The position numbers and the translations under genes are program-made. Positions 1 to 64,000 of a stretch of DNA of 64,000 nt are shown here, in pieces. Under the pieces are notes generated by a model that saw nothing but the letters and a program-made list of their open reading frames with translations, was not told the origin of the DNA and made no database searches. The stretch's first letter is position 1. Each line of letters starts with the position of its first letter. Location: NCBI RefSeq assembly GCF_017565645.3, contig NZ_CP086138.1, forward strand, positions 184,586 through 248,585. The letters run 5' to 3'. Source of the stretch: Bradyrhizobium barranii subsp. barranii. GTDB taxonomy: Bacteria > Pseudomonadota > Alphaproteobacteria > Rhizobiales > Xanthobacteraceae.

Positions 1-1816
1 GATCGACGTGACCCGCTTGGCGCGTAATTGTACCGACTGGTATCCGCTCCTGGATATCTGTGGTCTACGTGGCTGCCTGATCGCCGACCGCGATGGTGTC
101 TATGATCCGGGCACTCCCAACGGACGGTTGCTTCTCGGGCTGAAGGGTTCGATCTCCGAGCTTGAGCTACATACGATCCGCAGCCGGCTGACCGCCGGCC
201 TGCTGGCCAAAGCCGAACGCGGCGAACTTGCGGTTATGCTGCCAATCGGGCTGATGCGGGACCCGAGCGGTGTGGTCGTTAAGGATCCCGACATGGCCGT
301 GCAAGGGCGGCTCGGTCTCGTCTTCCAGTTATTCCTGCAGCTGCGCAGCGTTGCCAAGGTCATGCGAGCGTTGAACGAGCGTGACCTGGAACTGCCGCGT
401 CGTGATCGATATGGCGATTTGTGCTGGACGCGCGCGACGCTGGCTGCCGTCGCGGCGATCTTGAAGAACCCCGCATACGCGGGCGCCTTTGTCTATGGAC
501 GAACCCGCTTCCGGCCGCCGAAGCGGGAGGGGGCCCTGCCACAAAAGGCTCCGCGGCCGATGGAGGAGTGGCGGATCGTCGTTAAAGATCGATATCCAGC
601 CTATATCGACTGGCCAATTTATGAAAAAATCCGATCCGTCATCAGAGATAACCGAGCCGAATACATGCGCATCAAAACCCGCGGCGCGCCTCGCAATGGC
701 GAGCTCCTGCTCCACGGCATTGCCTGGTGCGCACGATGTGGCCATAAGATGTACGTCCGCTACAAGGGCGGCGGCGAATATGTATGCAATCACCTGCGTA
801 CCCAGGAAGGTCAGCCAACCTGCCAACACATCCGCGCCGCCCATATCGATGCAGCCGTTGGCGACGCATTCCTAACCGCACTAGCGCCGGCCGAACTCGA
901 TGCCTTGTCGCGCTCCCGCCGGGTGCAGCAGCAGACGAACAATGCGCTACGCTCCAGTGCAGAACGAGAGCTCGAGCGCAAGCGATACACGGCGGCGCTC
1001 GCCGAACGGCAGTTCAACCGAGCTGATCCAGATAATCGGTTGGTCGCCTCGGAACTCGAGCGTCGATGGGAAGCGGCGCTAAACGACGTGCGCGCCGCCG
1101 AAGAGGCGCTTGCCCGACAGACGCCGCCCAAAGCCATCACACAAGTGGCCATAAGCAAGGAGCTCAACGACAAGGTCATCAGCCTCACCGGCCGCCTCCC
1201 GCAGATATGGGGTGACGAGACTATCTCGGATGCGCATCGCAAGGCGTTGTTGCGATGTCTCATCGAAAAGGTCGTTCTCGACCGCGGTGAGCGCGACTTG
1301 GCCCTGGCTAGGATCGTCTGGCGGGGAGGCGCCGTGACGGAGCTCGAAGTGAAGATGAGCGTCAACTCCGTCACCAGATTGACGCGAGGCACAGAGATGC
1401 GGGAACGCCTTCTGACGCTCGCTCGCGACGGCGTCCCAGACGACAAGATCGCCACAATCCTTACTCGGGAAGGTCACCGCTCTCCCCGTTGCGCCGATAA
1501 GGTGCTGCCTATCACCGTTGGGCGGCTCCGTCGTGCCGCCGCCATCAAGGTAACTGCCCAGCGCAGCCGATGGGAGCATGACGACTCATACCTCAGCCCG
1601 CCCGAACTGGCCCGAAGGCTCGAGATTCCAGTAAACTGGCTCTATGTTCAGATCCGAACCAAGCGTTTGCTAATTGATCGCCAGCCCAGCGGCGCCTATC
1701 TCTTCCCGAATACACCATCCGTTCTTCACGCCATCGGAGACCTTCGAAACCACGTCATCGCGCAACTTGATCTAAGAATCTGTCAGCCTAACAAGGAGGG
1801 GCATCAACATGGGTGA
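1..1816 (+). CDS. Large serine recombinase, copy 1 (5' end cut by window edge)
   Basis: The reading frame is open from base 2 and matches residues 94-695 of the complete copies at 6710 and 49675 without a visible difference. Only the N-terminal part of the resolvase domain, with the expected catalytic serine, is missing, because the window starts inside the gene. What remains is the rest of the catalytic domain, a recombinase domain, a Cys4 zinc-ribbon (CARCGHKMYV ... C ... C, about residues 240-275 of this fragment) and a coiled-coil-rich C-terminus. It should catalyse site-specific integration and excision of its own small element. The stop codon lies at the very end of the element, next to IS66 tnpB sequence. 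Confidence 0.93.
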   Translation, partial: IDVTRLARNCTDWYPLLDICGLRGCLIADRDGVYDPGTPNGRLLLGLKGSISELELHTIRSRLTAGLLAKAERGELAVMLPIGLMRDPSGVVVKDPDMAVQGRLGLVFQLFLQLRSVAKVMRALNERDLELPRRDRYGDLCWTRATLAAVAAILKNPAYAGAFVYGRTRFRPPKREGALPQKAPRPMEEWRIVVKDRYPAYIDWPIYEKIRSVIRDNRAEYMRIKTRGAPRNGELLLHGIAWCARCGHKMYVRYKGGGEYVCNHLRTQEGQPTCQHIRAAHIDAAVGDAFLTALAPAELDALSRSRRVQQQTNNALRSSAERELERKRYTAALAERQFNRADPDNRLVASELERRWEAALNDVRAAEEALARQTPPKAITQVAISKELNDKVISLTGRLPQIWGDETISDAHRKALLRCLIEKVVLDRGERDLALARIVWRGGAVTELEVKMSVNSVTRLTRGTEMRERLLTLARDGVPDDKIATILTREGHRSPRCADKVLPITVGRLRRAAAIKVTAQRSRWEHDDSYLSPPELARRLEIPVNWLYVQIRTKRLLIDRQPSGAYLFPNTPSVLHAIGDLRNHVIAQLDLRICQPNKEGHQHG

Positions 1817-1818
1817 TC

Positions 1819-2112
1819 GAACAGCGCTTCGAACTGCACGCGCGTCAGATGCATGACGCCGTCGCTGATCTGCGGCCACTCGAAACGACCATCGCGGCCA
1901 AGGCGCTTGTAGACCAAAACGAGGCCCGTGCCGTCCCATAGCAAAATCTTCAGCCGGTCGGCGCGCTTCGAACGAAAAACCACGATCAGGCCCGAATGCG
2001 GATCGAGCCCAAGCGTGTTTTGCACAAGACCGGCCAGCGCGTCGTGCCCACACCGGAAGTCAACAGGACGCACAGCAAGCACAATCCGCAGTCCCTGCGC
2101 CGGAATGATCAT
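1819..2112 (-). pseudogene. tnpB: IS66-1 tnpB, 3' end removed by serine-recombinase element
   Basis: Encodes the IS66 TnpB accessory protein (IPAQGLRIVLAVRPVDFRCG ... VVFRSKRADRLKILLWDG), nearly identical to the copy at 49379. The frame is interrupted after the FEALFD codons, where the serine-recombinase element begins; the EGLNW C-terminus seen at 52154 would lie beyond the window start. The start codon overlaps the tnpA stop as ATGA. TnpB is needed for IS66 transposition, so this copy should be inactive. Confidence 0.9.
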
Positions 2113-2487
2113 GCGCCGCGCTCGATCGCAGTCACGATCTCCGCGATCCGCACCGCCGACACGTCCGCATCCAGGCGGACCGAAACCTTGCCAATCGTAA
2201 TCTCGACGGGCCCCTCGCTCTTGCCTGACGCCGCTGGATCGCTCAGCTCGATCGACACGAAATCCGCCGCGTCGTCCGTGACCAATGCGAGCCGGCCAGC
2301 ACGCGCCAATCTGCGCCACGTCGTCAACTGCTGGGCCTTCACACCATAACGCCGTGCGACATCACATACCCGGGCGTCGGGCTTCATGCTCTCGAAAACA
2401 GCGCGCCCCTTGATCTCCGCAGACCATAACCGGCCTCCAGAACGCGTCCGGCGCGTAAGCTTCCCTACAAAGCCATCAGCTTCGGCT
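2109..2487 (-). pseudogene. tnpA: IS66-1 tnpA, 5' truncated by IS21
   Basis: IS66 TnpA-like helix-turn-helix protein (VCDVARRYGVKAQQLTTWRR). It matches 48984-49382 except for a few substitutions (for example D for H and A for V). The homology stops at about 2487, in the codons for EADGF, where an IS21 istA fragment begins, so the start codon and IS66 left end are lost. Confidence 0.88.
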
Positions 2488-2489
2488 CA

Positions 2490-3113
2490 AGCCGCGCCGA
2501 ACTGTTTGCCGAACTCGACAAACCCAAGCTAACCCCGCTGCCAGATCAGCCTTATGCCTTCGCACGCTGGAAGCGCTGCCGCCTCGCTCCCGATTATCAT
2601 GTCGAGGTCGACGGCCATTGGTACTCCGCGCCGTATCGTCTGATTGGCGAGCTGGTCGATGCCCGTATCGACGATCGGACGGTCGAGATCTTCCACAAGG
2701 GCCAGCGGATCGCCAGCCATGCCCGCGCGCCCAACCGACGCGGACACACCACCATCGCCGACCACATGCCCAGCGCCCATCGCCGCTACGGCAAATGGAC
2801 CCCCGCCGCGGTGATCGCCGCCGGCGAGCGGATCGGTCCTTCGACAGCAGCGTTTTTCCAGGCCGTGATCGACGCCCGGCCCCATCCAGAACAAGGCTTT
2901 CGAACCTGCCTTGGTATTCTGGCGCTCGTCAAAAGCTACGGCGCCGAACGCCTCGACGCAGCCTGCCGGAGGGGCATCCTCATCAAGGCGCGCTCCGTCG
3001 CCTCGATTAGATCGATCCTCCAGAACGGCCTCGATCGCACGTTCTTCGACGAATCTTTCGAGCACCAGCCCCTGCGCCACGGCAACATCCGCGGACGCGA
3101 CTACTTCCACTGA
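2490..3113 (+). pseudogene. istA: IS21-family istA transposase, C-terminal fragment
   Basis: About 207 codons with no start, beginning abruptly at the IS66-1 junction. The translation (KPKLTPLPDQPYAFARWKRC ... VEVDGHWYSAPYRLIG ... VEIFHKGQRIASHAR) is the C-terminal DNA-binding and beta-barrel part of IS21 IstA. The N-terminal HTH and DDE catalytic core are missing, so the transposase is dead. It is followed after 18 bp by an intact istB, the usual IS21 order. Confidence 0.9.
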
Positions 3114-3131
3114 AGCAAGGAGAGACCCGGC

Positions 3132-3887
3132 ATGCTTAACCACCCAACCCACGAACGGCTGATCGAGCTTGGCCTGACCGGAATGGCCAAGGCCTTCGAG
3201 GAGCAGCGCCGATCGCCCGATCTCGAAGCCCTGCCGTTCGAAGATCGCATCGGCCTGTTGGTCGACCGCGAAGCCGCCGAACGCGACACCAGGCGGCTCA
3301 CCACGCGCCTCAAGATCGCCGCACTGCGCCAGACTGCTTGCGTCGAGGACGTCGATCTGCGCACCCCGCGGGGCATCGACCGCGCCGTTTTCGCCAAACT
3401 GGTCGAAGGTCGCTGGATCGATCGCCACGAGAATTTGCTCGTCACCGGGGCAACCGGCCTGGGCAAAAGTTGGTTAGCCTGCGCGCTCGGCCACAAGGCC
3501 TGCCGCGACAACCGATCAGTCCTCTATCATCGCGTTCCAAGGCTGTTCGAGGCGCTCGCGCGCGGAGACGGACGTTACGCCCGGCTCCTCAAAAGCCTCG
3601 GCCGCGCTCAGCTTCTGATTTTGGATGATTGGGGACTATCGGTGCTCACCGCCGCGGAACGCCGCGATCTGCTCGAAATCCTCGAGGACCGCCATGGCCG
3701 CGCATCCACCATCGTCACAAGTCAGCTCCCCGTGGACACCTGGCATGGAGCCATTGGGGACCCCACGGTCGCCGACGCCATTCTCGATCGCCTCGTCCAC
3801 AACGCCCACCGCCTCCAGCTCACCGGAGAAAGCATGCGAAAACGCAGCGCCAAAACCATCACCCTTGACGGCCAACCAGAACACTGA
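3132..3887 (+). CDS. istB: IS21-family IstB helper ATPase
   Basis: A 251-aa AAA+ ATPase of normal IstB length. The Walker A motif is GATGLGKSW (about residue 107) and the Walker B is LLILDDWG (about residue 160), followed by an ILEDRHGRASTIVTSQ sensor region. IstB binds DNA and activates IstA strand transfer. An AGGAGAG ribosome-binding site sits just before the ATG. The coding sequence is intact, but its partner istA is truncated, so the element can move only if IstA is supplied from elsewhere. Confidence 0.95.
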   Translation: MLNHPTHERLIELGLTGMAKAFEEQRRSPDLEALPFEDRIGLLVDREAAERDTRRLTTRLKIAALRQTACVEDVDLRTPRGIDRAVFAKLVEGRWIDRHENLLVTGATGLGKSWLACALGHKACRDNRSVLYHRVPRLFEALARGDGRYARLLKSLGRAQLLILDDWGLSVLTAAERRDLLEILEDRHGRASTIVTSQLPVDTWHGAIGDPTVADAILDRLVHNAHRLQLTGESMRKRSAKTITLDGQPEH

Positions 3888-3914
3888 CTCTATCTCCCAT
3901 CGGCCGTAGCGGGC

Positions 3915-3984
3915 TGCTCACGATCGTCTGAATTCAGTGCTCACGATCGCGCGAAATCGATGCTCACGATCCGTGAAATCCGCA
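3915..3984 (+). repeat. IS21 right terminus with three direct repeats
   Basis: The 11-mer TGCTCACGATC occurs at 3915-3925, 3938-3948 and 3961-3971, spaced exactly 23 bp apart. IS21-family ends characteristically carry several such repeats as IstA-binding sites. The element probably ends in CA at about 3984, where an IS256 coding sequence starts abruptly. Confidence 0.85.
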
Positions 3985-4404
3985 GCCTTGCCCAGCAGGG
4001 CCGTCAACGCCTCCTGGAAATCGCCGGTCGAGATGCCGCGCAGATACAGCACCGGCAACAGCGCATCCAGGCTCCGGGTGCGCCGCGCCCACAGCGGCAG
4101 GATCGCCGAGCTGAACCGGATCCGCTCGCCGTCACCGGCCGCTCCGCGGTCCCGAATCTTCGCCCGCGCGACCTCGACCGGTCCGATGCCGGTCGCAATC
4201 GTTCGGGCGGGCCGTAACCATGCCGCACGACACGGGCGCGCCCGTCGGCAAGCTTCAAATCTTCACCGTGGCAAGAAACGTCTCGACTTCGATCTCCACG
4301 GCCTGCGCCAGAAGCTGCCGCGCTCCGGCTCGCAGGATATTGGTCAGTGGATCGTCGATCTCGTCGGGCTGACAAAGGGCAACAATATTGCTAGTCTCGT
4401 TCAT
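3985..4404 (-). pseudogene. IS256-family (mutator-type) transposase, N-terminal fragment
   Basis: Starts at 4404 with the codons for MNETSNIVALCQPDEIDDPL and continues with the conserved IS256 N-terminus (LAQAVEIEVETFLA, DLKLADGRARVVRHGYGP, IATGIGPVEVARAKIRDRG, FSSAILPLWARRTRSLDALL). There are at least two frameshifts, near 4274 and 4200. The gene is cut at about 3985 by the IS21 right end. It is a dead remnant into which IS21 inserted. Confidence 0.85.
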
Positions 4405-4520
4405 GGCGTATCGCTCTCCTTGAGAGGTTCTGGCAGGCTCGACACCCGCCTCGATACGCCGGCCTATCTCAGGCCGTCATCACCCAGCTTCCCCTCCGTC
4501 AAAGGCGGCTAAGCTTCGAA

Positions 4521-4546
4521 CGGCCCACGCGGGCCGCTTTCCGTTT
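4521..4546 (+). terminator. Terminator-like hairpin
   Basis: CGGCCC-acgc-GGGCCG is followed by CTTTCCGTTTTTT, a Rho-independent terminator pattern on the + strand. It lies just outside the IS256 remnant and before the hairpin array. Confidence 0.55.
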
Positions 4547-4603
4547 TTTGGATACCGCGCGGTCTCGTCAGCTTTCAGTAAGCTAGGCCCGATACATGAT
4601 TGT

Positions 4604-5143
4604 TGGGTTTAGCGGGGGTGGGACGGACATTGCTGTGGCTTCCAGAGCAGTGGGGTGGAGTGTCACCTTTCCGCTAAACCCACCAGCAGTGCGGATGCGG
4701 CAGGGACCGTGCCTTCAACTCAGCCCCCCAGCCGTCAGGCGCCGAGTCGCGCCCGCACTGCTTCCAAATCCCGTTCCAGTAGATATACGCTCGCTCTGCG
4801 GGCGATGTCCTGCCGGTCAGCTTGAGGCTGGCCGTGCGAGGGTTAGCGGCGCGTGGCAGGGACAGCGCTTCCCCTGTGTATGCGTGGGGCCTTTCAAGCG
4901 CCGAGTCACGTAGCCGCTAACTTAATCGGCAGTGCGGGCGGGGCAGGGACAGCGTCCGCCCCAGCGCAACTGAACGGCGCCGAGTCGCGCCCGCGCTGCC
5001 TGCGATCTGAGGCCGATCGTCAAGCCCAGTGAGGGGCAAGCGGTTCTGGTAGTTGTGGCACGGCTTTTTGCGGTGGATGTATCCTACCGTCAGCCTCTTT
5101 CGCCGCGAGGCTGGCGGTGGAGTTAGCGACGCGTGGTAGGGCC
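4604..5143 (+). repeat. Array of four covarying hairpin units plus a half unit
   Basis: Unit 0 is 4604-4682 (outer arms TGGGTTTAGCGG/CCGCTAAACCCA, 12 bp perfect). Unit 1 is 4685-4762 (AGCAGTGCGG/CCGCACTGCT, 10 bp). Unit 2 is 4842-4921 (GTTAGCGGC/GCCGCTAAC, 9 bp). Unit 3 is 4928-5000 (12 bp with one T.G pair). A left half-unit at 5122-5143 (GTTAGCGACGCGTGGTAGGG) lacks a right arm. Units 1-3 share GGCAGGGAC inside the 5' arm and GCCGAGTC inside the 3' arm, flanking a second short stem and a variable apical region. Unit 0 is more divergent (TGGGACGGACA ... GGAGTGTCAC). The arms differ between units but remain complementary. No protein in any frame explains this. It may be a structured RNA, a REP-like element or a recombination site. 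Confidence 0.75.
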
Positions 5144-5148
5144 AAAGG

Positions 5149-5391
5149 ATGCATATATTAGAGCGGCACATCACAGCCCTACGGTCGCAAGCGCTTGAGG
5201 TGCTTGCGGCCAATCAGGCCCGCGCGGCCGATCAGTCTTTGAGCCTGGCAGATCGCCAAGTCGCGACGTTTGATGCAGAGGAGGCTCAGGCAGTGTTAGG
5301 CATACTCGATAGCGTGAAGCTCAACTCCGGGCCGAAGGAGGCGGGGAAGATCGCTGCACGTATACGCGCGCTTCTAGAGGGGGAGGGGTGA
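5149..5391 (+). CDS. Small hypothetical protein
   Basis: An 80-aa open frame with an alternating hydrophobic and charged pattern typical of a helical coiled coil (HILERHITALRSQALEVLAA, then EEAQAVLGILDSVKLNS). It starts 6 bp after the last half-unit of the hairpin array and has only a weak AAAGG next to the ATG. I do not recognise a family. The reading frame is compositionally plausible, and its adjacency to the array could mean that the two belong together, but it may be a chance ORF. Confidence 0.35.
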   Translation: MHILERHITALRSQALEVLAANQARAADQSLSLADRQVATFDAEEAQAVLGILDSVKLNSGPKEAGKIAARIRALLEGEG

Positions 5392-5664
5392 GTGCCACCC
5401 GACTCTCTCGGGGCTAGTCGTCCGTTCTTTAATCGCGGGCACGATGTCAACCCCGATAGATAAAAGTGATCCACTGCCGGGTTCATGGTTCTTTCCGCGG
5501 TCGTCTCTACAGCCGCCGCATGATGGCGTTCAACAGGTGTGCATCTCGATGTGAAGAGCGCGGTGCGTAACGCCCGCAGGGACGACTTCGAAATTGCCAG
5601 CACCCTCGTCCCGGCAGGGACGCTTGTTACGCCGAAGGCGGATCTGGGTCGGTTTAAGGCAGCT
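5392..5664. other. Non-coding stretch 3' of an IS110 remnant
   Basis: No credible gene. A perfect hairpin CGTCCC-GGCA-GGGACG lies near 5608-5623, on the 3' side of the minus-strand IS110 fragment. In IS1111-type elements this side carries the guide RNA, so this could be remnant IS non-coding end, but the outer boundary is not visible. Confidence 0.4.
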
Positions 5665-6042
5665 TCATGCGGCGCGCATCTCTGCCTGGAACTCAGTGCC
5701 GTCGGTCCAGATGGTGTGGAGGATGACAGCCATTTTGCGAGCAACGGCAACCTTCGCCTTTTTGGCGCCGATCCGTTTGGTCAGCTTGCTGCCCCAGCGC
5801 TTGAGGGCAGAACCTCGCCTGACAACGGTCAGCAGGACGTTCGCGGCTTCGAACAGATAAGTCCGAACCTGATGGTTGCCGCGTTTGGAGATGCGGCGAG
5901 TTCGGTCGACCTCGCCGGATTGATAATGTCTTGGTGTCAGGCCGAGATAGGCACCGACGTCGGCGGAATGTCTGAAGCGAGCGGGGTTGTCGATGGTAAC
6001 GACGAAGGCCAGAGCGGTCAGGGGACCGATACCGGGAACGGT
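5665..6042 (-). pseudogene. IS110-family transposase, C-terminal fragment
   Basis: About 125 codons of the transposase_20 C-terminal domain: VPGIGPLTALAFVVTIDNP, RFRHSADVGAYLGLTPRHYQ, SGEVDRTRRISKRGNHQVRT. The DEDD RuvC-like N-terminus is absent. The fragment begins abruptly near 6042 beside an IS481 end. It is a dead remnant unrelated to the complete IS110 element at 16.2-17.9 kb. Confidence 0.88.
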
Positions 6043-6117
6043 GTAAAAGTATGCACTTGACCTGACAACTGGCTCTTCGTCGTGGCGGGGTGTCCGACGA
6101 AGATTTGTGTCCGGCGC

Positions 6118-6270
6118 CTACGCGGCCGGCAGCAATTTCTCCCTCGCAACGGGCAGCGCGTCAAGGAAGGTTTGCATGGGTGTTTTTCCATAGCACCATC
6201 GTCCCTGATGCGGGCGCGTTTCGTTGTACGCCGTCACCCAACCATCGAGATCATTCTGCAACTCGTCGAT
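6118..6270 (-). pseudogene. IS481-like transposase, C-terminal fragment
   Basis: The last 50 codons of an integrase-core transposase: LDGWVTAYNETRPHQGRWCY, GKTPMQTFLDALPVAREKLL. The N-RPHQGRWC-GKTP pattern is typical of IS481. Upstream it is fused in frame to the 3' end of an IS66 tnpB (DGMDWKRV), so the open frame at 6118-6420 is a chimera of three mobile elements and not a gene. Confidence 0.85.
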
Positions 6271-6316
6271 GGGCGGCTTGACCGCCGCGGTCCGGACCCG
6301 CTTCCAGTCCATCCCA
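6271..6316 (-). pseudogene. tnpB: IS66-2 tnpB, 3' piece
   Basis: Codes for GMDWKRVRTAAVKPP, the conserved C-terminal tail of TnpB. It is the third piece of one tnpB gene whose other parts lie at 8800-9026 and 12445-12498. The break from the middle piece is the serine-recombinase element. Confidence 0.82.
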
Positions 6317-6329
6317 TCGAACGAGGGGA

Positions 6330-6713
6330 TTGAGGAATGTCCCTGATAGTGAGTCTGACGAATCATTTCCGGAGGTGGTCGAGGTTGGGGACCCCCACCA
6401 TCCTTTGTGGGGGCGCTCATATCGAGTGATTAGGAAGATCGGTCAGCGAGGCCGAGGCATTCCCGCTTCGTATGAAGTTGAGTATCGCGCAGGAAGCAGT
6501 CTTCTGATTCAAGCAACCGCAATCGAATATTATGAGCAAGAGGCAAATCAGATTAAGCTGAGTATGGAGGCTCTACTCGAGCTTTTATCGACAGCGGATT
6601 GTCCCGACGCACATGAGCATGGATCCAGCCGATCTTTGGTCGACGCTGACGCCCGCGCTCCGACGCCAGATCGTCGAAGACGTCGCCGCAATTTTGGCGG
6701 AGATCCCTCATGA
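6330..6713 (+). CDS. DUF5372-like protein of the serine-recombinase element
   Basis: A 127-aa frame starting at TTG just inside the element. The recognisable part is HHPLWGRSYRVIRKI followed by a beta-rich segment ending in MEALLELLSTA. It resembles the DUF5372 proteins (HP-hP-GR-F...) commonly encoded beside large serine recombinases; this match is from memory and not from a search. The arginine-rich tail (about residues 105-127) overlaps the small ORF and probably reflects that overlap. The stop overlaps the recombinase start (ATGA), so translation is probably coupled. An identical copy lies at 51759-52142. The function is unknown; a recombination-directionality role is only a guess. Confidence 0.7.
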   Translation: MRNVPDSESDESFPEVVEVGDPHHPLWGRSYRVIRKIGQRGRGIPASYEVEYRAGSSLLIQATAIEYYEQEANQIKLSMEALLELLSTADCPDAHEHGSSRSLVDADARAPTPDRRRRRRNFGGDPS

Positions 6714-6861
6714 AGTCCGAGCTGGTCACACCAAGCCACTTGGCGCGCAAAGCCGTAGTCTACATCCGGCAGTCGACGCCCCATCAGGTCGTAAGCAATC
6801 AGGAGAGCCTGCGCCTTCAATACGCGCTTCGCCAGCGCGCCCGCGAACTCGGATGGCGTGA
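6613..6861 (+). CDS. Small ORF of the serine-recombinase element
   Basis: The first 35 residues (MSMDPADLWSTLTPALRRQI ... VAAILAEI) form a convincing short helical protein. Similar leucine-rich small ORFs sit in front of other large serine recombinases. Beyond about residue 35 it overlaps the recombinase in another frame and looks like an antisense-quality tail. It may be a real small protein or an overlapping-frame artefact. The copy at 51611-51859 is the same. Confidence 0.4.
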   Translation: MSMDPADLWSTLTPALRRQIVEDVAAILAEIPHEVRAGHTKPLGAQSRSLHPAVDAPSGRKQSGEPAPSIRASPARPRTRMA

Positions 6862-8797
6862 GGCGGCCATCGACGTGATTGATGCCGATCTCGGGTTGAG
6901 CGGCGCGTCTATAGCACAGCGTAACGGCTTCAAGGAACTCGTTGGCCGTGTTGGCCTGAGTGAAGTGGGACTCATCCTGTCGATCGACGTGACCCGCTTG
7001 GCGCGTAATTGTACCGACTGGTATCCGCTCCTGGATATCTGTGGTCTACGTGGCTGCCTGATCGCCGACCGCGATGGTGTCTATGATCCGGGCACTCCCA
7101 ACGGACGGTTGCTTCTCGGGCTGAAGGGTTCGATCTCCGAGCTTGAGCTACATACGATCCGCAGCCGGCTGACCGCCGGCCTGCTGGCCAAAGCCGAACG
7201 CGGCGAACTTGCGGTTATGCTGCCAATCGGGCTGATGCGGGACCCGAGCGGTGTGGTCGTTAAGGATCCCGACATGGCCGTGCAAGGGCGGCTCGGTCTC
7301 GTCTTCCAGTTATTCCTGCAGCTGCGCAGCGTTGCCAAGGTCATGCGAGCGTTGAACGAGCGTGACCTGGAACTGCCGCGTCGTGATCGATATGGCGATT
7401 TGTGCTGGACGCGCGCGACGCTGGCTGCCGTCGCGGCGATCTTGAAGAACCCCGCATACGCGGGCGCCTTTGTCTATGGACGAACCCGCTTCCGGCCGCC
7501 GAAGCGGGAGGGGGCCCTGCCACAAAAGGCTCCGCGGCCGATGGAGGAGTGGCGGATCGTCGTTAAAGATCGATATCCAGCCTATATCGACTGGCCAATT
7601 TATGAAAAAATCCGATCCGTCATCAGAGATAACCGAGCCGAATACATGCGCATCAAAACCCGCGGCGCGCCTCGCAATGGCGAGCTCCTGCTCCACGGCA
7701 TTGCCTGGTGCGCACGATGTGGCCATAAGATGTACGTCCGCTACAAGGGCGGCGGCGAATATGTATGCAATCACCTGCGTACCCAGGAAGGTCAGCCAAC
7801 CTGCCAACACATCCGCGCCGCCCATATCGATGCAGCCGTTGGCGACGCATTCCTAACCGCACTAGCGCCGGCCGAACTCGATGCCTTGTCGCGCTCCCGC
7901 CGGGTGCAGCAGCAGACGAACAATGCGCTACGCTCCAGTGCAGAACGAGAGCTCGAGCGCAAGCGATACACGGCGGCGCTCGCCGAACGGCAGTTCAACC
8001 GAGCTGATCCAGATAATCGGTTGGTCGCCTCGGAACTCGAGCGTCGATGGGAAGCGGCGCTAAACGACGTGCGCGCCGCCGAAGAGGCGCTTGCCCGACA
8101 GACGCCGCCCAAAGCCATCACACAAGTGGCCATAAGCAAGGAGCTCAACGACAAGGTCATCAGCCTCACCGGCCGCCTCCCGCAGATATGGGGTGACGAG
8201 ACTATCTCGGATGCGCATCGCAAGGCGTTGTTGCGATGTCTCATCGAAAAGGTCGTTCTCGACCGCGGTGAGCGCGACTTGGCCCTGGCTAGGATCGTCT
8301 GGCGGGGAGGCGCCGTGACGGAGCTCGAAGTGAAGATGAGCGTCAACTCCGTCACCAGATTGACGCGAGGCACAGAGATGCGGGAACGCCTTCTGACGCT
8401 CGCTCGCGACGGCGTCCCAGACGACAAGATCGCCACAATCCTTACTCGGGAAGGTCACCGCTCTCCCCGTTGCGCCGATAAGGTGCTGCCTATCACCGTT
8501 GGGCGGCTCCGTCGTGCCGCCGCCATCAAGGTAACTGCCCAGCGCAGCCGATGGGAGCATGACGACTCATACCTCAGCCCGCCCGAACTGGCCCGAAGGC
8601 TCGAGATTCCAGTAAACTGGCTCTATGTTCAGATCCGAACCAAGCGTTTGCTAATTGATCGCCAGCCCAGCGGCGCCTATCTCTTCCCGAATACACCATC
8701 CGTTCTTCACGCCATCGGAGACCTTCGAAACCACGTCATCGCGCAACTTGATCTAAGAATCTGTCAGCCTAACAAGGAGGGGCATCAACATGGGTGA
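6710..8797 (+). CDS. Large serine recombinase, copy 2
   Basis: A complete 695-aa protein. The N-terminal resolvase domain has the nucleophile in AVVYIRQSTPHQV (Ser at about residue 21) and LILSIDVTRLARN. The recombinase domain is about residues 175-280 and the Cys4 zinc-ribbon is CARCGHK ... YVCNHL. The C-terminus has a long coiled coil and a late helix-turn-helix-like segment (YLSPPELARRLEIPVNWLYV). The length fits large serine integrases and transposases. It should catalyse movement of the 2.48-kb element in which it lies. The start overlaps the upstream ORF by 4 bp. The protein is identical to the copy at 49675, which suggests recent spread. Confidence 0.95.
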   Translation: MKSELVTPSHLARKAVVYIRQSTPHQVVSNQESLRLQYALRQRARELGWREAAIDVIDADLGLSGASIAQRNGFKELVGRVGLSEVGLILSIDVTRLARNCTDWYPLLDICGLRGCLIADRDGVYDPGTPNGRLLLGLKGSISELELHTIRSRLTAGLLAKAERGELAVMLPIGLMRDPSGVVVKDPDMAVQGRLGLVFQLFLQLRSVAKVMRALNERDLELPRRDRYGDLCWTRATLAAVAAILKNPAYAGAFVYGRTRFRPPKREGALPQKAPRPMEEWRIVVKDRYPAYIDWPIYEKIRSVIRDNRAEYMRIKTRGAPRNGELLLHGIAWCARCGHKMYVRYKGGGEYVCNHLRTQEGQPTCQHIRAAHIDAAVGDAFLTALAPAELDALSRSRRVQQQTNNALRSSAERELERKRYTAALAERQFNRADPDNRLVASELERRWEAALNDVRAAEEALARQTPPKAITQVAISKELNDKVISLTGRLPQIWGDETISDAHRKALLRCLIEKVVLDRGERDLALARIVWRGGAVTELEVKMSVNSVTRLTRGTEMRERLLTLARDGVPDDKIATILTREGHRSPRCADKVLPITVGRLRRAAAIKVTAQRSRWEHDDSYLSPPELARRLEIPVNWLYVQIRTKRLLIDRQPSGAYLFPNTPSVLHAIGDLRNHVIAQLDLRICQPNKEGHQHG

Positions 8798-8799
8798 TC

Positions 8800-9026
8800 G
8801 ACCAGGGCCATCAACTGCGCAGCATTCAGCTGCACCCGATGATGTCCGATTCGTGGCCAGCAGAACCTCGCTTTCTCCAGCCGTTTTAAATAGAGGCACA
8901 CGCCGGAGCCATCCCACCATACGATCTTTATTCTGTCGGCTCTTTGGCTCGGAACACATAGAGTGAACCGTCGAACGGATCTGAGCCCGCATCGCGCACC
9001 AGCGCAACAAGGCCATCGATACCCTT
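8800..9026 (-). pseudogene. tnpB: IS66-2 tnpB, middle piece
   Basis: Reads GIDGLVALVRDAGSDPFDGS, LYVFRAKE, then after frameshifts IKIVWWDGSGVCLYLKRLEK and AQLMALVD. It is the central part of TnpB, cut at one end by the RIT element (9027) and at the other by the serine-recombinase element (8799). In-frame stops show that it had already decayed. Confidence 0.82.
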
Positions 9027-9054
9027 ACGATTATGTGGTGCACCACATAATCGT
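9027..9054. repeat. 28-bp perfect palindrome at the RIT left end
   Basis: ACGATTATGTGGTG is followed by its exact reverse complement. Its half contains ACGATTATG, related to the CGATTATGCGGAG repeated in the terminal repeat, so it is probably a recombinase-binding or crossover site. Confidence 0.85.
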
Positions 9055-9090
9055 AATTATGCGGAGCCCACGATTATGCGGAGTGTGCGG
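9055..9090 (+). repeat. RIT left inverted repeat (36 bp)
   Basis: Contains two direct copies of TTATGCGGAG (9057-9066 and 9074-9083) and is the exact reverse complement of 12409-12444. Another copy of TTATGCGGAGTG overlaps the stop of the third recombinase gene at about 12358. Confidence 0.92.
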
Positions 9091-9208
9091 CCGTTCAATC
9101 CGAGACCCGCTTCGTTATCAACAGTTTAGTTCCTGCTGCCCTCTTTCTCACTCAGCATAATCTGAGGCCTTTCTTCCTGCCTTGATGGCAACGAAAGGGA
9201 GACAAGGA

Positions 9209-10447
9209 ATGGCCAAGTCGAGTGAGGATCACTGCCACGGGCTGCGCTGCATGGACGCAGGCGATCTCGACCCGCTGGTGACGGAGTTCACACGACACCT
9301 GACGGTGTTGGGGCATAAGAGCTTGACGGTGAGCGGCTATGACGCTGCAGCCCGTCACCTCGCGCAATGGCTGACGCTGGCCAAGATCGCAGTCGCTGAT
9401 ATCGATGATGGCGTCGCCGATCGGTTCGCTCGGCATCGCTGTCGATGCCACGGCATCCGTCGCGAGAGGAGCGTGTCCGCGAAGTACGTGAGGCGGGTAC
9501 GCCGGTTCATCGAGTTTCTCGGCGAGCGCGGAATCGTCCAGCGCAAGCCGAAGCCCGCATTACCGACGCCCCACCGCCGGGTGGTCGAGTTCCAGGACTG
9601 GCTGCGACAGCATCGCGGCGTCACAGAGCTGACAATAGATCGGCACGGTCGCATGGTCATGCGGCTGCTCCCGGCGCTTGGCATCAGGCCGCGAAGTTGG
9701 AATGCTCAGCTCATTCGCGACGTGATCATTGCAGAGACGAAGCGGGTCTCGCTGGCCTATGTGAAGACGATGACGATGGCGCTGAGAGGATATTTGCGGT
9801 TCCTCAGCGCACGGGGGTTGTGCCGAGCTGGACTCGATCAGGCTGTGCCAATCATTCCGCAGTGGCGACTGTCGTCGCTGCCGCGATACATCCGCTCGTC
9901 GGATGTCGAGACGTTGATTGCAACGTGCGATCAGACCACGGCGACTGGCGTGCGTGATCGGGCGATCCTGCTGCTGTTGGCACGACTGGGCTTGCGGGCC
10001 GGCGACATTCTCTCTCTTCGTCTCACCGATGTTGATTGGCAACAGGCGACACTGTCGGTTCGTGGCAAGGGGCGGCGGGAGACGAGATTACCATTGCCGC
10101 AAGACGCCGGGGATGCCTTGCTCGCTTATCTGGATCAGGCCCGGCCGCACGTCGCCGATGTTCGAATCTTCTTCATGTCGAATGCACCAATCCGGCCGCT
10201 GACAGGTTCGAGCGCAGTCTCTGATGTTGTGCGTAGTGCAATACGAAAGGCCGGTATCCCCGTTCCGTCGAATGGGGCCAACCTGCTTCGGCATTCGGCC
10301 GCGACGGCCATGCTCCGGGGCGGCGCGACGCTCGACACGGTTGGCGCCGTACTGCGCCACCGCTCACCGGACATGACCGCACACTACGCCAAAGTCGACG
10401 TGACGATGCTGCTGCAGATCGCGCAGCCCTGGCCGGGAGATGCGTGA
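9209..10447 (+). CDS. ritA: RIT tyrosine recombinase A
   Basis: A 412-aa phage-integrase-family protein with an N-terminal core-binding SAM-like domain (about residues 20-200) and a C-terminal catalytic domain. Catalytic residues are visible: Arg in RLGLRAGDIL, Lys in GKGRRETRL, HSAA preceded by LLRH (H-x-x-R variant NLLRHSAA), His in LRHRSPDMTAHY and the nucleophile Tyr in AHYAKVD. The start at 9209 is chosen because AGACAAGGA lies directly upstream. It is the first gene of the trio and overlaps the next by 4 bp. The three proteins are thought to act together to move the element. Confidence 0.93.
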   Translation: MAKSSEDHCHGLRCMDAGDLDPLVTEFTRHLTVLGHKSLTVSGYDAAARHLAQWLTLAKIAVADIDDGVADRFARHRCRCHGIRRERSVSAKYVRRVRRFIEFLGERGIVQRKPKPALPTPHRRVVEFQDWLRQHRGVTELTIDRHGRMVMRLLPALGIRPRSWNAQLIRDVIIAETKRVSLAYVKTMTMALRGYLRFLSARGLCRAGLDQAVPIIPQWRLSSLPRYIRSSDVETLIATCDQTTATGVRDRAILLLLARLGLRAGDILSLRLTDVDWQQATLSVRGKGRRETRLPLPQDAGDALLAYLDQARPHVADVRIFFMSNAPIRPLTGSSAVSDVVRSAIRKAGIPVPSNGANLLRHSAATAMLRGGATLDTVGAVLRHRSPDMTAHYAKVDVTMLLQIAQPWPGDA

Positions 10448-11361
10448 TGCTGAGTCGATATCTTGCCAAATATGTGGACCAGCAGCAGTCGCTGGGGTTC
10501 AAGTTCCGTGTCCAGCAAATCCTGCTGAGGGGCTACGTCAGCTTCGCCGAGGAGTGCGGCGACCGGCACATCAGAAGTGCCCGGGTCCTGGCATGGGCCG
10601 CACGTGCGCCGTCACCGGAGCAGCGCCGCAACCGGTTGCTTACCGTGCGGCGGTTCGCGCTGGCGATGCACGCCGAGAATCCGCGCCATCAGGTTCCGGC
10701 GGCGGATGCACTCGGCCACGCTGTCGTCAAGAGGCGACCGCCGTATATCTATAGTGCGGACGAGATCGCACGATTGCTTCGTGCTGCGGCGGCACTCCGG
10801 CCAGCGGGCTCGATCAGACCGACCATGTATGCAACGCTCTTCGGCCTGCTCACCGCTACTGGCATGCGGATCGCAGAAGCATTGGCGCTGCAGATCGACG
10901 ATGTAACTGCCGATGGGCTCGTCGTCCGACAGACCAAGTTCCAGAAGAGCCGGCTGTTGCCACTTCACGCAACAGCTCGGCTGGCGCTCGACAGATATCT
11001 GGTCACCCGGCGGTCGCTAACCACCACAGATCGTGCTCTCTTCGTATCGGTTGCCGGGCAGTCGCTGCCCTACAACACCGTGCGACGCATCTTCCTGCAA
11101 CTCCTCGACAGTACCAATCTCAGGGGCGCCTACGCGGGGCGAGATCCGCGCATCCACGATCTGCGCCACACCTTCGCGGTCCGCTCGCTGGAGCAGTGCC
11201 GCCACGATCGTGCTGCGATCGCCCGCCATATCGTGGCGCTCAGCACCTACCTCGGCCACGCCCACGTGACCGACACCTATTGGTACTTGCAGGCGACGCC
11301 GACCCTAATGGGCCAGATCGCCGAGGCCGGCGAGGCATTGCTCACTGGAGGCGTCGCATGA
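10444..11361 (+). CDS. ritB: RIT tyrosine recombinase B
   Basis: A 305-aa tyrosine recombinase. It starts at GTG 10444 or ATG 10447, both overlapping the ritA stop. The catalytic pattern is ATGMRIAEAL (Arg), TKFQKSRLLPL (Lys), IHDLRHTFAV (HxxR), LGHAHVTDTYWYL (His and Tyr). It is shorter than its neighbours, as is usual for the middle RIT recombinase. It overlaps ritC by 4 bp, so the three genes are probably one coupled transcript. Confidence 0.93.
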   Translation: MMLSRYLAKYVDQQQSLGFKFRVQQILLRGYVSFAEECGDRHIRSARVLAWAARAPSPEQRRNRLLTVRRFALAMHAENPRHQVPAADALGHAVVKRRPPYIYSADEIARLLRAAAALRPAGSIRPTMYATLFGLLTATGMRIAEALALQIDDVTADGLVVRQTKFQKSRLLPLHATARLALDRYLVTRRSLTTTDRALFVSVAGQSLPYNTVRRIFLQLLDSTNLRGAYAGRDPRIHDLRHTFAVRSLEQCRHDRAAIARHIVALSTYLGHAHVTDTYWYLQATPTLMGQIAEAGEALLTGGVA

Positions 11362-12371
11362 CTGCGCTCACCCCCTACCTGAGCAGCTTCCTGCGCGAGC
11401 ACCTGCCCAAAGAACGCAGGGCGAGCCAGCATACCTGCGAGGCGTATGCCCAGAGCTTCCAGCTGTTGCTCCAATTTGCCGCCGGCCGACTCAAGCTCAA
11501 GCCATCGAAGATCGAGATCGAACGGCTCGACGCGCCGCTGATCTTGGCATTCCTGGAGCATCTAGAGAAGCAGCGCGGCAACTCGGCGCGAACCCGCAAT
11601 GCCCGGTTCGCTGCGATCAACTCGTTCTTCCGTTACCTGGAATACAGAGTGCCATCCTGCCTCGACCAATCACGTCGGATCCATGCGATCCCGATGAAGA
11701 AGACCGATCAGGCGCTCGTCGGCTATCTCACCCGTGACGAGCTACAGGCTCTGTTAGACGCGCCAGACGTCAGCACCGTGTCCGGCATCCGTGATCGAGC
11801 GATGCTGCATCTGGCCTTCGCCGCAGGCATGCGCGTGTCGGAGCTGGTCGGCCTCCGGCTCGATCAGATCGACCGCCAGACCATGTCCAGCGTGCACATC
11901 ATGGGTAAGGGCCGTCGTGAACGTGTCTTGCCGCTCTGGAAACAAACGGCTGCAGCTGTGAAGGCTTGGCTCAAAGTGCGCCCAGTCACCGACGCTCCTG
12001 AGCTGTTCTTCAACGCCCGTGCTCAGGCGATGACCCGCTCGGGCTTTGAATACATCCTGACCAAGCATGTCGCCGCGGCCGCTCGCAAGGCGCCGTCGAT
12101 CGCCGGCAAAGGCGTCAGTCCGCACGTACTGCGCCATACCTGCGCCATGCATACGCTTCAGGCGACTCGCGACGTCCGGAAAGTCTCGCTATGGCTCGGA
12201 CACGCCAGCCTGCAAAGCACCGAGGTCTACCTTCGCGCCGATCCGACAGAGAAGCTCGAAGCGCTCGCCGCCATGTCGCCGCCGATGCTGACGCCCGGTC
12301 GATTCCGGGCGCCCGACAAGCTCCTGGCCATGCTGAATGTGGCCGGACGCAAGCCGAATTATGCGGAGTGA
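11358..12371 (+). CDS. ritC: RIT tyrosine recombinase C
   Basis: A 337-aa tyrosine recombinase with N-terminal SAM-like domain (YLSSFLREHLPKERRASQHT) and complete catalytic set: AAGMRVSELV, GKGRRERVLPL, HVLRHTCAMH, LGHASLQSTEVYLR. The ATG at 11358 overlaps the ritB stop. The stop lies inside a copy of the TTATGCGGAGTG terminal repeat motif. Together with ritA and ritB it forms a complete RIT element. Confidence 0.93.
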   Translation: MTALTPYLSSFLREHLPKERRASQHTCEAYAQSFQLLLQFAAGRLKLKPSKIEIERLDAPLILAFLEHLEKQRGNSARTRNARFAAINSFFRYLEYRVPSCLDQSRRIHAIPMKKTDQALVGYLTRDELQALLDAPDVSTVSGIRDRAMLHLAFAAGMRVSELVGLRLDQIDRQTMSSVHIMGKGRRERVLPLWKQTAAAVKAWLKVRPVTDAPELFFNARAQAMTRSGFEYILTKHVAAAARKAPSIAGKGVSPHVLRHTCAMHTLQATRDVRKVSLWLGHASLQSTEVYLRADPTEKLEALAAMSPPMLTPGRFRAPDKLLAMLNVAGRKPNYAE

Positions 12372-12408
12372 AATAGGCGAGAAGACCGCGGCGGGAACCA
12401 ACTTCCCG

Positions 12409-12444
12409 CCGCACACTCCGCATAATCGTGGGCTCCGCATAATT
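12409..12444 (-). repeat. RIT right inverted repeat (36 bp)
   Basis: Exact reverse complement of 9055-9090. It is followed directly by tnpB codons (DFR) of the interrupted IS66-2. Confidence 0.92.
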
Positions 12445-12498
12445 GCGGAAGTCGACTGGATGGCTGGCCAGGAACACCTTCACGCCGGAGGGGATCAT
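12445..12498 (-). pseudogene. tnpB: IS66-2 tnpB, 5' piece
   Basis: Encodes MIPSGVKVFLASHPVDFR, the TnpB N-terminus, with its ATG overlapping the tnpA stop (ATGA). It is cut by the RIT element and continues at 9026 with KGIDG. Confidence 0.85.
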
Positions 12499-12842
12499 GC
12501 CGAACGGACCGCCCGGATCACCCGCTGCAACTGCGCCTCGTCGACGTCCACGTCGGCGCGCACGATCACCTCGCCAATGGCAATTTCGATCACCGCGCCT
12601 GACACAGACGCCACCACAACCTCGCGACTTGACGGCCGCGAGGGACAATGCAACTCGGCCCGAGCATCACGGCGCCAGGCGAACAGCTGCGACGGGTGAA
12701 TGCCGATCCGGCGGGCGATCGCCGATACGCTCGCGCCAGGCTCCAGCGCCTCTACCACAATTTGTGCCTTGAACTCGTCCGACCAGCGTCGGCGAAGCTG
12801 CCGCGGTGCTCCATCGAGACGGTCGGCGACCGCCTCGATCAT
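12495..12842 (-). CDS. tnpA: IS66-2 TnpA accessory protein
   Basis: A 115-aa protein beginning MIEAVADRLDGAPRQL; the later start is chosen because the upstream extension runs into the inserted IS1380. The helix-turn-helix is RRRWSDEFKAQIVVEALEPG and VSAIARRIGIHPSQLFAWRR, and the C-terminal domain ends VIRAVRSA. TnpA is one of three proteins needed for IS66 movement. Its tnpB is in pieces and tnpC is absent, so the coding frame is intact but orphaned. The insertion of IS1380 26 bp upstream probably separated it from its promoter. Confidence 0.85.
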   Translation of the reverse strand: MIEAVADRLDGAPRQLRRRWSDEFKAQIVVEALEPGASVSAIARRIGIHPSQLFAWRRDARAELHCPSRPSSREVVVASVSGAVIEIAIGEVIVRADVDVDEAQLQRVIRAVRSA

Positions 12843-12868
12843 ATGGAAGGTTCTAGTTCCAGAACTAG

Positions 12869-14499
12869 CCCGTCCTATTCGTGAGAGTGCGGCTTTTGGG
12901 CCCGATTGATGCGGCCGCACATCTTGTCTGACGAGGCGCACAGGATTGCCTTCGGCTTTTCGCCGCCTGACGACCGGTACTTTGCAACGCGCTTGAGGGA
13001 TGGGTTGGGCGAACGGGGGCGGACGCCCCGCCGGTCAAGGACCGAGCGGCAGCAGCGCGCCGGGCAAGCCGCAGATCAGGTCGGCTTCGGGACATGCCGC
13101 GGCAAACGCAAGGCGAATGCGGCTCGTGGTCTCGACGACACGGGCGGCGATTTTCAAGAGCCGAAGACGCAGCGTCGCGAACTCGGCAGCGGCCAATTCC
13201 CGGGCTTTGGGAATGGCGTCGCGCACGGTCAGCATCAGCCAATAAGCGGCCGTATGGAGCACGAGACGGACCTGGTTGGCGAGCGCCGAACGGCAGCTGG
13301 TGCGATCGGAGGCGAGCTGCGTCTTATGCAGCTTGATCAGATTCTCGGCTTGGCCGCGCGCGCAATACAGGCTGTCGTAGATCCACTCGGCCGAGCCGAC
13401 ATCGAGGCTGGTGACGACGAAACGGATGTCGAGGCCGAGCATCGTCGCCTCAATACGGGCGACAGTGCGCCGTTCGCGATCCCAGGACTTTGCCTTGTGG
13501 CGGGTCTCGGTATAGCCACGCAGAACCGGCAGGTTCTCGATGGCGCGTCGGGTGCGGATGTCGTCGGCGACCTCGTCGACTTTTCTGGCGAGAGGCTTGG
13601 TGCCGGACAGACCGAAGATGTAGTCGATGCCGTTGGTCTCGCACCACGCCATGGCCTCCGGCCGGGCATAGTGCCCGTCGCCACGGAACGTAATTTGCGT
13701 GTTGTGCCATCGCGTGCGGATATGCCGTACCAGGCGGCGCAGATGGGCACGCACCTCGACGCCGCCCGGCGTCTTGCCGGGCCGCAGCACGACCGCCACG
13801 GGCCGGCTCTTCTCCGTGTCGTAGACGTGGATCGGCAGAAAGCAGCGTTCATCATAATGAGCGTTGAACAGCGAGAGCTGCTGATGGCCGTGGACGACGT
13901 CGCAGGTATCATCGATGTCGAGCGTGACGGATGCCGGCTCGCGCGGGTAGCTATCCATCCATGCGTCGACCAAAATGTAGGTCAGCCGGATCACGTCGCG
14001 CAGGCGCGGCGCATTCTCCAGGCGTGACAGCGTCGGTTGGGAACACAAATCCCGGCCCGTGTCCGGTAGGCGACCGCAGGCCAGCTTGAATGCGGGATCG
14101 GACCGCAGATGATCGAGGTCGTCGGCGTCCTCGTAGCCGCAGCAGATCGCGAACATGCGCGCGCGGAACATATCGACCAGGCTGTGCACGACCCGCGTCG
14201 GATCGCGCCGATCCGGGAACACCCGGGCCAGATTGTCGGCCAAACCGAGACGCCGCTCGGCCATCGCCAGAAGCATCACGCCCCCATTCGAGGTTAGGCG
14301 TCCACCATCGAAGGCAGCTGTGACTTTCTTGGCGTGAATGGCTGGAAACGAGAAGGGCGGAATCGTATCGTCGGTCATGGCGGGCGTGGCGTTCGCGGTT
14401 GGAGGTGATGGGGTTGGCTTCACAACCGAATCCTACGCCGTATCAGCGCTTTACACCACGCTCGCCAGCCTCTCGGGCGCCTCTTACGAATAAGACGGG
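12869..14499 (-). mobile_element. IS1380-family element, complete (1,631 bp)
   Basis: Imperfect inverted ends CCCGTCCTATTCGTGAGAG (left) and CCCGTCTTATTCGTAAGAG (right, reverse complement). The 4-bp target duplication CTAG lies at 12865-12868 and 14500-14503, the size usual for IS1380. It lies just upstream of IS66-2 tnpA. Confidence 0.93.
13035..14423 (-). CDS. IS1380-family transposase
   Basis: A 462-aa DDE transposase of normal family length and without interruption. Typical segments are AFDGGRLTSNGGVMLLAMAE, LTYILVDAWMD, VTLDIDDTCDVVHGHQQLSL (first catalytic Asp), TQITFRGDGHYARPE (second Asp) and LYCARGQAENLIKLHK (Glu). It cuts and pastes the surrounding 1.63-kb element. The fresh 4-bp target duplication and open frame suggest that it is or recently was active. 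Confidence 0.95.
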   Translation of the reverse strand: MKPTPSPPTANATPAMTDDTIPPFSFPAIHAKKVTAAFDGGRLTSNGGVMLLAMAERRLGLADNLARVFPDRRDPTRVVHSLVDMFRARMFAICCGYEDADDLDHLRSDPAFKLACGRLPDTGRDLCSQPTLSRLENAPRLRDVIRLTYILVDAWMDSYPREPASVTLDIDDTCDVVHGHQQLSLFNAHYDERCFLPIHVYDTEKSRPVAVVLRPGKTPGGVEVRAHLRRLVRHIRTRWHNTQITFRGDGHYARPEAMAWCETNGIDYIFGLSGTKPLARKVDEVADDIRTRRAIENLPVLRGYTETRHKAKSWDRERRTVARIEATMLGLDIRFVVTSLDVGSAEWIYDSLYCARGQAENLIKLHKTQLASDRTSCRSALANQVRLVLHTAAYWLMLTVRDAIPKARELAAAEFATLRLRLLKIAARVVETTSRIRLAFAAACPEADLICGLPGALLPLGP

Positions 14500-14589
14500 C
14501 TAGGCTCAGACATAGAAGCTCACATCGGCTCACAAACTCAACAGCCGATAGCCGATCGCTCACCCACTCCGCTAGACGGGGTCTCTTTG

Positions 14590-16145
14590 CTTTCAATTAC
14601 CCATAGTTGTAGCTTCGATCGCGGCTCCCAGTTCGATGTCGGTCAGCCGCGATAATCCGCGCCAGATCACGGTGTTTCCTGGAGGCGGATCGTTGGCTCG
14701 GGCCAAGTATCCTCCGAGCCGCGCGATCTTGACGACATAGTGCGAGAGCGTGCTTCGTCGAGAGCAATCACCACCCCTGTGTTTCACCAAATGATCAAGA
14801 AGCCTGATTTCGGGATCTGTCAGCGCCATTTGCGGTACGGCATTCGGCGAGGAGCGATTGAGCATCGTCATCCAGAAGACGCGCCAACTCACAATGCAGA
14901 AGACCGCGATCAGATTGACCAGACGCTCAGCAGTTCGCAATTTTGAGTCCTCTGCTTTGCAGCCCGATTTGAGGATCTTATGGAAGACTTCGATCTTCCA
15001 TCTCAAGGCGTACCATTCGATTTTATTGATGGCGTCCTTGCGCGATTGGACCGGGAGATCGGTGAGGAGCTTCCACTCGATTTTCTTCCGCCGTTTCGGC
15101 CTTCCCCGCTCTTGAGCATGGATCACGGTCAGAGTGAGTGCGGGATATTTCGTCTGTTTGCCAATCGGCGGCAGGACTCGTATCTTGCGGTACCTGATCT
15201 CAAGAACGGCGTCGTCGGGGTCGCCTTTGTCGTCCTTGACCTTGATCCGATGTAGACCCTTGATCGTAACCTCGTCCATTTCGTCGGCAATTGTATGATT
15301 GCCGTCCCCGGCAAGCCGATCAACACAGGTTCGCACCAGGAAATGCGTTCCAGCCTCCTGGGCCAGGCAAAATAGCTCATAGATGTCGCTCTCGCGATCA
15401 CCAATATGAACGCATCGTCCAGGGGCAGCGAGAAGGTCGGTCGATTGCCGTAAGTTCTCGAGCCAGCGGATGCTCTCCTTCTGCTCGATCGGCACCCGCG
15501 TCGGATTGATCTTTCGCTTCAGCGCCGTCGTCCCCTTGAACTTCTTGCGGGTCCAGAACTTGATTGCCGACAGTCCGAGCGGAAGCCCCTCGGTCGTCAC
15601 GGCGAGACTTGAATGCATCAGGATGCCGCACTGCGTGCGTCCTGCCGTCTTGCCCGTAAAGCCGATCAGATCCGGCTTCTCGCGCTTGAAGCTGAATTCC
15701 GTCGTGTCATGGAGGACGAAAATCGGTCCCTCCGTCGCCGCTACGCGCCCGCGCGTCGCCTCGAAATGACCGCAAAGAATATCCGCCTCGTCGACCCGCT
15801 CGTTGGAGAAGAAGCGATAGGCGGCCTTCGTGTTGGCCCAATCCTGACAAACCAGCGGGATGCTTTGACCCATGTCGCTCCCGATTTGTGCGAGCAATTT
15901 GCCGAACCGGCGACCAAGCCGCTCATCCTTAAACTCGCATCCCGCAACTTCCCGATCAACCCACGTCTCGATACCGGTCGTCAATCGCTGAGCACGCGCC
16001 CCCGCGCGTTCCTTCACCAAGCCCATCGAACACCCCGCGCTTCCGAATCAGGTGCTCAACACCGAATCACAACGGATTCTACCGATTCAAGATTTCGCCC
16101 GCGGCGCCTCGCTCAAATCCGACGTCAAATGTGGGTAATTGAAAG
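14590..16145 (-). mobile_element. IS4-family element, complete (1,556 bp)
   Basis: Inverted ends CTTTCAATTACCCA at 14590-14603 and 16132-16145, flanked by a 9-bp direct repeat GTCTCTTTG at 14581-14589 and 16146-16154. A 9-bp duplication fits the IS50-like part of IS4. The transposase stop codon lies inside the left terminal repeat. Confidence 0.95.
14593..16026 (-). CDS. IS4-family (IS50/Tn5-like) transposase
   Basis: A 477-aa transposase with the Tn5-type N-terminus (WVDREVAGCEFKDERLGRRF and ANTKAAYRFFSNERVDEADI). The RNase-H fold carries the first Asp in FVLHDTTEFSF, the second in CVHIGDRESDIYEL and the Y-(2)-R-(3)-E-(6)-K signature in YALRWKIEVFHKILKSGCK. The frame is intact with a clean 9-bp duplication, so it is probably functional. 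It inserted into the remnant of an IS3 orfB. Confidence 0.95.
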   Translation of the reverse strand: MGLVKERAGARAQRLTTGIETWVDREVAGCEFKDERLGRRFGKLLAQIGSDMGQSIPLVCQDWANTKAAYRFFSNERVDEADILCGHFEATRGRVAATEGPIFVLHDTTEFSFKREKPDLIGFTGKTAGRTQCGILMHSSLAVTTEGLPLGLSAIKFWTRKKFKGTTALKRKINPTRVPIEQKESIRWLENLRQSTDLLAAPGRCVHIGDRESDIYELFCLAQEAGTHFLVRTCVDRLAGDGNHTIADEMDEVTIKGLHRIKVKDDKGDPDDAVLEIRYRKIRVLPPIGKQTKYPALTLTVIHAQERGRPKRRKKIEWKLLTDLPVQSRKDAINKIEWYALRWKIEVFHKILKSGCKAEDSKLRTAERLVNLIAVFCIVSWRVFWMTMLNRSSPNAVPQMALTDPEIRLLDHLVKHRGGDCSRRSTLSHYVVKIARLGGYLARANDPPPGNTVIWRGLSRLTDIELGAAIEATTMGN

Positions 16146-16154
16146 GTCTCTTTG

Positions 16155-16198
16155 CCGCTTACAGCTTTGCGGCGAGCCCGCCGCTTACGGACGGTGAG
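16155..16198 (-). pseudogene. IS3 (IS407-like) orfB, second piece
   Basis: Reads GLTVRKRRARRKAV, which directly continues the orfB piece ending YRLYREE at 17927. The IS110 element lies exactly between them. The sequence is cut again by the IS4 element. Confidence 0.75.
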
Positions 16199-16334
16199 CC
16201 CTTGTATGGGGCTTGTTTTGTCAAGAAGTTCGGCAGTGCAACGCATGTCTTGTCCTTCGTCAGTTTCTTTGTTCGATCTGAAAGCCCGTTTCTTCGTCCC
16301 GACCCGCGGCAGCGCCAGGCCGTCGCGCGCAGGG

Positions 16335-16403
16335 GCTGTCAAGGTTGGCCGGCGGACCAACCTTTCGAGATGCTTCGCTCTTGCGAGGCCATACCTTGAC
16401 AGC
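16335..16403 (-). ncRNA. Candidate IS110 guide (bridge/seek) RNA structure
   Basis: GCTGTCAAGGT at 16335-16345 pairs perfectly with ACCTTGACAGC at 16393-16403. Within its 5' side lies a hairpin GGTTGG-ccggcgga-CCAACC. It is in the 3' non-coding end of the IS110 element, where IS1111-type elements encode their guide RNA. The exact transcript and loops are inferred, not shown. Confidence 0.45.
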
Positions 16404-16691
16404 TTCGAGCACGCCGGCACGGTGGGTGCGGTCGGGATGACGATCAGAGGGGAGCCCGCTTTCGGGCGCGGATCAGTCGCGCCACAACCTTGTATCCGGT
16501 GGGTCCAGGGACCCGAACCATGATGCAGTCATGCGCATCGGCAGCGAAGCTCCGAGGCGGCGGACCCATTCTTCCTCTCGGCATGACAGCCATGGGGCAA
16601 CTCGGGACCCCGCCACCTCGAACCGTCATCGGCGGCCCGTCACAAGCGGACGGACTGGGCCGAAACTGTCGGTGCCTTCAGTGACCTCCGT

Positions 16692-17864
16692 TCATTGCGC
16701 CGGGCGCAGAACGACGCCGTCCGGTACCACGCCCTCGCGCACCAGCCGCCACAGGGCGATCAGAAGCTTGCGCGCCAAGGCCACGATCATGATCTTGCGA
16801 GTGCCGCGGGTGCTCTCAGTGCGGCCTCGAAACCACTGCGCCAAGGTGCTGTCCTTCTGGAACATGAGAAATCGCCACGCCAATTGGATCATGCCGCGTC
16901 GAACCCGAGCGTTGCCGGAACGGGCGAGCCCTTTCTCTCGCCGTTTTATGCCACTCTCGTCGGGCGAACCCGTGAGGCCGGCATAACGTGCGACGGCCCG
17001 TCGATCGCGCATGTTTCGCGCCAGCACCTCCTGCACCAGCATGGCGGCCGTCTCGATGCCAACCCCGATCACCCGCGCCAGTAGGAGCACCATGGCGTTT
17101 GGTCCATCACCGGGCGCTTGCTCGATGCGTTCCAGGCGAGCATCCTCGATTTGGCGGATCTGATCATTGATCAGCTGGCGGCGCTCCATGTCGCGACGCA
17201 GCTCAGCCAACATGTTGGGCAGTATTGGCTCTCCCTCAGGAGTGCGCAAATCTTCAAGGCGTCCGGCTGCCTTCTTTAGCTTGGGATTGAAGCCGCGGAT
17301 GCCCAGCCGAATTAACGCTGCTTTCATTCGGTTGACGATCCGACTCCGCTCTCCGACGAGGCTCTCGTGCTCGCGGTTAGGCCGCTTGGCGTCTTCGTCC
17401 TTGATTGTCGGGATCGCCACCATCTTGCAGTGATCACGCTCGCCGCGCAGCCAGCCGAGAAAAGAGCGCTTGAGCAAGCTGGTGTCGAGCCGATCGGTCT
17501 TGGCGCGCCGGTGCTCGCGCGATACCGCGACGCTCGATGCGTGAATGACGTGGACCTCAATATCATGTGCCCTGAGCCAGCGCGCCAGCCAGAAGCCGTC
17601 ACGGCCGGCCTCGAAAGCGACAGCGATGCGTTTGATGTGATGCCCAGCCTTCGCCGCTTCATCTCGCCATCGATGCAGCAATTTCAGCAATGCGCTCTCA
17701 TCGACCGCGAGCTTCTTCAATGGCTGGCGCTCGACACCAGGCACAATGCCGGCGACGAGCCAGCTCGACAGGCTCAGTTCGATAACGGCGATCAGCGTGC
17801 CGTCCGGATCGAGTGGGCTCGGGGATCGGCTCAGATCGTTCAACTTTTGCATGGGGCGCTCCAT
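16692..17864 (-). CDS. IS110-family transposase
   Basis: A 390-aa recombinase. The N-terminal RuvC-like domain shows VIELSLSSWLVAG (Glu where most members have Asp), VAFEAGRDGFWLARWL and the AKTDRLDTSLLKR motif. The C-terminal transposase_20 domain contains RVIGVGIETAAMLVQEVL and ARYAGLTGSPDESG with the Ser nucleophile region. IS110 enzymes use RNA-guided recombination. The frame is intact and the length is usual. It inserted into an IS3 orfB at codons for REE/GLT. The first acidic residue being Glu appears to be a trait of this subgroup; I recall relatives with the same IELS. Confidence 0.92.
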   Translation of the reverse strand: MERPMQKLNDLSRSPSPLDPDGTLIAVIELSLSSWLVAGIVPGVERQPLKKLAVDESALLKLLHRWRDEAAKAGHHIKRIAVAFEAGRDGFWLARWLRAHDIEVHVIHASSVAVSREHRRAKTDRLDTSLLKRSFLGWLRGERDHCKMVAIPTIKDEDAKRPNREHESLVGERSRIVNRMKAALIRLGIRGFNPKLKKAAGRLEDLRTPEGEPILPNMLAELRRDMERRQLINDQIRQIEDARLERIEQAPGDGPNAMVLLLARVIGVGIETAAMLVQEVLARNMRDRRAVARYAGLTGSPDESGIKRREKGLARSGNARVRRGMIQLAWRFLMFQKDSTLAQWFRGRTESTRGTRKIMIVALARKLLIALWRLVREGVVPDGVVLRPAQ

Positions 17865-17926
17865 CGGTTCACATTAGCAACGATAGATGCAATATCCTCG
17901 CCACCGCCCCATAGCATCTTCCTCGC

Positions 17927-18190
17927 GATAAAGCCGGTAGATCCGGTTGATCCCCGATGGCTCGCCCTCCCGCCGCAGCAGGACGAACAGCCGGCGGTAG
18001 CCGAAACGCCGCCGCTCGTTGGCAAGATCGCGCAACCGGCCGCGCAGAGCCGCGTCCGCAGGGCGGCCGGAGCGATAGCGGATCATCTTCCGATCCGCGC
18101 CCACGATCGAACAGGCCCGCCGTTCCGACAGGCTCATGACGGCCTGCAGATGCGCGACCGCAGCGCGCTTGGCGGCGGGCCCTACCATTT
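17927..18190 (-). pseudogene. IS3 (IS407-like) orfB, first piece
   Basis: Encodes the orfB N-terminus (KRAAVAHLQAVMSLSERRAC, RRFGYRRLFVLLRREGEPSG, INRIYRLYREE), then stops at the IS110 insertion. The integrase core with the DDE residues is missing apart from the small piece at 16155. Confidence 0.88.
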
Positions 18191-18448
18191 TTTTGAAAGG
18201 AGCTCGCGAAGGGCGGCCGCATCGAGCATCTGCTCGGCCAGAAGCTTCTTCAGCTTCGCGTTCTCCTCCTCCAGGGCCCTCAGCCGCTTCGCCTCGGAAA
18301 CGTCCATGCCGCCGAATTTGGCCTTCCAATTGTAGATCGTCGCTTCGGAGACCCCGTGCTTGCGAGCTAGGTCGGCCGTCTTCGCTCCGGCCTCATGCTC
18401 CTTCAACACCGCGATAATCTGCTCTTCTGTGAACCTTGCTCGCTTCAT
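18182..18448 (-). CDS. IS3-family (IS407 group) OrfA
   Basis: A complete 88-aa OrfA: MKRARFTEEQIIAVLKEHEA with a helix-turn-helix (LARKHGVSEATIYNWKAKF) and a leucine zipper (LEEENAKLKKLLAEQMLDAA). In this group OrfA is joined to OrfB by -1 frameshifting. OrfB is interrupted, so the element is inactive. The IS end, with TGACCTGCCACTGAG read inward from 18511, is present about 60 bp upstream of the start. Confidence 0.92.
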   Translation of the reverse strand: MKRARFTEEQIIAVLKEHEAGAKTADLARKHGVSEATIYNWKAKFGGMDVSEAKRLRALEEENAKLKKLLAEQMLDAAALRELLSKKW

Positions 18449-18639
18449 CTGTCCGTCCTTCTTCGGGCCGGACTCTAACTCCTTCTGGAGGAAATACTCA
18501 GTGGCAGGTCAGGCCCTTCAAACTCACGACGATAGCATGACGATCAAGCCCGTTGCCCACGTCACGAGGGCCGCGTAACATTCATTCCGGCAACGCCGGC
18601 CCGACCTAGTTCGACAGCGATCGGGAGATCCCAAAACTT

Positions 18640-18745
18640 GTACGGGCCAGCGCGACATCACCGCCTTCATCGAGGGCTTCTGCAACCGAACCCCGGCTCC
18701 ATTCCGCACCGGATATATCACCGCGGTGTCGAGATGGAGGAAGAT
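18640..18745 (+). pseudogene. IS3-type orfB C-terminal scrap
   Basis: One frame reads RDITAFIEGFCNRT, the end of an IS3 OrfB (normally DI--FIE-FYNR-R-HS-L). It has frameshifted by the HSA-GYI part. Only the tail remains. Confidence 0.5.
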
Positions 18746-18784
18746 CAGTTCGGCGCGTCAGTGTGCGCACAGAGGTCGGATATT

Positions 18785-18866
18785 GAAGGATCCGATGCTG
18801 CGCGGCGGCACACATTCGCGACCGATCTGCTGGAGACCGGAGCCGAAGTGCGCATCAACTTTTGGA
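18785..18866 (+). pseudogene. Tyrosine recombinase scrap
   Basis: ARRHTFATDLLETGAEVRIN matches the HxLRRTFATDLLE-GAD region of XerD-like or phage integrases. No other part of such a gene is seen. Confidence 0.45.
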
Positions 18867-18899
18867 GCGAGAGATGAACAAGCTCGGGTTAGCGATCGT

Positions 18900-19245
18900 G
18901 TACTCGGCCAGACGCAAAGCTGGGTGCCGAAGCCTCTTCGAGTGTCATCTTCTCAAGCATCAGATCCGTGACAAGTTTGCGGAGGCGCCGGTTCTCGACC
19001 GTGAGCTCTTCCAACGCACGACGCATTTCATCCATGCTAGCACGAGGAGGAGGATCCCTGCCCGCGTTAGGCCCCTCCGAAGATTGCCCCACGTCCTTGC
19101 TGAGCGGCAGTTTCCGCCAACGATGGAGCGTCATAACGCTCACGCCAAGCGCCTCACAGATCGAGACCTGGGAGCTGCCTGCTCGAGCCAATTCATCCGC
19201 CTGAGCGAGTTTCAGTTTAATCTCTTGATGAGAATGTTTTTTCAT
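18900..19245 (-). pseudogene. IS3-family OrfA remnant
   Basis: About 115 codons: MKKHSHQEIKLKLAQADELA, a helix-turn-helix (QVSICEALGVSVMTLHRWRK) and a coiled coil (LEELTVENRRLRKLVTDLML). The C-terminal end runs into unrelated sequence and no orfB follows. It differs from the other IS3 types in the window. Confidence 0.7.
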
Positions 19246-19269
19246 TCGGACTAGGCCGGGTTCCGACAA

Positions 19270-19846
19270 AGTAACTCGCCGCCGGCTTGAACTGAGTGGC
19301 GGGTGCTGTCAAATAACATACAACGACGTCTGCTAACCTACAAAGGTATCATACAGCCCCGTTGTTAGCGCTACCAATGAAAGCGTTCAAGATGAATATC
19401 GAGTTTCGATCGGCATTTTCATCTTTCACAAAGCAGTCATCCGGCCTGAACGGCAACAAAGCAGGTGGAGCATGATGCGAGCCTCCAAGTTTTGAACTCC
19501 CAGCAGGCGCTTCATCCTGGAGCTAGGCAGGAACGGGGTTGCCGGCCGAGACCTCCCGAATGGCGGGATTGCCCAAGTTGCCCATCTGAGACGGAGAAGA
19601 CCGAGGGGCTGCTGACCATCGATATGATCAGCTGAAGCGGACGGCAGAAGGGCGCCAATCGCAATGTGTGTTTGGGCAGCAAATGGAGGAAATCGTCCTT
19701 GCATTACGTTTTGACATCTTCATCTCAATGATCTGGATAGCCGGCAAGTGGTTGTTGCGCAAGGACCTTCAATGGGAATCAGTGACTCCGTCACGTGCCA
19801 TGATTGTTCAGCATCGATGACTCTTTCGGGCAAGCACGTCGCAAAG
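19270..19846. other. No gene seen
   Basis: A lower-GC stretch without a credible ORF on either strand. It contains no recognised IS end apart from the boundary with the IS3 element at 19851. Confidence 0.5.
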
Positions 19847-19932
19847 AGCTGGCCCCGCAAATTCGGACAGTAGCTTGAGTGGATTTTCTGCCTGACAGCG
19901 GCGAGGATTCTTGCTGCGAATCAGGAGCGAAG

Positions 19933-20238
19933 ATGACGAAGAAGAGCCGCCGGACGCATTCTCCGGCATTCAAGGCGAAGGTTGCTTTGGCTGCGGTCAA
20001 AGGCGACAAGACACTGGCGGAGCTGGCGCAGCTGTTTGATGTTCATCCGAACCAGATCACGATCTGGAAAAACCAGCTCCTGGAAGGCGCCGCCGGCGTG
20101 TTTGGGCATGACAAGACATCGGCCGAGACGCCGGTCGATTTGAAGGCGTTACATGCCAAGATCGGCGAGCTGGCGTTGGAAAACGATTTTTTGTCCGGCG
20201 CGCTCACCAAGGCGGGCCTGCTGAGCGCAAAGCGATGA
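19933..20238 (+). CDS. IS3-family OrfA
   Basis: 101 aa starting MTKKSRRTHSPAFKAKVALA, with a helix-turn-helix (LAELAQLFDVHPNQITIWKN) and a C-terminal coiled-coil (LKALHAKIGELALENDFLSG). The ATG at 19933 is chosen over an upstream in-frame start because homologues begin MTKK. The stop overlaps orfB (ATGA). OrfA binds the IS ends and can be fused to OrfB by frameshifting. Confidence 0.93.
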   Translation: MTKKSRRTHSPAFKAKVALAAVKGDKTLAELAQLFDVHPNQITIWKNQLLEGAAGVFGHDKTSAETPVDLKALHAKIGELALENDFLSGALTKAGLLSAKR

Positions 20239-21062
20239 TCGACCGCGATCATGATCTTTCTATCGTGCGCCAGGCGAAGGTCCTGAAGCTGGCTCGCAGC
20301 ACGGTCTACTATGAACCTCGGCCAGTTTCGGCCGAGGACCTTGCCTTGATGCGTCGGCTCGATGAGCTGCATCTCGATTATCCCTTCGCGGGAGCGCGTA
20401 TGCTGCGATCGTTGCTGCGGCGGGAGGGCGTATACGCCGGTCGCCGCCACATCGCGACGCTGATGAAGCGCATGCGGATCGAGGCGGTCTATCGTCGCCC
20501 GAACACGAGCAAGCCGGCTCCGGGTCACAAGATCTACCCGTACCTGTTGCGCGGATTGAAGATCGAGCGGCCCGACCATGCGTGGGCAATGGACATCACC
20601 TACATTCCGATGCGGCGTGGCTTCGTCTATCTCGCGGCGGTCGTCGATGTGTTCAGCCGACGGGTCCTGGCCCATCGCGTCTCGATCACAATGGAGGCGG
20701 CCTTCTGCGTCGAAGCGGTCCAGGAGGCGTTGGCGAAGCACGGCAGGCCCGAGATTTTCAACACGGATCAGGGCAGCCAGTTCACCAGCCTCGAGTTCAC
20801 CGATGTGCTGCTGGACGCGAAGATCGCCATCAGCATGGACGGCAAGGGCGCCTGGCGCGACAACGTGTTTGTCGAGCGGCTCTGGCGCACGGTCAAATAC
20901 GAAGAAGTTTATCTCCGCGCCTACGACAGCGTGTCCGAGGCGCGAGCGTCAATTGCCAAGTATCTGGCCTTCTACAATCAGGGACGCCCTCACTCGAGCC
21001 TTGACGGGCGCACGCCCGACGAGGCTTACTTCGGCACGCAAGCTATGGTGATGGCCGCATGA
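20235..21062 (+). CDS. IS3-family OrfB transposase
   Basis: A 275-aa integrase-core protein with the full DDE triad: WAMDITYIPMRRG (Asp), IFNTDQGSQFTS (Asp) and NVFVERLWRTVKYEE (Glu, followed by the K seven residues later). An HTH_21 region with YPFAGARMLRSLLRREGVYA lies in the N-terminal third. The frame and length are normal. OrfA-OrfB together should mobilise the 1.35-kb element. Confidence 0.95.
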   Translation: MIDRDHDLSIVRQAKVLKLARSTVYYEPRPVSAEDLALMRRLDELHLDYPFAGARMLRSLLRREGVYAGRRHIATLMKRMRIEAVYRRPNTSKPAPGHKIYPYLLRGLKIERPDHAWAMDITYIPMRRGFVYLAAVVDVFSRRVLAHRVSITMEAAFCVEAVQEALAKHGRPEIFNTDQGSQFTSLEFTDVLLDAKIAISMDGKGAWRDNVFVERLWRTVKYEEVYLRAYDSVSEARASIAKYLAFYNQGRPHSSLDGRTPDEAYFGTQAMVMAA

Positions 21063-21202
21063 CCGTCGCCGACGGTTTTGTCGTCGCTCTGGTCGGGCTA
21101 CGCCCTCCCGACGCAACGACAAAACCGTACAGCCCCGCGTTCAGCATAACCCGGCAGGAATCCACTTAAATCCAGCGGGGCGCTGTCCAAACAACCGGGG
21201 CC

Positions 21203-21671
21203 AGCTCTCAACCTGGTCGCGCTTGGTCACGTGCCGTGCTGACATCGGTGTAGTTTGTGGGCCATTCTTGCACAGGAAAAGCGACTATTTGCCGCGGGTC
21301 AACCACTGCAGAAGCTATCCAACCTTCAGCGAGGGGTCGTGTTGGTGGGGATCAGGCGCAGAACAGGACTGATCCAGCCTTTCCTGGGGGATAGCAATAT
21401 CCCTCCCCGACCCGCAGTGTTGGCTCAGAAACCTCCGGAGTCGCCAAGCAGATCGCCGAACTTGCGAGGCTAAGCTCGGTGAAATGAGTGCGGCCAGTTG
21501 GATCTTTTCATCCTTGACACGCACTACTCACAATCTTAACATTGAACATAACATATGCTGCGGGTTTCTAATCTTCGCAATCCCGCGCGGCGACTGGATG
21601 GTCACAGCGTGAAGCGCCTTGACGTGACCGGAGCATCGCGTCGTCCTCAATAAAAACCGAAAGGGCCTCCA
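21203..21671. other. Intergenic region upstream of the RTX gene
   Basis: No gene is seen. It carries the promoter-like site at 21514-21542 and the AGTGCGGCCAG motif at 21486-21496, shared with the region upstream of the secretion ATPase. Confidence 0.5.
21514..21542 (+). promoter_or_regulatory. Sigma70-like promoter of the RTX gene
   Basis: TTGACA (21514-21519), a 17-bp spacer and TAACAT (21537-21542), 130 bp upstream of the ATG. The motif CTCACAATCTTAAC (21527-21540) overlaps the spacer and -10, a position suitable for a regulator. Confidence 0.55.
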
Positions 21672-22625
21672 ATGGCTATATCTTACCTGACGAAAACTGA
21701 GTTGGACCAGTTTCTCCACCATAACGGAAATCACATTGAGGCGAGCGTCAGGTCGGCACTGATCGACTCGTTAGAACGTAGCGGAGTGTACAGCGATCAT
21801 CCTGGGGATACTTCGAAGGCTGCGTTTCAGTCTGGACCGTTCGGAGGGGCTGTTCCAGCAGGCGTTCAGATCCTCGACATTACGCAGTCGACCACCGTCG
21901 AGACCACGCCAAACCTGAAGGCGATTATTTTCGACGACGCTGGCGGCAAGACGCTCGATGTGATTGGCGGGCATAATGATGTGTTCATCGCCATGGGAAA
22001 AGGTTCCGATAGCGTGAACCTATATGATTATGGGAACGACACGGTCTATGGCGGTAGCGGCAACGACGCGATCCGCGGCGGACACGGTAACAGCTCACTG
22101 TTCGGCGGCGCAGGCAACGACAGTATCTATGGTGGCAGCGGCAACGACACTTTGGATGGCGGCAGCGGTAACGACTATCTTGAGGCGGGCACCGGCGCTC
22201 AGGTGCTCGAAGGCGGCAGCGGCAACGACATTCTGCGAGATCTATCGTCGGGACACAGCACGCTTATCGGTGGCGATGGCAACGATACGCTAATTGGCGT
22301 TCAGGGCGATGTCTTTGCGGGCGGTGACGGCAATGACGTCTTCTGGGTCTATGGTGAGTCAGGAGCGAACTCGACGCTGCAGGGAGGAAATGGCAACGAT
22401 ACATTCCATCTTCAGACCCACACCGGAAATGATACGATTATAGGCGGCGCAGGCTCGGACACCGTGGATTTCGCCGATCGCTCCTCCTTTGATGTCACCA
22501 AGGTCGATGTCGACGAGAAGACGAACTCCTACACGCTGCACTTCGGAGACAGCCAGACGGTGGTGGTCAGTGGCGTCGAATATCTCCACTTCACCGATGG
22601 AGACGTGCACTTGCCGAAGCTCTGA
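21672..22625 (+). CDS. RTX-type Ca2+-binding secreted protein
   Basis: A 317-aa protein. About residues 115-265 contain roughly nine to ten glycine/aspartate nonapeptides (GGSGNDTLDGGSGNDYL, GGDGNDTL, GGAGSDTVDFADRSS) that form a Ca2+-binding beta-roll. The N-terminal 110 residues match no family that I know. There is no Sec signal peptide. The C-terminal 50 residues (YTLHFGDSQTVVVSGVEYLH) resemble the uncleaved type I secretion tail of RTX proteins. It is the probable cargo of the ABC/HlyD pair encoded from 23536. A good terminator follows. It may be an adhesin or surface-layer component; no catalytic domain is visible. Confidence 0.88.
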   Translation: MAISYLTKTELDQFLHHNGNHIEASVRSALIDSLERSGVYSDHPGDTSKAAFQSGPFGGAVPAGVQILDITQSTTVETTPNLKAIIFDDAGGKTLDVIGGHNDVFIAMGKGSDSVNLYDYGNDTVYGGSGNDAIRGGHGNSSLFGGAGNDSIYGGSGNDTLDGGSGNDYLEAGTGAQVLEGGSGNDILRDLSSGHSTLIGGDGNDTLIGVQGDVFAGGDGNDVFWVYGESGANSTLQGGNGNDTFHLQTHTGNDTIIGGAGSDTVDFADRSSFDVTKVDVDEKTNSYTLHFGDSQTVVVSGVEYLHFTDGDVHLPKL

Positions 22626-22650
22626 ATCGGCACCTGCAAGCTGCGCTGAG

Positions 22651-22675
22651 AAAGCCCCGCTCATGGCGGGGCTTT
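22651..22675 (+). terminator. Rho-independent terminator after the RTX gene
   Basis: Perfect 10-bp stem AAAGCCCCGC/GCGGGGCTTT with a 5-base loop, 26 bp after the RTX stop. Confidence 0.8.
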
Positions 22676-22801
22676 GCCTTTGAGCTCAGCGCTTTCGCAT
22701 CTTATGTAGGATGTCCTTTCGTTGGTGGCTGTGTTGTGGTTTGCTAATGTTATCATCTGGCCCTTTCACCGCGCGGTGCGGGCACGGATTGGTCTCTCAC
22801 G

Positions 22802-23416
22802 ATGAAGCGATTGCTCAACGCGGGCTCAGGATCCGGTACGGCACAGCGCATCGCCCGGATGATGCTCAACCATGATTGGGAAGAAACCCGATTCGACATC
22901 GACCCCGGCGTCAAACCAGATGTGATCGGCTCGATCCTTGAGTTGACTGGCGCGTTCAAGCCTCAGTCCTTCAACGCGGTGTGGACATCGCATGTGCTCG
23001 AGCACCTGTATGCCCACGAGGTCTACCCTACATTGCGGCAATTCCACCAGATCCTCAAGCCCGATGGTTTCGCCTTGATCGTGAGCCCGGATCTGCAATC
23101 GGTCGCTCACTTCATAGCCCAGCATGGGATCGGCGCAATAGCCTATCATTCGCCGGCGGGGCCGATCAGGCCGCTGGACATGCTCTATGGCCATTCGCGC
23201 GCCATCGAGGAGGGACGCGTCCACATGGCCCACCGCACCGGATTTACGGCCGAGCGACTCGGTAATCTCCTGCTGATGGCCGGGTTTGCGACCGTTTCGG
23301 TCAGCAGCCAAAATTTCGAGGTCTGTGCGCTCGCGCTGATGCCTGAGGCCGACGACGAGGCCATCCGAAGGTCTTTGTTAGAGTACGGCTTCAATTTCCA
23401 GGAAGCCAAGGCCTGA
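22802..23416 (+). CDS. Class I SAM-dependent methyltransferase
   Basis: 204 aa with a Rossmann methyltransferase layout: motif I LLNAGSGSGTAQRI, an acidic strand end FDIDPGVKPDVIG, then FNAVWTSHVLEHLYAHEV (the SHVLEH motif of Methyltransf_11) and LKPDGFALIVSPDL. The substrate is unknown. Similar predicted SAM methyltransferases occur in polysaccharide and RTX-secretion loci. It lies between the putative cargo and its secretion ATPase, so it may modify the cargo or a glycan. It is preceded by the RTX terminator and so is probably transcribed from its own promoter. Confidence 0.8.
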   Translation: MKRLLNAGSGSGTAQRIARMMLNHDWEETRFDIDPGVKPDVIGSILELTGAFKPQSFNAVWTSHVLEHLYAHEVYPTLRQFHQILKPDGFALIVSPDLQSVAHFIAQHGIGAIAYHSPAGPIRPLDMLYGHSRAIEEGRVHMAHRTGFTAERLGNLLLMAGFATVSVSSQNFEVCALALMPEADDEAIRRSLLEYGFNFQEAKA

Positions 23417-23423
23417 GGTATTT

Positions 23424-23475
23424 GTGAGTGCGGCCAGCCGTTCCTCACAATTTAACGATGAGTGAGGCTGGTTTT
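23424..23475 (+). promoter_or_regulatory. Shared motif and terminator-like hairpin before the secretion ATPase
   Basis: AGTGCGGCCAG (23426-23436) and CTCACAATTTAAC (23443-23455) repeat the two elements found upstream of the RTX gene. In addition, CCTCAC/GTGAGG forms a stem followed by CTGGTTTTTTT, which could terminate the methyltransferase transcript. Confidence 0.5.
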
Positions 23476-23535
23476 TTTCGCCGCTCAATGTTATGTTGGT
23501 GTTGAATGTGACGTCATAACACAACGGCGGATCGC

Positions 23536-25779
23536 TTGACCCCAATGACCGTCCACTGCGCCGATGACCGAAACCTGGCCGATGCGGCGCCCGCATCGGC
23601 ACTAGGGTGCCTGATTATCGTCGCACGACAGCACGGGCTGCACCTCACGTCCTCACAGCTCATTCAAGACAACCTTCTGCGGGAAGAGAACGTCACACTC
23701 CATCAGCTTGTCCGCTGTGCGGAGAAAGCAGGCATGCGCGCGAAGTGCGTCAAGCTCGATTGGAGCGGGCTGTCTCATCTGAAGAAGGCGCTCCCGGTCA
23801 TCATTCGGCTTCGCAATGGGAGCCACATGGTACTCCAGCGTGTCGAGGGAGACGCCCACAATACCCGCATCGTGCTGAGGGACCCGAATGCCGCGGAAGA
23901 CGCGCTGCTCGTGATCGACCAACCACGCTTTGAAGGTATCTGGTCCGGCGATCTGGTCCTGATCAAGCGCAGCTACGAGATATCGGACGAAGCGCAGCCG
24001 TTCAGTTTCGGCCTGGTAGCCGCGCTGTTGTTCCGCGAACGCCGCATGGTCCGCGACGTCGCGATTGCCGCCGTGATCCTCGGGCTTCTCAGCTTGGCGC
24101 CGATCATGTTCTGGCGCCTGTTGTCGGACAAGGTGATCTTCTACAAGGCGTACAACACGTTCTATGTGCTCTGCGTCGCGATGCTGGTGGTCATAGCCTT
24201 CGAGGCAGCCTTCTCGTTCTTGAGACAATTCCTTGTCCATCGCTTGACCACCAGGCTGGACGTCAAATTGTCGACCTACGTCTTCGAAAAGGTCCTCAAT
24301 CTTCCCATCGACTATTTCGAGCAGACGCCCGTCGGCCTCGTCGCGCGCGACATTCGCGAAGTCTTTCGCATCCGCTCGTTCCTAATGGGGCAATTGTTCG
24401 GCACCATTCTCGACTCTACGACGCTGATGTTCTTCCTGCCCGTCATGTTCTTCTTCAGCCCCGTCATGACGTTCGTGGTTCTCGCCTTGTCGGCATTCAT
24501 CGTCGCGTGGCTCGTCCTAATGTTGCCGAATTACCGCAAGGCGTCGACTGCCGTGCTGGCCGCGGAGGGCGCGCAGGGCGCGTTTTTGGTTCAAACTTTG
24601 AATGGGATCCGGACGATCAAGTCCCTCGCGCTCGATACGCGGCAGCGCCACATGTGGGATGTTCTGGTCGCACGCGTTGCCAAGGCGCGGCTTGTGGAAG
24701 GCATGACTGGAAACGCCATCCAGTCGGTGGTGCGTCCCCTGGAGCGGCTGGCCGTCAGCGGCTCCTATGCGCTCGGCGTCTATCTCGCGCTCGAAAGCAA
24801 TGACCCGGTCTATATCGGGGCGCTGTTCTCATTCCTGCTGTTGTCACAGCGCGTCTCGGGTCCGCTGATGCAGATGGCGCAGCTCATCAATCAATACGAC
24901 GAGGCACGAAGTGCGGTTGCAACCGTCGGCAATCTCGTCAACCTTCCTCCCGAAGAGGGACGTTCCGGCCATGGCGTGCGTTCGCCACTCGAGGGCAAGG
25001 TGGAGTTTTCCGGCGTCACCTTCAAATACAAGGGAGCGCTATCGCCAACGCTAAACAACATCTCCTTCGAGATTCCGCTAGGGACTACTTTAGGCGTGAT
25101 GGGCAAGAGCGGATCTGGCAAGACCACGATTGCGCGGCTGCTGCAGCGGCTGCATTGCGACTATGACGGATTGATCAAGATCGATGGCATTGACGTTCGC
25201 GAGTACGACATCGACCATCTCCGTCGTAACGTGGGTGTGGTGCTCCAGGAGAATTTTCTTTTCAGTGGGACCATCCGCGAAAACATCACAGCGGCCACGC
25301 CGGACGCGTCGTTCGATGATGTGGTCAGGGCGGCGAGGCTGGCGGGTGCGGAAGAATTCATCGACAAGCTGCCGCGTGGCTACGAGACGCATATCTATGA
25401 AGGCTCGCCGAACCTCTCGGGAGGGCAGCGGCAGCGGCTTGCGATCGCGCGTGCGTTGATCGTCAACCCGCCCATTCTGATTCTCGATGAGGCGACAAGC
25501 GCGCTAGACGCCGACAGCGAGACGATCGTGAACGCCAACATAACGCGCCTCGCGCATGGCCGGACGCTGATTATCATCTCGCATCGCCTGTCGTCCCTGG
25601 CAAAGGCGGACGCAATTCTCGTCCTTAATCGTGGTGTGGTCGACGATATCGGGCGGCATGAGGAGCTCCTGGCGTGCAACGATATCTACAGCTCGCTGTG
25701 GTATCAGCAGAACGCGCATTTGGTGCCGGCAGCCCGCAACGATCGGTCAACATTCGGGAGTCCAACGCTTGTCTCGTGA
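23536..25779 (+). CDS. Type I secretion ABC transporter with C39-like domain
   Basis: 747 aa. Residues about 15-135 form a peptidase-C39-like domain in which the usual catalytic Cys is replaced (SALGCLIIVARQHG, Ser at the position of Cys), so it should bind cargo but not cleave it, as in HlyB. About 170-460 is a six-helix transmembrane exporter domain. The nucleotide-binding domain has Walker A GKSGSGKTT (about 522), signature LSGGQRQR (about 627), Walker B ILILDEATSALD and ISHRL. It sits in the inner membrane and should export the RTX protein with the adaptor encoded next. No outer-membrane TolC-like gene is in the window. Confidence 0.93.
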   Translation: MTPMTVHCADDRNLADAAPASALGCLIIVARQHGLHLTSSQLIQDNLLREENVTLHQLVRCAEKAGMRAKCVKLDWSGLSHLKKALPVIIRLRNGSHMVLQRVEGDAHNTRIVLRDPNAAEDALLVIDQPRFEGIWSGDLVLIKRSYEISDEAQPFSFGLVAALLFRERRMVRDVAIAAVILGLLSLAPIMFWRLLSDKVIFYKAYNTFYVLCVAMLVVIAFEAAFSFLRQFLVHRLTTRLDVKLSTYVFEKVLNLPIDYFEQTPVGLVARDIREVFRIRSFLMGQLFGTILDSTTLMFFLPVMFFFSPVMTFVVLALSAFIVAWLVLMLPNYRKASTAVLAAEGAQGAFLVQTLNGIRTIKSLALDTRQRHMWDVLVARVAKARLVEGMTGNAIQSVVRPLERLAVSGSYALGVYLALESNDPVYIGALFSFLLLSQRVSGPLMQMAQLINQYDEARSAVATVGNLVNLPPEEGRSGHGVRSPLEGKVEFSGVTFKYKGALSPTLNNISFEIPLGTTLGVMGKSGSGKTTIARLLQRLHCDYDGLIKIDGIDVREYDIDHLRRNVGVVLQENFLFSGTIRENITAATPDASFDDVVRAARLAGAEEFIDKLPRGYETHIYEGSPNLSGGQRQRLAIARALIVNPPILILDEATSALDADSETIVNANITRLAHGRTLIIISHRLSSLAKADAILVLNRGVVDDIGRHEELLACNDIYSSLWYQQNAHLVPAARNDRSTFGSPTLVS

Positions 25780-27112
25780 TGGTGCGCTTGCGACTGTTCG
25801 CCAATTTCAATCGGAAACGGATGCGATCCGAGAGGAGGCTGAGCCTCTGGTCGCGCGAGCAACGCTGTTTGTCCTCTCGGCCTTCCTGGTCACGATCGTT
25901 GCCATTCTGGCTCTGACGCGGATAGATCGCGTCATCACCAGCGTTGGCGGGCGGATCGTGCCGGTGGGACAGATCCGCGTCCTTCAGGCCCTGGATCAAT
26001 CGATTATTAAGACGATCGACGTGCGGGAAGGCGAGCAGGTGCAACCGGGACAGCTTATTGCGACCCTGGACGCGACCTTTACGTCGGCGGACCTGACCCA
26101 GGCGAAGTTGCAGATCGCTAGCCTCGAGACTCAGGTGGCACGCGATGAAGCCGAGCTGAACCAGCATCCGCTGGTTTTTGCGAGCAAGCCAGACCCCAAC
26201 GACCAAAAATACGCAGCCTTGCAGAAGGCGCTCTATGATCAGAGGATGGCGCAATATACCGCGCAGATCAATAGTTTCGATTCGAGGATCAAGCAGACCC
26301 AGGCGACGATGGAGAAGCTTCGCGGGGACGATGCGAGATATCGGCAGCGTGACGAGATCTTGCAGAAGATCGAGACCATGCGCACGACGCTGGCCGAGCA
26401 CGGCACGGGCTCGCAGCTCAATATGTTCATTTCCCAGGACTCAAGGCTTGAATTGCTGCGGACCCTGGAGAACACCCACAACAGCCTAATCGAAGCCCAG
26501 AATACGCTCGCGGTGTCAACCGCAGACCGTGACGCCTTCAAGCAGCAGTGGTTTGCGCAACTGAGTCAGGATCTCGTGGCGACCCGCAACAAGCTGGACG
26601 AGGCGAGAGCGTCTTATGAGAAGGCGCTCAGGCACCAGGATCTGGTCCGATTGACCGCTGCCGAAGACTCGGTCGTGTTGACGATGGCAAGGCTCTCGGT
26701 CGGATCGGTGCTAAAGCCCGGCGATCCTTTCATTACGCTGATGCCGACCGACACCAAGCTCGAGGCTGAAATTCGCATCGCCTCGCGCGATGTCGGTTTC
26801 ATCCGGCCCGGAGACCCCTGCACGATGCGGATCGATGCGTTCAATGCCGCGGAGCATGGTACAGCCGATGGCAAAGTGCGCTGGATCAGCGAGGGCGCGT
26901 TCACCACCGACGATGATGGAAAGCCTATCGAAGCCTACTACAAGGCGCGGTGCTCGGTGGACTCAGCCAACTTCAAGGATGTCCCAAAAAACTTTCGCCT
27001 GATTCCTGGCATGACGCTTGCGGGGGACGTCCATGTCGGCACGCGGGCGGTCGGAATGTATCTGCTTGGCGGAATGCTGAAGGGTATCCGGGAGGCCATG
27101 CGTGAGCCATGA
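25769..27112 (+). CDS. HlyD-family type I secretion adaptor
   Basis: The frame is open from 25631, but the part before 25769 is the shadow of the transporter gene. The TTG at 25769 (LSRDGALATVRQF), overlapping the transporter stop by 11 bp, is the likeliest start, giving 447 aa. One N-terminal membrane helix (LFVLSAFLVTIVAILAL) is followed by the lipoyl/barrel-sandwich half (IKTIDVREGEQVQPGQLIAT), a long periplasmic coiled coil (about 100-290) and the second half (VVLTMARLSVGSVLKPGDPF). It bridges the ABC exporter and an outer-membrane channel. Confidence 0.92.
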   Translation: MSRDGALATVRQFQSETDAIREEAEPLVARATLFVLSAFLVTIVAILALTRIDRVITSVGGRIVPVGQIRVLQALDQSIIKTIDVREGEQVQPGQLIATLDATFTSADLTQAKLQIASLETQVARDEAELNQHPLVFASKPDPNDQKYAALQKALYDQRMAQYTAQINSFDSRIKQTQATMEKLRGDDARYRQRDEILQKIETMRTTLAEHGTGSQLNMFISQDSRLELLRTLENTHNSLIEAQNTLAVSTADRDAFKQQWFAQLSQDLVATRNKLDEARASYEKALRHQDLVRLTAAEDSVVLTMARLSVGSVLKPGDPFITLMPTDTKLEAEIRIASRDVGFIRPGDPCTMRIDAFNAAEHGTADGKVRWISEGAFTTDDDGKPIEAYYKARCSVDSANFKDVPKNFRLIPGMTLAGDVHVGTRAVGMYLLGGMLKGIREAMREP

Positions 27113-29196
27113 CGGTATTGACCCGATCGCTCCTCCAATGGCTTCGTCCCGCGTCTCGCGGATCAGATGAAAAGCGGCTCGGTCCGGCGGAGGCAGCGTT
27201 CGAGCGCGGTCACTATCTGGAGGCACTTAAGCTCTGGAAGCGTGCCTCGCAAAACGGCGACGCGGAAGCGGACTATCGGATCGGCATGCTCTATGCCGAG
27301 AACCGGGGAGTGGCAGGCAGCATTCCGGATGCCGCGGTGTGGTACGACCGCGCGGCGCAGCGAGGTCACGTCGAGGCGCAATATCAACTCGGCCTGATCT
27401 ATCTTTACGGAGTCAACGCCAGCCTCGGACCGAGTAGGCCGGAGACCTGGCGTCAATCCTCAGCCGCGCGATTGGGCGATAGCGCGTCGGATGTGCATCA
27501 CCTGATATTCCCGCACGGGATCAGTTTCGCGAAGGATATTTGCGCCGCGTTTCGCTGGATATCGGCCGCCGCCGGGTCCGGCAAAGCGGATGCTCAGACC
27601 ATCCTGGGCAATCTCTACAGTGAAGGGCAGGGGTGCACGAAGGACTTCGCTGCTGCATTGCGTTGGTATCTGGCGGCGGCCGATCAGAACTTTGCGCCGG
27701 CCGAGTTCGCGCTAGGCGATGTCTATTACCAGGGACGCGGAGTACTCGTCGATTTCGCGCAGGCTACGATCTGGTATGGCAAGGCCGCCGCGCAGGGGCA
27801 CGTGAGGGCGCAGATTGGGCTCGCATTTATGACGTTGAAAGGTATGGGCTTGCCCGAGAACCCCACTGAGGGTGCTCGCCTGTTCCAGAGTGCAGCCACG
27901 CATGATGATCCGATCGCACTCTACAACATCGGCCTGTTACGGCTGAGCGGCAAGGGCGTCGCCAAAGACCTCGACCGCGCCGAGACCGCGCTGCGCAAGG
28001 CGGCGCGGAAGGATTATCTTCCCGCAATTCAGGCACTCGCGGAATTCTATTCGAGCGGAGCCGATGCCGAGCCCGATTTGCGTGAGGCGGCGATTTGGTA
28101 TGAGAAGGCGGCCGAGCGGGGCGATGTGCAGGCGCAATTCTTCGTCGGCCGGTTTTATGCGACTGGTGTCGGTGTTTCGCCTAACACTCGACAGGCCGCG
28201 AAGTGGTTCGAGCGCGCAGCCGAAAATGGCCATGCCACTGCGGCATTCAACGTTGCGATCTTCTATCTCAACGGCTCCGGCGTTCAGCGCAACGTGGAGG
28301 CCGCGATCAAATGGTTCGAACGTGCCGCAGATGGCGGCATGAGCGCCGCACAGGTGCAACTCGGAAAGCTCTATTCGACCGGTGCGGGCGTTCCCAAAGA
28401 TCAGGAAATGGCTTCGGAATGGTTGAGCAGGGCCGCCGGTAGCGGAGATCCTGACGCCAAGACCGCCTATGCACTCTTTATGATTCATCAGAATGCGTCC
28501 GATGATAACGTCGCACGCGCGCACTCTTTGCTGGCAGAGGCGGCCGAGGCAGGTCATCCTCCGGCGGCGTTCCAACTGGGCGCGCTGAAGATGGGTAAGT
28601 TCGGCGGGATCGCCGATAAGCTAGGCGCGACCCCATGGTTCACGCGGGCGGCGGATGCCGGCCATGTCGAGGCTCAGTACATGCTGGCACTTCTCCATCT
28701 GGATTCGACGAGCGGCGTGGGGAATGCGCGGGCAGCATCATCGTGGATGACCAAGGCGGCGCGCGCGGGGCATGCACCAGCGCAATTCCAACTGGCCGTC
28801 ATGTACTGCACGGGCTACGGAGTGGGCCTGGATCTTGCAGAGGGTGTGAACTGGTACGAGGCCGCTGCAGAGCAGGGACATAAGATTGCGCAGTACAACT
28901 TTGCCGTGATGCTCCGGAGTGGGCAGGGGCGCGCGGCTGACGTGACGAAGGCGACGGAATGGTTTCAGAGGGCCGCCGAGCGAGGAATGGCGGAAGCGCA
29001 GGTTGCGCTGGGCGACGCGTTGATGTCGGGCCGAGGCACGGCGCAAGATCGCGAAGCAGCGGTCAATTGGTATCGATACGCGGCGCGGCAACGCAATGAA
29101 GGCGCCGTGCGGCGCCTCCAGTCGATCGGCGGCGACGGGGCTGTCACACCGTACACAGAAACTTTGTGCGGAACGATGCCTCTAATGCACGAGTGA
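27109..29196 (+). CDS. Sel1-repeat protein
   Basis: 695 aa made almost wholly of Sel1-like repeats, about 15 copies of the 36-residue pattern A-WY--AA--G---AQ--LG--Y--G-GV--D, for example FAQATIWYGKAAAQGHVRAQ. No signal peptide or catalytic domain is seen. Such helical solenoids act as protein-binding scaffolds, often in exopolysaccharide and secretion loci. It overlaps the HlyD-type gene by 4 bp (ATGA) and is followed 6 bp later by the giant glycosyltransferase, so it probably belongs to the same transcript and may hold the secretion and glycosylation proteins together. Confidence 0.88.
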   Translation: MTVLTRSLLQWLRPASRGSDEKRLGPAEAAFERGHYLEALKLWKRASQNGDAEADYRIGMLYAENRGVAGSIPDAAVWYDRAAQRGHVEAQYQLGLIYLYGVNASLGPSRPETWRQSSAARLGDSASDVHHLIFPHGISFAKDICAAFRWISAAAGSGKADAQTILGNLYSEGQGCTKDFAAALRWYLAAADQNFAPAEFALGDVYYQGRGVLVDFAQATIWYGKAAAQGHVRAQIGLAFMTLKGMGLPENPTEGARLFQSAATHDDPIALYNIGLLRLSGKGVAKDLDRAETALRKAARKDYLPAIQALAEFYSSGADAEPDLREAAIWYEKAAERGDVQAQFFVGRFYATGVGVSPNTRQAAKWFERAAENGHATAAFNVAIFYLNGSGVQRNVEAAIKWFERAADGGMSAAQVQLGKLYSTGAGVPKDQEMASEWLSRAAGSGDPDAKTAYALFMIHQNASDDNVARAHSLLAEAAEAGHPPAAFQLGALKMGKFGGIADKLGATPWFTRAADAGHVEAQYMLALLHLDSTSGVGNARAASSWMTKAARAGHAPAQFQLAVMYCTGYGVGLDLAEGVNWYEAAAEQGHKIAQYNFAVMLRSGQGRAADVTKATEWFQRAAERGMAEAQVALGDALMSGRGTAQDREAAVNWYRYAARQRNEGAVRRLQSIGGDGAVTPYTETLCGTMPLMHE

Positions 29197-29202
29197 GTAA
29201 CA

Positions 29203-32200
29203 ATGGCTGATTTTCTTTCGAACCTCGCGCGCGACGCCGGTCGAAGAGGACCTCGGGCGAGGCGCAGCGCTGCTGCAAGGCTGCAATCCAAGTCAGAGCC
29301 GGTCGCCGCAAAACTGAACGGTTCTGCGAAGCTGCTCGCCGCCGAGGGATCGGCGAGCAGTCCTGCCGGCGACCTTGCAGATGCCGCGCGCACCCTCAAG
29401 GGCCTCGGGCTTTTTGACCAGGATTTCTACGCGGCCAGCTATCCGGACGTGATCGCGGTCGGCGCCGATCCGTTTGAGCATTTCTTCCTCTATGGCTACA
29501 GGGAAGGTCGAAAGCCAAATCTGATCTTCGACCCGATCTGGTACGTCACAACCTATCCCGATGTGAAGGAGGCGGATGAGCATCCGTTCCTGCACTATGC
29601 GACGGTCGGCGAGCGCGATGGGCGGCGGCCAAGTCCCTATTTTCAACCGGCCTGGTATCGGGAGAAGTACGGCATCCCGGAAGGCGAGAGCCCGCTCGCG
29701 CACTATCTGAAGAACCGCCTGGGCCCGTTCAGCCCGATCCCGGAATTCGACGCGCAGTATTATCGTCAGATCTATCCGGACGTCGCAGCGGCCGGCGTCG
29801 ATCCGTTCGAGCACTTCATCTTTCATGGCTATAAGGAAGGGCGCAACCCGTCGGCGGAGTTCGACACCAAGTTTTACATTCAGCGCTACTTCAAGGGTAA
29901 GACGGATCAGAATCCGCTTTTGCACTATCTTGCGCATCGCCACGAGGATGGCATCTATCCGTCACCTCCGGAGAACGAGGCCACCATCCCGGCCGAGATC
30001 AAGCGGTTCACCCGTCCGAGCCGGCTATTCGAGGAACTGCGTCCATTGCCCGACGGCGCAAAGCCGCGCGCCAAGGTGCTGGCCTACTATATGACGCAGT
30101 TTCACGCTTTCCCTGAGAACGACAAATGGTGGGGCACCGGCTTCACCGAATGGACGAACATCGCGCGCGGCATACCTCGGTTTAAGGATCACTATCAACC
30201 GCGGATTCCGCGCGACCTGGGTTTTTACTCTCTCGCCGACATCGAAACCATGCGCAAGCAGGCGAAGCTAGCCAAGGCGGCGGGCATCCACGGCTTCGTC
30301 TTTTACTACTACTGGTTCAACGGCAAGCGCCTATTGGAAAAACCGCTGGAGAAATTCCTGAAAGCGCGCGATATCAACATGCCGTTCTGCCTGATGTGGA
30401 CCAACGAGAACTGGACGCGGCGGTGGGACGGCATGGAGGGCGAGGTCCTGATTTCGCAGGACTACCTGTCTGACGATGACGAGCGCCTGTTGTCGGATTT
30501 CAATCGTCACTTCACGGACAAACGCTACATCCGTGTCCAGGGCCGTCCCCTCTTGATGATCTATCGGCCGCGCCTCATTCCGGACACGGCAAACGTCATC
30601 GCGCGCTGGCGCGCGATCTTCGCGAAACGGTTCAACGAAGATCCAATCATCATCATGAGCCAGAGTTTTGATGATTACGATCCAACTCCGAACGGCATGG
30701 ACGGCGCGATCGAATTTCCGCCGCACAAGCTTACCAAATACGTGCCGCTGGTGAACTCTGACGCCAAACTCCTGGACGATACCTATGCGGGGCAAATCTA
30801 CAGTTACGACGACGTCGCCAAATATTCAGTTGATGAGCCGCGTCCGAATTTTCCGCTGATCAAGACGGTGGTGCCGAGCTGGGACAACGATGCGCGCCGG
30901 CAAGGCTCGGGCCTCGTGGTCCAGGGCTCGACCCCCCAGAAATACGAGGCGTGGTTGTCAGCGCTGGTCGAACAGGCGCAGACGCACACCTTTTTCGGCG
31001 AATCGTTCGTCTGTATCAACGCCTGGAATGAATGGTGCGAGGGCGCGTATCTCGAGCCCGATCTCCATTTCGGTTCGGCCTACCTGAATGCTACCGCGCG
31101 CGCGGCCACTGGTCTGACCTCCGATCGGTCAGTGTCCAAGATTCTGCTGGTCGGACATGATGCGTTTCCCGCCGGCGCGCAGCATCTCTTGCTGAACATC
31201 GGCAAGACGCTGCGCAGCGCCTTCAATATCGAGATCGACTTTCTCCTGCTTCAGGGCGGAGCGCTGGAAGCCGAATACGCCTCGGTCGCGCCGCTCACCG
31301 TACTCAAGCAGGCTTCCGATATCCCTGCGACCTTACAACACTTCCGGGAGAAGGGCTTTACAGCGGCCATCGCCAACACGGCCGCGAGCGGGCGCGCCAC
31401 AAAATTCCTCGTCGAAATGGGCTTTCGGACCGTTTCCCTGGTCCACGAATTGCCGCGGATCCTGCACGAGAAGCAGCTGGAAGAGGCCGCTGCCGCGGCG
31501 ATTGGGAGTGCGCATCGTGTGGTGTTCGCCTCGGATTTCGTGCGCGACAAGCTCGTCGAAGCGCTTGGGCTTGACGGGACGGATGAGCGTTTCCTCATTC
31601 GCGCGCAGGGCAGTTACAAGCAGATTGAGCCGGTGCCGACGGAAGCCGTGCTGTTTCGCAAGGAATTTGGCATCGCCGCTGGCGACAAGATGGTGCTCGG
31701 CGTCGGATATGCTGATCTGCGCAAGGGCTTTGACCTGTTTTTGCAAGTCTGTAACTTGGTTCGACGACGCAATGCAAATGTCCATTTTTGCTGGGCCGGC
31801 GGCATCGATCCAAGCCTCCAGGAATGGCTGGGGCCGGAGATCAAGCGTGCCGAGGCCACGGGCCACTTCCATCTCGCCGGCTATCGCTCGGACATGCAGG
31901 CGCTCTATTCCGCATCCGACGTCTACGCGCTGACGTCGCGCGAGGACCCGTTTCCGACGGTGACACTGGAGGCGCTCAGCGTCGGCGTGCCCGTCGTTGC
32001 GTTCCAGGACTCTGGCGGTATCCCCGGCTTGCTGCACAAGGAGAACGTGGGGTGCGTCGTGCCCTATTGCGATGCGCCGGCGATGGCACAGGCAGTGGAG
32101 ACTTTTCTACGCTGGACACCGCCCGAGTCCGAGCGGGACCGCATGGCCGAGATTATCCGGAGCAAATTTGACTTCGCGGACTATGTCCGCGATCTGCTGC

Positions 32201-33129
32201 GGTTAGCCGTTCCATCATTGCCCAGCGTCTCGGTCGCCGTACCAAACTACAACTATGCGCGCTGCCTTCCTGAGCGGCTGTACACCATCTTCGATCAGAC
32301 CCATCCGGTCGAGGAGATTATCGTGCTGGACGACTGCTCGTGCGACGATAGCACTTCCATCATCATGAAGCTTGCCGATCAGCGCCAGCGCGATCTGACG
32401 CTCGTCATTAACGAGCAGAATTCCGGCTCGGTGTTCGCGCAATGGGCCAAGGCTGCAGAGATGGCGAAGGGAGAGTTCCTTTGGATCGCCGAAGCCGACG
32501 ATCTCTCGGAGCCGATCTTCATCTCGAGCCTGCTGGCGCTGATGCAGGGTGACCCCGACATCGCTATAGGCTTCACCGATTCGAAGTCGATCGACGCCGA
32601 TGGCGCTCATCTTTACGCGAGCTACAAGCCGTATTTTGCCACGATCGAACCTGGCGCGCTGTCGCGCACGGAAGTGTTTGACGGTCGCGATTTCGTAACG
32701 CGCTATCTCGGTGTCAAGAATACGATCCTGAACGTCAGTTCAGTGCTGTGGCGTCGCGAGACGTTGCTGCGCGCGCTGAACGCCTGTCGCGATCGTCTGA
32801 AAGAGTTCCGGATGGCCGGCGACTGGGTGCTCTATCTGGAGGTTCTGGCTGGACCGGGCGCAAAGATCGCCTACGTTGCCGACCCCCTCAACGTCCATCG
32901 GCGCCATGCGGCGAGCGTCACCAATTCGTTGAAGGCCCAAAAGCACATCGAGGAGATCGACACTATGCATCGTCTCGCGCGGAGGCGTTTCGGCTTCGGG
33001 GAGCGGGAGCTTGGGGCACAGGCCGCTTATCGCAACGAGGTGTCGGCGCAACTGGCGAGCGCCGCTACCAAGCCTGATGCGCCCAGGCGGGCAGCGAAAT
33101 CCGCAGTGCGTGCGACGGCGACGACGTGA
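29203..33129 (+). CDS. Giant WbsX-GT4-GT2 glycosyltransferase with YPDV repeats
   Basis: 1,308 aa with four parts. About 65-245 holds four to five repeats of the form FD--YY---YPDV---G-DPF-HF---G--EGR-P. About 288-630 is a WbsX-type domain (VLAYYMTQFHAFPENDKWWG, GFVFYYYWFNGKRLLEKPLE, NEWCEGAYLEPD). About 645-1004 is a GT4 domain (VLGVGYADLRKGFDLFLQVC, LTSREDPFPTVTLEALSVGV). About 1006-1242 is a GT2 domain (SVAVPNYNYARCLPERLYTI, LWIAEADDLS). No signal peptide is present, so it is probably cytoplasmic. The three enzymes could add several sugars to one acceptor. Linkage to the RTX secretion genes suggests protein or surface-glycan glycosylation, by inference. Confidence 0.9.
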   Translation: MADFLSNLARDAGRRGPRARRSAAARLQSKSEPVAAKLNGSAKLLAAEGSASSPAGDLADAARTLKGLGLFDQDFYAASYPDVIAVGADPFEHFFLYGYREGRKPNLIFDPIWYVTTYPDVKEADEHPFLHYATVGERDGRRPSPYFQPAWYREKYGIPEGESPLAHYLKNRLGPFSPIPEFDAQYYRQIYPDVAAAGVDPFEHFIFHGYKEGRNPSAEFDTKFYIQRYFKGKTDQNPLLHYLAHRHEDGIYPSPPENEATIPAEIKRFTRPSRLFEELRPLPDGAKPRAKVLAYYMTQFHAFPENDKWWGTGFTEWTNIARGIPRFKDHYQPRIPRDLGFYSLADIETMRKQAKLAKAAGIHGFVFYYYWFNGKRLLEKPLEKFLKARDINMPFCLMWTNENWTRRWDGMEGEVLISQDYLSDDDERLLSDFNRHFTDKRYIRVQGRPLLMIYRPRLIPDTANVIARWRAIFAKRFNEDPIIIMSQSFDDYDPTPNGMDGAIEFPPHKLTKYVPLVNSDAKLLDDTYAGQIYSYDDVAKYSVDEPRPNFPLIKTVVPSWDNDARRQGSGLVVQGSTPQKYEAWLSALVEQAQTHTFFGESFVCINAWNEWCEGAYLEPDLHFGSAYLNATARAATGLTSDRSVSKILLVGHDAFPAGAQHLLLNIGKTLRSAFNIEIDFLLLQGGALEAEYASVAPLTVLKQASDIPATLQHFREKGFTAAIANTAASGRATKFLVEMGFRTVSLVHELPRILHEKQLEEAAAAAIGSAHRVVFASDFVRDKLVEALGLDGTDERFLIRAQGSYKQIEPVPTEAVLFRKEFGIAAGDKMVLGVGYADLRKGFDLFLQVCNLVRRRNANVHFCWAGGIDPSLQEWLGPEIKRAEATGHFHLAGYRSDMQALYSASDVYALTSREDPFPTVTLEALSVGVPVVAFQDSGGIPGLLHKENVGCVVPYCDAPAMAQAVETFLRWTPPESERDRMAEIIRSKFDFADYVRDLLRLAVPSLPSVSVAVPNYNYARCLPERLYTIFDQTHPVEEIIVLDDCSCDDSTSIIMKLADQRQRDLTLVINEQNSGSVFAQWAKAAEMAKGEFLWIAEADDLSEPIFISSLLALMQGDPDIAIGFTDSKSIDADGAHLYASYKPYFATIEPGALSRTEVFDGRDFVTRYLGVKNTILNVSSVLWRRETLLRALNACRDRLKEFRMAGDWVLYLEVLAGPGAKIAYVADPLNVHRRHAASVTNSLKAQKHIEEIDTMHRLARRRFGFGERELGAQAAYRNEVSAQLASAATKPDAPRRAAKSAVRATATT

Positions 33130-33167
33130 TCGGCTAGGGAAAACAACCAGAGCAAGTCGGGGCTGTC

Positions 33168-33608
33168 ATGTTCGTGCCTTCCGCCGTTTCACTGTTGAGT
33201 GCACTCAACGTAGACAGTGCGGCCTTCGAGAACGGAGGCAAGATCGAAATACCAGGTGCGCTTCTGAAGCTGTTGTTGCAAATCGCATTGGCGGCCGCTG
33301 AGTTTGATGAGGACGGTTATCTCAGGGACAATCCGGACATAGCGAAGGCGCTCGTGAGCGGTGAAATCGAGAGCGCGCACGTGCACTATATCGGCTTCGG
33401 CTATTTCGAGGGACGACAGGGTGGAGGACCCGAAGTCGACGAAGCTTGGTACATGGGCAAATATCCGGATGTGGCGATTGCCGTTCGGGAGGGTCGGATC
33501 AAGTCGGCCAAGCATCATTTTCATTTGGTCGGGGCGGCGGAGGGACGCAGTCCTAACCTCGATCAGGAGGAGAATGCCGCTCAATGGAAAAACGCGCTTC
33601 GCTCCTGA
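33168..33608 (+). CDS. Small protein with YPDV-type repeats
   Basis: 146 aa. The C-terminal two thirds contains two copies of the repeat also found in the N-terminus of the 1,308-aa enzyme: FDEDGYLRDNPDIAKALVSG ... GYFEGRQGGG and VDEAWYMGKYPDVAIAVREG ... GAAEGRSPNL. The N-terminal 45 residues are unrelated. No catalytic motif is seen. The shared repeats suggest a common partner, perhaps the glycan or the RTX protein. Confidence 0.7.
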   Translation: MFVPSAVSLLSALNVDSAAFENGGKIEIPGALLKLLLQIALAAAEFDEDGYLRDNPDIAKALVSGEIESAHVHYIGFGYFEGRQGGGPEVDEAWYMGKYPDVAIAVREGRIKSAKHHFHLVGAAEGRSPNLDQEENAAQWKNALRS

Positions 33609-33796
33609 AGCAAAGCGCATGATTACGGATCGAATTAGGTGGAGGACCACAATTTGCCGAATTGATATGTGAGGTATCTCGGAACAGGCGTTAATTCATA
33701 CCGAAGCGAGTCCGATGATCGTTGGATCGGCAGCGCAGGCTGAGCATCGTCGAAGCGCTTTCCTGACAGGGGGGGAAAGCTCAAAATGTTAGAGAG

Positions 33797-34762
33797 ATGT
33801 TTGAGATGTCGGTTCTTCAATGGGACACGGATCAGCCGGAGATTCTGAGGCGCCTGCAAAACCGGGCCAAGCTCAAGATTTGCTGCAAGACTCTCAGCGA
33901 GCCCGAATTTGTCCAGAGTTGGATTAATCATCATAGCGCCATCGTCGGTCCGCAAAATCTGATCATAGCGGACAATGGATCGTCAGATGCCGCGACGCTC
34001 GACGTCTATCGTCGGGCTGCCCCTGATATCACGATCTTCCGCTTCTCCGGGGTTCACAACGATATTCACTGGCATCCTAGGTTCCGGCCATTGTTCGATC
34101 GCTTGAGGGAGACCGTCGAGTTCTTCTCCTTCGTCGACGTCGACGAGCGGCTCGTCTGGATCGATACGAAGCGTTGGTTCGCGGATGAGCGGATCCTGGA
34201 TTGCCTGAAAGAGCGTGGCGCAATCTATCCAGCAACGTGGCTAATCAACGCGATCGGACGCATGGATCAATTCACGTTGTTGGACACCGAGCGCCGGCGC
34301 AACTTCTCGAACAATCTGAAGTGGGGAAAGCCCATTCTTCCGCCCGAGCTGATTGCGGCTCAATCGGGCATTCACAACATCCAGTACGCCGGTAGCCGAT
34401 TTTCGGCGAGTTGCAGCAGTAATCTGTTTCTGCTGCATTTGACACAATTTCCTGATCAGCGGATCGCGGCCAATGTGAGAAAATTGGCGAACCGGAGTCT
34501 TGTCGATCACGCCATCGATCCGGAGGCGGTTTCGAGGATGGACTTCAGCAGACATCCCGATCCAGCCGTGCTTCGGTTCCAGAAGGAGGTTGCGGAAATG
34601 ATTGCTTATCTCAAGGGCGACAAATCGATTCCCGATAGCGAGACCGAGGTTATAGAACTAGGACGGGGAGGGACGGTGGTCTTCTCCAACGCGGACGCGC
34701 GCGGGATTTTCTCGAAGTTCATTGAGGATGGCCCCTCCATCATCGTGAAGAGTTTCAAGTGA
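33797..34762 (+). CDS. GT2-like glycosyltransferase (Glyco_tranf_2_4 type)
   Basis: 321 aa. A GT-A fold is suggested by KICCKTLSEPEFVQSWINHH, LIIADNGSSDAATLDVYRRA (the DNGS--D of GT2 enzymes) and FFSFVDVDERLVW, an acidic D-x-D-E motif at the metal site. The middle part (YPATWLINAIGRMDQFTLLD) is typical of the family that acts on surface polysaccharides. No membrane segment. The ATG at 33797 follows AGAGAG; a second in-frame ATG is at 33806. The 3' end overlaps the next gene by 4 bp. Confidence 0.82.
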   Translation: MFEMSVLQWDTDQPEILRRLQNRAKLKICCKTLSEPEFVQSWINHHSAIVGPQNLIIADNGSSDAATLDVYRRAAPDITIFRFSGVHNDIHWHPRFRPLFDRLRETVEFFSFVDVDERLVWIDTKRWFADERILDCLKERGAIYPATWLINAIGRMDQFTLLDTERRRNFSNNLKWGKPILPPELIAAQSGIHNIQYAGSRFSASCSSNLFLLHLTQFPDQRIAANVRKLANRSLVDHAIDPEAVSRMDFSRHPDPAVLRFQKEVAEMIAYLKGDKSIPDSETEVIELGRGGTVVFSNADARGIFSKFIEDGPSIIVKSFK

Positions 34763-35883
34763 AGGGTCGCGCCATCAGAGCCGCGACCGTGATTGGGACG
34801 TTCCTGCCGCTCGTGCTGGGCGGACACCGCGCGACTGAAGCGGATGATCTCCCTCACGTCGTGCCGGACGCGAAATGCGACGCCCTGGACATTTCTGATG
34901 CTCCGTTGCGGGCATTTCGCTCGCCGGATGGTTCGATTACGGCATTCGCGACGCATTATCGCAACCGGGCGCTGGTTGGCAGTAGCTTCGGTGCGATGGC
35001 GAAGAACTGCTCGGTCGCGTATGAGGGAACGTTGGATCCCGATCCCTCGCATTTCAACTACAAGACGTGGATCACGGCGACGTGGATCGGCGATGATGGA
35101 TCGGTCATTGCGCTTGGGCACAACGAGTATCAGGCCCACGAGTTGGTGGGGCATTGCCGTTTCGCGGACTATTCGTCGTGCTGGTACAACAGCATCGTGC
35201 TCCTCAGGAGCAATGACCGTGGTCGGACGTTTCACCGGGCTGACGATTTGGACAAAGCAGTCGTAGCCCCCGACTTTGCAGACACGCTCGGCCAGGGCCA
35301 TCCCAGAGGCTATACGAGTCCGACAAACCTAGTGAAATGGGGGGACTATCTGTACACGCTGGTTGGCTATTCCGGCGTGGATAAGGGCGATTCTGGGAGA
35401 TGCGTGCTCCGCAGTCGGCTGCCGGTGACGACGAGCTCTTGGGAGATTTTCACGCGCGACGGCTTTGTGCGGCCAAACCAGAGCGCTTATGAAGATCAGG
35501 CGCGCGTTCGCTGCGAGTATGTGACGGGCATGCGAGGCTTTGTCGGATCAATTGCCAAGCTAGCAAATTCGAATCTCTTCGTCGCAACCGTCGCGGAGGA
35601 CATCAATGGTGGAAGCATCGTCGCATATTTCTCGGACGACCTGGTTCATTGGCACGATCGACAGGTCCTGGAGCAGGTCCCCCTGTTCTGGTCGAAGGAT
35701 TGCTCGATCGGAAAGCGGTTCAGCTATCCAAGCCTGATCGACGAAAACTCCCCTGGGCCAAATTTTGATCAGGTCGGCCGAACGCCGACGCTCTATCTAG
35801 TGCAGGGGGGATGTGAGATCGGATCGGACCTAGCGTTGGTCAAGACCAAGGTCAAGATCAAGCCGCCGTCGGAAGCTCATTGA
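34759..35883 (+). CDS. Secreted beta-propeller-like protein of unknown function
   Basis: 374 aa with an N-terminal signal-like segment (positively charged MKGRAIRAA then a hydrophobic VIGTFLPLVLGG). The rest resembles sialidase or glycosidase propellers: repeated strand-turn units such as SPDGSITAFATHYRNRALVG, LVKWGDYLYTLVGYSGVDKG and VAYFSDDLVHWHDRQVLEQV, the last like the D-LVHW signature of GH32/GH43-type folds. There are ten or so cysteines, consistent with a disulfide-bonded extracytoplasmic protein. I do not identify a substrate. Coupled by an ATGA overlap to the glycosyltransferase before it. Confidence 0.7.
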   Translation: MKGRAIRAATVIGTFLPLVLGGHRATEADDLPHVVPDAKCDALDISDAPLRAFRSPDGSITAFATHYRNRALVGSSFGAMAKNCSVAYEGTLDPDPSHFNYKTWITATWIGDDGSVIALGHNEYQAHELVGHCRFADYSSCWYNSIVLLRSNDRGRTFHRADDLDKAVVAPDFADTLGQGHPRGYTSPTNLVKWGDYLYTLVGYSGVDKGDSGRCVLRSRLPVTTSSWEIFTRDGFVRPNQSAYEDQARVRCEYVTGMRGFVGSIAKLANSNLFVATVAEDINGGSIVAYFSDDLVHWHDRQVLEQVPLFWSKDCSIGKRFSYPSLIDENSPGPNFDQVGRTPTLYLVQGGCEIGSDLALVKTKVKIKPPSEAH

Positions 35884-35909
35884 GCTTGAGCGGGAACTGG
35901 GGTGCGGTG

Positions 35910-36512
35910 CTAGGACGGCTCCGTGTAATGGGAGCGAAGGATAGCTTCCGCGGCGTCCCGTCTGGGCAGCGGAAGGAAAAACGATAGGTCGCCGGCCGTT
36001 GCGATCTCCTGGGCTATCTTTCTCACGCAATGATAGGGACGCCGGGAGCTGAAGTCGTGAAAGCCGATGATGGCTGTCGGCTTGCAATGCAAGACGGTCT
36101 GCGCAAAGCACGCAATCCTGAAGCGGCCATCGACAAGGTAGAGATCAGCGTCTGCACTCTGCTCATACCTCCAGATGGCCGAATGGTAATCAGGCCAGCG
36201 CGACTTGGTGGCACCATCGGTTGGAAAACCCCAATCGCCGGTGGGACCGATGTCGACAAGCATCAGCTCGGGTTGGGTCTGGCATTCGGCGCATGCGCTG
36301 CCCACGCGCTTCAACCATTCCTGAGAGGAGTCAACGGACCGTATCGAACGTTTGACGTACTTCGAAGCGAGAACGGTGCTGCCACCCGTGCCGAATTCCA
36401 CGTAGTCGCGGCTGTTTCTGACAAACGACAGGAACAGAGCCGTTTCTTCCTCTGACATTCTTGGCAGCATGAGCGCCTCGCGTTCAGGTGGACGCGGCAA
36501 GAGAGGCCTCAC
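35910..36512 (-). CDS. Class I methyltransferase-like protein
   Basis: 200 aa. DYVEFGTGGSTVLASKYVKR looks like SAM-binding motif I, followed by an acidic strand (IRSVDSSQEWLKRV), and DLYLVDGRFRIACFAQTVLH is the motif of the DUF579/FkbM-like methyltransferase relatives. It is convergent with the preceding secreted protein gene and lies downstream of rfbB on the same strand. The substrate is unknown, possibly a sugar. Confidence 0.65.
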   Translation of the reverse strand: MRPLLPRPPEREALMLPRMSEEETALFLSFVRNSRDYVEFGTGGSTVLASKYVKRSIRSVDSSQEWLKRVGSACAECQTQPELMLVDIGPTGDWGFPTDGATKSRWPDYHSAIWRYEQSADADLYLVDGRFRIACFAQTVLHCKPTAIIGFHDFSSRRPYHCVRKIAQEIATAGDLSFFLPLPRRDAAEAILRSHYTEPS

Positions 36513-36597
36513 CGCCGTACGACGCGATCCTTGAAACCGAGTGACGGTTAATCATGAATTCAGTGAGACGACGCGGTTCGGCGACGACTCATTGACT

Positions 36598-37667
36598 CTA
36601 TTGACTCAGTCCGACCCGCTTGGTCTGATATCCGCGCTCCAGGATCGCCTGCCACCACGGCTTCTGCTCGATATACCAGCGCACCGTCTTGTCGAGCCAC
36701 TCTCGAAATTCTCCACCGCGCTCCAGCCGAGATCGCGTTCGAGCTTGGAGGCGTCGATGGCGTAGCGGCGGTCGTGGCCGGGGCGGTCGGTGACAAAGGA
36801 GATCAGGCGGCGGCGCGGGCCGTCCGTGCTCGGGGCGAGGTCGTCGAGCAAGTCGCAGATCGTCTCCACCACATGCAGATTGGTCCGCTCGTTCCGGCCA
36901 CCGATATTATAGGTCTCGCCGACGGCTCCGTGCTCGAGCACGAGTGTGAGGGCCTTGGCGTGATCCTCGACATAGAGCCAATCGCGAACGTTTTTTCCAT
37001 CGCCGTAGACGGGAAGCTGCACTCCGGCCAGACCCTTAATGATCATGTGCGGGATCAGCTTTTCCGGGAAGTGATAGGGGCCGTAATTGTTCGAGCAGTT
37101 GGTCAGGAGCGTCGGCAGCTCGTAAGTCTTATGCCAGGCGCGCACCAAGTGGTCGGATGAAGCTTTGCTTGCGGAGTAGGGTGAATTGGGCGAGTAGGGC
37201 GTGTTTTCCGTGAAGAAGCCGTCCTCGCCGAGCGAGCCGAATACTTCATCCGTGGAGATATGCTGGAAGCGGAACCGCGCCCGCTTGTCCGGACACAGCG
37301 CCCTCCAGTAGCGTAGGGCTTCCTGGAGCAGTGTGAACGTTCCTACAATATTGGTTTGGATGAATTCGCCGGGGCCGTCGATCGAGCGGTCGACGTGGCT
37401 CTCTGCGGCAAGGTTCAACACAGCGTCGGGCTGATAGCGCTCGAACAGTCGGCGTACACCGGGCGCGTCGCAGATGCATTGCTTCTCGAAGGCGTAGTTC
37501 GTTTTCGTCGCGCCGGTCAGGGGAGAAAGGACCGCGGCGTAGGTGAGCTTGTCGAGGTTGACGACGCGTGCGTGGCTATTACGCAGGAGATGTCGTACGA
37601 CCGCGGAGCCGATGAACCCGGCCCCACCCGTCACGAAGATGGTGATCCCCTTCAAACGCATGATCAA
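36598..37667 (-). pseudogene. rfbB: dTDP-glucose 4,6-dehydratase, frameshifted near its C-terminus
   Basis: The first 320 residues are a standard Rfb[17 protein letters not shown] (NAD binding), [25 protein letters not shown] and [15 protein letters not shown] (Tyr-x3-Lys). Near 36697 one base appears to be missing. In the present frame the protein ends [14 protein letters not shown]..., while the +1 frame reads [30 protein letters not shown], the normal family C-terminus. The open frame stops at 36606 and the restored frame would stop at 36598. About 35 residues are altered. Enzyme activity is doubtful but not excluded. Confidence 0.85.
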
Positions 37668-37685
37668 TCTACTCCGTCTGCCGAA

Positions 37686-38564
37686 TCAGTCTGCTCGGTG
37701 CGCGCGTGCGACAGATTGTAGATATTCGCCGTAGCTGCTCTTGGCGGTTTTCGCAGCCACCCGCTCGAACGATTGAATCGTAATGTAGCCCTGTCGCAAA
37801 GCGATTTCTTCTGGGCAGGCGATGCGCAGGCCCTGGCGTTGCTCGAGGATCTGGACGAAATGGCTGGCTTCGACGAGCGAGGAATGCGTACCGGTGTCGA
37901 GCCAGGCAAAGCCGCGACCGAGCACGTCCACGTAGAGATCGCCCCGTTCCATATAGACCTCGTTGACGTCCGTAATCTCGATCTCGCCACGAGCCGACGG
38001 CTTGATGCATGCGGCAATGTCGAGCACGTCGTTGTCGTAGAAGTAGAGGCCGGTCACTGCGACGTTGGACTTCGGCTGTTTCGGCTTCTCCTCTATCGAA
38101 AGCGCGCGGCCGGCCTGATCGAGCTCGACCACGCCATATTGCTCGGGTGTGTTGACGACATAACCGAATATGGTAGCGCCTTTATTGCGCAGGGATGCCT
38201 TAGTTAACATTCCCGGCAGGTTGTGCCCGTAGAAAATGTTATCACCTAACACAAGGGCGACCGGATCGTCGCCGATGAAATGCCGTCCGACTTTGAACGC
38301 GTCGGCAATTCCGCGCGGCGTCGCTTGCGTCGCGTAGGAGAAACGCAAACCGATTTCGCTGCCATCGCCGAGCAGGCGCTCGAAAAGCGCCTTGTCGTGC
38401 GGCGTGGAGATGATCAAGATTTCCCTAATTCCGCCCAGCATTAGCGTGGAGAGCGGATAGTAGATCATAGGTTTATCGAAGACCGGCAGAAGTTGCTTCG
38501 AAACGACGGTCGTCACGGGATAGAGGCGAGAGCCGGTGCCGCCTGCGAGAATGATGCCTTTCAT
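37686..38564 (-). CDS. rfbA: Glucose-1-phosphate thymidylyltransferase
   Basis: 292 aa, normal length. It shows the nucleotidyltransferase signature [50 protein letters not shown] and [20 protein letters not shown]. It makes dTDP-glucose from dTTP and glucose 1-phosphate, the first step to dTDP-L-rhamnose. rfbB follows 18 bp downstream on the same strand, and rfbC-rfbD are divergent from a shared 108-bp intergenic region. The gene is intact although two of its pathway partners are frameshifted. Confidence 0.95.
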
Positions 38565-38672
38565 TGCTCCTCACAGTTTACTTATCACAAGCATACCATA
38601 TAATGTGAAGAGTGCAAGTTAGTGCGGACGCCGAGAGAATCGGGTCGGTCGGCAAATTCAAAGTGCTGCGGA
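38565..38672. promoter_or_regulatory. Divergent rfbA / rfbC promoter region
   Basis: CCTCACAGTTTAC at 38569-38581 and AGTGCGG at 38621-38627 resemble the motifs upstream of the RTX and secretion ATPase genes. The AT-rich ACCATATAATGTG (38595-38607) contains a good -10 candidate TATAAT. Confidence 0.45.
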
Positions 38673-39243
38673 ATGAATGTGATCCGGACCGAGCTCCCCG
38701 AAGTTCTCATCATCGAGCCCAAGTTCTTCGGCGACGACCGTGGCTTCTTCGTCGAGAGCTATCAATTGACTCGTTACAACACATGCGGTATCATGCGACG
38801 CTTCGTGCAGGACAAGCTTCGTGCAGGACAACATGTCCCGTTCGCGTTACGGCGTGCTGCGGGGTCTGCATCTGCAAAATCCCATTACCCAGGGCAAACT
38901 AGCCGCCGTGCTGCGGGGCAAGGTGCTCGACGTCGCTGTCGACACCCGCGTCGGCAGCCCTAATTTCGGACGTCACGTTGCCGTCGAGTTGAGCGAGCAG
39001 AACCGGCGCCAGCTATGGGTTCCGCGCGGCTTCGCGCATGGTTTCCTGGTGCTCTCACAGGTCGCGGACTTTTTCTACAAATGCGATGATTTCTATAATC
39101 CGGAGCACGAGGTTTCGATCCGCTGGGACGACCCGGCGATCGGTATCAACTGGGGTATCGAAAAGCCGTCGCTCTCGGCCAAGGACGCGGACGCGCCGCT
39201 GCTTGCCGACATCAAAAACCTTCCATTGTATGGGCAAGTCTGA
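38673..39243 (+). pseudogene. rfbC: dTDP-4-dehydrorhamnose 3,5-epimerase, split by a 16-bp duplication
   Basis: The frame starts MNVIRTELPEVLIIEPKFFG and the gene ends with normal RfbC sequence (GVLRGLHLQNPITQGKLAAV, PRGFAHGFLVLSQVADFFYK). In between, the 15-mer CTTCGTGCAGGACAA occurs twice (38801-38815 and 38817-38831), a 16-bp tandem duplication that shifts the frame by one. Removing it restores RRFVQDNMSRSRYGVLRGLH. The stop overlaps rfbD (TGATG). As read, no complete epimerase is made. Confidence 0.93.
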
Positions 39244-40196
39244 TGCGGATACTGTTGACGGGAACCGGCGGGCAGGTCGGAGGTGCATTGCAATCACTCC
39301 TGGCTCGACGGGGCACAATCATCGCGCCTGACCTCAATAAGTTCGATCTGTCGAAGCCTGACAGACTCGTCAGGGCGCTCGACACGTTCCAGCCGGATCT
39401 CATCATCAACCCCGCGGCCTATACCGCCGTGGATCGCGCCGAGGACGAACGCGAGCTCGCATTCCGCATCAATGCCGGGGGACCCGAGGTGATCGCCAAA
39501 TGGGCTGCAAAACGTTGCGTGCCGCTGGTGCATTTTTCCACAGACTACGTCTTCGATGGCTCTGGGAATGCGCCATGGCGCGAGGATAGCCCAACGGGGC
39601 CGTTGTCGGTCTACGGCGCGAGCAAGCTTGCCGGTGACACTGCCATTTGCGCAGCAGGCGGTCCGCATCTAATTGCACGTACCTCTTGGGTCTACGCCGC
39701 CAAGGGCGCCAACTTCCTACGCACCATCGCGCGGCTTGCGGCGGAGCGCAAAGAGCTACGCATCGTTGGTGACCAGATCGGCGCGCCGACCACTGCGAGA
39801 ACGGTCGCCAACGCCATTGCGGATATCGCGCTGCCAAATCTGTCGAACCTGAATGAGCTCTTTGCGCGCAAAGGCGGCGTCGTCAATCTCGTCTGCGCCG
39901 GCGAGACAAGTTGGCATGGCTTTGCCAGCGCGATCGTCGCCGGCCTTAGGTCGCGCGGCCTAAGGCTCGAGGTGGAACGCGTCATTCCGATCGCCACGGC
40001 CGATTTCCCGACCAAGGCGATACGGCCCGGCAATTCGCGGCTCGACCTGTCGCGCCTGAAGAGACAGTTTGGAGTGACCACGCCGAATTGGCATGAGGCG
40101 TTACCGGTCGAGCTCGACGATTTCGTTGCCTTGCAAGAAAACGCAGCACGCGCCGAGCCGGCGCGCAGCTCCCGCACCGAGCCTATTCGTGATTGA
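39243..40196 (+). CDS. rfbD: dTDP-4-dehydrorhamnose reductase
   Basis: 317 aa. An N-terminal Rossmann fold (ILLTGTGGQVGGALQSLLA), the INPAAYTAVDRAEDE motif and VYGASKLAGD (Tyr-x3-Lys) identify RfbD, which makes dTDP-L-rhamnose in the last step of the pathway. The start overlaps the rfbC stop as TGATG, suggesting coupled translation, which the rfbC frameshift could weaken. The frame is intact and the length typical. Confidence 0.93.
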   Translation: MRILLTGTGGQVGGALQSLLARRGTIIAPDLNKFDLSKPDRLVRALDTFQPDLIINPAAYTAVDRAEDERELAFRINAGGPEVIAKWAAKRCVPLVHFSTDYVFDGSGNAPWREDSPTGPLSVYGASKLAGDTAICAAGGPHLIARTSWVYAAKGANFLRTIARLAAERKELRIVGDQIGAPTTARTVANAIADIALPNLSNLNELFARKGGVVNLVCAGETSWHGFASAIVAGLRSRGLRLEVERVIPIATADFPTKAIRPGNSRLDLSRLKRQFGVTTPNWHEALPVELDDFVALQENAARAEPARSSRTEPIRD

Positions 40197-40250
40197 ACGG
40201 CGGATCAGCGAAGGGAGCGCGCAGCGGCTGAATGACGAAGAGGCGCCGCA

Positions 40251-42593
40251 TCAGAACCCCAACGGCACGTCACGCGCCGATTCGAGATGATTGTAGCGAG
40301 GGGCGCGCGGCCCGGGCGGCCAGGCGAGGCCGCTGTAGGGAATCCCATCGCGTGAGAGCTGCGGATTGTAGGCAGGGTCCTCGTTGAGCCATTCACCCCA
40401 GCGCGCCCGAAGCAGATTAAGTTCATGCTCGAACCGGCCGCGCCGGTCGGCGCGATCATCCCGCCCGCGGCTGGCTGATTCGGCGTGAACCAACTTCGCA
40501 TGCGGCGTGAAAACGATTCGCTTGCCCGCTTGGCGCAACCGCAAGCAATAGTCGACGTCATTGAAGGCGATCGCGAAGCGCGACTCGTCCATCCCGCCAA
40601 CGGCAAGATAGTCTCTGCGTCTGGTGGCGAGGCAGGCCGCAGTCACGGCGCTGCATTCGTGCGCCACAAGGAGCTGATCGAGAAACCCGGGATCATCACC
40701 GAATCTATCGGTAAAAGCGTGAGTCGCCGCGAAATTCATTCCCAGGACGACACCGCCATGCTGAACGACGCCACCAGGCCAAGTCAGGAGCGCGCCGACC
40801 GCACCGACATCAGGCTCGGCAAGCCGCGTGAGCATCTCCTCGAGCCAGTCTTTGGAACTCGCCTCGATGTCGTTGTTGAGGAGACAGAGCACGTCACTGT
40901 CGAGTGTTGCTGCGGCGTGATTGTTCAGCCTCGCGAAATTGAAGGGACCTTCGACCCGCAAAGTCCGTACGCCGCGTCTCGCCAAGCCCGCAAGATAGGC
41001 GATCGTCTTGGGGTCGACACTGTCATTGTCGACAACGAGAATATCTGCGCGGCAGAACTCGACCGCCGGCGCGATGCTGTCGATACAGGTCCGCAAGAGC
41101 GGGAGACCGTCTCGGGTCGGGATGACCACTGTCACGCGCTGGTGCGGAATCGCTCGACCAATTCGAACCGCAGGAAACAGGTTAACTTGTTGCGGGGTTA
41201 CATCGGCACTGACGGCACGTGCGTCGAGGTGCATTTGGCTCGCCGCGGCGAGCAGACGGCTGGCGTACGTTCGATCGAGGTTAGGAAGCGTCGCCAGAGC
41301 TCCCGGCAGATGAAGGATGTTGTCCTCACGTGGACCAGCGTGATCGAGCAAGCAGTTGAAGAGGCGGTAAAGATTGTCGGGACGGGTCTCAAGGCCGGCG
41401 AGCAGGGCGTCTCGTCGTACAGCAAACAGATGCGCACAATAGCCTTGCTCTAGCATCCTTTCGTAATCGAATGCAGGAAAGGCCAGCGGCCAGAGCCGGC
41501 CATCCTCGGCGAGAAAATCGAGGTCGCCGTACAAGGCGATCGCCTCCGGATAGGCGTCGAATGCTGCGGCAATGCGGGCCAGGGCATTCGGCTCGAGCAC
41601 CACACCCGCCATCGCGATGACGACGTGATGTGAATCGGATGCGGCGCTGTCCAGAAACTCCAACAGAGCGTCGCTGTCGACGGACAGTAGCTCGCCGTCA
41701 ATCACGCCTGCCGTCCAGCTTTCGTGGGTCTGAATCGAGAGCGCGGCGAGCGTCTGCTCCGCGCCGGGCGCGCCGGCGACGACGACCGCGAGCGAAAGGC
41801 CACTTGCTCGCGGCATCGGCAGCGGGAAGCGATCGCACCAATTCACGTAGTCGGAGAACGGAAGCGAGGCGGGAATCAGTTGATCATACAGCTGACCGCG
41901 CAGGCGCTCGGCACCGTAGCCGCCGAGCGCGTCGATCATTCCGGCAAGGCCGTCGGGAAAGGCGACAAAGACGGCCGTCGATGGAATTGGCTCACCGTCC
42001 TCTCTGCGCAACGAAACGCGGTGAACGCGGCCGTCGGCAAAGCGTCGCGGGGCGTGGAAATCAAAGGCGCGCGCATTCCGGTGTGCCGCAGCTTCCCCAA
42101 CATGCGTCCAAGCGGTTGCATTAACCTGAGCGACGGCCTCTCCGTCGACGATTGCCTCCAGAAAGAGCGCGGAGTCGCTATCGATCCAGCCCTGGAAATG
42201 GAGGCCGCCGAGCCAGCGCAACTGGCACGTTTTGCGCAGATCGGCGCGATTTGCGCCCTCGCTCTCCAAATTGACCGATTGGCCGACAGGCGTGCCGAGA
42301 TTGGCCAGGCGGGCCTCGAGCGTGCGTGCAGCGCGCAGCAGATCGGGCTCAATCGTGATCGCGAATCCGCAACTCGCCTGGTGCGCTTGTTCAGCAAGCT
42401 CGGGAACGAAGGCGTCGGCATAGGTTGTGCTGAACACCAGGCCGTCGAGCAAAATTTCTATGCTATAGCGGCGCTCCGGCTCCTGGGCGTCGTAGACGAA
42501 GCCGGACAACGTACCATCGCGCGCGAGCTCGAGCCGGCTGACGAGCTTTGGTCTGATCGTCCGTTCGGATGGCTGGCGGGACAGACGCGACAT
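40251..42593 (-). CDS. Large GT2 glycosyltransferase (780 aa)
   Basis: The C-terminal 290 residues are a clear GT2 domain: VTVVIPTRDGLPLLRTCIDS, ILVVDNDSVDPKTIAYLAGL, CLLNNDIEASSKDWLEEMLT, and FNDVDYCLRLRQAG (the ED/ND-x-D acceptor motif). The N-terminal 210 residues form a beta-rich module (FVYDAQEPERRYSIEILLDG, LHFQGWIDSDSALFLEAIVD) of unknown role, and the middle (240-450) looks like a second, degenerate GT-A domain (LSLAVVVAGAPGAEQTLAAL, IALYGDLDFLAEDGRLWPLA). No membrane helices. It probably adds sugars such as rhamnose to a surface polysaccharide or protein. It follows the next entry on the same strand by 2 bp. Confidence 0.85.
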   Translation of the reverse strand: MSRLSRQPSERTIRPKLVSRLELARDGTLSGFVYDAQEPERRYSIEILLDGLVFSTTYADAFVPELAEQAHQASCGFAITIEPDLLRAARTLEARLANLGTPVGQSVNLESEGANRADLRKTCQLRWLGGLHFQGWIDSDSALFLEAIVDGEAVAQVNATAWTHVGEAAAHRNARAFDFHAPRRFADGRVHRVSLRREDGEPIPSTAVFVAFPDGLAGMIDALGGYGAERLRGQLYDQLIPASLPFSDYVNWCDRFPLPMPRASGLSLAVVVAGAPGAEQTLAALSIQTHESWTAGVIDGELLSVDSDALLEFLDSAASDSHHVVIAMAGVVLEPNALARIAAAFDAYPEAIALYGDLDFLAEDGRLWPLAFPAFDYERMLEQGYCAHLFAVRRDALLAGLETRPDNLYRLFNCLLDHAGPREDNILHLPGALATLPNLDRTYASRLLAAASQMHLDARAVSADVTPQQVNLFPAVRIGRAIPHQRVTVVIPTRDGLPLLRTCIDSIAPAVEFCRADILVVDNDSVDPKTIAYLAGLARRGVRTLRVEGPFNFARLNNHAAATLDSDVLCLLNNDIEASSKDWLEEMLTRLAEPDVGAVGALLTWPGGVVQHGGVVLGMNFAATHAFTDRFGDDPGFLDQLLVAHECSAVTAACLATRRRDYLAVGGMDESRFAIAFNDVDYCLRLRQAGKRIVFTPHAKLVHAESASRGRDDRADRRGRFEHELNLLRARWGEWLNEDPAYNPQLSRDGIPYSGLAWPPGPRAPRYNHLESARDVPLGF

Positions 42594-42595
42594 GC

Positions 42596-45091
42596 TCAGG
42601 ACCGCGCGACCCAGTCGACCACGAGATCGGCAAGCGCTGCCGCGTTCGCAATGGCAGAAATGGCAAGGTCGCCTTTGCGAGGCTTCAGCGCGCCGCCGGA
42701 CCAGTCGCGGTAGGCGACTGGCCTCGTCGCCTGTCTGGCAGTCTCGACGAGAGGATGGCCGAAGACGGGCTGCTCAAAATCGGTGAGGATCCAGCCCGGA
42801 TTGTGCGGTCTCAGGACATTGCCAAGTTCGTCCGCAGTAATCGCGCCCGTGACGAAGATATTGGGCCGTGACATCAGCCGATCATCGCCGCAGGTCGCCC
42901 CGGCGATAACGATCGGTAGCGATGGTTCGCGCCCCCACAGACAATCGGCCAATGTTTTTATCATGCGCATGGATGCGAGCGTTGGCGTCGAGGGAACGAT
43001 TACAAGGGATTTATCATTGGCCGAGATCGGCGGCAGTGTCAGGAAACATGTGGGCCAGTCATGCAGCACGATCTTGCGATCGGGCCACCTGCTTTGGGCA
43101 TAGGCCTCTGCCATTTTGCTGGGAACGAAAAGTGGAGTTGTGCAGGAGGGCAGGGAACCAATCTCGCCAATGCTCTCTGATACCAGCCAGCGATCGATCG
43201 GAACATCGAGGCACCGGATCAGCTCGATGAGCCGCGGCGGCGGGTTTGGCTCAAGGATCTCAATACGCATCGGGGATAGCCGCCTCAGGATGTCGCCAGA
43301 GCTGGCGAGATTTGCCTCTGCGTCGAACCTCAAACGCATGGTCTGCGGCAAACCTCCGTCGGCAGCTCGGAGATGAAGCACGTTGTTGTCCCGCGAGAGC
43401 AGGACCGTGCGCTCGCCATGCAGGCGGAGATGGCGTATTCGCGCGTCCGTTACGGCAGGGCAGGTCCGCTCGCCCGCGAGAACTAGTACCGATGGCTCAG
43501 CCGGCCATGGCAGCGCACGCTCAAGCGCGGCGCGCGCCGGCCGTAACGGATCGGCGATTTCAAAGGCGCGGCATTCCTCCCGGTAGTCTGGGAATCGCTG
43601 GTCTAAAAAGCTGAGATTGCGAAGCACGAGACCTCGCTTCTCCTCTTGAAAAGATTTCGAGCCGTGATGTCCGACATAGACCGACGGCGCGCAAACATTC
43701 CGGAAGCCGTTGGTCCGCGCGCGGAGGCAGAGATCGATGTCTTCGAGATAACCGCGATCGAATTTGTCCGAGAGCTCGCCCACACTGTCGAGGCAGGCGC
43801 GTGTAATATAGAGGCAAAATCCGATGCCGCTTGCGACATCGATCGCTTTCCCTGCATTCGTTGCGCTGGCGACGTGATCGATCGCGACAATCTCGTCATA
43901 GCGCTGCATCGGATTAACGTCGTTCGGCGTTGGAAAGGAAAAGATGTCGCCGTTGTTGGAAAGTGGTGTGACGGTTCCGATGTTTGGCGCCGAATACGCC
44001 ACGTCGGCCAACCGATCGACGAAGCCGGGCGGAACGAGCGTATCGGAGTTGAGCAGTACTACGTCGCCCCTCTGGATCTCCTTCAGCGCCCGATTGATCG
44101 CGCCGACAAAGCCGAGATTGACCGGGTTTACGAGGAGACGAATCTTGCGTTTCGTCGCAAGCTCGCTCAGATGGCGCTGCAGCTCCACTTCCGGGCTGGC
44201 ATCGTCGATGGCGAGAACCTGAAAGGCGTCCTTACCAGTTCCTTGTGGACGCCTTGCCTTGTCGAGGCTCTCGAAGCATTCGATCGTTGCCCGCGCATCT
44301 GCATAGACGGGGACGATAACGGTCGGCAGGTCGACGTTCGGGCCTATTCCAATGGAAGGATCGCGAGCGGCTCGGAGGTTCATCGTCGAAGTGAGGTTAG
44401 GCGCCACGCGTCGAACCTGGACGACGTCTTCGCCGCATCTCAGCGTCACGATTTGAGCTGTCGTGGACGGTGGCCGCCGAACCAAGAAGGTTGTTGCCTG
44501 CACATCTGCGCTCGCCAGCGCGTGAAACGGATTGGGTTCGAGAATGCTCGTCAGCGTGCCGTCTTCGGTTGCGAGGCTCACTTCGACGAAGAGGGCGTTG
44601 GTCCAGGCGACCCAGCCCGTCACGTGATTGTCGAACACAGAGCAGGCCGCCCAATGACGGCCCCCGGCACGCCGCAGCTCCGCGATGGCAGCTCGAAGGA
44701 TGGCCAGATTGCCTTCGCGGCATATTAGTTGAGCGGCTGCGCCCAGTCGCCGTTCGTCGGCGGCCCACGCCAGCATCCGGCGGTTGGCGCCGACATCATA
44801 AGGATCGACAAGACGCGCCCGCGCAAGATCGGACAGCGCAGCTTCGGTAAGTCCGAGCCTCCAAGCAGCTTCGGCGCGGAGAACGAAGCAGTGAGCTGCT
44901 GGTGGAGGCGAAACTCGAATGCGTCGATCGGCGTATTTGTGCGCCGTCGCAAACTCCTGCGTAGTCAGCGCCTCGGCTGCGAGGCGTTCGAGCGCGATAT
45001 GCGCGTGAGGCCCGACAAGCAAGGAAACATCGAGATTCTTGCGATGGTGGTCTAGCCCGGCCGAACGCTCACCCATGCTACGCGGCTCCAT
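42596..45091 (-). CDS. Large GT2 glycosyltransferase with N-terminal TPR-like region (831 aa)
   Basis: About residues 25-140 are helical TPR-like units (ALERLAAEALTTQEFATAHK, AEAAWRLGLTEAALSDLARA). About 250-500 is a rhamnosyl/GT2 domain (PTVIVPVYADARATIECFES, LAIDDASPEVELQRHLSELA, VVLLNSDTLVPPGFVDRLAD, YLEDIDLCLRARTNGFRNVC). The C-terminal third resembles a GT4-like Rossmann domain (SLVIVPSTPTLASMRMIKTL) without a clear E-x7-E site. It is immediately followed by the 780-aa enzyme and preceded, 12 bp away, by a gene of unknown function. Confidence 0.85.
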   Translation of the reverse strand: MEPRSMGERSAGLDHHRKNLDVSLLVGPHAHIALERLAAEALTTQEFATAHKYADRRIRVSPPPAAHCFVLRAEAAWRLGLTEAALSDLARARLVDPYDVGANRRMLAWAADERRLGAAAQLICREGNLAILRAAIAELRRAGGRHWAACSVFDNHVTGWVAWTNALFVEVSLATEDGTLTSILEPNPFHALASADVQATTFLVRRPPSTTAQIVTLRCGEDVVQVRRVAPNLTSTMNLRAARDPSIGIGPNVDLPTVIVPVYADARATIECFESLDKARRPQGTGKDAFQVLAIDDASPEVELQRHLSELATKRKIRLLVNPVNLGFVGAINRALKEIQRGDVVLLNSDTLVPPGFVDRLADVAYSAPNIGTVTPLSNNGDIFSFPTPNDVNPMQRYDEIVAIDHVASATNAGKAIDVASGIGFCLYITRACLDSVGELSDKFDRGYLEDIDLCLRARTNGFRNVCAPSVYVGHHGSKSFQEEKRGLVLRNLSFLDQRFPDYREECRAFEIADPLRPARAALERALPWPAEPSVLVLAGERTCPAVTDARIRHLRLHGERTVLLSRDNNVLHLRAADGGLPQTMRLRFDAEANLASSGDILRRLSPMRIEILEPNPPPRLIELIRCLDVPIDRWLVSESIGEIGSLPSCTTPLFVPSKMAEAYAQSRWPDRKIVLHDWPTCFLTLPPISANDKSLVIVPSTPTLASMRMIKTLADCLWGREPSLPIVIAGATCGDDRLMSRPNIFVTGAITADELGNVLRPHNPGWILTDFEQPVFGHPLVETARQATRPVAYRDWSGGALKPRKGDLAISAIANAAALADLVVDWVARS

Positions 45092-45103
45092 TTCGGATTG
45101 CCT

Positions 45104-45979
45104 CTAGCCGATGGAGCTCTCTTGGCGCGCCCGGCTGCGGAAGACGCGGACCCGGCTGGAGCCGACCGGCTTTGGTGACGGTTTTGCGGGAACGACGATA
45201 TTGTCCGGGGCTGCTAACCGGTTGATGCCGATGCGAATGCCAACCAGAGGCTCGCGGCCGGTCGGCCCCGACAGCACGACGCGTTTGCCGAGGGCGCGCA
45301 AGGTCGGCGCGTTCAAGAACGTCGCTTCCGCCACGAACTCGAATCCCCCGGCGCCACTGATTTGCAGCACGACCCCTGTAATCGGTAAGGCTCGTCCACG
45401 CGTGCCCGCATAGGTCCCGAGCAACACCATTTTGCCGCTCCCCGCCTGGCCAATGGGGAATTGGACCGCATAGCGAATATCGAGACCCGCCGGCTTCTCC
45501 TGCCATTCAAGGGCAATTCCTTCGATGCGCGATGGCGCCGTTGGACCTGCAATCCATGCGTTAGACGCGACGACGACATCGCCGCGACCTGCGACGTGTC
45601 CGAGGATCTTGATACCGTCCACTGCAACATTTGCATGCACGGCCGCGCTCTCACCTTGCGCAGCGAGCGGCGCTCGGCCGGACTGAATCGGTTCGATACG
45701 AACCATCGCCGCGCGCGATCCCCCGGGTCGCATCGGCTCAACCTGAATCTGCAACATGCCGGGTGTGTTGACCCGAACCATCAGACCCGCATTCGGCTCC
45801 CAAAGTGTCGGCTCGGTTGCGTCGGGATGCATGATGAGCGCCATGCGCTCTTCATGTCCCCGCGTCGGTACAACCGTCACGCGCGGCGGCGAAGCGAGAT
45901 CGTCCGCACTCTTGTAGCTCACGAAGAAGAGTCCCCGATCTAGGCTTACGACTTTCTGCTGCTCAACATCGGCCATCAT
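45104..45979 (-). CDS. Conserved-looking protein of unknown function (291 aa)
   Basis: A beta-rich protein without a signal peptide or membrane segment. The N-terminal part (MADVEQQKVVSLDRGLFFVS) is followed by several strand-like stretches (MLQIQVEPMRPGGSRAAMVR, GIALEWQEKPAGLDIRYAVQ). The C-terminus is rich in Lys, Arg and Ser. I recognise no family. Its start (45979 or 45976) overlaps the stop of the upstream small ORF, and the 831-aa glycosyltransferase follows 12 bp later, so it probably belongs to that operon. Confidence 0.7.
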   Translation of the reverse strand: MMADVEQQKVVSLDRGLFFVSYKSADDLASPPRVTVVPTRGHEERMALIMHPDATEPTLWEPNAGLMVRVNTPGMLQIQVEPMRPGGSRAAMVRIEPIQSGRAPLAAQGESAAVHANVAVDGIKILGHVAGRGDVVVASNAWIAGPTAPSRIEGIALEWQEKPAGLDIRYAVQFPIGQAGSGKMVLLGTYAGTRGRALPITGVVLQISGAGGFEFVAEATFLNAPTLRALGKRVVLSGPTGREPLVGIRIGINRLAAPDNIVVPAKPSPKPVGSSRVRVFRSRARQESSIG

Positions 45980-46293
45980 TGCCCCCAATCAGATGAACGA
46001 GATATTTTTCTTCTCGCCTTAACGATCCTGCGTGATCGCCTGGGATTCGGAGCGTCGCTGCGACGAACCGGCCTCCTTAGGAAGGGCCCCTCAAGCGAAT
46101 GGCGGGGACACCAATTCGGCAACAGAGATTGGCGCAGGTATTCAGTTTCTGCGCTGAGCAGCTCCGCTATCTGACGAAGCCTGTCATTCTCGCCCCTCAA
46201 TAGCGCGATAACGCCAGCGATGTCATCGGCGTCGATCAAGTGGGAACGGCGGCATTGTGACTCAGAGTTGACGTGGGATTGCTTGGTACTCAT
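45976..46293 (-). CDS. Small coiled-coil protein of unknown function
   Basis: With the ATG at 46293 the protein is 105 aa (MSTKQSHVNSESQCRRSHLI). The core is a helical segment IAGVIALLRGENDRLRQIAE followed by LLSAETEYLRQSL, typical of a short coiled coil, then an arginine-rich tail. The stop overlaps the next start by ATGA, which supports a real gene. Function unknown. An upstream extension to 46356 is open but has no better start. Confidence 0.6.
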   Translation of the reverse strand: MSTKQSHVNSESQCRRSHLIDADDIAGVIALLRGENDRLRQIAELLSAETEYLRQSLLPNWCPRHSLEGPFLRRPVRRSDAPNPRRSRRIVKARRKISRSSDWGQ

Positions 46294-46503
46294 CAGAATG
46301 CTCACAGTCCAACCGCATGTAAGCAGCTTATCAAACACAACACGGGAGGGAAACAACCAAAGCTGTCATGCGTTTGTCATGTTCACCTAATCTGTGACAG
46401 CAAAATACAATTCGAGCCCTGGAGAGCCGAAGGTGATACAGCAGTTTAGGATCGGGAACTACCGATTGCACCCATTTGCGTTGATCACGCCCAGACCTTG
46501 CCG
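46294..46503. promoter_or_regulatory. Divergent promoter region with dyad
   Basis: GCTGTCA and TGACAGC (about 46362-46368 and 46396-46402) form a dyad in an AT-rich part of the intergenic region. The sequence GGGAAACAACCA (46346-46357) with GCTGTCATG is repeated before the 146-aa gene at 33138-33170. Confidence 0.4.
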
Positions 46504-47778
46504 ATGAAAATTCTGTTCGTTCACAACAATTTTCCGGCTCAGTACCGCAACATAGTGGCTGCCTTAGCCAGGGAGCCTGGCTTTGAACTTGTTGCCGTCG
46601 GCGCGCCGACTTCAAGATCGCTTCCATCCGTCAAATTGATCCGATATGCACTTCCAAAAGCTGATATCTCGGGAACGCATCCGTTTGCGCGACGCTTCGA
46701 TATAGAGTGTCGGCGCGCGGAGCAGGTGCTGTACAGTCTTTCGAGCTTACAGATGTCCGGGTTCTCGCCTGATCTGATCCTCGCACACCCCGGATGGGGC
46801 GAGACCCTGCCGTTGCGCTCCATCTTTCCAAAGGCACGATTGCTCGTTTATTGCGAATTCTTTTACGGGGCCGAGGGGCGGGACATCGGGTTTGACCCGG
46901 AATTTCCGGTGCCCGGACTTGATGGCCACATTGGGCTTCACGTGAAGAATGCGACGACTCTGCTCGCGCTCGAGGATTGCGAAATGGGGATCTCGCCAAC
47001 GAGATGGCAGAAATCCACCTTTCCCCCACATTATCAAAGCAAGATCGACGTGATCCATGAGGGCATCGACACTTTGCGCATGCGGCCGAACCCCCACGCG
47101 CGCCTGACACTACCGAATGGCCAGTACCTTCGCCCTTCCGACGAGGTCGTGACGTTTGTCGCGCGAAATCTCGAGCCGCTGAGGGGCTACCATATCTTTA
47201 TGCGGGCGCTGCCGGAGATCTTGAGATGCCGGCCGAACGCGCAAGTCATCATCATCGGCAGGAGTGGCGTGTCCTACGGTCTGCCGCCACCGACGGGTAC
47301 GACCTGGAAGTCAACCTTCCTTGCTGAGGTGCGTGATCGCCTCGACTTATCCCGTGTACATTTCCTGGGCGGCGTGGCGTATGAAACCTTCATTGCAGCC
47401 CTTCAGGTATCATCCGCACACGTCTATTTTACCTACCCTTTCGTACTGTCCTGGTCGATGTTGGAAGCGATGAGTGCGGGATGCCTAGTGATCGGTTCTG
47501 ACACGGCGCCGGTGCGCGAGATCATCCGCTCCGGCGACAACGGTTTGCTTGTCCCATTTTTCGCGGTGGACGAACTTGCTGAACGGATTATTGAAGCGCT
47601 GGCGCAGCCAACAAGGTTCTCCGAGCTGCGCGCGGCCGCCCGCCACCACGTGATTGATCATTATGATGCGGAGCAGGTCTGCGTGCCGCGGATGCGTCTT
47701 CTTCTGAATCAAAGACTGGGTGCGCCTCCTCCGGGCGGCACTTGCGTCTACGCACCGGCCGGTTGCAATGACGCATAA
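46504..47778 (+). CDS. GT4-family glycosyltransferase
   Basis: 424 aa from the ATG at 46504 (MKILFVHNNFPAQYRNIVAA); an in-frame TTG at 46498 is an alternative. Two Rossmann domains of GT-B fold: FSPDLILAHPGWGETLPLRS in the first, and VVTFVARNLEPLRGYHIFMR plus FVLSWSMLEAMSAGCLVIGS in the second, the Glu-containing donor motif. It probably transfers a nucleotide-activated sugar to a lipid or glycan acceptor in the cytoplasm. Transcribed divergently from the two small genes and the GT2 enzymes. No membrane segments. Confidence 0.9.
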   Translation: MKILFVHNNFPAQYRNIVAALAREPGFELVAVGAPTSRSLPSVKLIRYALPKADISGTHPFARRFDIECRRAEQVLYSLSSLQMSGFSPDLILAHPGWGETLPLRSIFPKARLLVYCEFFYGAEGRDIGFDPEFPVPGLDGHIGLHVKNATTLLALEDCEMGISPTRWQKSTFPPHYQSKIDVIHEGIDTLRMRPNPHARLTLPNGQYLRPSDEVVTFVARNLEPLRGYHIFMRALPEILRCRPNAQVIIIGRSGVSYGLPPPTGTTWKSTFLAEVRDRLDLSRVHFLGGVAYETFIAALQVSSAHVYFTYPFVLSWSMLEAMSAGCLVIGSDTAPVREIIRSGDNGLLVPFFAVDELAERIIEALAQPTRFSELRAAARHHVIDHYDAEQVCVPRMRLLLNQRLGAPPPGGTCVYAPAGCNDA

Positions 47779-48084
47779 AGCCGCCGAATGAGCCGCACTT
47801 CTGACCAGACCTGCATGTGTGGATGGCTGCCGCGGTGCAAGGGTTTTGTTTGAGCAATGCGCGAAAAGTTGGCGGCTTGCATGTGTCCGGCCTACGTAAG
47901 AGGCGGCACGTTTGGCCGCCGGCCCAGATGAGGTCCGCGGATCGGATCCATAACAAACTGACGCGCTTAGGGCGCCTACAGGTCTACTGGGTGTCCCAAT
48001 CTCGTCTATCACTGTCGCGTCATCTTCCCATTCAGCGCCGATGCACCACGACCGCCAGGACCCGGCTGGTCCGGCCGGCCGATA
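47779..48084. other. Non-coding end of an IS110 remnant
   Basis: No gene is seen. It lies 3' of the minus-strand IS110 fragment at 48085, the position in which IS1111-type elements carry their guide RNA. The outer limit is not recognisable. Confidence 0.4.
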
Positions 48085-48370
48085 CTTATGCCGTGCGGTA
48101 GGTCTCTCTCGCGTCATCACTGCCCAGATGACCCTCGCCATTTTGTTGGCCAGGGCGACTGCAGCGAGTTTGATCGGCTTGCGAGCGATAATGCGCCCCA
48201 GCCAACTTTGAGCGAAGTTCTGCTTACCCCGCGACCAGAGTGTCGTGGACATAGCGCCAATGACGAGGAGCCGGCGGATAGTGCGATCGCCCATTTTCGT
48301 GATGCTGCCCAGCCGCTCTTTGCCACCACTCGAGTTCTGACGTGGCACAAGTTCACGAGCCTCGCAGGCT
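48085..48370 (-). pseudogene. IS110-family (IS1111-like) transposase, C-terminal fragment A
   Basis: SSGGKERLGSITKMGDRTIR, RLLVIGAMSTTLWSRGKQNF and LAAVALANKMARVIWAVMTR are the last 90 residues of an IS1111-type transposase. The end (ETYRTA) is reached only in another frame. The N-terminus is missing. Confidence 0.85.
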
Positions 48371-48384
48371 GGAACAAACGGGAT

Positions 48385-48490
48385 CAGCTAAAGGCCGGAT
48401 CCCGCCGTTCGTAGCTTGCGCCGGGCTTAGTCATCACTACCCATGCGATCCGCGCAATCTTTGCCGCCAAGGCGACGGTGACCTTGTTAG
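48385..48490 (-). pseudogene. IS110-family transposase, C-terminal fragment B
   Basis: NKVTVALAAKIARIAWVVMT KPGASYERRDPAF is the extreme C-terminus of a second, different IS1111-like transposase, directly beside fragment A and in the same orientation. Either one element inserted near the other's end or a recombination joined them. Confidence 0.7.
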
Positions 48491-48555
48491 TGTGTGAGCG
48501 TCATGCAGGGACCACGCGCTAAGGGCTGATCTGGTCGGCTAGAAGATCTCGCGGA

Positions 48556-48885
48556 ATGGTTTGTCGCGAGGTCACAATGTCGAAGGATAGTCGTAAGAAT
48601 AGCGATAAGGATAGGCATACGCCTATCCTCGAACACGGCGCCGACACGCTGCGGCGTGTCGAAATCATCACCGGGACGGGCCGGCGTCGGCGCTGGTCGA
48701 CCGATGCGAAGGCGGCGATTGTCGCGGAGAGTTTCGCGCCGGGTGCAAGCGTGTCCGCGGTGGCACGAGGACACGACATCAGCCCAAGCCTGTTGTTTCT
48801 GTGGCGTCGTCAGACCACGCGGGTGAAGCTCGCGGAGCGCCGGGACGGAGATGTGCCACCTGGCTTTGTGCCGGTCGCGATCACT
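48556..48885 (+). pseudogene. tnpA: IS66-4 tnpA, 5' piece
   Basis: IS66 TnpA with helix-turn-helix (RWSTDAKAAIVAESFAPGAS and VARGHDISPSLLFLWRRQTT). The frame runs to PVAIT and is then cut by IS66-3; the 3' piece continues at 54016. Confidence 0.88.
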
Positions 48886-48983
48886 GTAAGCGGAGCTTTT
48901 CTCCCATTTGATTGACTGGTTTCGCTTCGGCTTTCGCTCTGCGATCCTTGGCTTGTCAGAGAGCCGAGAGGAGGCTGAAGGCG

Positions 48984-49382
48984 ATGGAACAATCGGGGGA
49001 GGAAGCCGAAGCTGATGGCTTTGTGGGGAAGCTTACGCGCCGGACGCGTTCTGGAGGCCGGTTATGGTCTGCGGAGATCAAGGGGCGCGCTGTTTTCGAG
49101 AGCATGAAGCCCGACGCCCGGGTATGTGATGTCGCACGGCGTTATGGTGTGAAGGCCCAGCAGTTGACGACGTGGCGCAGATTGGCGCGTGCTGGCCGGC
49201 TCGCATTGGTCACGGACCACGCGGCGGATTTCGTGTCGATCGAGCTGAGCGATCCAGTGGCGTCAGGCAAGAGCGAGGGGCCCGTCGAGATTACGATTGG
49301 CAAGGTTTCGGTCCGCCTGGATGCGGACGTGTCGGCGGTGCGGATCGCGGAGATCGTGACTGCGATCGAGCGCGGCGCATGA
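48984..49382 (+). CDS. tnpA: IS66-3 TnpA
   Basis: 132 aa from ATG 48984 (MEQSGEEAEADGFVGKLTRR); the open frame extends upstream to 48912, but that part overlaps the IS end. Helix-turn-helix VCDVARRYGVKAQQLTTWRR and a C-terminal domain VEITIGKVSVRLDADVSAVR. The stop overlaps the tnpB ATG. One of three IS66 transposition proteins; intact here. Confidence 0.9.
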   Translation: MEQSGEEAEADGFVGKLTRRTRSGGRLWSAEIKGRAVFESMKPDARVCDVARRYGVKAQQLTTWRRLARAGRLALVTDHAADFVSIELSDPVASGKSEGPVEITIGKVSVRLDADVSAVRIAEIVTAIERGA

Positions 49383-49672
49383 TCATTCCGGCGCAGGGAC
49401 TGCGGATTGTGCTTGCTGTGCGTCCTGTTGACTTCCGGTGCGGGCACGACGCGCTGGCCGGTCTTGTGCAAAACACGCTTGGGCTCGATCCGCATTCGGG
49501 CCTGATCGTGGTTTTTCGTTCGAAGCGCGCCGACCGGCTGAAGATTTTGCTATGGGACGGCACGGGCCTCGTTTTGGTCTACAAGCGCCTTGGCCGCGAT
49601 GGTCGTTTCGAGTGGCCGCAGATCAGCGACGGCGTCATGCATCTGACGCGCGTGCAGTTCGAAGCGCTGTTC
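49379..49672 (+). pseudogene. tnpB: IS66-3 tnpB, 5' part, interrupted by the serine-recombinase element
   Basis: MIIPAQGLRIVLAVRPVDFR ... FEALF, then the element; the 3' part is at 52154-52216 (EGLNWKRVGERIVATPAAAN). Precise excision with a GA core would restore an intact TnpB of about 118 residues, so loss of function may be reversible. Confidence 0.92.
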
Positions 49673-49674
49673 GA

Positions 49675-51762
49675 TCACCCATGTTGATGCCCCTCCTTGT
49701 TAGGCTGACAGATTCTTAGATCAAGTTGCGCGATGACGTGGTTTCGAAGGTCTCCGATGGCGTGAAGAACGGATGGTGTATTCGGGAAGAGATAGGCGCC
49801 GCTGGGCTGGCGATCAATTAGCAAACGCTTGGTTCGGATCTGAACATAGAGCCAGTTTACTGGAATCTCGAGCCTTCGGGCCAGTTCGGGCGGGCTGAGG
49901 TATGAGTCGTCATGCTCCCATCGGCTGCGCTGGGCAGTTACCTTGATGGCGGCGGCACGACGGAGCCGCCCAACGGTGATAGGCAGCACCTTATCGGCGC
50001 AACGGGGAGAGCGGTGACCTTCCCGAGTAAGGATTGTGGCGATCTTGTCGTCTGGGACGCCGTCGCGAGCGAGCGTCAGAAGGCGTTCCCGCATCTCTGT
50101 GCCTCGCGTCAATCTGGTGACGGAGTTGACGCTCATCTTCACTTCGAGCTCCGTCACGGCGCCTCCCCGCCAGACGATCCTAGCCAGGGCCAAGTCGCGC
50201 TCACCGCGGTCGAGAACGACCTTTTCGATGAGACATCGCAACAACGCCTTGCGATGCGCATCCGAGATAGTCTCGTCACCCCATATCTGCGGGAGGCGGC
50301 CGGTGAGGCTGATGACCTTGTCGTTGAGCTCCTTGCTTATGGCCACTTGTGTGATGGCTTTGGGCGGCGTCTGTCGGGCAAGCGCCTCTTCGGCGGCGCG
50401 CACGTCGTTTAGCGCCGCTTCCCATCGACGCTCGAGTTCCGAGGCGACCAACCGATTATCTGGATCAGCTCGGTTGAACTGCCGTTCGGCGAGCGCCGCC
50501 GTGTATCGCTTGCGCTCGAGCTCTCGTTCTGCACTGGAGCGTAGCGCATTGTTCGTCTGCTGCTGCACCCGGCGGGAGCGCGACAAGGCATCGAGTTCGG
50601 CCGGCGCTAGTGCGGTTAGGAATGCGTCGCCAACGGCTGCATCGATATGGGCGGCGCGGATGTGTTGGCAGGTTGGCTGACCTTCCTGGGTACGCAGGTG
50701 ATTGCATACATATTCGCCGCCGCCCTTGTAGCGGACGTACATCTTATGGCCACATCGTGCGCACCAGGCAATGCCGTGGAGCAGGAGCTCGCCATTGCGA
50801 GGCGCGCCGCGGGTTTTGATGCGCATGTATTCGGCTCGGTTATCTCTGATGACGGATCGGATTTTTTCATAAATTGGCCAGTCGATATAGGCTGGATATC
50901 GATCTTTAACGACGATCCGCCACTCCTCCATCGGCCGCGGAGCCTTTTGTGGCAGGGCCCCCTCCCGCTTCGGCGGCCGGAAGCGGGTTCGTCCATAGAC
51001 AAAGGCGCCCGCGTATGCGGGGTTCTTCAAGATCGCCGCGACGGCAGCCAGCGTCGCGCGCGTCCAGCACAAATCGCCATATCGATCACGACGCGGCAGT
51101 TCCAGGTCACGCTCGTTCAACGCTCGCATGACCTTGGCAACGCTGCGCAGCTGCAGGAATAACTGGAAGACGAGACCGAGCCGCCCTTGCACGGCCATGT
51201 CGGGATCCTTAACGACCACACCGCTCGGGTCCCGCATCAGCCCGATTGGCAGCATAACCGCAAGTTCGCCGCGTTCGGCTTTGGCCAGCAGGCCGGCGGT
51301 CAGCCGGCTGCGGATCGTATGTAGCTCAAGCTCGGAGATCGAACCCTTCAGCCCGAGAAGCAACCGTCCGTTGGGAGTGCCCGGATCATAGACACCATCG
51401 CGGTCGGCGATCAGGCAGCCACGTAGACCACAGATATCCAGGAGCGGATACCAGTCGGTACAATTACGCGCCAAGCGGGTCACGTCGATCGACAGGATGA
51501 GTCCCACTTCACTCAGGCCAACACGGCCAACGAGTTCCTTGAAGCCGTTACGCTGTGCTATAGACGCGCCGCTCAACCCGAGATCGGCATCAATCACGTC
51601 GATGGCCGCCTCACGCCATCCGAGTTCGCGGGCGCGCTGGCGAAGCGCGTATTGAAGGCGCAGGCTCTCCTGATTGCTTACGACCTGATGGGGCGTCGAC
51701 TGCCGGATGTAGACTACGGCTTTGCGCGCCAAGTGGCTTGGTGTGACCAGCTCGGACTTCAT
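49675..51762 (-). CDS. Large serine recombinase, copy 3
   Basis: 695 aa, identical to the protein at 6710: resolvase domain with Ser at about residue 21 (YIRQSTPHQV), recombinase domain, Cys4 zinc-ribbon, coiled coil and a terminal helix-turn-helix-like region. The three copies show no visible amino-acid difference over the shared region, which argues for recent transposition or gene conversion. The stop codon lies two bases inside the element end. Confidence 0.95.
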   Translation of the reverse strand: MKSELVTPSHLARKAVVYIRQSTPHQVVSNQESLRLQYALRQRARELGWREAAIDVIDADLGLSGASIAQRNGFKELVGRVGLSEVGLILSIDVTRLARNCTDWYPLLDICGLRGCLIADRDGVYDPGTPNGRLLLGLKGSISELELHTIRSRLTAGLLAKAERGELAVMLPIGLMRDPSGVVVKDPDMAVQGRLGLVFQLFLQLRSVAKVMRALNERDLELPRRDRYGDLCWTRATLAAVAAILKNPAYAGAFVYGRTRFRPPKREGALPQKAPRPMEEWRIVVKDRYPAYIDWPIYEKIRSVIRDNRAEYMRIKTRGAPRNGELLLHGIAWCARCGHKMYVRYKGGGEYVCNHLRTQEGQPTCQHIRAAHIDAAVGDAFLTALAPAELDALSRSRRVQQQTNNALRSSAERELERKRYTAALAERQFNRADPDNRLVASELERRWEAALNDVRAAEEALARQTPPKAITQVAISKELNDKVISLTGRLPQIWGDETISDAHRKALLRCLIEKVVLDRGERDLALARIVWRGGAVTELEVKMSVNSVTRLTRGTEMRERLLTLARDGVPDDKIATILTREGHRSPRCADKVLPITVGRLRRAAAIKVTAQRSRWEHDDSYLSPPELARRLEIPVNWLYVQIRTKRLLIDRQPSGAYLFPNTPSVLHAIGDLRNHVIAQLDLRICQPNKEGHQHG

Positions 51763-51859
51763 GAGGGATCTCCGCCAAAATTGCGGCGACGTCTTCGACG
51801 ATCTGGCGTCGGAGCGCGGGCGTCAGCGTCGACCAAAGATCGGCTGGATCCATGCTCAT
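51611..51859 (-). CDS. Small ORF of the serine-recombinase element, copy 3
   Basis: Same sequence as the ORF at 6613: a 35-residue leucine-rich helical start, then overlap with the recombinase gene. It may be real only in its first third. Confidence 0.4.
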   Translation of the reverse strand: MSMDPADLWSTLTPALRRQIVEDVAAILAEIPHEVRAGHTKPLGAQSRSLHPAVDAPSGRKQSGEPAPSIRASPARPRTRMA

Positions 51860-52142
51860 GTGCGTCGGGACAATCCGCTGTCGATAAAAGCTCGAGTAGA
51901 GCCTCCATACTCAGCTTAATCTGATTTGCCTCTTGCTCATAATATTCGATTGCGGTTGCTTGAATCAGAAGACTGCTTCCTGCGCGATACTCAACTTCAT
52001 ACGAAGCGGGAATGCCTCGGCCTCGCTGACCGATCTTCCTAATCACTCGATATGAGCGCCCCCACAAAGGATGGTGGGGGTCCCCAACCTCGACCACCTC
52101 CGGAAATGATTCGTCAGACTCACTATCAGGGACATTCCTCAA
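51759..52142 (-). CDS. DUF5372-like protein, copy 3
   Basis: Identical to the ORF at 6330: 127 aa, TTG start, HPLWGRSYRVIRK core, with the stop overlapping the recombinase start. Its conservation with the element suggests that it is part of the mobility module. Confidence 0.7.
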   Translation of the reverse strand: MRNVPDSESDESFPEVVEVGDPHHPLWGRSYRVIRKIGQRGRGIPASYEVEYRAGSSLLIQATAIEYYEQEANQIKLSMEALLELLSTADCPDAHEHGSSRSLVDADARAPTPDRRRRRRNFGGDPS

Positions 52143-52153
52143 TCCCCTCGTTT

Positions 52154-52216
52154 GAAGGGCTGAACTGGAAGCGAGTGGGCGAACGGATTGTCGCGACGCC
52201 AGCTGCGGCGAACTGA
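52154..52216 (+). pseudogene. tnpB: IS66-3 tnpB, 3' part
   Basis: GLNWKRVGERIVATPAAAN and stop: the TnpB tail separated from its 5' part by the serine-recombinase element. Confidence 0.88.
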
Positions 52217-52269
52217 CTCAGACCCGACAACCTGTTTCGCGCGGGGCTTTGGGATGATAGCTTGCGGAT

Positions 52270-53895
52270 GTGCCGCCGTCCCCCATTGATCCCGCCCGTC
52301 TTGCAGCGCTGCCCGCCGATGTGCGCGCGCTCTTCCGCGCGCAGGAAGCGATGATTGAAGCCGAGCGTCGTCGCGCAGACGATGAATGCTCGGCGCGCCT
52401 TCATGTCGAGAGTGAACTGGCTGCGTCCAAAGAGAGCGTCGAACGCCTCGAACTGCTCGTGAAGGAGTACGAGCGCGCACGTTTCGGTAAACGCTCGGAG
52501 AAGTTCAATCCCGATCAGATGCAACTGGTTCTCGAGGACATCGAGATTGCCATCGCCGAAGTCCAGGAACGCCAGGACGATCGTGCGCGCCGCGCCGGCA
52601 CGGCGCCGTCCAGCCGCCGGACCAGGCGCGCTGCCCGTGCCTTTCCCGCGCACCTGCCGCGCATCGAGCAGGTGATCGAACCCGAGAACCTCGAGTGTCC
52701 CTGCGGCTGCGGCCGGATGGTCCAGATCGGCGAGGATCGCTCCCGCCGTCTCGATGTCATGGCCGCCCAGTATCGTGTGATCGAGACGGTGCGACCGCGC
52801 TACGCCTGCGCAAAGGGCTGCACCGGTGTTGCTCAGGCGCCGGCGCCCGCCCATCTCGTGGAGGGTGGCATCCCCACCGAGGCGCTGCTGGCGCAGGTGG
52901 CGGTCGCCAAGTTCAGCGAGCACATGCCACTCTATCGTCAGTCGCAGGTTCTGGCTCGGCATGGCATCTTCATCGATCGCGCCGTTCTGGCAGACTGGAT
53001 GGGAACGGTCGCCTTCCACCTCGCGCCGCTGGTCGAGCGCATGAGCGTCGTGATGAAGCAATCGGGCCGCTTGTTCATAGACGAGACCAGGGCGCCTGTG
53101 CTCGATCCGGGCCGGGGCCGAACGAAGACCGGCTATCTGTGGGCTGTCCTGCGCGACGATCGCGGCCACGGCGGCGCTGATCCACCAATCGTGGTCTACC
53201 ACTACGCGCCAGGACGCGGTGGTGACCATGCTGAGCGCATCCTCGAGGGCTTCGACGGCATCCTTCAGGTCGACGGATACCAGGGCTATCATCGGCTCGC
53301 ACGGCCCAAGCGCAAAGGCGGCGTGCCGCTGCGGCTGGCCGCATGTTGGTCCCACTCAAGGCGCAAGATCATCGCAGCGACTCCGAAAGCCGGCTCACCC
53401 ATCGCCGAAGCCGTTCTCGCGCGCATCGCCGCACTCTATGCGATCGAGAAGGAGATCCGTGGCGCCGACGCCCCGGCTCGGCAAACGACCCGTAACGAGC
53501 GATCACGGCCGCTCGTCGCTGAACTCGAGAGGTTTCTGCGCGAGCAAGCCGCTCGCCTGTCGCCGGGCAGCGAGATGGGCAAGGCGATCGCCTATCTCCT
53601 GAACCATTGGGATGGCCTCACCTTGTTTCTCGACGATGGTTGCGTTGAGATGGACACCAATCCCGTCGAAAATCAAATCAGGCCGCTGACTCTGACGCGT
53701 AAAAATAGTTTATTTGCTGGTCACGACGAAGGTGGTCGTTCATGGGCGCGCATAGCTTCGCTCATCGCCACCTGCAAAATCAACAGCGTGGAGCCCTACG
53801 TCTGGATGAAAGCGACGCTCAAAGCGATCGCAACCGGTCACCCGCAGTCCCGGATCGACGAGCTCCTGCCCTGGTCGTTCGGCCGCACCTCGTAA
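52270..53895 (+). CDS. tnpC: IS66-3 TnpC transposase
   Basis: 541 aa, GTG start. Layout of IS66 DDE transposases: an N-terminal coiled coil (LHVESELAASKESVERLELL), a zinc-binding cluster (CPCGCGRMVQIGEDRS), an IS66 core with LFIDETRAPVLDPGRGRTKT (Asp), ILQVDGYQGYHRLARP (Asp) and DTNPVENQIRPLTLTRKN (Glu), and the C-terminal helix set (SLIATCKINSVEPYVWM). Intact. It is the catalytic subunit of IS66 but needs TnpA and TnpB. Confidence 0.95.
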   Translation: MPPSPIDPARLAALPADVRALFRAQEAMIEAERRRADDECSARLHVESELAASKESVERLELLVKEYERARFGKRSEKFNPDQMQLVLEDIEIAIAEVQERQDDRARRAGTAPSSRRTRRAARAFPAHLPRIEQVIEPENLECPCGCGRMVQIGEDRSRRLDVMAAQYRVIETVRPRYACAKGCTGVAQAPAPAHLVEGGIPTEALLAQVAVAKFSEHMPLYRQSQVLARHGIFIDRAVLADWMGTVAFHLAPLVERMSVVMKQSGRLFIDETRAPVLDPGRGRTKTGYLWAVLRDDRGHGGADPPIVVYHYAPGRGGDHAERILEGFDGILQVDGYQGYHRLARPKRKGGVPLRLAACWSHSRRKIIAATPKAGSPIAEAVLARIAALYAIEKEIRGADAPARQTTRNERSRPLVAELERFLREQAARLSPGSEMGKAIAYLLNHWDGLTLFLDDGCVEMDTNPVENQIRPLTLTRKNSLFAGHDEGGRSWARIASLIATCKINSVEPYVWMKATLKAIATGHPQSRIDELLPWSFGRTS

Positions 53896-54015
53896 TTCTC
53901 CGTCGTTGCCGCCTCCATACCCCCCGCCAACGATTTGCAAACACGTTGATCAACAGACTGCAATCCCCACGCCAAACCTTTGCGAGTGGGACGCGAACGT
54001 TGCTTACCGATCACT

Positions 54016-54160
54016 GGCTGCGGCGGCGAATTGTCGTCGCGCGAAGAGCAGGCAGCAATTGAGATCCAAAGTCGGCGCGGTTCGCATCCGTGTCAGGGGG
54101 ACGGTCGACCGGCGGGCGCTGTGCGAGGTGCTTGCGGCAGTCGGGACGGTTGGTCGATGA
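54016..54160 (+). pseudogene. tnpA: IS66-4 tnpA, 3' piece
   Basis: Continues the tnpA cut at 48885 (GCGGELSSREEQAAIEI), then shifts frame to VRIRVRGTVDRRALCEVLAA VGTVGR and stop. The frameshift shows that IS66-4 was already decaying. Confidence 0.78.
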
Positions 54161-54470
54161 TCGGGCTCCGACCTGGGTTGTCGATCTGGATCGCGACGCA
54201 GCCGATCGATTTCCGTCGGGGATGGACTCACTGGCGATGCTGGTGAGCGAGGGGTTTGGGGCCAATCCGTACGACGGCGGACTTTATGTCTTCCGGTCCA
54301 AGCGCCGAGATCGCGTGAAGATCCTGACCTGGGACGGAAATACTACAAAAGAATCGAGGGGCAGTTCACCTGGCCGCCGATCAAGGAAGGCGTCATGCCG
54401 CTATCTCATGCTCAACTCTCAGACTGGAAGCGTGTGCCGATGCGAGTTGTGGATCAGCCAGCGCGAGCTG
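54158..54470 (+). pseudogene. tnpB: IS66-4 tnpB
   Basis: Starts MIGLRPGLSIWIATQPIDFR and continues in other frames with DSLAMLVSEGFGANPYDGGL, YVFRSKRRDRVKILTWDG and FTWPPIKEGVMPLSHAQLS. At least three frameshifts. The end (DWKRV) is present near 54420, with no serine-recombinase insertion in this copy. Confidence 0.8.
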
Positions 54471-54529
54471 GTTGATCCGCATCAAGAGTAGCTCGTCACT
54501 CATGCGGAGTTGTTGTAAAATCACTTTGC

Positions 54530-55296
54530 ATGAGTGATTTGCCTTCCGATCCAGCATTGCTCCGACACACCGTGATGGCGCTGTCGTCAAGGCTTGCGGC
54601 GTTGTCGGCGGAATGCAGCACGCTTTCGGCCGAGCGTGATGCGGCGATCGCCCAACGCGACGCTGCGGTTCAGGAGAACGACAAGCTCCTGATGATCCTG
54701 TCCCAGTTCAAGCGCACGATCTTCGGTCCCCGCTCCGAGACACTGGATCGCGGACAGCTGCCTCTCTTCACCATCACGGCACAGGCGGCTCGTGCCGCGG
54801 CCAACGCCGACGTAACCGGAGGCAGGCTGCCTGATGGAGCGGAGGGCCGTGGAAAGCGACCGGCGCGACGCAACCGGGGGAAGCTTCCGGAGCATTTGCC
54901 GCGCATCGATGTCGTAATCGATGTCGAGAGCCACATCTGCCCTTGCTGCGGCGAGCGGCTGCACAAGATCGGGGAGACCGTCAAGGAAGCCTTCGACGTC
55001 GTTCCGATGCAGTACCGGGTCAAGCGCATTGTGCGTCCGCGGTATGGCTGCCGGGGATGCCGCCAGGGTGTGATGCAGGCACCTGCGCCGGCCCAGGCGA
55101 TCGATGGCGGGATGGTGACGGAAGCCTTGCTGGCCCACATCGCGGTGATGAAATACGGCTACCAGTTGCCGCTGTATCGGCAGGAACAGATGTTCGCCGC
55201 GCAAGGCATCACGCTCGATCGGCAGACGCTGGCCTCGTGGATGGGCCGCGCCGCCTGGTGGCTGAAGCCACTTCACACGCTGTTGCGCGACACAGT
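54530..55296 (+). pseudogene. tnpC: IS66-4 tnpC, 5' piece
   Basis: About 255 codons: coiled coil (LRHTVMALSSRLAALSAECS), Cys cluster (ICPCCGERLHKIGE), the GMVTEALLAHIAVMKYGYQL region and MGRAAWWLKPLHTLLRD. Cut by IS66-5 after LLRDTV; the catalytic part continues at 58466. Confidence 0.9.
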
Positions 55297-55385
55297 GATA
55301 GCGGTACGACGACCCCACCTCGTTTAGGTGGACGGGATGAGCGAGACTCGCGCGTGGATTTGACAACGCGAGGGACGCTCGTTCC

Positions 55386-55808
55386 ATGCATCAAGACAGA
55401 CATCAAGACGGGCATGATGCCGCCTCCTATCAGCGGATCGAGGTGATCACAGGGGAGAGGCGACGGCGCAGTTGGAGCGATGCGGAGAAGGCGCGGATCG
55501 TGGCCGAGAGTGCCGATCCGGAGACGAGCATTTCCGAGGTGGCTCGACGCAACGGGGTGAACCGGGGACTGCTCAGTGTGTGGCGGCGCCAGGCGCGGCT
55601 CGCGTCGAGCGAAGCGCCGCAGTTCGTGCAAGTCAGGCTCGAGGCCGCCGTCGAGGCGCAGCCGAACGCGATCGATAAGGCGCATGTTCTGACGGATCCG
55701 GCCGAGCGGATCGAGGTGATGATCGCGGGCGCGACGGTGCGCGTGCCCGTCGGCGTCGACGCCGCGACGCTGGAGCGCGTGCTGGCGGCGGTGAGATCGA
55801 CGCGATGA
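55386..55808 (+). CDS. tnpA: IS66-5 TnpA
   Basis: 140 aa with the IS66 OrfA helix-turn-helix (RSWSDAEKARIVAESADPET and EVARRNGVNRGLLSVWRRQA) and a C-terminal beta segment IEVMIAGATVRVPVGVDAAT. The stop overlaps the tnpB ATG by 4 bp. Intact; an accessory DNA-binding protein of the IS. Confidence 0.93.
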   Translation: MHQDRHQDGHDAASYQRIEVITGERRRRSWSDAEKARIVAESADPETSISEVARRNGVNRGLLSVWRRQARLASSEAPQFVQVRLEAAVEAQPNAIDKAHVLTDPAERIEVMIAGATVRVPVGVDAATLERVLAAVRSTR

Positions 55809-56161
55809 TCTCTTTCGGTCCAATGGTCCGTGTGTTCGTCGCGACGCAGCCGATTGACTTTCGTAAAGGCGTTCATGGCCTTGTCGCGCTGGTAGCGGAG
55901 GGATTAGGCGGCAAGCCCTACAGCGGTGACGTTTATGTCTTCCGATCGAAGCGATCGGATCGTTTGAAGCTACTGGTTTTTGACGGCTCGGGAATGGTTC
56001 TAGCGACGAAGTGGCTGGAGAATGGGGGCTTTGCCTGGCCACCTGTTCGCGAGGGTACGATGCCGGTGACGGGGGCGCAACTGGCGATGCTGATTGAAGG
56101 TCTTGCGGAGTGGTCGCGTGTGGTCCCGAAGGTGACGAAGCGGCCGACGAAGGTTGCCTGA
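55805..56161 (+). CDS. tnpB: IS66-5 TnpB
   Basis: 118 aa, the usual length. FGPMVRVFVATQPIDFRKGV, GDVYVFRSKRSDRLKLLVFD and MPVTGAQLAMLIEGLAEWSR are typical of TnpB. The IEGLAEW codons are the equivalent of the site at which the serine-recombinase element has entered other tnpB genes, but here it is uninterrupted. Coupled to tnpA by ATGA overlap. Confidence 0.93.
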   Translation: MISFGPMVRVFVATQPIDFRKGVHGLVALVAEGLGGKPYSGDVYVFRSKRSDRLKLLVFDGSGMVLATKWLENGGFAWPPVREGTMPVTGAQLAMLIEGLAEWSRVVPKVTKRPTKVA

Positions 56162-56211
56162 AGCGTCTTGTTTTGCTGGCGATTGCGAGTGCGTTCGTGT
56201 AGCTCTGCGAT

Positions 56212-57762
56212 ATGGCGCTTCGCCCCGAAGATCTCCCCTCTGACCCTGCGGCTCTTGCCGAGATGGTGCTGGCTTTCGAAGGCGAGAACGATGATCTGCG
56301 CGCAGAGATCGCCACGTTGAAGAGCCTGATCTTCGGCGCACGATCGGAGCGCGCGGCGATCGTCTGCGCCGAACAGATCGCGTTTGATCTGGAACGGACC
56401 GCCGGCTCACAGCTCCCGGCCAATGACGACAAACCGGACGCGCCGCGGCCGGAGCGGCGCAAAGCGAAGCGCAACATCGGCGCGCTGCCGGCGCATCTGC
56501 CTCGGGTCGAGCGGGTGATCGAGCCGGCGTCCACGCTGTGCCCGTGCTGCACGGGTCAGATGCATCGGATCGGCGAGGAGAGCAGCGAAGCGCTCGATCG
56601 GGTTCCCGCGTGGCTGCGTGTGCTCCGCACGATCCGTCCAAAATACGCCTGCCGCTCCTGTGAGGGCCCGATTGTCCAGGCCCCGGCACCGGCGCGGCTC
56701 GTCGAGGGCGGCATGGCAACGACGGCGCTGATCGCGCATATCGCCGCGGCCAAATATGCCTGGCAATCGACGCTCTATCGCCAGACGCAGATCCTGGCGG
56801 GTCAGGGTGTCGTCGTCGACCGTCAGACGCTGGCGCGCTGGATGGGGAGCGCGGCGTGGCTGGTCAGGGGCCTCTACGATCTGCAACTGAAGACTATGCA
56901 CGGCTTCGAGCGGCTGTTCTGCGACGAGACGCCGATGCCAGTGCTCGATCCGGGACGCGGCCGCACGAGGATCTGCCAGTTCTGGGCGCACGCGACGGAC
57001 GATCGGGCGTGGAAGGGGCCGGCGCCGCCGGCGGTCGCCTACGTGTTCGCAGGTGGTCGCGGCAAAAAGGAGATCGTGGCGCAGTTAGCCGGCTTCGAAG
57101 GCGTGCTGCAAGTCGACGGCTATGCCGCCTACGCCTCGCTGGCGGGCGATGCGATGATGTCGGGCCAGATCCAGCTGGCGTATTGTCTCGTTCACGCGCG
57201 CCGCAACTTCGTGAGGGTGCACAAGACGACGAACTCACCCTTCGCCGCGGAGGTCATCGAGCGCATTGCGGCCGTCTACGCGATCGAGGAGAGGATCCGC
57301 GGTCTCGATGCTGGGGAACGCCGCGCGACGCGACAGGCCGAGACGAAGCCGCTGATGGAGGCGTTGAGGGCCCGTCTGATCGCGGTGAAGGACGGGATCT
57401 CCCGCCGCTCGACGCTCATCAAGGCGATCGACTACATGCTCGAACGCTGGCAGGGCCTGACGACGTTCCTGGATGACGGGCGGCTCGAGCCGGACACCAA
57501 CACGGTCGAACGATCGATCAGGCCAATTGCGATCGGAAAAAAGAACTCGTTGTTCAGTGGTGACGAAGGCGGGGGCGAGACCTGGGCGATACTCGCTTCG
57601 CTTCTTAACACAGCGAAATTGAATGGCCTCGACCCCGAGGCGTATCTCGTCGACGTTCTCGATCGCATGGTGAGCGGCGCCACGAAGACCAACCAGCTTC
57701 ACGAACTTCTGGCCTGGAACTGGAAGGCCGCACGCGAAGCCGAAAAGCGGGCCGTGGCATGA
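56212..57762 (+). CDS. tnpC: IS66-5 TnpC transposase
   Basis: 516 aa. An N-terminal coiled coil (LAEMVLAFEGENDDLRAEIA), a Cys cluster (CPCCTGQMHRIGEESSE), catalytic LFCDETPMPVLDPGRGRTRI, VLQVDGYAAYASL and DTNTVERSIRPIAIGKKNSL, and a C-terminal LLNTAKLNGLDPEAYLVDVL. Intact and of normal length. Overlaps the passenger gene by 4 bp. Confidence 0.95.
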   Translation: MALRPEDLPSDPAALAEMVLAFEGENDDLRAEIATLKSLIFGARSERAAIVCAEQIAFDLERTAGSQLPANDDKPDAPRPERRKAKRNIGALPAHLPRVERVIEPASTLCPCCTGQMHRIGEESSEALDRVPAWLRVLRTIRPKYACRSCEGPIVQAPAPARLVEGGMATTALIAHIAAAKYAWQSTLYRQTQILAGQGVVVDRQTLARWMGSAAWLVRGLYDLQLKTMHGFERLFCDETPMPVLDPGRGRTRICQFWAHATDDRAWKGPAPPAVAYVFAGGRGKKEIVAQLAGFEGVLQVDGYAAYASLAGDAMMSGQIQLAYCLVHARRNFVRVHKTTNSPFAAEVIERIAAVYAIEERIRGLDAGERRATRQAETKPLMEALRARLIAVKDGISRRSTLIKAIDYMLERWQGLTTFLDDGRLEPDTNTVERSIRPIAIGKKNSLFSGDEGGGETWAILASLLNTAKLNGLDPEAYLVDVLDRMVSGATKTNQLHELLAWNWKAAREAEKRAVA

Positions 57763-58409
57763 CGAAGCCGAAGCAAGGGCGGGGAACGCGAAAAGCACGC
57801 AAGACGACGATGGCGGACTATGCCATGTCGTTCGAACGGCTCGGGCAATGGATCAGCAAGCGCGCCAGGTCGCCGACGCTTCGGCATCCGCGGGCGACGT
57901 CGCTCTCCATGCTCGATGGCGCGGTGGCCGCGGTCGTCGCCGGGCCGGTCTCGATGGCGTCCGAGGAATGGGTGTGCCCGCTCCTCGGCGTAGATCCCGA
58001 CGCCTTCAATCACGACACCGAGGAGTTCTCGGCAATCGCCGCCACGCTGATGCGCCACAACGCTATCAGCGAGACGCTGTCGACGAGACCGGAGAGCTTC
58101 GAGCCGCTGTTCGTGCGATCACCGGACGGCGAAGTCGACCCGCAGCCCTGGTGCATGGGCTTCTACGCCGTCATGAAGCTTCGGCTTCTCGTCTGGTCGC
58201 GGCTTCTCCCCCCGAATGGAACCGAACACCTTATGCTGCGGCCGATCTTGGTCCATTGCATCGACGACGCCGGTCGACCCTTGCTACCCCCGGCCCGGCG
58301 CACGCTGGGAACGCAGCCCATCATCCAAAACGCCTGGCGCAACATTCCAGCAACCGTCGAGGCCCTCCGGCAGTTCTGGATGCCTATACGCTTCAAGCGC
58401 GGTGCGTAG
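57759..58409 (+). CDS. UPF0149/YecA-like passenger protein of IS66-5
   Basis: 216 aa. LGQWISKRARSPTLRHPRAT, MLDGAVAAVVAGPVSMASEE and WVCPLLGVDPDAFNHDTEEF resemble the UPF0149 (YecA/YgfB) fold, and PQPWCMGFYAVMKLR matches the W--GF-- motif of that family. No SEC-C zinc tail is present. Its start overlaps tnpC (ATGA) and it lies inside the terminal repeats, so it moves with the IS. Related passengers occur in other IS66 elements. Its role is unknown. Confidence 0.78.
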   Translation: MTKPKQGRGTRKARKTTMADYAMSFERLGQWISKRARSPTLRHPRATSLSMLDGAVAAVVAGPVSMASEEWVCPLLGVDPDAFNHDTEEFSAIAATLMRHNAISETLSTRPESFEPLFVRSPDGEVDPQPWCMGFYAVMKLRLLVWSRLLPPNGTEHLMLRPILVHCIDDAGRPLLPPARRTLGTQPIIQNAWRNIPATVEALRQFWMPIRFKRGA

Positions 58410-58465
58410 GCCGTCCGCACCAAGTCCGTGGCTCCGTGGGCCTCTCGTACCGTTTACGACACAGT

Positions 58466-58770
58466 GATGTCCTACCCGCGGCTGTTTGCCGACGAGACGC
58501 CGCTGCCAGTTCTCGATCCCGGCCGTGGCAGGGCCAAAGTCTGCCAGTTCTGGGCGATCGCCACCGATGACCGTCCGTGGGGCGGCCCGGCACCGCCGGC
58601 GGTAGTCTACACGTTTGCTGAGGATCGCAAGGCGATCCGCGCCAAGCAGCTGTTCGGGGACTACCACGGCATCCTGCAGGTCGACGGCTATGCCGCCTAC
58701 AAGGGCTTGATCAAGAACGGCGGCCATCTGGTGCAGTTGGCGTTCTGCTTCGCGCATGCGCGGCGGAAGT
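58466..58770 (+). pseudogene. tnpC: IS66-4 tnpC, middle piece
   Basis: Continues from 55296 with MSYPRLFADETPLPVLDPGR, ILQVDGYAAYKGL and LAFCFAHARRKF, then joins IS3 sequence at about 58771. The last third, including the catalytic Glu, is lost. Confidence 0.88.
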
Positions 58771-58999
58771 TCAGCGTCGCGATGTGGCGGCGACCGGCGT
58801 ATACGCCCTCCCGCCGCAGCAACGATCGCAGCATACGCGCTCCCGCGAAGGGATAATCGAGATGCAGCTCATCGAGCCGACGCATCAAGGCGAGGTCCTC
58901 GGCCGAAACTGGCCGAGGTTCATAGTAGACCGTGCTGCGAGCCAGCTTTAGGGCCTTCGCCTGGCGCACGATAGAAAGATCATGACCGCGGTCGATCAT
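58771..58999 (-). pseudogene. IS3 orfB, 5' part of second copy
   Basis: MIDRDHDLSIVRQAKALKLA ... GRRHIATL, then the frame runs into IS66-4 tnpC. It lacks the DDE domain. Confidence 0.9.
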
Positions 59000-59301
59000 C
59001 GCTTTGCGCTCAGCAGGCCCGCCTTGGTGAGCGCGCCGGACAAAAAATCGTTTTCCAACGCCAGCTCGCCGATCTTGGCATGTAACGCCTTCAAATCGAC
59101 CGGCGTCTCGGCCGATGCCTTGTCATGCCCAAACACGCCGGCGGCGCCTTCCAGGAGCTGGTTTTTCCAGAGCGTGATCTGGTTCGGATGAACATCAAAC
59201 AGTTGCGCCAGCTCCGCCAGCGTCTTGTCGCCTTTGACCGCAGCCAAAGCAACCTTCGCCTTGAATGCCGGAGAATGCGTCCGGCGGCTTTTCTTCGTCA
59301 T
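58996..59301 (-). CDS. IS3-family OrfA, second copy
   Basis: 101 aa, almost identical to the OrfA at 19933 (for example TLWKN in place of TIWKN, and DKASAE in place of DKTSAE). The gene is intact and its stop overlaps the truncated orfB. It might act as a regulator of the complete copy, but this is speculative. Confidence 0.9.
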   Translation of the reverse strand: MTKKSRRTHSPAFKAKVALAAVKGDKTLAELAQLFDVHPNQITLWKNQLLEGAAGVFGHDKASAETPVDLKALHAKIGELALENDFLSGALTKAGLLSAKR

Positions 59302-59383
59302 CTTCGCTCCTGATTCGCAGCAAGAATCCTCGCCGCTGTCAGGCAGAAAATCCACTCAAGCTACTGTCCGAATTTGCGGGGCC

Positions 59384-59576
59384 AGCTCTGTAATGAGCGT
59401 CCCTACCGCGAACGTTCCAGGAAAAGTGGGTACTAGCCTGCATTATCCGAACTTCAGGAGAGTCACACCCGACAAGGCGGTGCGGCCGGGCCGGAAAACT
59501 CACGTTGACGTTCCAGGCTCCGCTTTTCTTTGCCCGGATAGACGCGCAAGAACTCCCGTTTGTTCGTATCGGAAAG
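59384..59576. other. Short stretch without a gene
   Basis: No gene or recognisable IS end other than the flanking AGCT of the IS3 copy. It separates the right graveyard from the glycan genes. Confidence 0.5.
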
Positions 59577-60704
59577 CTATCTTCGCGCCGCGGAGGCTGT
59601 CCAAAGCTCGTGATACAATGCTGTGTATCTTGCGACCATCTGTTCCGCTCTGAAAAGGCCCTGATACCGGAGCCCTGCATTTTGGCCCATGCGCTCAGCT
59701 TCTATCGGATTTCCAGCCAAGTATATCATTGCGCGCCGAAACGCATCCGCGTCGTTTGGGGGAACAACAAGTCCAGTTTCTCCATGAATGTTAACAAACG
59801 TGGTACCAGTTCCAATCTCGCTCGAGATCAACGGCTTTCCGAACATCGCCCCCTCGACCAACGATATGCCGAACGCTTCCGATCGAAGGTGAGAGGGAAA
59901 AACAACAGCGAGACAGAGCCGAATAAGCGCGACTTTATCCTCGTCCGGAAGCCATCCAAGAAAGTGTACGCCCGGAAGATTGAGTCTCGCAGAATGCTTT
60001 CGAAGTTCTTGCTCCATAGGGCCGGAACCAACAATGACAACGGGTAATTCCGTGCCTTGGATCGCGTCAAGCAGGACGTGCAAACCCTTGTAGTACCGTA
60101 GCGCACCAACAAACAGGAAAAACCGATCGCCGATCTGCGCACGCCAATCAGCAAGACGTTCGCTTGGCGCCTCAGGATATGTGGCGCGATCAAGGCCGAT
60201 CGGAATGACTCTTGCTTTTTGGCAAAATTTGCTGAGCACGTCGCTGGTTGCAAGATAGTTCGGAGAAGTGGCGACGATTTGATCAACGCTTCCTAGCAGG
60301 CGCATCATCAAAGGCCTGTAAAGTTTCAATAGCGTACGCTGACGGACAATATCCGAATGATATGTAAGGACTGTGGGCTTCGACACCTGAGTCGCAAAGT
60401 GAACGACATCAAGGAAGGGCCACGGGAAATGATAGTGAATGATGTCGGCTTCTCGTGCGAGAGCCGCAAACGTTCTGATTACTGAAAATGAAAAGCCGGT
60501 CGAGGCTATTTCAAAGGCAAGTCGCGCGCGGTGGGCGGTATGATTATCGAATACGCTCGGGCCCTTGGGTCCGCTGCAACTAAGGGAAAGCACATCCACC
60601 GTATGGCCCAGCAGAGCGGAACCTCGTGCCAATTGATAAATAACTTGCTCGACGCCTCCACATGAGTCTGGAACATACGTCTTGTAAAAGTGAAGAACTC
60701 TCAC
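59577..60704 (-). CDS. GT4-family glycosyltransferase
   Basis: 375 aa. The N-terminal acceptor domain starts MRVLHFYKTYVPDSCGGVEQ, with the G-G-VE loop of GT4 enzymes. The donor domain has FLFVGALRYYKGLHVLLDAI and the E-x7-E motif in SEAFGISLVEGAMFGKPLIS. Best resemblance is to WbcX/mannosyl- or rhamnosyltransferases of O-antigen loci; the sugar is not predictable. It overlaps the aminotransferase gene by 4 bp and is downstream of it, so both are probably one operon. Confidence 0.9.
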   Translation of the reverse strand: MRVLHFYKTYVPDSCGGVEQVIYQLARGSALLGHTVDVLSLSCSGPKGPSVFDNHTAHRARLAFEIASTGFSFSVIRTFAALAREADIIHYHFPWPFLDVVHFATQVSKPTVLTYHSDIVRQRTLLKLYRPLMMRLLGSVDQIVATSPNYLATSDVLSKFCQKARVIPIGLDRATYPEAPSERLADWRAQIGDRFFLFVGALRYYKGLHVLLDAIQGTELPVVIVGSGPMEQELRKHSARLNLPGVHFLGWLPDEDKVALIRLCLAVVFPSHLRSEAFGISLVEGAMFGKPLISSEIGTGTTFVNIHGETGLVVPPNDADAFRRAMIYLAGNPIEAERMGQNAGLRYQGLFRAEQMVARYTALYHELWTASAARR

Positions 60705-61897
60705 GGCACTTGTGCGCCCTTGGTTGAGATGCTTTCTTTGAATTCGGATGCTTTCTTAGGCAGAATCAAATGATCCGCCCTTAGGGCACTATTTTCAAGA
60801 CCCTTGAAGAACTCTCTTAGCCGTGACGATATTACGCGGATGTCGAATTCCGTGAGATCGGGGTAGCTGGGGAGGCTGATACCGCTTCTTGAGATGGCTT
60901 GCGCCTTAGGAAATTCCAGATTGCTGGCATAGTGCGGAAACGCGTGAACCGGAGGAAATAGCGGCCGGGTCTCCACGGAATTGTTACGAAGATGCAATCG
61001 CAGGCTATCGCGAAGCTCCGGCGACACGAGTATTGAGTAGAGCCACCATGAATTTGTTGAATTTGGCGACTCCGCTTGGCGGTTCACAGGAAGATCGGCG
61101 AGGTGCTTATCGTACCACGCAGCAAGCTGTCGCTTTCTTTTGAGGACGTAGCCCGCCTGCTCAAGTTGAGCGGTTCCTATCGCAGCGCAAAGGTTGGTCA
61201 TGCGATAGTTGTAACCGACTGCATCGTGCCAGTACTCTTGCAATGATGACACGGCTTGCGTCTTGAGATGATGAGCCTTCTTGATGGTACCGGCGTCATT
61301 GCTAATCACCATGCCGCCTTCACCGGTAGTGATCGTCTTATTTCCAAAAAAGCTGAAAGTAGACACGTCACCGAATGTCCCGACATGCTTACCCCGATAC
61401 AACGTCCCCAGAGCTTCGGCGCAGTCCTCAATCAACAGAAGTCTGCGCTCGCTGCAGATCTTGGAAATTGCATCCAGCTCACAGGAGGCGCCGTAAAGGT
61501 GCACAACCATCACCGCCTTTGTACGAGAGGTAACTGCCCGTTCTACAGCTGATGGGTCAACCTGCCAGGTACCTTCGATAGAGTCGACGAACACAGGCAT
61601 TGCGCCGGTCTGAACAATCGTGTTTGCCGAAGCAACATAAGTCAGCGTCGGTACAATTACCTCGTCCCCCGGGCCGATTCCGATTGCTAGCATTGCGAGA
61701 TGCAAAGCTGCGGTTCCGTTGCAAACAGAGGTCGCATGTCTTACACCGACAAAGTCGGCAAACTCGCTCTCAAATCTCTGGATAAAATGTCCACGCGAAG
61801 ATATCCAGCTGGAATCGAAACATTCCGTCACATATTGGCGCTCTTTGCCGGTCAAGTAGGGTCTGTAGATAGGATAATTCGTCACTCCCATGTGCAT
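60701..61897 (-). CDS. DegT/DnrJ/EryC1-family sugar aminotransferase
   Basis: 398 aa, PLP-dependent. Lys187 in FSFFGNKTITTGEGGMV is the PLP-binding residue; CNGTAALHLAMLAIGIGPGD and IEDCAEALGTLYRGK are further hallmarks. The ends NYPIYRPYLTGKERQYV and the overall pattern resemble GDP-perosamine synthase (PerA/RfbE). A perosamine-containing O-antigen is therefore plausible, but other 4-amino sugars are possible. Neighbours are a GT4 and an ABC polysaccharide exporter. The GTG/ATG start region is ambiguous by a few residues. Confidence 0.85.
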   Translation of the reverse strand: MHMGVTNYPIYRPYLTGKERQYVTECFDSSWISSRGHFIQRFESEFADFVGVRHATSVCNGTAALHLAMLAIGIGPGDEVIVPTLTYVASANTIVQTGAMPVFVDSIEGTWQVDPSAVERAVTSRTKAVMVVHLYGASCELDAISKICSERRLLLIEDCAEALGTLYRGKHVGTFGDVSTFSFFGNKTITTGEGGMVISNDAGTIKKAHHLKTQAVSSLQEYWHDAVGYNYRMTNLCAAIGTAQLEQAGYVLKRKRQLAAWYDKHLADLPVNRQAESPNSTNSWWLYSILVSPELRDSLRLHLRNNSVETRPLFPPVHAFPHYASNLEFPKAQAISRSGISLPSYPDLTEFDIRVISSRLREFFKGLENSALRADHLILPKKASEFKESISTKGAQVP

Positions 61898-62457
61898 GCA
61901 TCCGAGCAGTAGGTTGTAGCGAAGTAAGTTGTGGCCCCGCCACGTGTGCCGCCTGTGGTTCGGACCTCACGAGCCGCGCATTTTTTGCGCGCTTAGGTCA
62001 GCAGTCAGCAGTTTTGAGATATCTTCCGGACCACCTCCACAGCAGCCGATGGGCAGTTGCTTTGCGGATCACGGTCCGCCGAATTGTCCGAATGGATTGC
62101 AATGATCGCAGCTTTTGTGGCTGTCAGAACGATCGATTTCAGTGCGCATCAAGCCCCCGTAACGCCTTCCATCCGCAAGCGACAGATTGCGAACTCGCAT
62201 CGATGAAGCGCGCCTCAAACGGAGCAAGCGGCGTGCCACTTGAAAATGCGAGAGTCTTCAGTACCTCGTACTGGGCGCGTGTCGGATTGTCGACAGTGTC
62301 CCCGACAAATCGCTTCATGGGAGACCATGTTGCTTGCCTGACTCGGCAACTCGATACACGATTATTGACTAGTTGGTGAGAAGGGCGGAGGATTGTCCGG
62401 CAATTGAGGGGACGGTTTCGGCAAGTAGTGGGCAGACGTGTGGGGACACACAACGAG
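61898..62457. other. Intergenic region between divergent glycan operons
   Basis: 560 bp with no gene that I can support. The ORFs present on both strands have poor composition. It should hold the promoters of the aminotransferase operon and the exporter operon, but I see no consensus pair. Confidence 0.5.
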
Positions 62458-63255
62458 ATGCTGGTTTCGCAGATGACCACGTACTGCATGGAGATTTATA
62501 GAGCCCGATATTTCTGGACGCATCTCGCGTTCGCGGATATCCGCAGCAGGTGGCGACGCTCGTTCCTTGGCGTCGCGTGGTCGGTCGCGCAGCCGCTTGG
62601 ACTAACAATGTTAATGGCCGTGGTCTTCGGCAAGCTCTTCAAACAGGACATCGTCGAATACGTACCGTATATCCTGTCGGGCGTGATCACATGGGACTTC
62701 TTTGTCGTAAGCCTCACAAGCGGTTCACTCTCGTTCGTCCAGGCTGATGCCTATATCAAACAGTACCGTCACCCGCTAGCCATCTACACGTTGCGAACCA
62801 CGCTGACGAATCTAATGGTATTGATGATGGCGAGTCTGAGCCTTTTTGGCTGGGCGCTCATTGCGAAGCCGCATTTCTTCGGCTGGAGTTGGCTTGCCTC
62901 GATCCTGATTTTTCCTTTGGCGGCTCTCATCGTATGGCCGCTCGCAACTTCCCTTGCCTACGTGGGGGTTCGCTTCCGCGATCTGCCGCATGCGTTGTCG
63001 CTTGTCCTTACGGCCATGTACTTCGTTTCGCCCATCTACTTCGACGCGAGATTATTCCAGGAACGCGGCCTCGGAGCTTTAGTGGACTACAACCCAATGT
63101 ATCACCTGCTGGAAATCGTACGGGCGCCGCTACTGGCAGGCAAATGGCCGACGGCTCCAAATTTTGCGACGTGCGGCCTTACTATCTTTGGCCTCTCCGT
63201 CTTAGCCGCTCTTATTGGCCGAACCGCCGAACGGAAAGTCATTTTCTATCTATGA
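62458..63255 (+). CDS. wzm: Polysaccharide ABC exporter, permease (Wzm-like)
   Basis: 265 aa from the ATG at 62458 (MLVSQMTTYCMEIYRARYFW); a longer frame to 62404 lacks a good start context. The N-terminal amphipathic helix FADIRSRWRRSFLGVAWSVA is typical of ABC-2 exporters, followed by six membrane segments, for example LTMLMAVVFGKLF and LLSVLAALIG-like stretches near the end. With the adjacent ATPase it should flip lipid-linked O-antigen or capsule across the inner membrane. It overlaps the ATPase by 4 bp. Confidence 0.9.
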   Translation: MLVSQMTTYCMEIYRARYFWTHLAFADIRSRWRRSFLGVAWSVAQPLGLTMLMAVVFGKLFKQDIVEYVPYILSGVITWDFFVVSLTSGSLSFVQADAYIKQYRHPLAIYTLRTTLTNLMVLMMASLSLFGWALIAKPHFFGWSWLASILIFPLAALIVWPLATSLAYVGVRFRDLPHALSLVLTAMYFVSPIYFDARLFQERGLGALVDYNPMYHLLEIVRAPLLAGKWPTAPNFATCGLTIFGLSVLAALIGRTAERKVIFYL

Positions 63256-64000
63256 CAAGATGTGGTATTCGGCTCGATGGCGTGAACCTTCAATATTCCG
63301 CCAGCGCCTTCAACGAGCGATCGTTGAAGGCGCTGTTCACGGGCCTGCTCGGGGCGAACGCAAGGCCGGTCCTCCATGACGTCCACGCACTCAAGAACAT
63401 ATGCGTTGAGATTGTGCCCGGGGAACGCGTGGGCCTACTGGGTCACAACGGTGCGGGCAAATCGACGTTTCTGAAGATGGTTGCCGGTCTCTATCCGATT
63501 TCCTCCGGATTTCGCTATGTCGACGGTACCGTCCGTTCATTATTCGATCTAAGCCTTGGTTTTGAGCCCGATGCGACGGGACGAGAAAACATTCTCTATC
63601 GCGGCCTGCTGCTCGGTCTAACGCCGAGTTTCATGCGCTCGGTGGAAGAGCAGATCGTCGCTTTCGCCGATGTCGGCGAATTCATCGATTATCCGATCAA
63701 GACATATTCCGCAGGCATGCAGGTTCGTCTGGCTTTTGCGATCTCAACCATTGTCGGCGGCGACATCCTGCTACTCGATGAGGTGATCGGCGCTGGCGAT
63801 GCGACCTTCATGCAGTGCGCGAAGACCCGGATCCTTGAACTGATCGACAATTCGGAGATTCTCCTCCTAGCTTCGCATGATTTAGGTGCTTTGCGCCAGA
63901 TTTGCGAGCGCGCGCTGGTTTTGGATCAGGGCGAAGTGAAGTTCGATGGCCCGGTTGATGTGGCGGTTGAAGAATACAAGAAGCTAACGGGAGCGAGCTT
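63252..64000 (+). CDS. wzt: Polysaccharide ABC exporter, ATPase (Wzt-like), 3' end beyond the window
   Basis: The first 249 codons, continuing past the window. Walker A GLLGHNGAGKSTFLKMVA, a Q-loop region replaced by the LGFEPDATGRENILYRGLLL segment typical of the Wzt/TagH class, signature YSAGMQVRLAFA, Walker B DILLLDEVIGAGD and switch His LLASHDLGAL. Translation is coupled to wzm (ATGA). Whether a C-terminal glycan-binding extension follows cannot be seen. Confidence 0.92.
   Translation, partial: MTRCGIRLDGVNLQYSASAFNERSLKALFTGLLGANARPVLHDVHALKNICVEIVPGERVGLLGHNGAGKSTFLKMVAGLYPISSGFRYVDGTVRSLFDLSLGFEPDATGRENILYRGLLLGLTPSFMRSVEEQIVAFADVGEFIDYPIKTYSAGMQVRLAFAISTIVGGDILLLDEVIGAGDATFMQCAKTRILELIDNSEILLLASHDLGALRQICERALVLDQGEVKFDGPVDVAVEEYKKLTGAS

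Follow-up and report, generated by a model that had tools for sequence, protein, structure and literature searches.

A large serine recombinase element at a conserved codon of IS66 tnpB in Bradyrhizobium barranii, and its relatives in other mobile-element genes

The window analysed here, i.e. the whole stretch of 64,000 nt (G000:C3:184586-248585) from the 11.4 Mb genome (4 contigs) of Bradyrhizobium barranii subsp. barranii, contains three copies of an element coding for a large serine recombinase (LSR), of which copies 2 and 3 each comprise 2,481 bp and copy 1 is truncated by the window start (Table 1). The complete copies were already described in an earlier note on this DNA as being of equal length and encoding identical proteins, and the comparison bears this out, with complete nucleotide identity over 2,468 nt and 100% identical recombinases, except that the ends of all three copies had to be shifted to the positions given in Table 1. 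The recombinase has Resolvase, Recombinase and zinc-ribbon domains, all above the Pfam cut-off, it matches a PHROG integrase family (E = 1.5e-58), and R20 and S22 are, together with other residues, invariant across 20 relatives. Its best NCBIfam match is XisF, which at 84.1 of 375 bits lies far below the cut-off. With respect to the small frames, the Pfam search of the window ORF1 gave no match to DUF5372, and of ten ORF1 relatives one scored above the cut-off of this family (26.2 of 25 bits), seven matched more weakly and two did not match, while for the possible ORF2 a Pfam match was absent at E values up to 10. No cargo beyond ORF1, the possible ORF2 and the recombinase was seen within the 2,481 bp, and judged by its gene content the element would be a minimal site-specific mobile element consisting of two small ORFs and an LSR.

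Elsewhere in the window, positions 23536-33129 encode a Peptidase-C39-type ABC transporter, an HlyD-like protein, a Sel1-repeat protein and a protein of 1,308 aa with three glycosyltransferase domains in a row, possibly an export and polysaccharide locus. Positions 19845-20463 and 58771-59389 form an inverted pair of 619 nt with 99% complementarity, which is probably another repeated mobile element.

Table 1. Positions of the element copies, their genes and the interrupted IS66 genes in the window
Feature	Position	Strand	Basis
Element copy 1, truncated by window start	1..1819	+	repeat comparison, reading frames
tnpB frame disrupted by copy 1; its last few codons lie in the element	1804..2319	-	PF05717, E 8.3e-30
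tnpB tail (DGMDWKRV...), far side of copy 2	6271..6319	-	reading frame
Element copy 2, 2,481 bp counting a single core dinucleotide	6320..8800	+	junction model and identity to copy 3
Left core of copy 2, AA	6320..6321	.	core reading at junction
ORF1, 127 aa, DP-HPL-G protein, weakly DUF5372-like	6330..6713	+	ORF list and comparison with relatives
Possible small ORF2, overlaps ORF1 and the start of the recombinase	6613..6861	+	ORF list
LSR, 695 aa	6710..8797	+	Pfam domains, PHROG match
Right core of copy 2, AC	8801..8802	.	core reading at junction
5' part of interrupted tnpB remnant at copy 2	8803..9046	-	reading frame; among 33 tnpB-lineage fragments, 30 of which match TnpB_IS66
IS66 unit with copy 3, 5,122 bp, AGTGATCG on both sides	48886..54007	+	unit comparison, locus L066
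5' part of tnpB disrupted by copy 3 (open frame)	49130..49671	+	TnpB_IS66, E 2.5e-29 (fragment 49130-49672)
Element copy 3, 2,481 bp counting a single core dinucleotide	49672..52152	-	repeat comparison, junctions
Recombinase of copy 3	49675..51762	-	ORF list, protein identity
tnpB tail (EGLNWKRV...), far side of copy 3	52154..52216	+	reading frame
tnpC (IS66 transposase) of the copy-3 unit	52270..53895	+	position; an uninterrupted relative with the same tnpB has an IS66 transposase annotated there

All three copies adjoin an antisense IS66 TnpB frame (PF05717) at the codons for L-[F/V]-[E/D]-G-[L/M]-[N/D]-W, and the final tnpB codons resume across copy 2 (DGMDW) and copy 3 (EGLNW), so that reading frames and Pfam matches confirm the previously described position of the element at fixed conserved codons of tnpB. 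For copy 1 the far side is not in the window but is covered by locus L005, where the flank equals that of copy 3 apart from a small difference. Copies 1 and 3 had been placed in two closely related IS66 elements and explained by co-transposition; the co-transposition holds, whereas the two hosts turned out to be one and the same IS66. Copy 2 had rightly been assigned to a different IS66 and hence to a separate insertion, as its TnpB is 48% identical to that of copy 3 over 50 aa while the elements are identical. Because the tnpB tail of the copy-2 IS66 continues in frame into an IS481-transposase-like fragment at 6118-6270 (30 bits, cut-off 224), this IS66 is regarded as a remnant.

The core dinucleotide was read from 24 rows, in which both ends were legible in seven antisense and five sense copies; the unused rows are those in which an end was missed by the pattern or the left end was misplaced (L083, L099, L126). 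In the antisense copies, the base before A is G at the right end (attR) in 7/7, whereas at the left end (attL) 5/7 have A, C or T there, and the next two bases are A-N, matching at both ends in 6/7. Since G is constant only at attR and the empty site of copy 3 carries the attL base, the core is A-N, and the GA core initially proposed is rejected. A-N is complementary to bases 1 and 2 of the second Leu/Phe/Ile/Val codon. The cores of copy 2 do not match, AA standing on the left and AC on the right. This is expected if an AA-core element used an AC target, and such an element could have come from one of the copies in the IS66 unit. The readings in sense copies (CT/CT in L089, TT/TT in L096, TT/CT in L087 and L232, CA/CT in L090) largely complement A-N. 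In L116, the core is AT at both ends, a palindromic dinucleotide at an Ile codon that could permit a change of orientation.

Empty tnpB sites, to which the earlier note had pointed, are available for alignment: out of 190 genus genomes searched, five (G005, G010, G021, G123 and G188) contain the joined flanks of copy 3 whole, with 323/323 identical positions, and two further genomes match at 96% (G066) and 89% (G073). In plasmids, 29 records match, with 100% identity in 8 of the 15 records listed, and for the joined flanks of L082 a near-full empty site was not found in the plasmid collection. Furthermore, the IS66 of the window unit is uninterrupted in the annotated plasmid record of Bradyrhizobium barranii 323S2, where the IS66 transposase is present. 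Overall, the target TnpBs of this lineage are widely divergent, yet they represent a single gene family hit at a single codon.

Relatives of the recombinase at E <= 1e-100 were found in 48/195 genomes of the genus sample (five candidates being scored in each), a match at E <= 1e-150 in 2/347 genomes of the order sample, and matches to a 20-member profile in 7/289 genomes of the class and 12/349 of the phylum sample, all counts including the window genome. The species collection contributed 35 loci, mostly from Alphaproteobacteria with a few labelled Burkholderiaceae, Betaproteobacteria, Isosphaeraceae and Gemmataceae, and the plasmid collection 464 records with a relative at E <= 1e-30, the sample of relatives as a whole being weighted to Bradyrhizobium. 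Two peculiarities of gene structure were seen among these relatives. In L143, L174, L185, L188, L194, L236 and L246, an extra frame of helix-turn-helix appearance (SRPTYYQAKA...LLPRKRGPK) precedes the recombinase and is apparently part of the element, and L122-L126 and L128 have in common a TAG stop near the recombinase C-terminus that looks like the natural end of a shorter protein.

The initial reading proved too narrow, as related lineages occupy the genes of other mobile elements. Sorted by LSR lineage, the targets are tnpB (at two sites), tnpC, istB of IS21 (at two sites), istA, group II intron reverse transcriptase (RT) genes, tyrosine recombinase genes and others. Pfam searches with one flank fragment per copy, which were picked for recurrence between loci or for a motif and therefore name the targets but not their frequency, yielded TnpB (30), Resolvase (2) and HTH_Tnp_1 (1) for the 33 fragments of the tnpB lineage. 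For the 56 fragments of other lineages, each of which may match several families, the matches were IstB (26), DDE_Tnp_IS66 (7), RVT_1 (6), Phage_integrase (5), rve (3), TnpB (2), rve_3, Zn_Tnp_IS91 and DDE_Tnp_1 (1 each).

How often the elements lie within such genes was tallied for 123 copies, i.e. 134 recombinase frames of at least 450 aa minus 11 with identical flanks, against reference fragments from the same loci that had been chosen by recurrence or motif, self-matches being excluded. The same gene family was found on both sides and in the same orientation in 65/123 copies, compared with 10/702 recombinase-sized intervals placed at random in the window and in 20 stretches around copies of the window genome, element-overlapping placements being omitted. 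These 65 copies divide into C-terminal TnpB (22), IstB (21), TnpC (9), RT (7), tyrosine recombinase (4) and the second TnpB site (2). A further 31 copies had a one-sided match, eight a TnpB-like tail only and 19 no assigned target; since 221 of the 702 control placements also had a one-sided match (and one a tail), one-sided matches are weak evidence. Among the 19 unassigned copies, L129, L189, L192, L197, L198, L110 and L245 have flanks that are mobile-element genes by eye, whereas the junctions of L092 and L093 could not be placed in a mobile-element gene. Frames below 450 aa stood outside the tally, L106, L108, L111, L114 and others being read by eye only; in L114, from a Gemmataceae record, the left flank looks tyrosine-recombinase-like (LLEAGADIRTVQ). 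A looser tally including self-matches (71 two-sided, 30 one-sided and 22 none of 123; control 5/583) was replaced by the stricter one, and weak TnpB matches at a position of about 278 nt on the left side proved to be an artefact of reference fragment L090, which ran into the element and was shortened before the tallies.

By eye, the junctions fall at LLGP/PGxGKTH (Walker A) or VFGEP in IstB, at D-x-EKF/FDRVNHD or IPKADGxKRPL in the group II intron RT, at FAGS-D-GA in TnpC, at LLGH in tyrosine recombinases and at RKPRDK or NRSY in IstA, as well as at YYN/RTH or KGAWRD in IS3-type, at YKCRWQVELFF in IS4-type and near H-x-HC in IS91 genes. Several of these we take to be catalytic or core motifs of their families. 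L132 even resides inside another LSR, which is split at residue 126 (YD), with residues 6-126 on one side and 122-336 on the other.

A FastTree phylogeny of 113 recombinases (frames of at least 560 aa) shows that relatives have their target in common. On the 101 tips with a target, carrying 13 labels, 13 changes suffice, compared with 61.4 on average and no fewer than 55 when labels were shuffled 500 times irrespective of relatedness; the 12 unlabelled tips were pruned before counting, so that changes to unlabelled targets are not included, and up to 22 labels as well as the split of the two istB sites were assigned by eye. In the labelled lineages, every change of target leads from one mobile-element gene to another.

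These data bear on the idea that the recombinases accept many sites with a short core and that insertions outside dispensable mobile genes are simply lost. Mobile genes are dense in these genomes, as seen from the one-sided control placements, mismatched cores such as AA/AC in copy 2 do occur, and in the tnpB lineage two copies have junctions outside tnpB, L092 on the right side and L093 on both sides. The earlier note had named copies in unrelated sequence as a finding that would count against it; such copies exist but are few, and most copies are not of this kind. However, survival alone would spread the positions across genes, whereas all legible two-sided C-terminal tnpB cases fall at one dinucleotide and the lineages keep their own targets, so that loose specificity is considered unlikely.

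In addition to insertion, the element is carried by its host. The window genome has 18 full-length recombinase copies, 17 of which are flanked by one IS66, in places truncated or rearranged. The full-length IS66 unit, recognised by TnpB (Pfam), tnpC (position and annotation of relatives), common ends and 8-bp duplications, comprises 5,122 bp with GTAAGC ends, and 13 such units were found among 20 stretches examined. The tnpC frame has 544 residues in 12/13 units, and the 8-bp target duplications match at 8/8 positions in 11/13, all 11 being different; therefore the unit has transposed with the element inside, in line with the suggestion that the element would ride on IS66 transposition. The TnpB of the unit terminates with ...LFDHPC within the element, replacing ...LFEGLNWKRVGERIVATPAAAN; this short TnpB may itself be functional, or other IS66 copies may aid the movement, the genome having 60 TnpB matches. 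A similar arrangement was seen in genome G145, where L159-L162 are four copies in tyrosine-recombinase genes whose right flanks are common over 1.2 kb, suggesting that this host element may also have moved with its insert.

Excisable intervening sequences have a precedent in the fdxN element and its recombinase XisF, and the element might likewise be a regulatory insert that silences IS genes until its removal restores them. XisF is in fact the best NCBIfam match, albeit at the low score given above, and a target gene of the istB, tnpC or RT kind should be inactivated by the insertion. As the IS66 with an interrupted tnpB still moved, and as none of the three candidates scored in the window genome was recognised as a restored copy of this IS66, this explanation appears very improbable.

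Fresh insertion is most evident from copies in divergent targets. Fourteen copies with an element identity of 87% or more (963-2,470 nt compared, some being truncated) fall into eight TnpB groups at identity thresholds of 70% and 80%, five at 60% and three at 50%. Moreover, the recombinase, which the earlier note described as always antisense to tnpB, is so within the window but not always in other species: the 22 two-sided insertions in C-terminal tnpB comprise 15 in antisense and 7 in sense orientation, and the L122-L128 subfamily contains both orientations at the same tnpB place. Antisense examples annotated as 'recombinase family protein' between tnpB and the IS66 transposase are found on plasmids of Rhizobium leguminosarum Vaf-108 and Bradyrhizobium sp. 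62B. That a recombinase gene entered one IS66 once as a mere passenger, all tnpB copies descending from it, might be assumed from the 17/18 copies moved with one IS66 as a whole unit, but it is hardly credible and is rejected as the sole account given the identity of copies 2 and 3 in TnpBs that differ by half, two copies in G162 that are identical over 1,600 nt compared while their TnpBs are 47% identical over 116 aa, the two orientations and the exact empty IS66, which together contradict the single shared insertion that the earlier note had named as a second finding against it. The comparison of elements and targets shows that the same or a near-identical element entered divergent tnpB genes at one codon, so that it spreads in two ways, by new insertion and as a passenger of IS66.

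We accordingly favour, with a probability of roughly 0.83, the reading that this is an LSR element which targets a tnpB codon, spreads by insertion and on IS66, and belongs to a clan that targets mobile genes. The recombinase would join attP of a circular form (GGTGATCG-AN-CGAGGGG) to attB, i.e. the tnpB codons for L-[L/F]-[E/D]-G-x-[D/N]-W, with crossover at the second L/F codon; the interrupted IS66 has itself moved and carried the element along. The junctions and exact empty sites, compared as sequences, fit such an attP x attB recombination at a dinucleotide core. As these codons are presumably under strong protein constraint, attB would be offered by many genomes at little cost to the cell. 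With somewhat less assurance, though still as the probable case, we propose that a clan of minimal LSR elements, found mostly in Alphaproteobacteria and thinly elsewhere, consists of parasites of mobile elements, each lineage being matched to one target-gene motif (e.g., Walker A of IstB, the RT motifs, FAGS of TnpC, LLGH of tyrosine recombinases or YD of a clan LSR) and evolving by motif switching, where the core would set the orientation and a palindromic AT core as in L116 could be a step towards reversal.

Several known systems resemble the element in part. In Tn5397 and other TndX-like transposons an LSR is likewise the only recognised transposition enzyme and the core is a dinucleotide, but here resistance or conjugation cargo was not seen and a lineage is tied to the motif of a gene family and not to many sites. 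Some IS66 elements carry passenger genes between tnpB and tnpC, and the element is also an extra gene in this place that is moved by IS66; here, however, the passenger is itself mobile: its ends are precise, empty sites exist, and it has inserted into unrelated copies of IS66. Inteins and homing introns also occupy conserved motifs in genes for proteins, which keeps related genes available as targets; this strategy is similar by analogy only, as there is no splicing here and the host gene remains interrupted, and the element is not a member of either group.

Among LSRs, Durrant et al. (2022; PMC10083194), as far as the available part of the text goes, describe enzymes that use a dinucleotide core and integrate into conserved coding sites, some clusters keeping one target gene, the targets including a magnesium chelatase/protease homologue, a prolyl isomerase and competence genes. 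Transposon genes are not named as targets in that part, whereas here lineage after lineage lies in mobile-element genes. The same text mentions TndX-like LSRs as a multi-targeting clade with DUF4368 in 63%; this domain is not among the Pfam matches of our recombinase, an absence compatible with membership of that clade. The nearest published idea found is that of the helper-embedded PICIs (HE-PICIs; Tommasini et al. 2023, PMC10111431), in which one integrase clade has subclades with different sites, 14 of them in prophage late genes; one PICI resides in an IS110 transposase gene. The likeness consists in one integrase clade with subclade-specific sites, all within the genes of another mobile element, but HE-PICIs are described there as phage satellites that need a helper phage, in contrast to a 2.5-kb LSR element in transposon, intron and recombinase genes, and their gene content (AlpA, replication and late zones) is absent from the 2,481 bp. 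An account of the present LSR clan was not found in full-text searches, most subscription papers and preprints lying outside their scope.

For genome annotation, a recombinase gene that lies within IS66 or interrupts a tnpB, istB or intron gene may thus be a mobile element in its own right. The related LSRs with different, inferable targets form a natural series, and for the lineage of the window exact empty sites are available; therefore, the acquisition of a new LSR specificity becomes directly testable. Taken together, these elements point to a layer of parasitism among simple mobile elements, which would depend on the conserved motifs of other selfish genes and not on genes of the cell.
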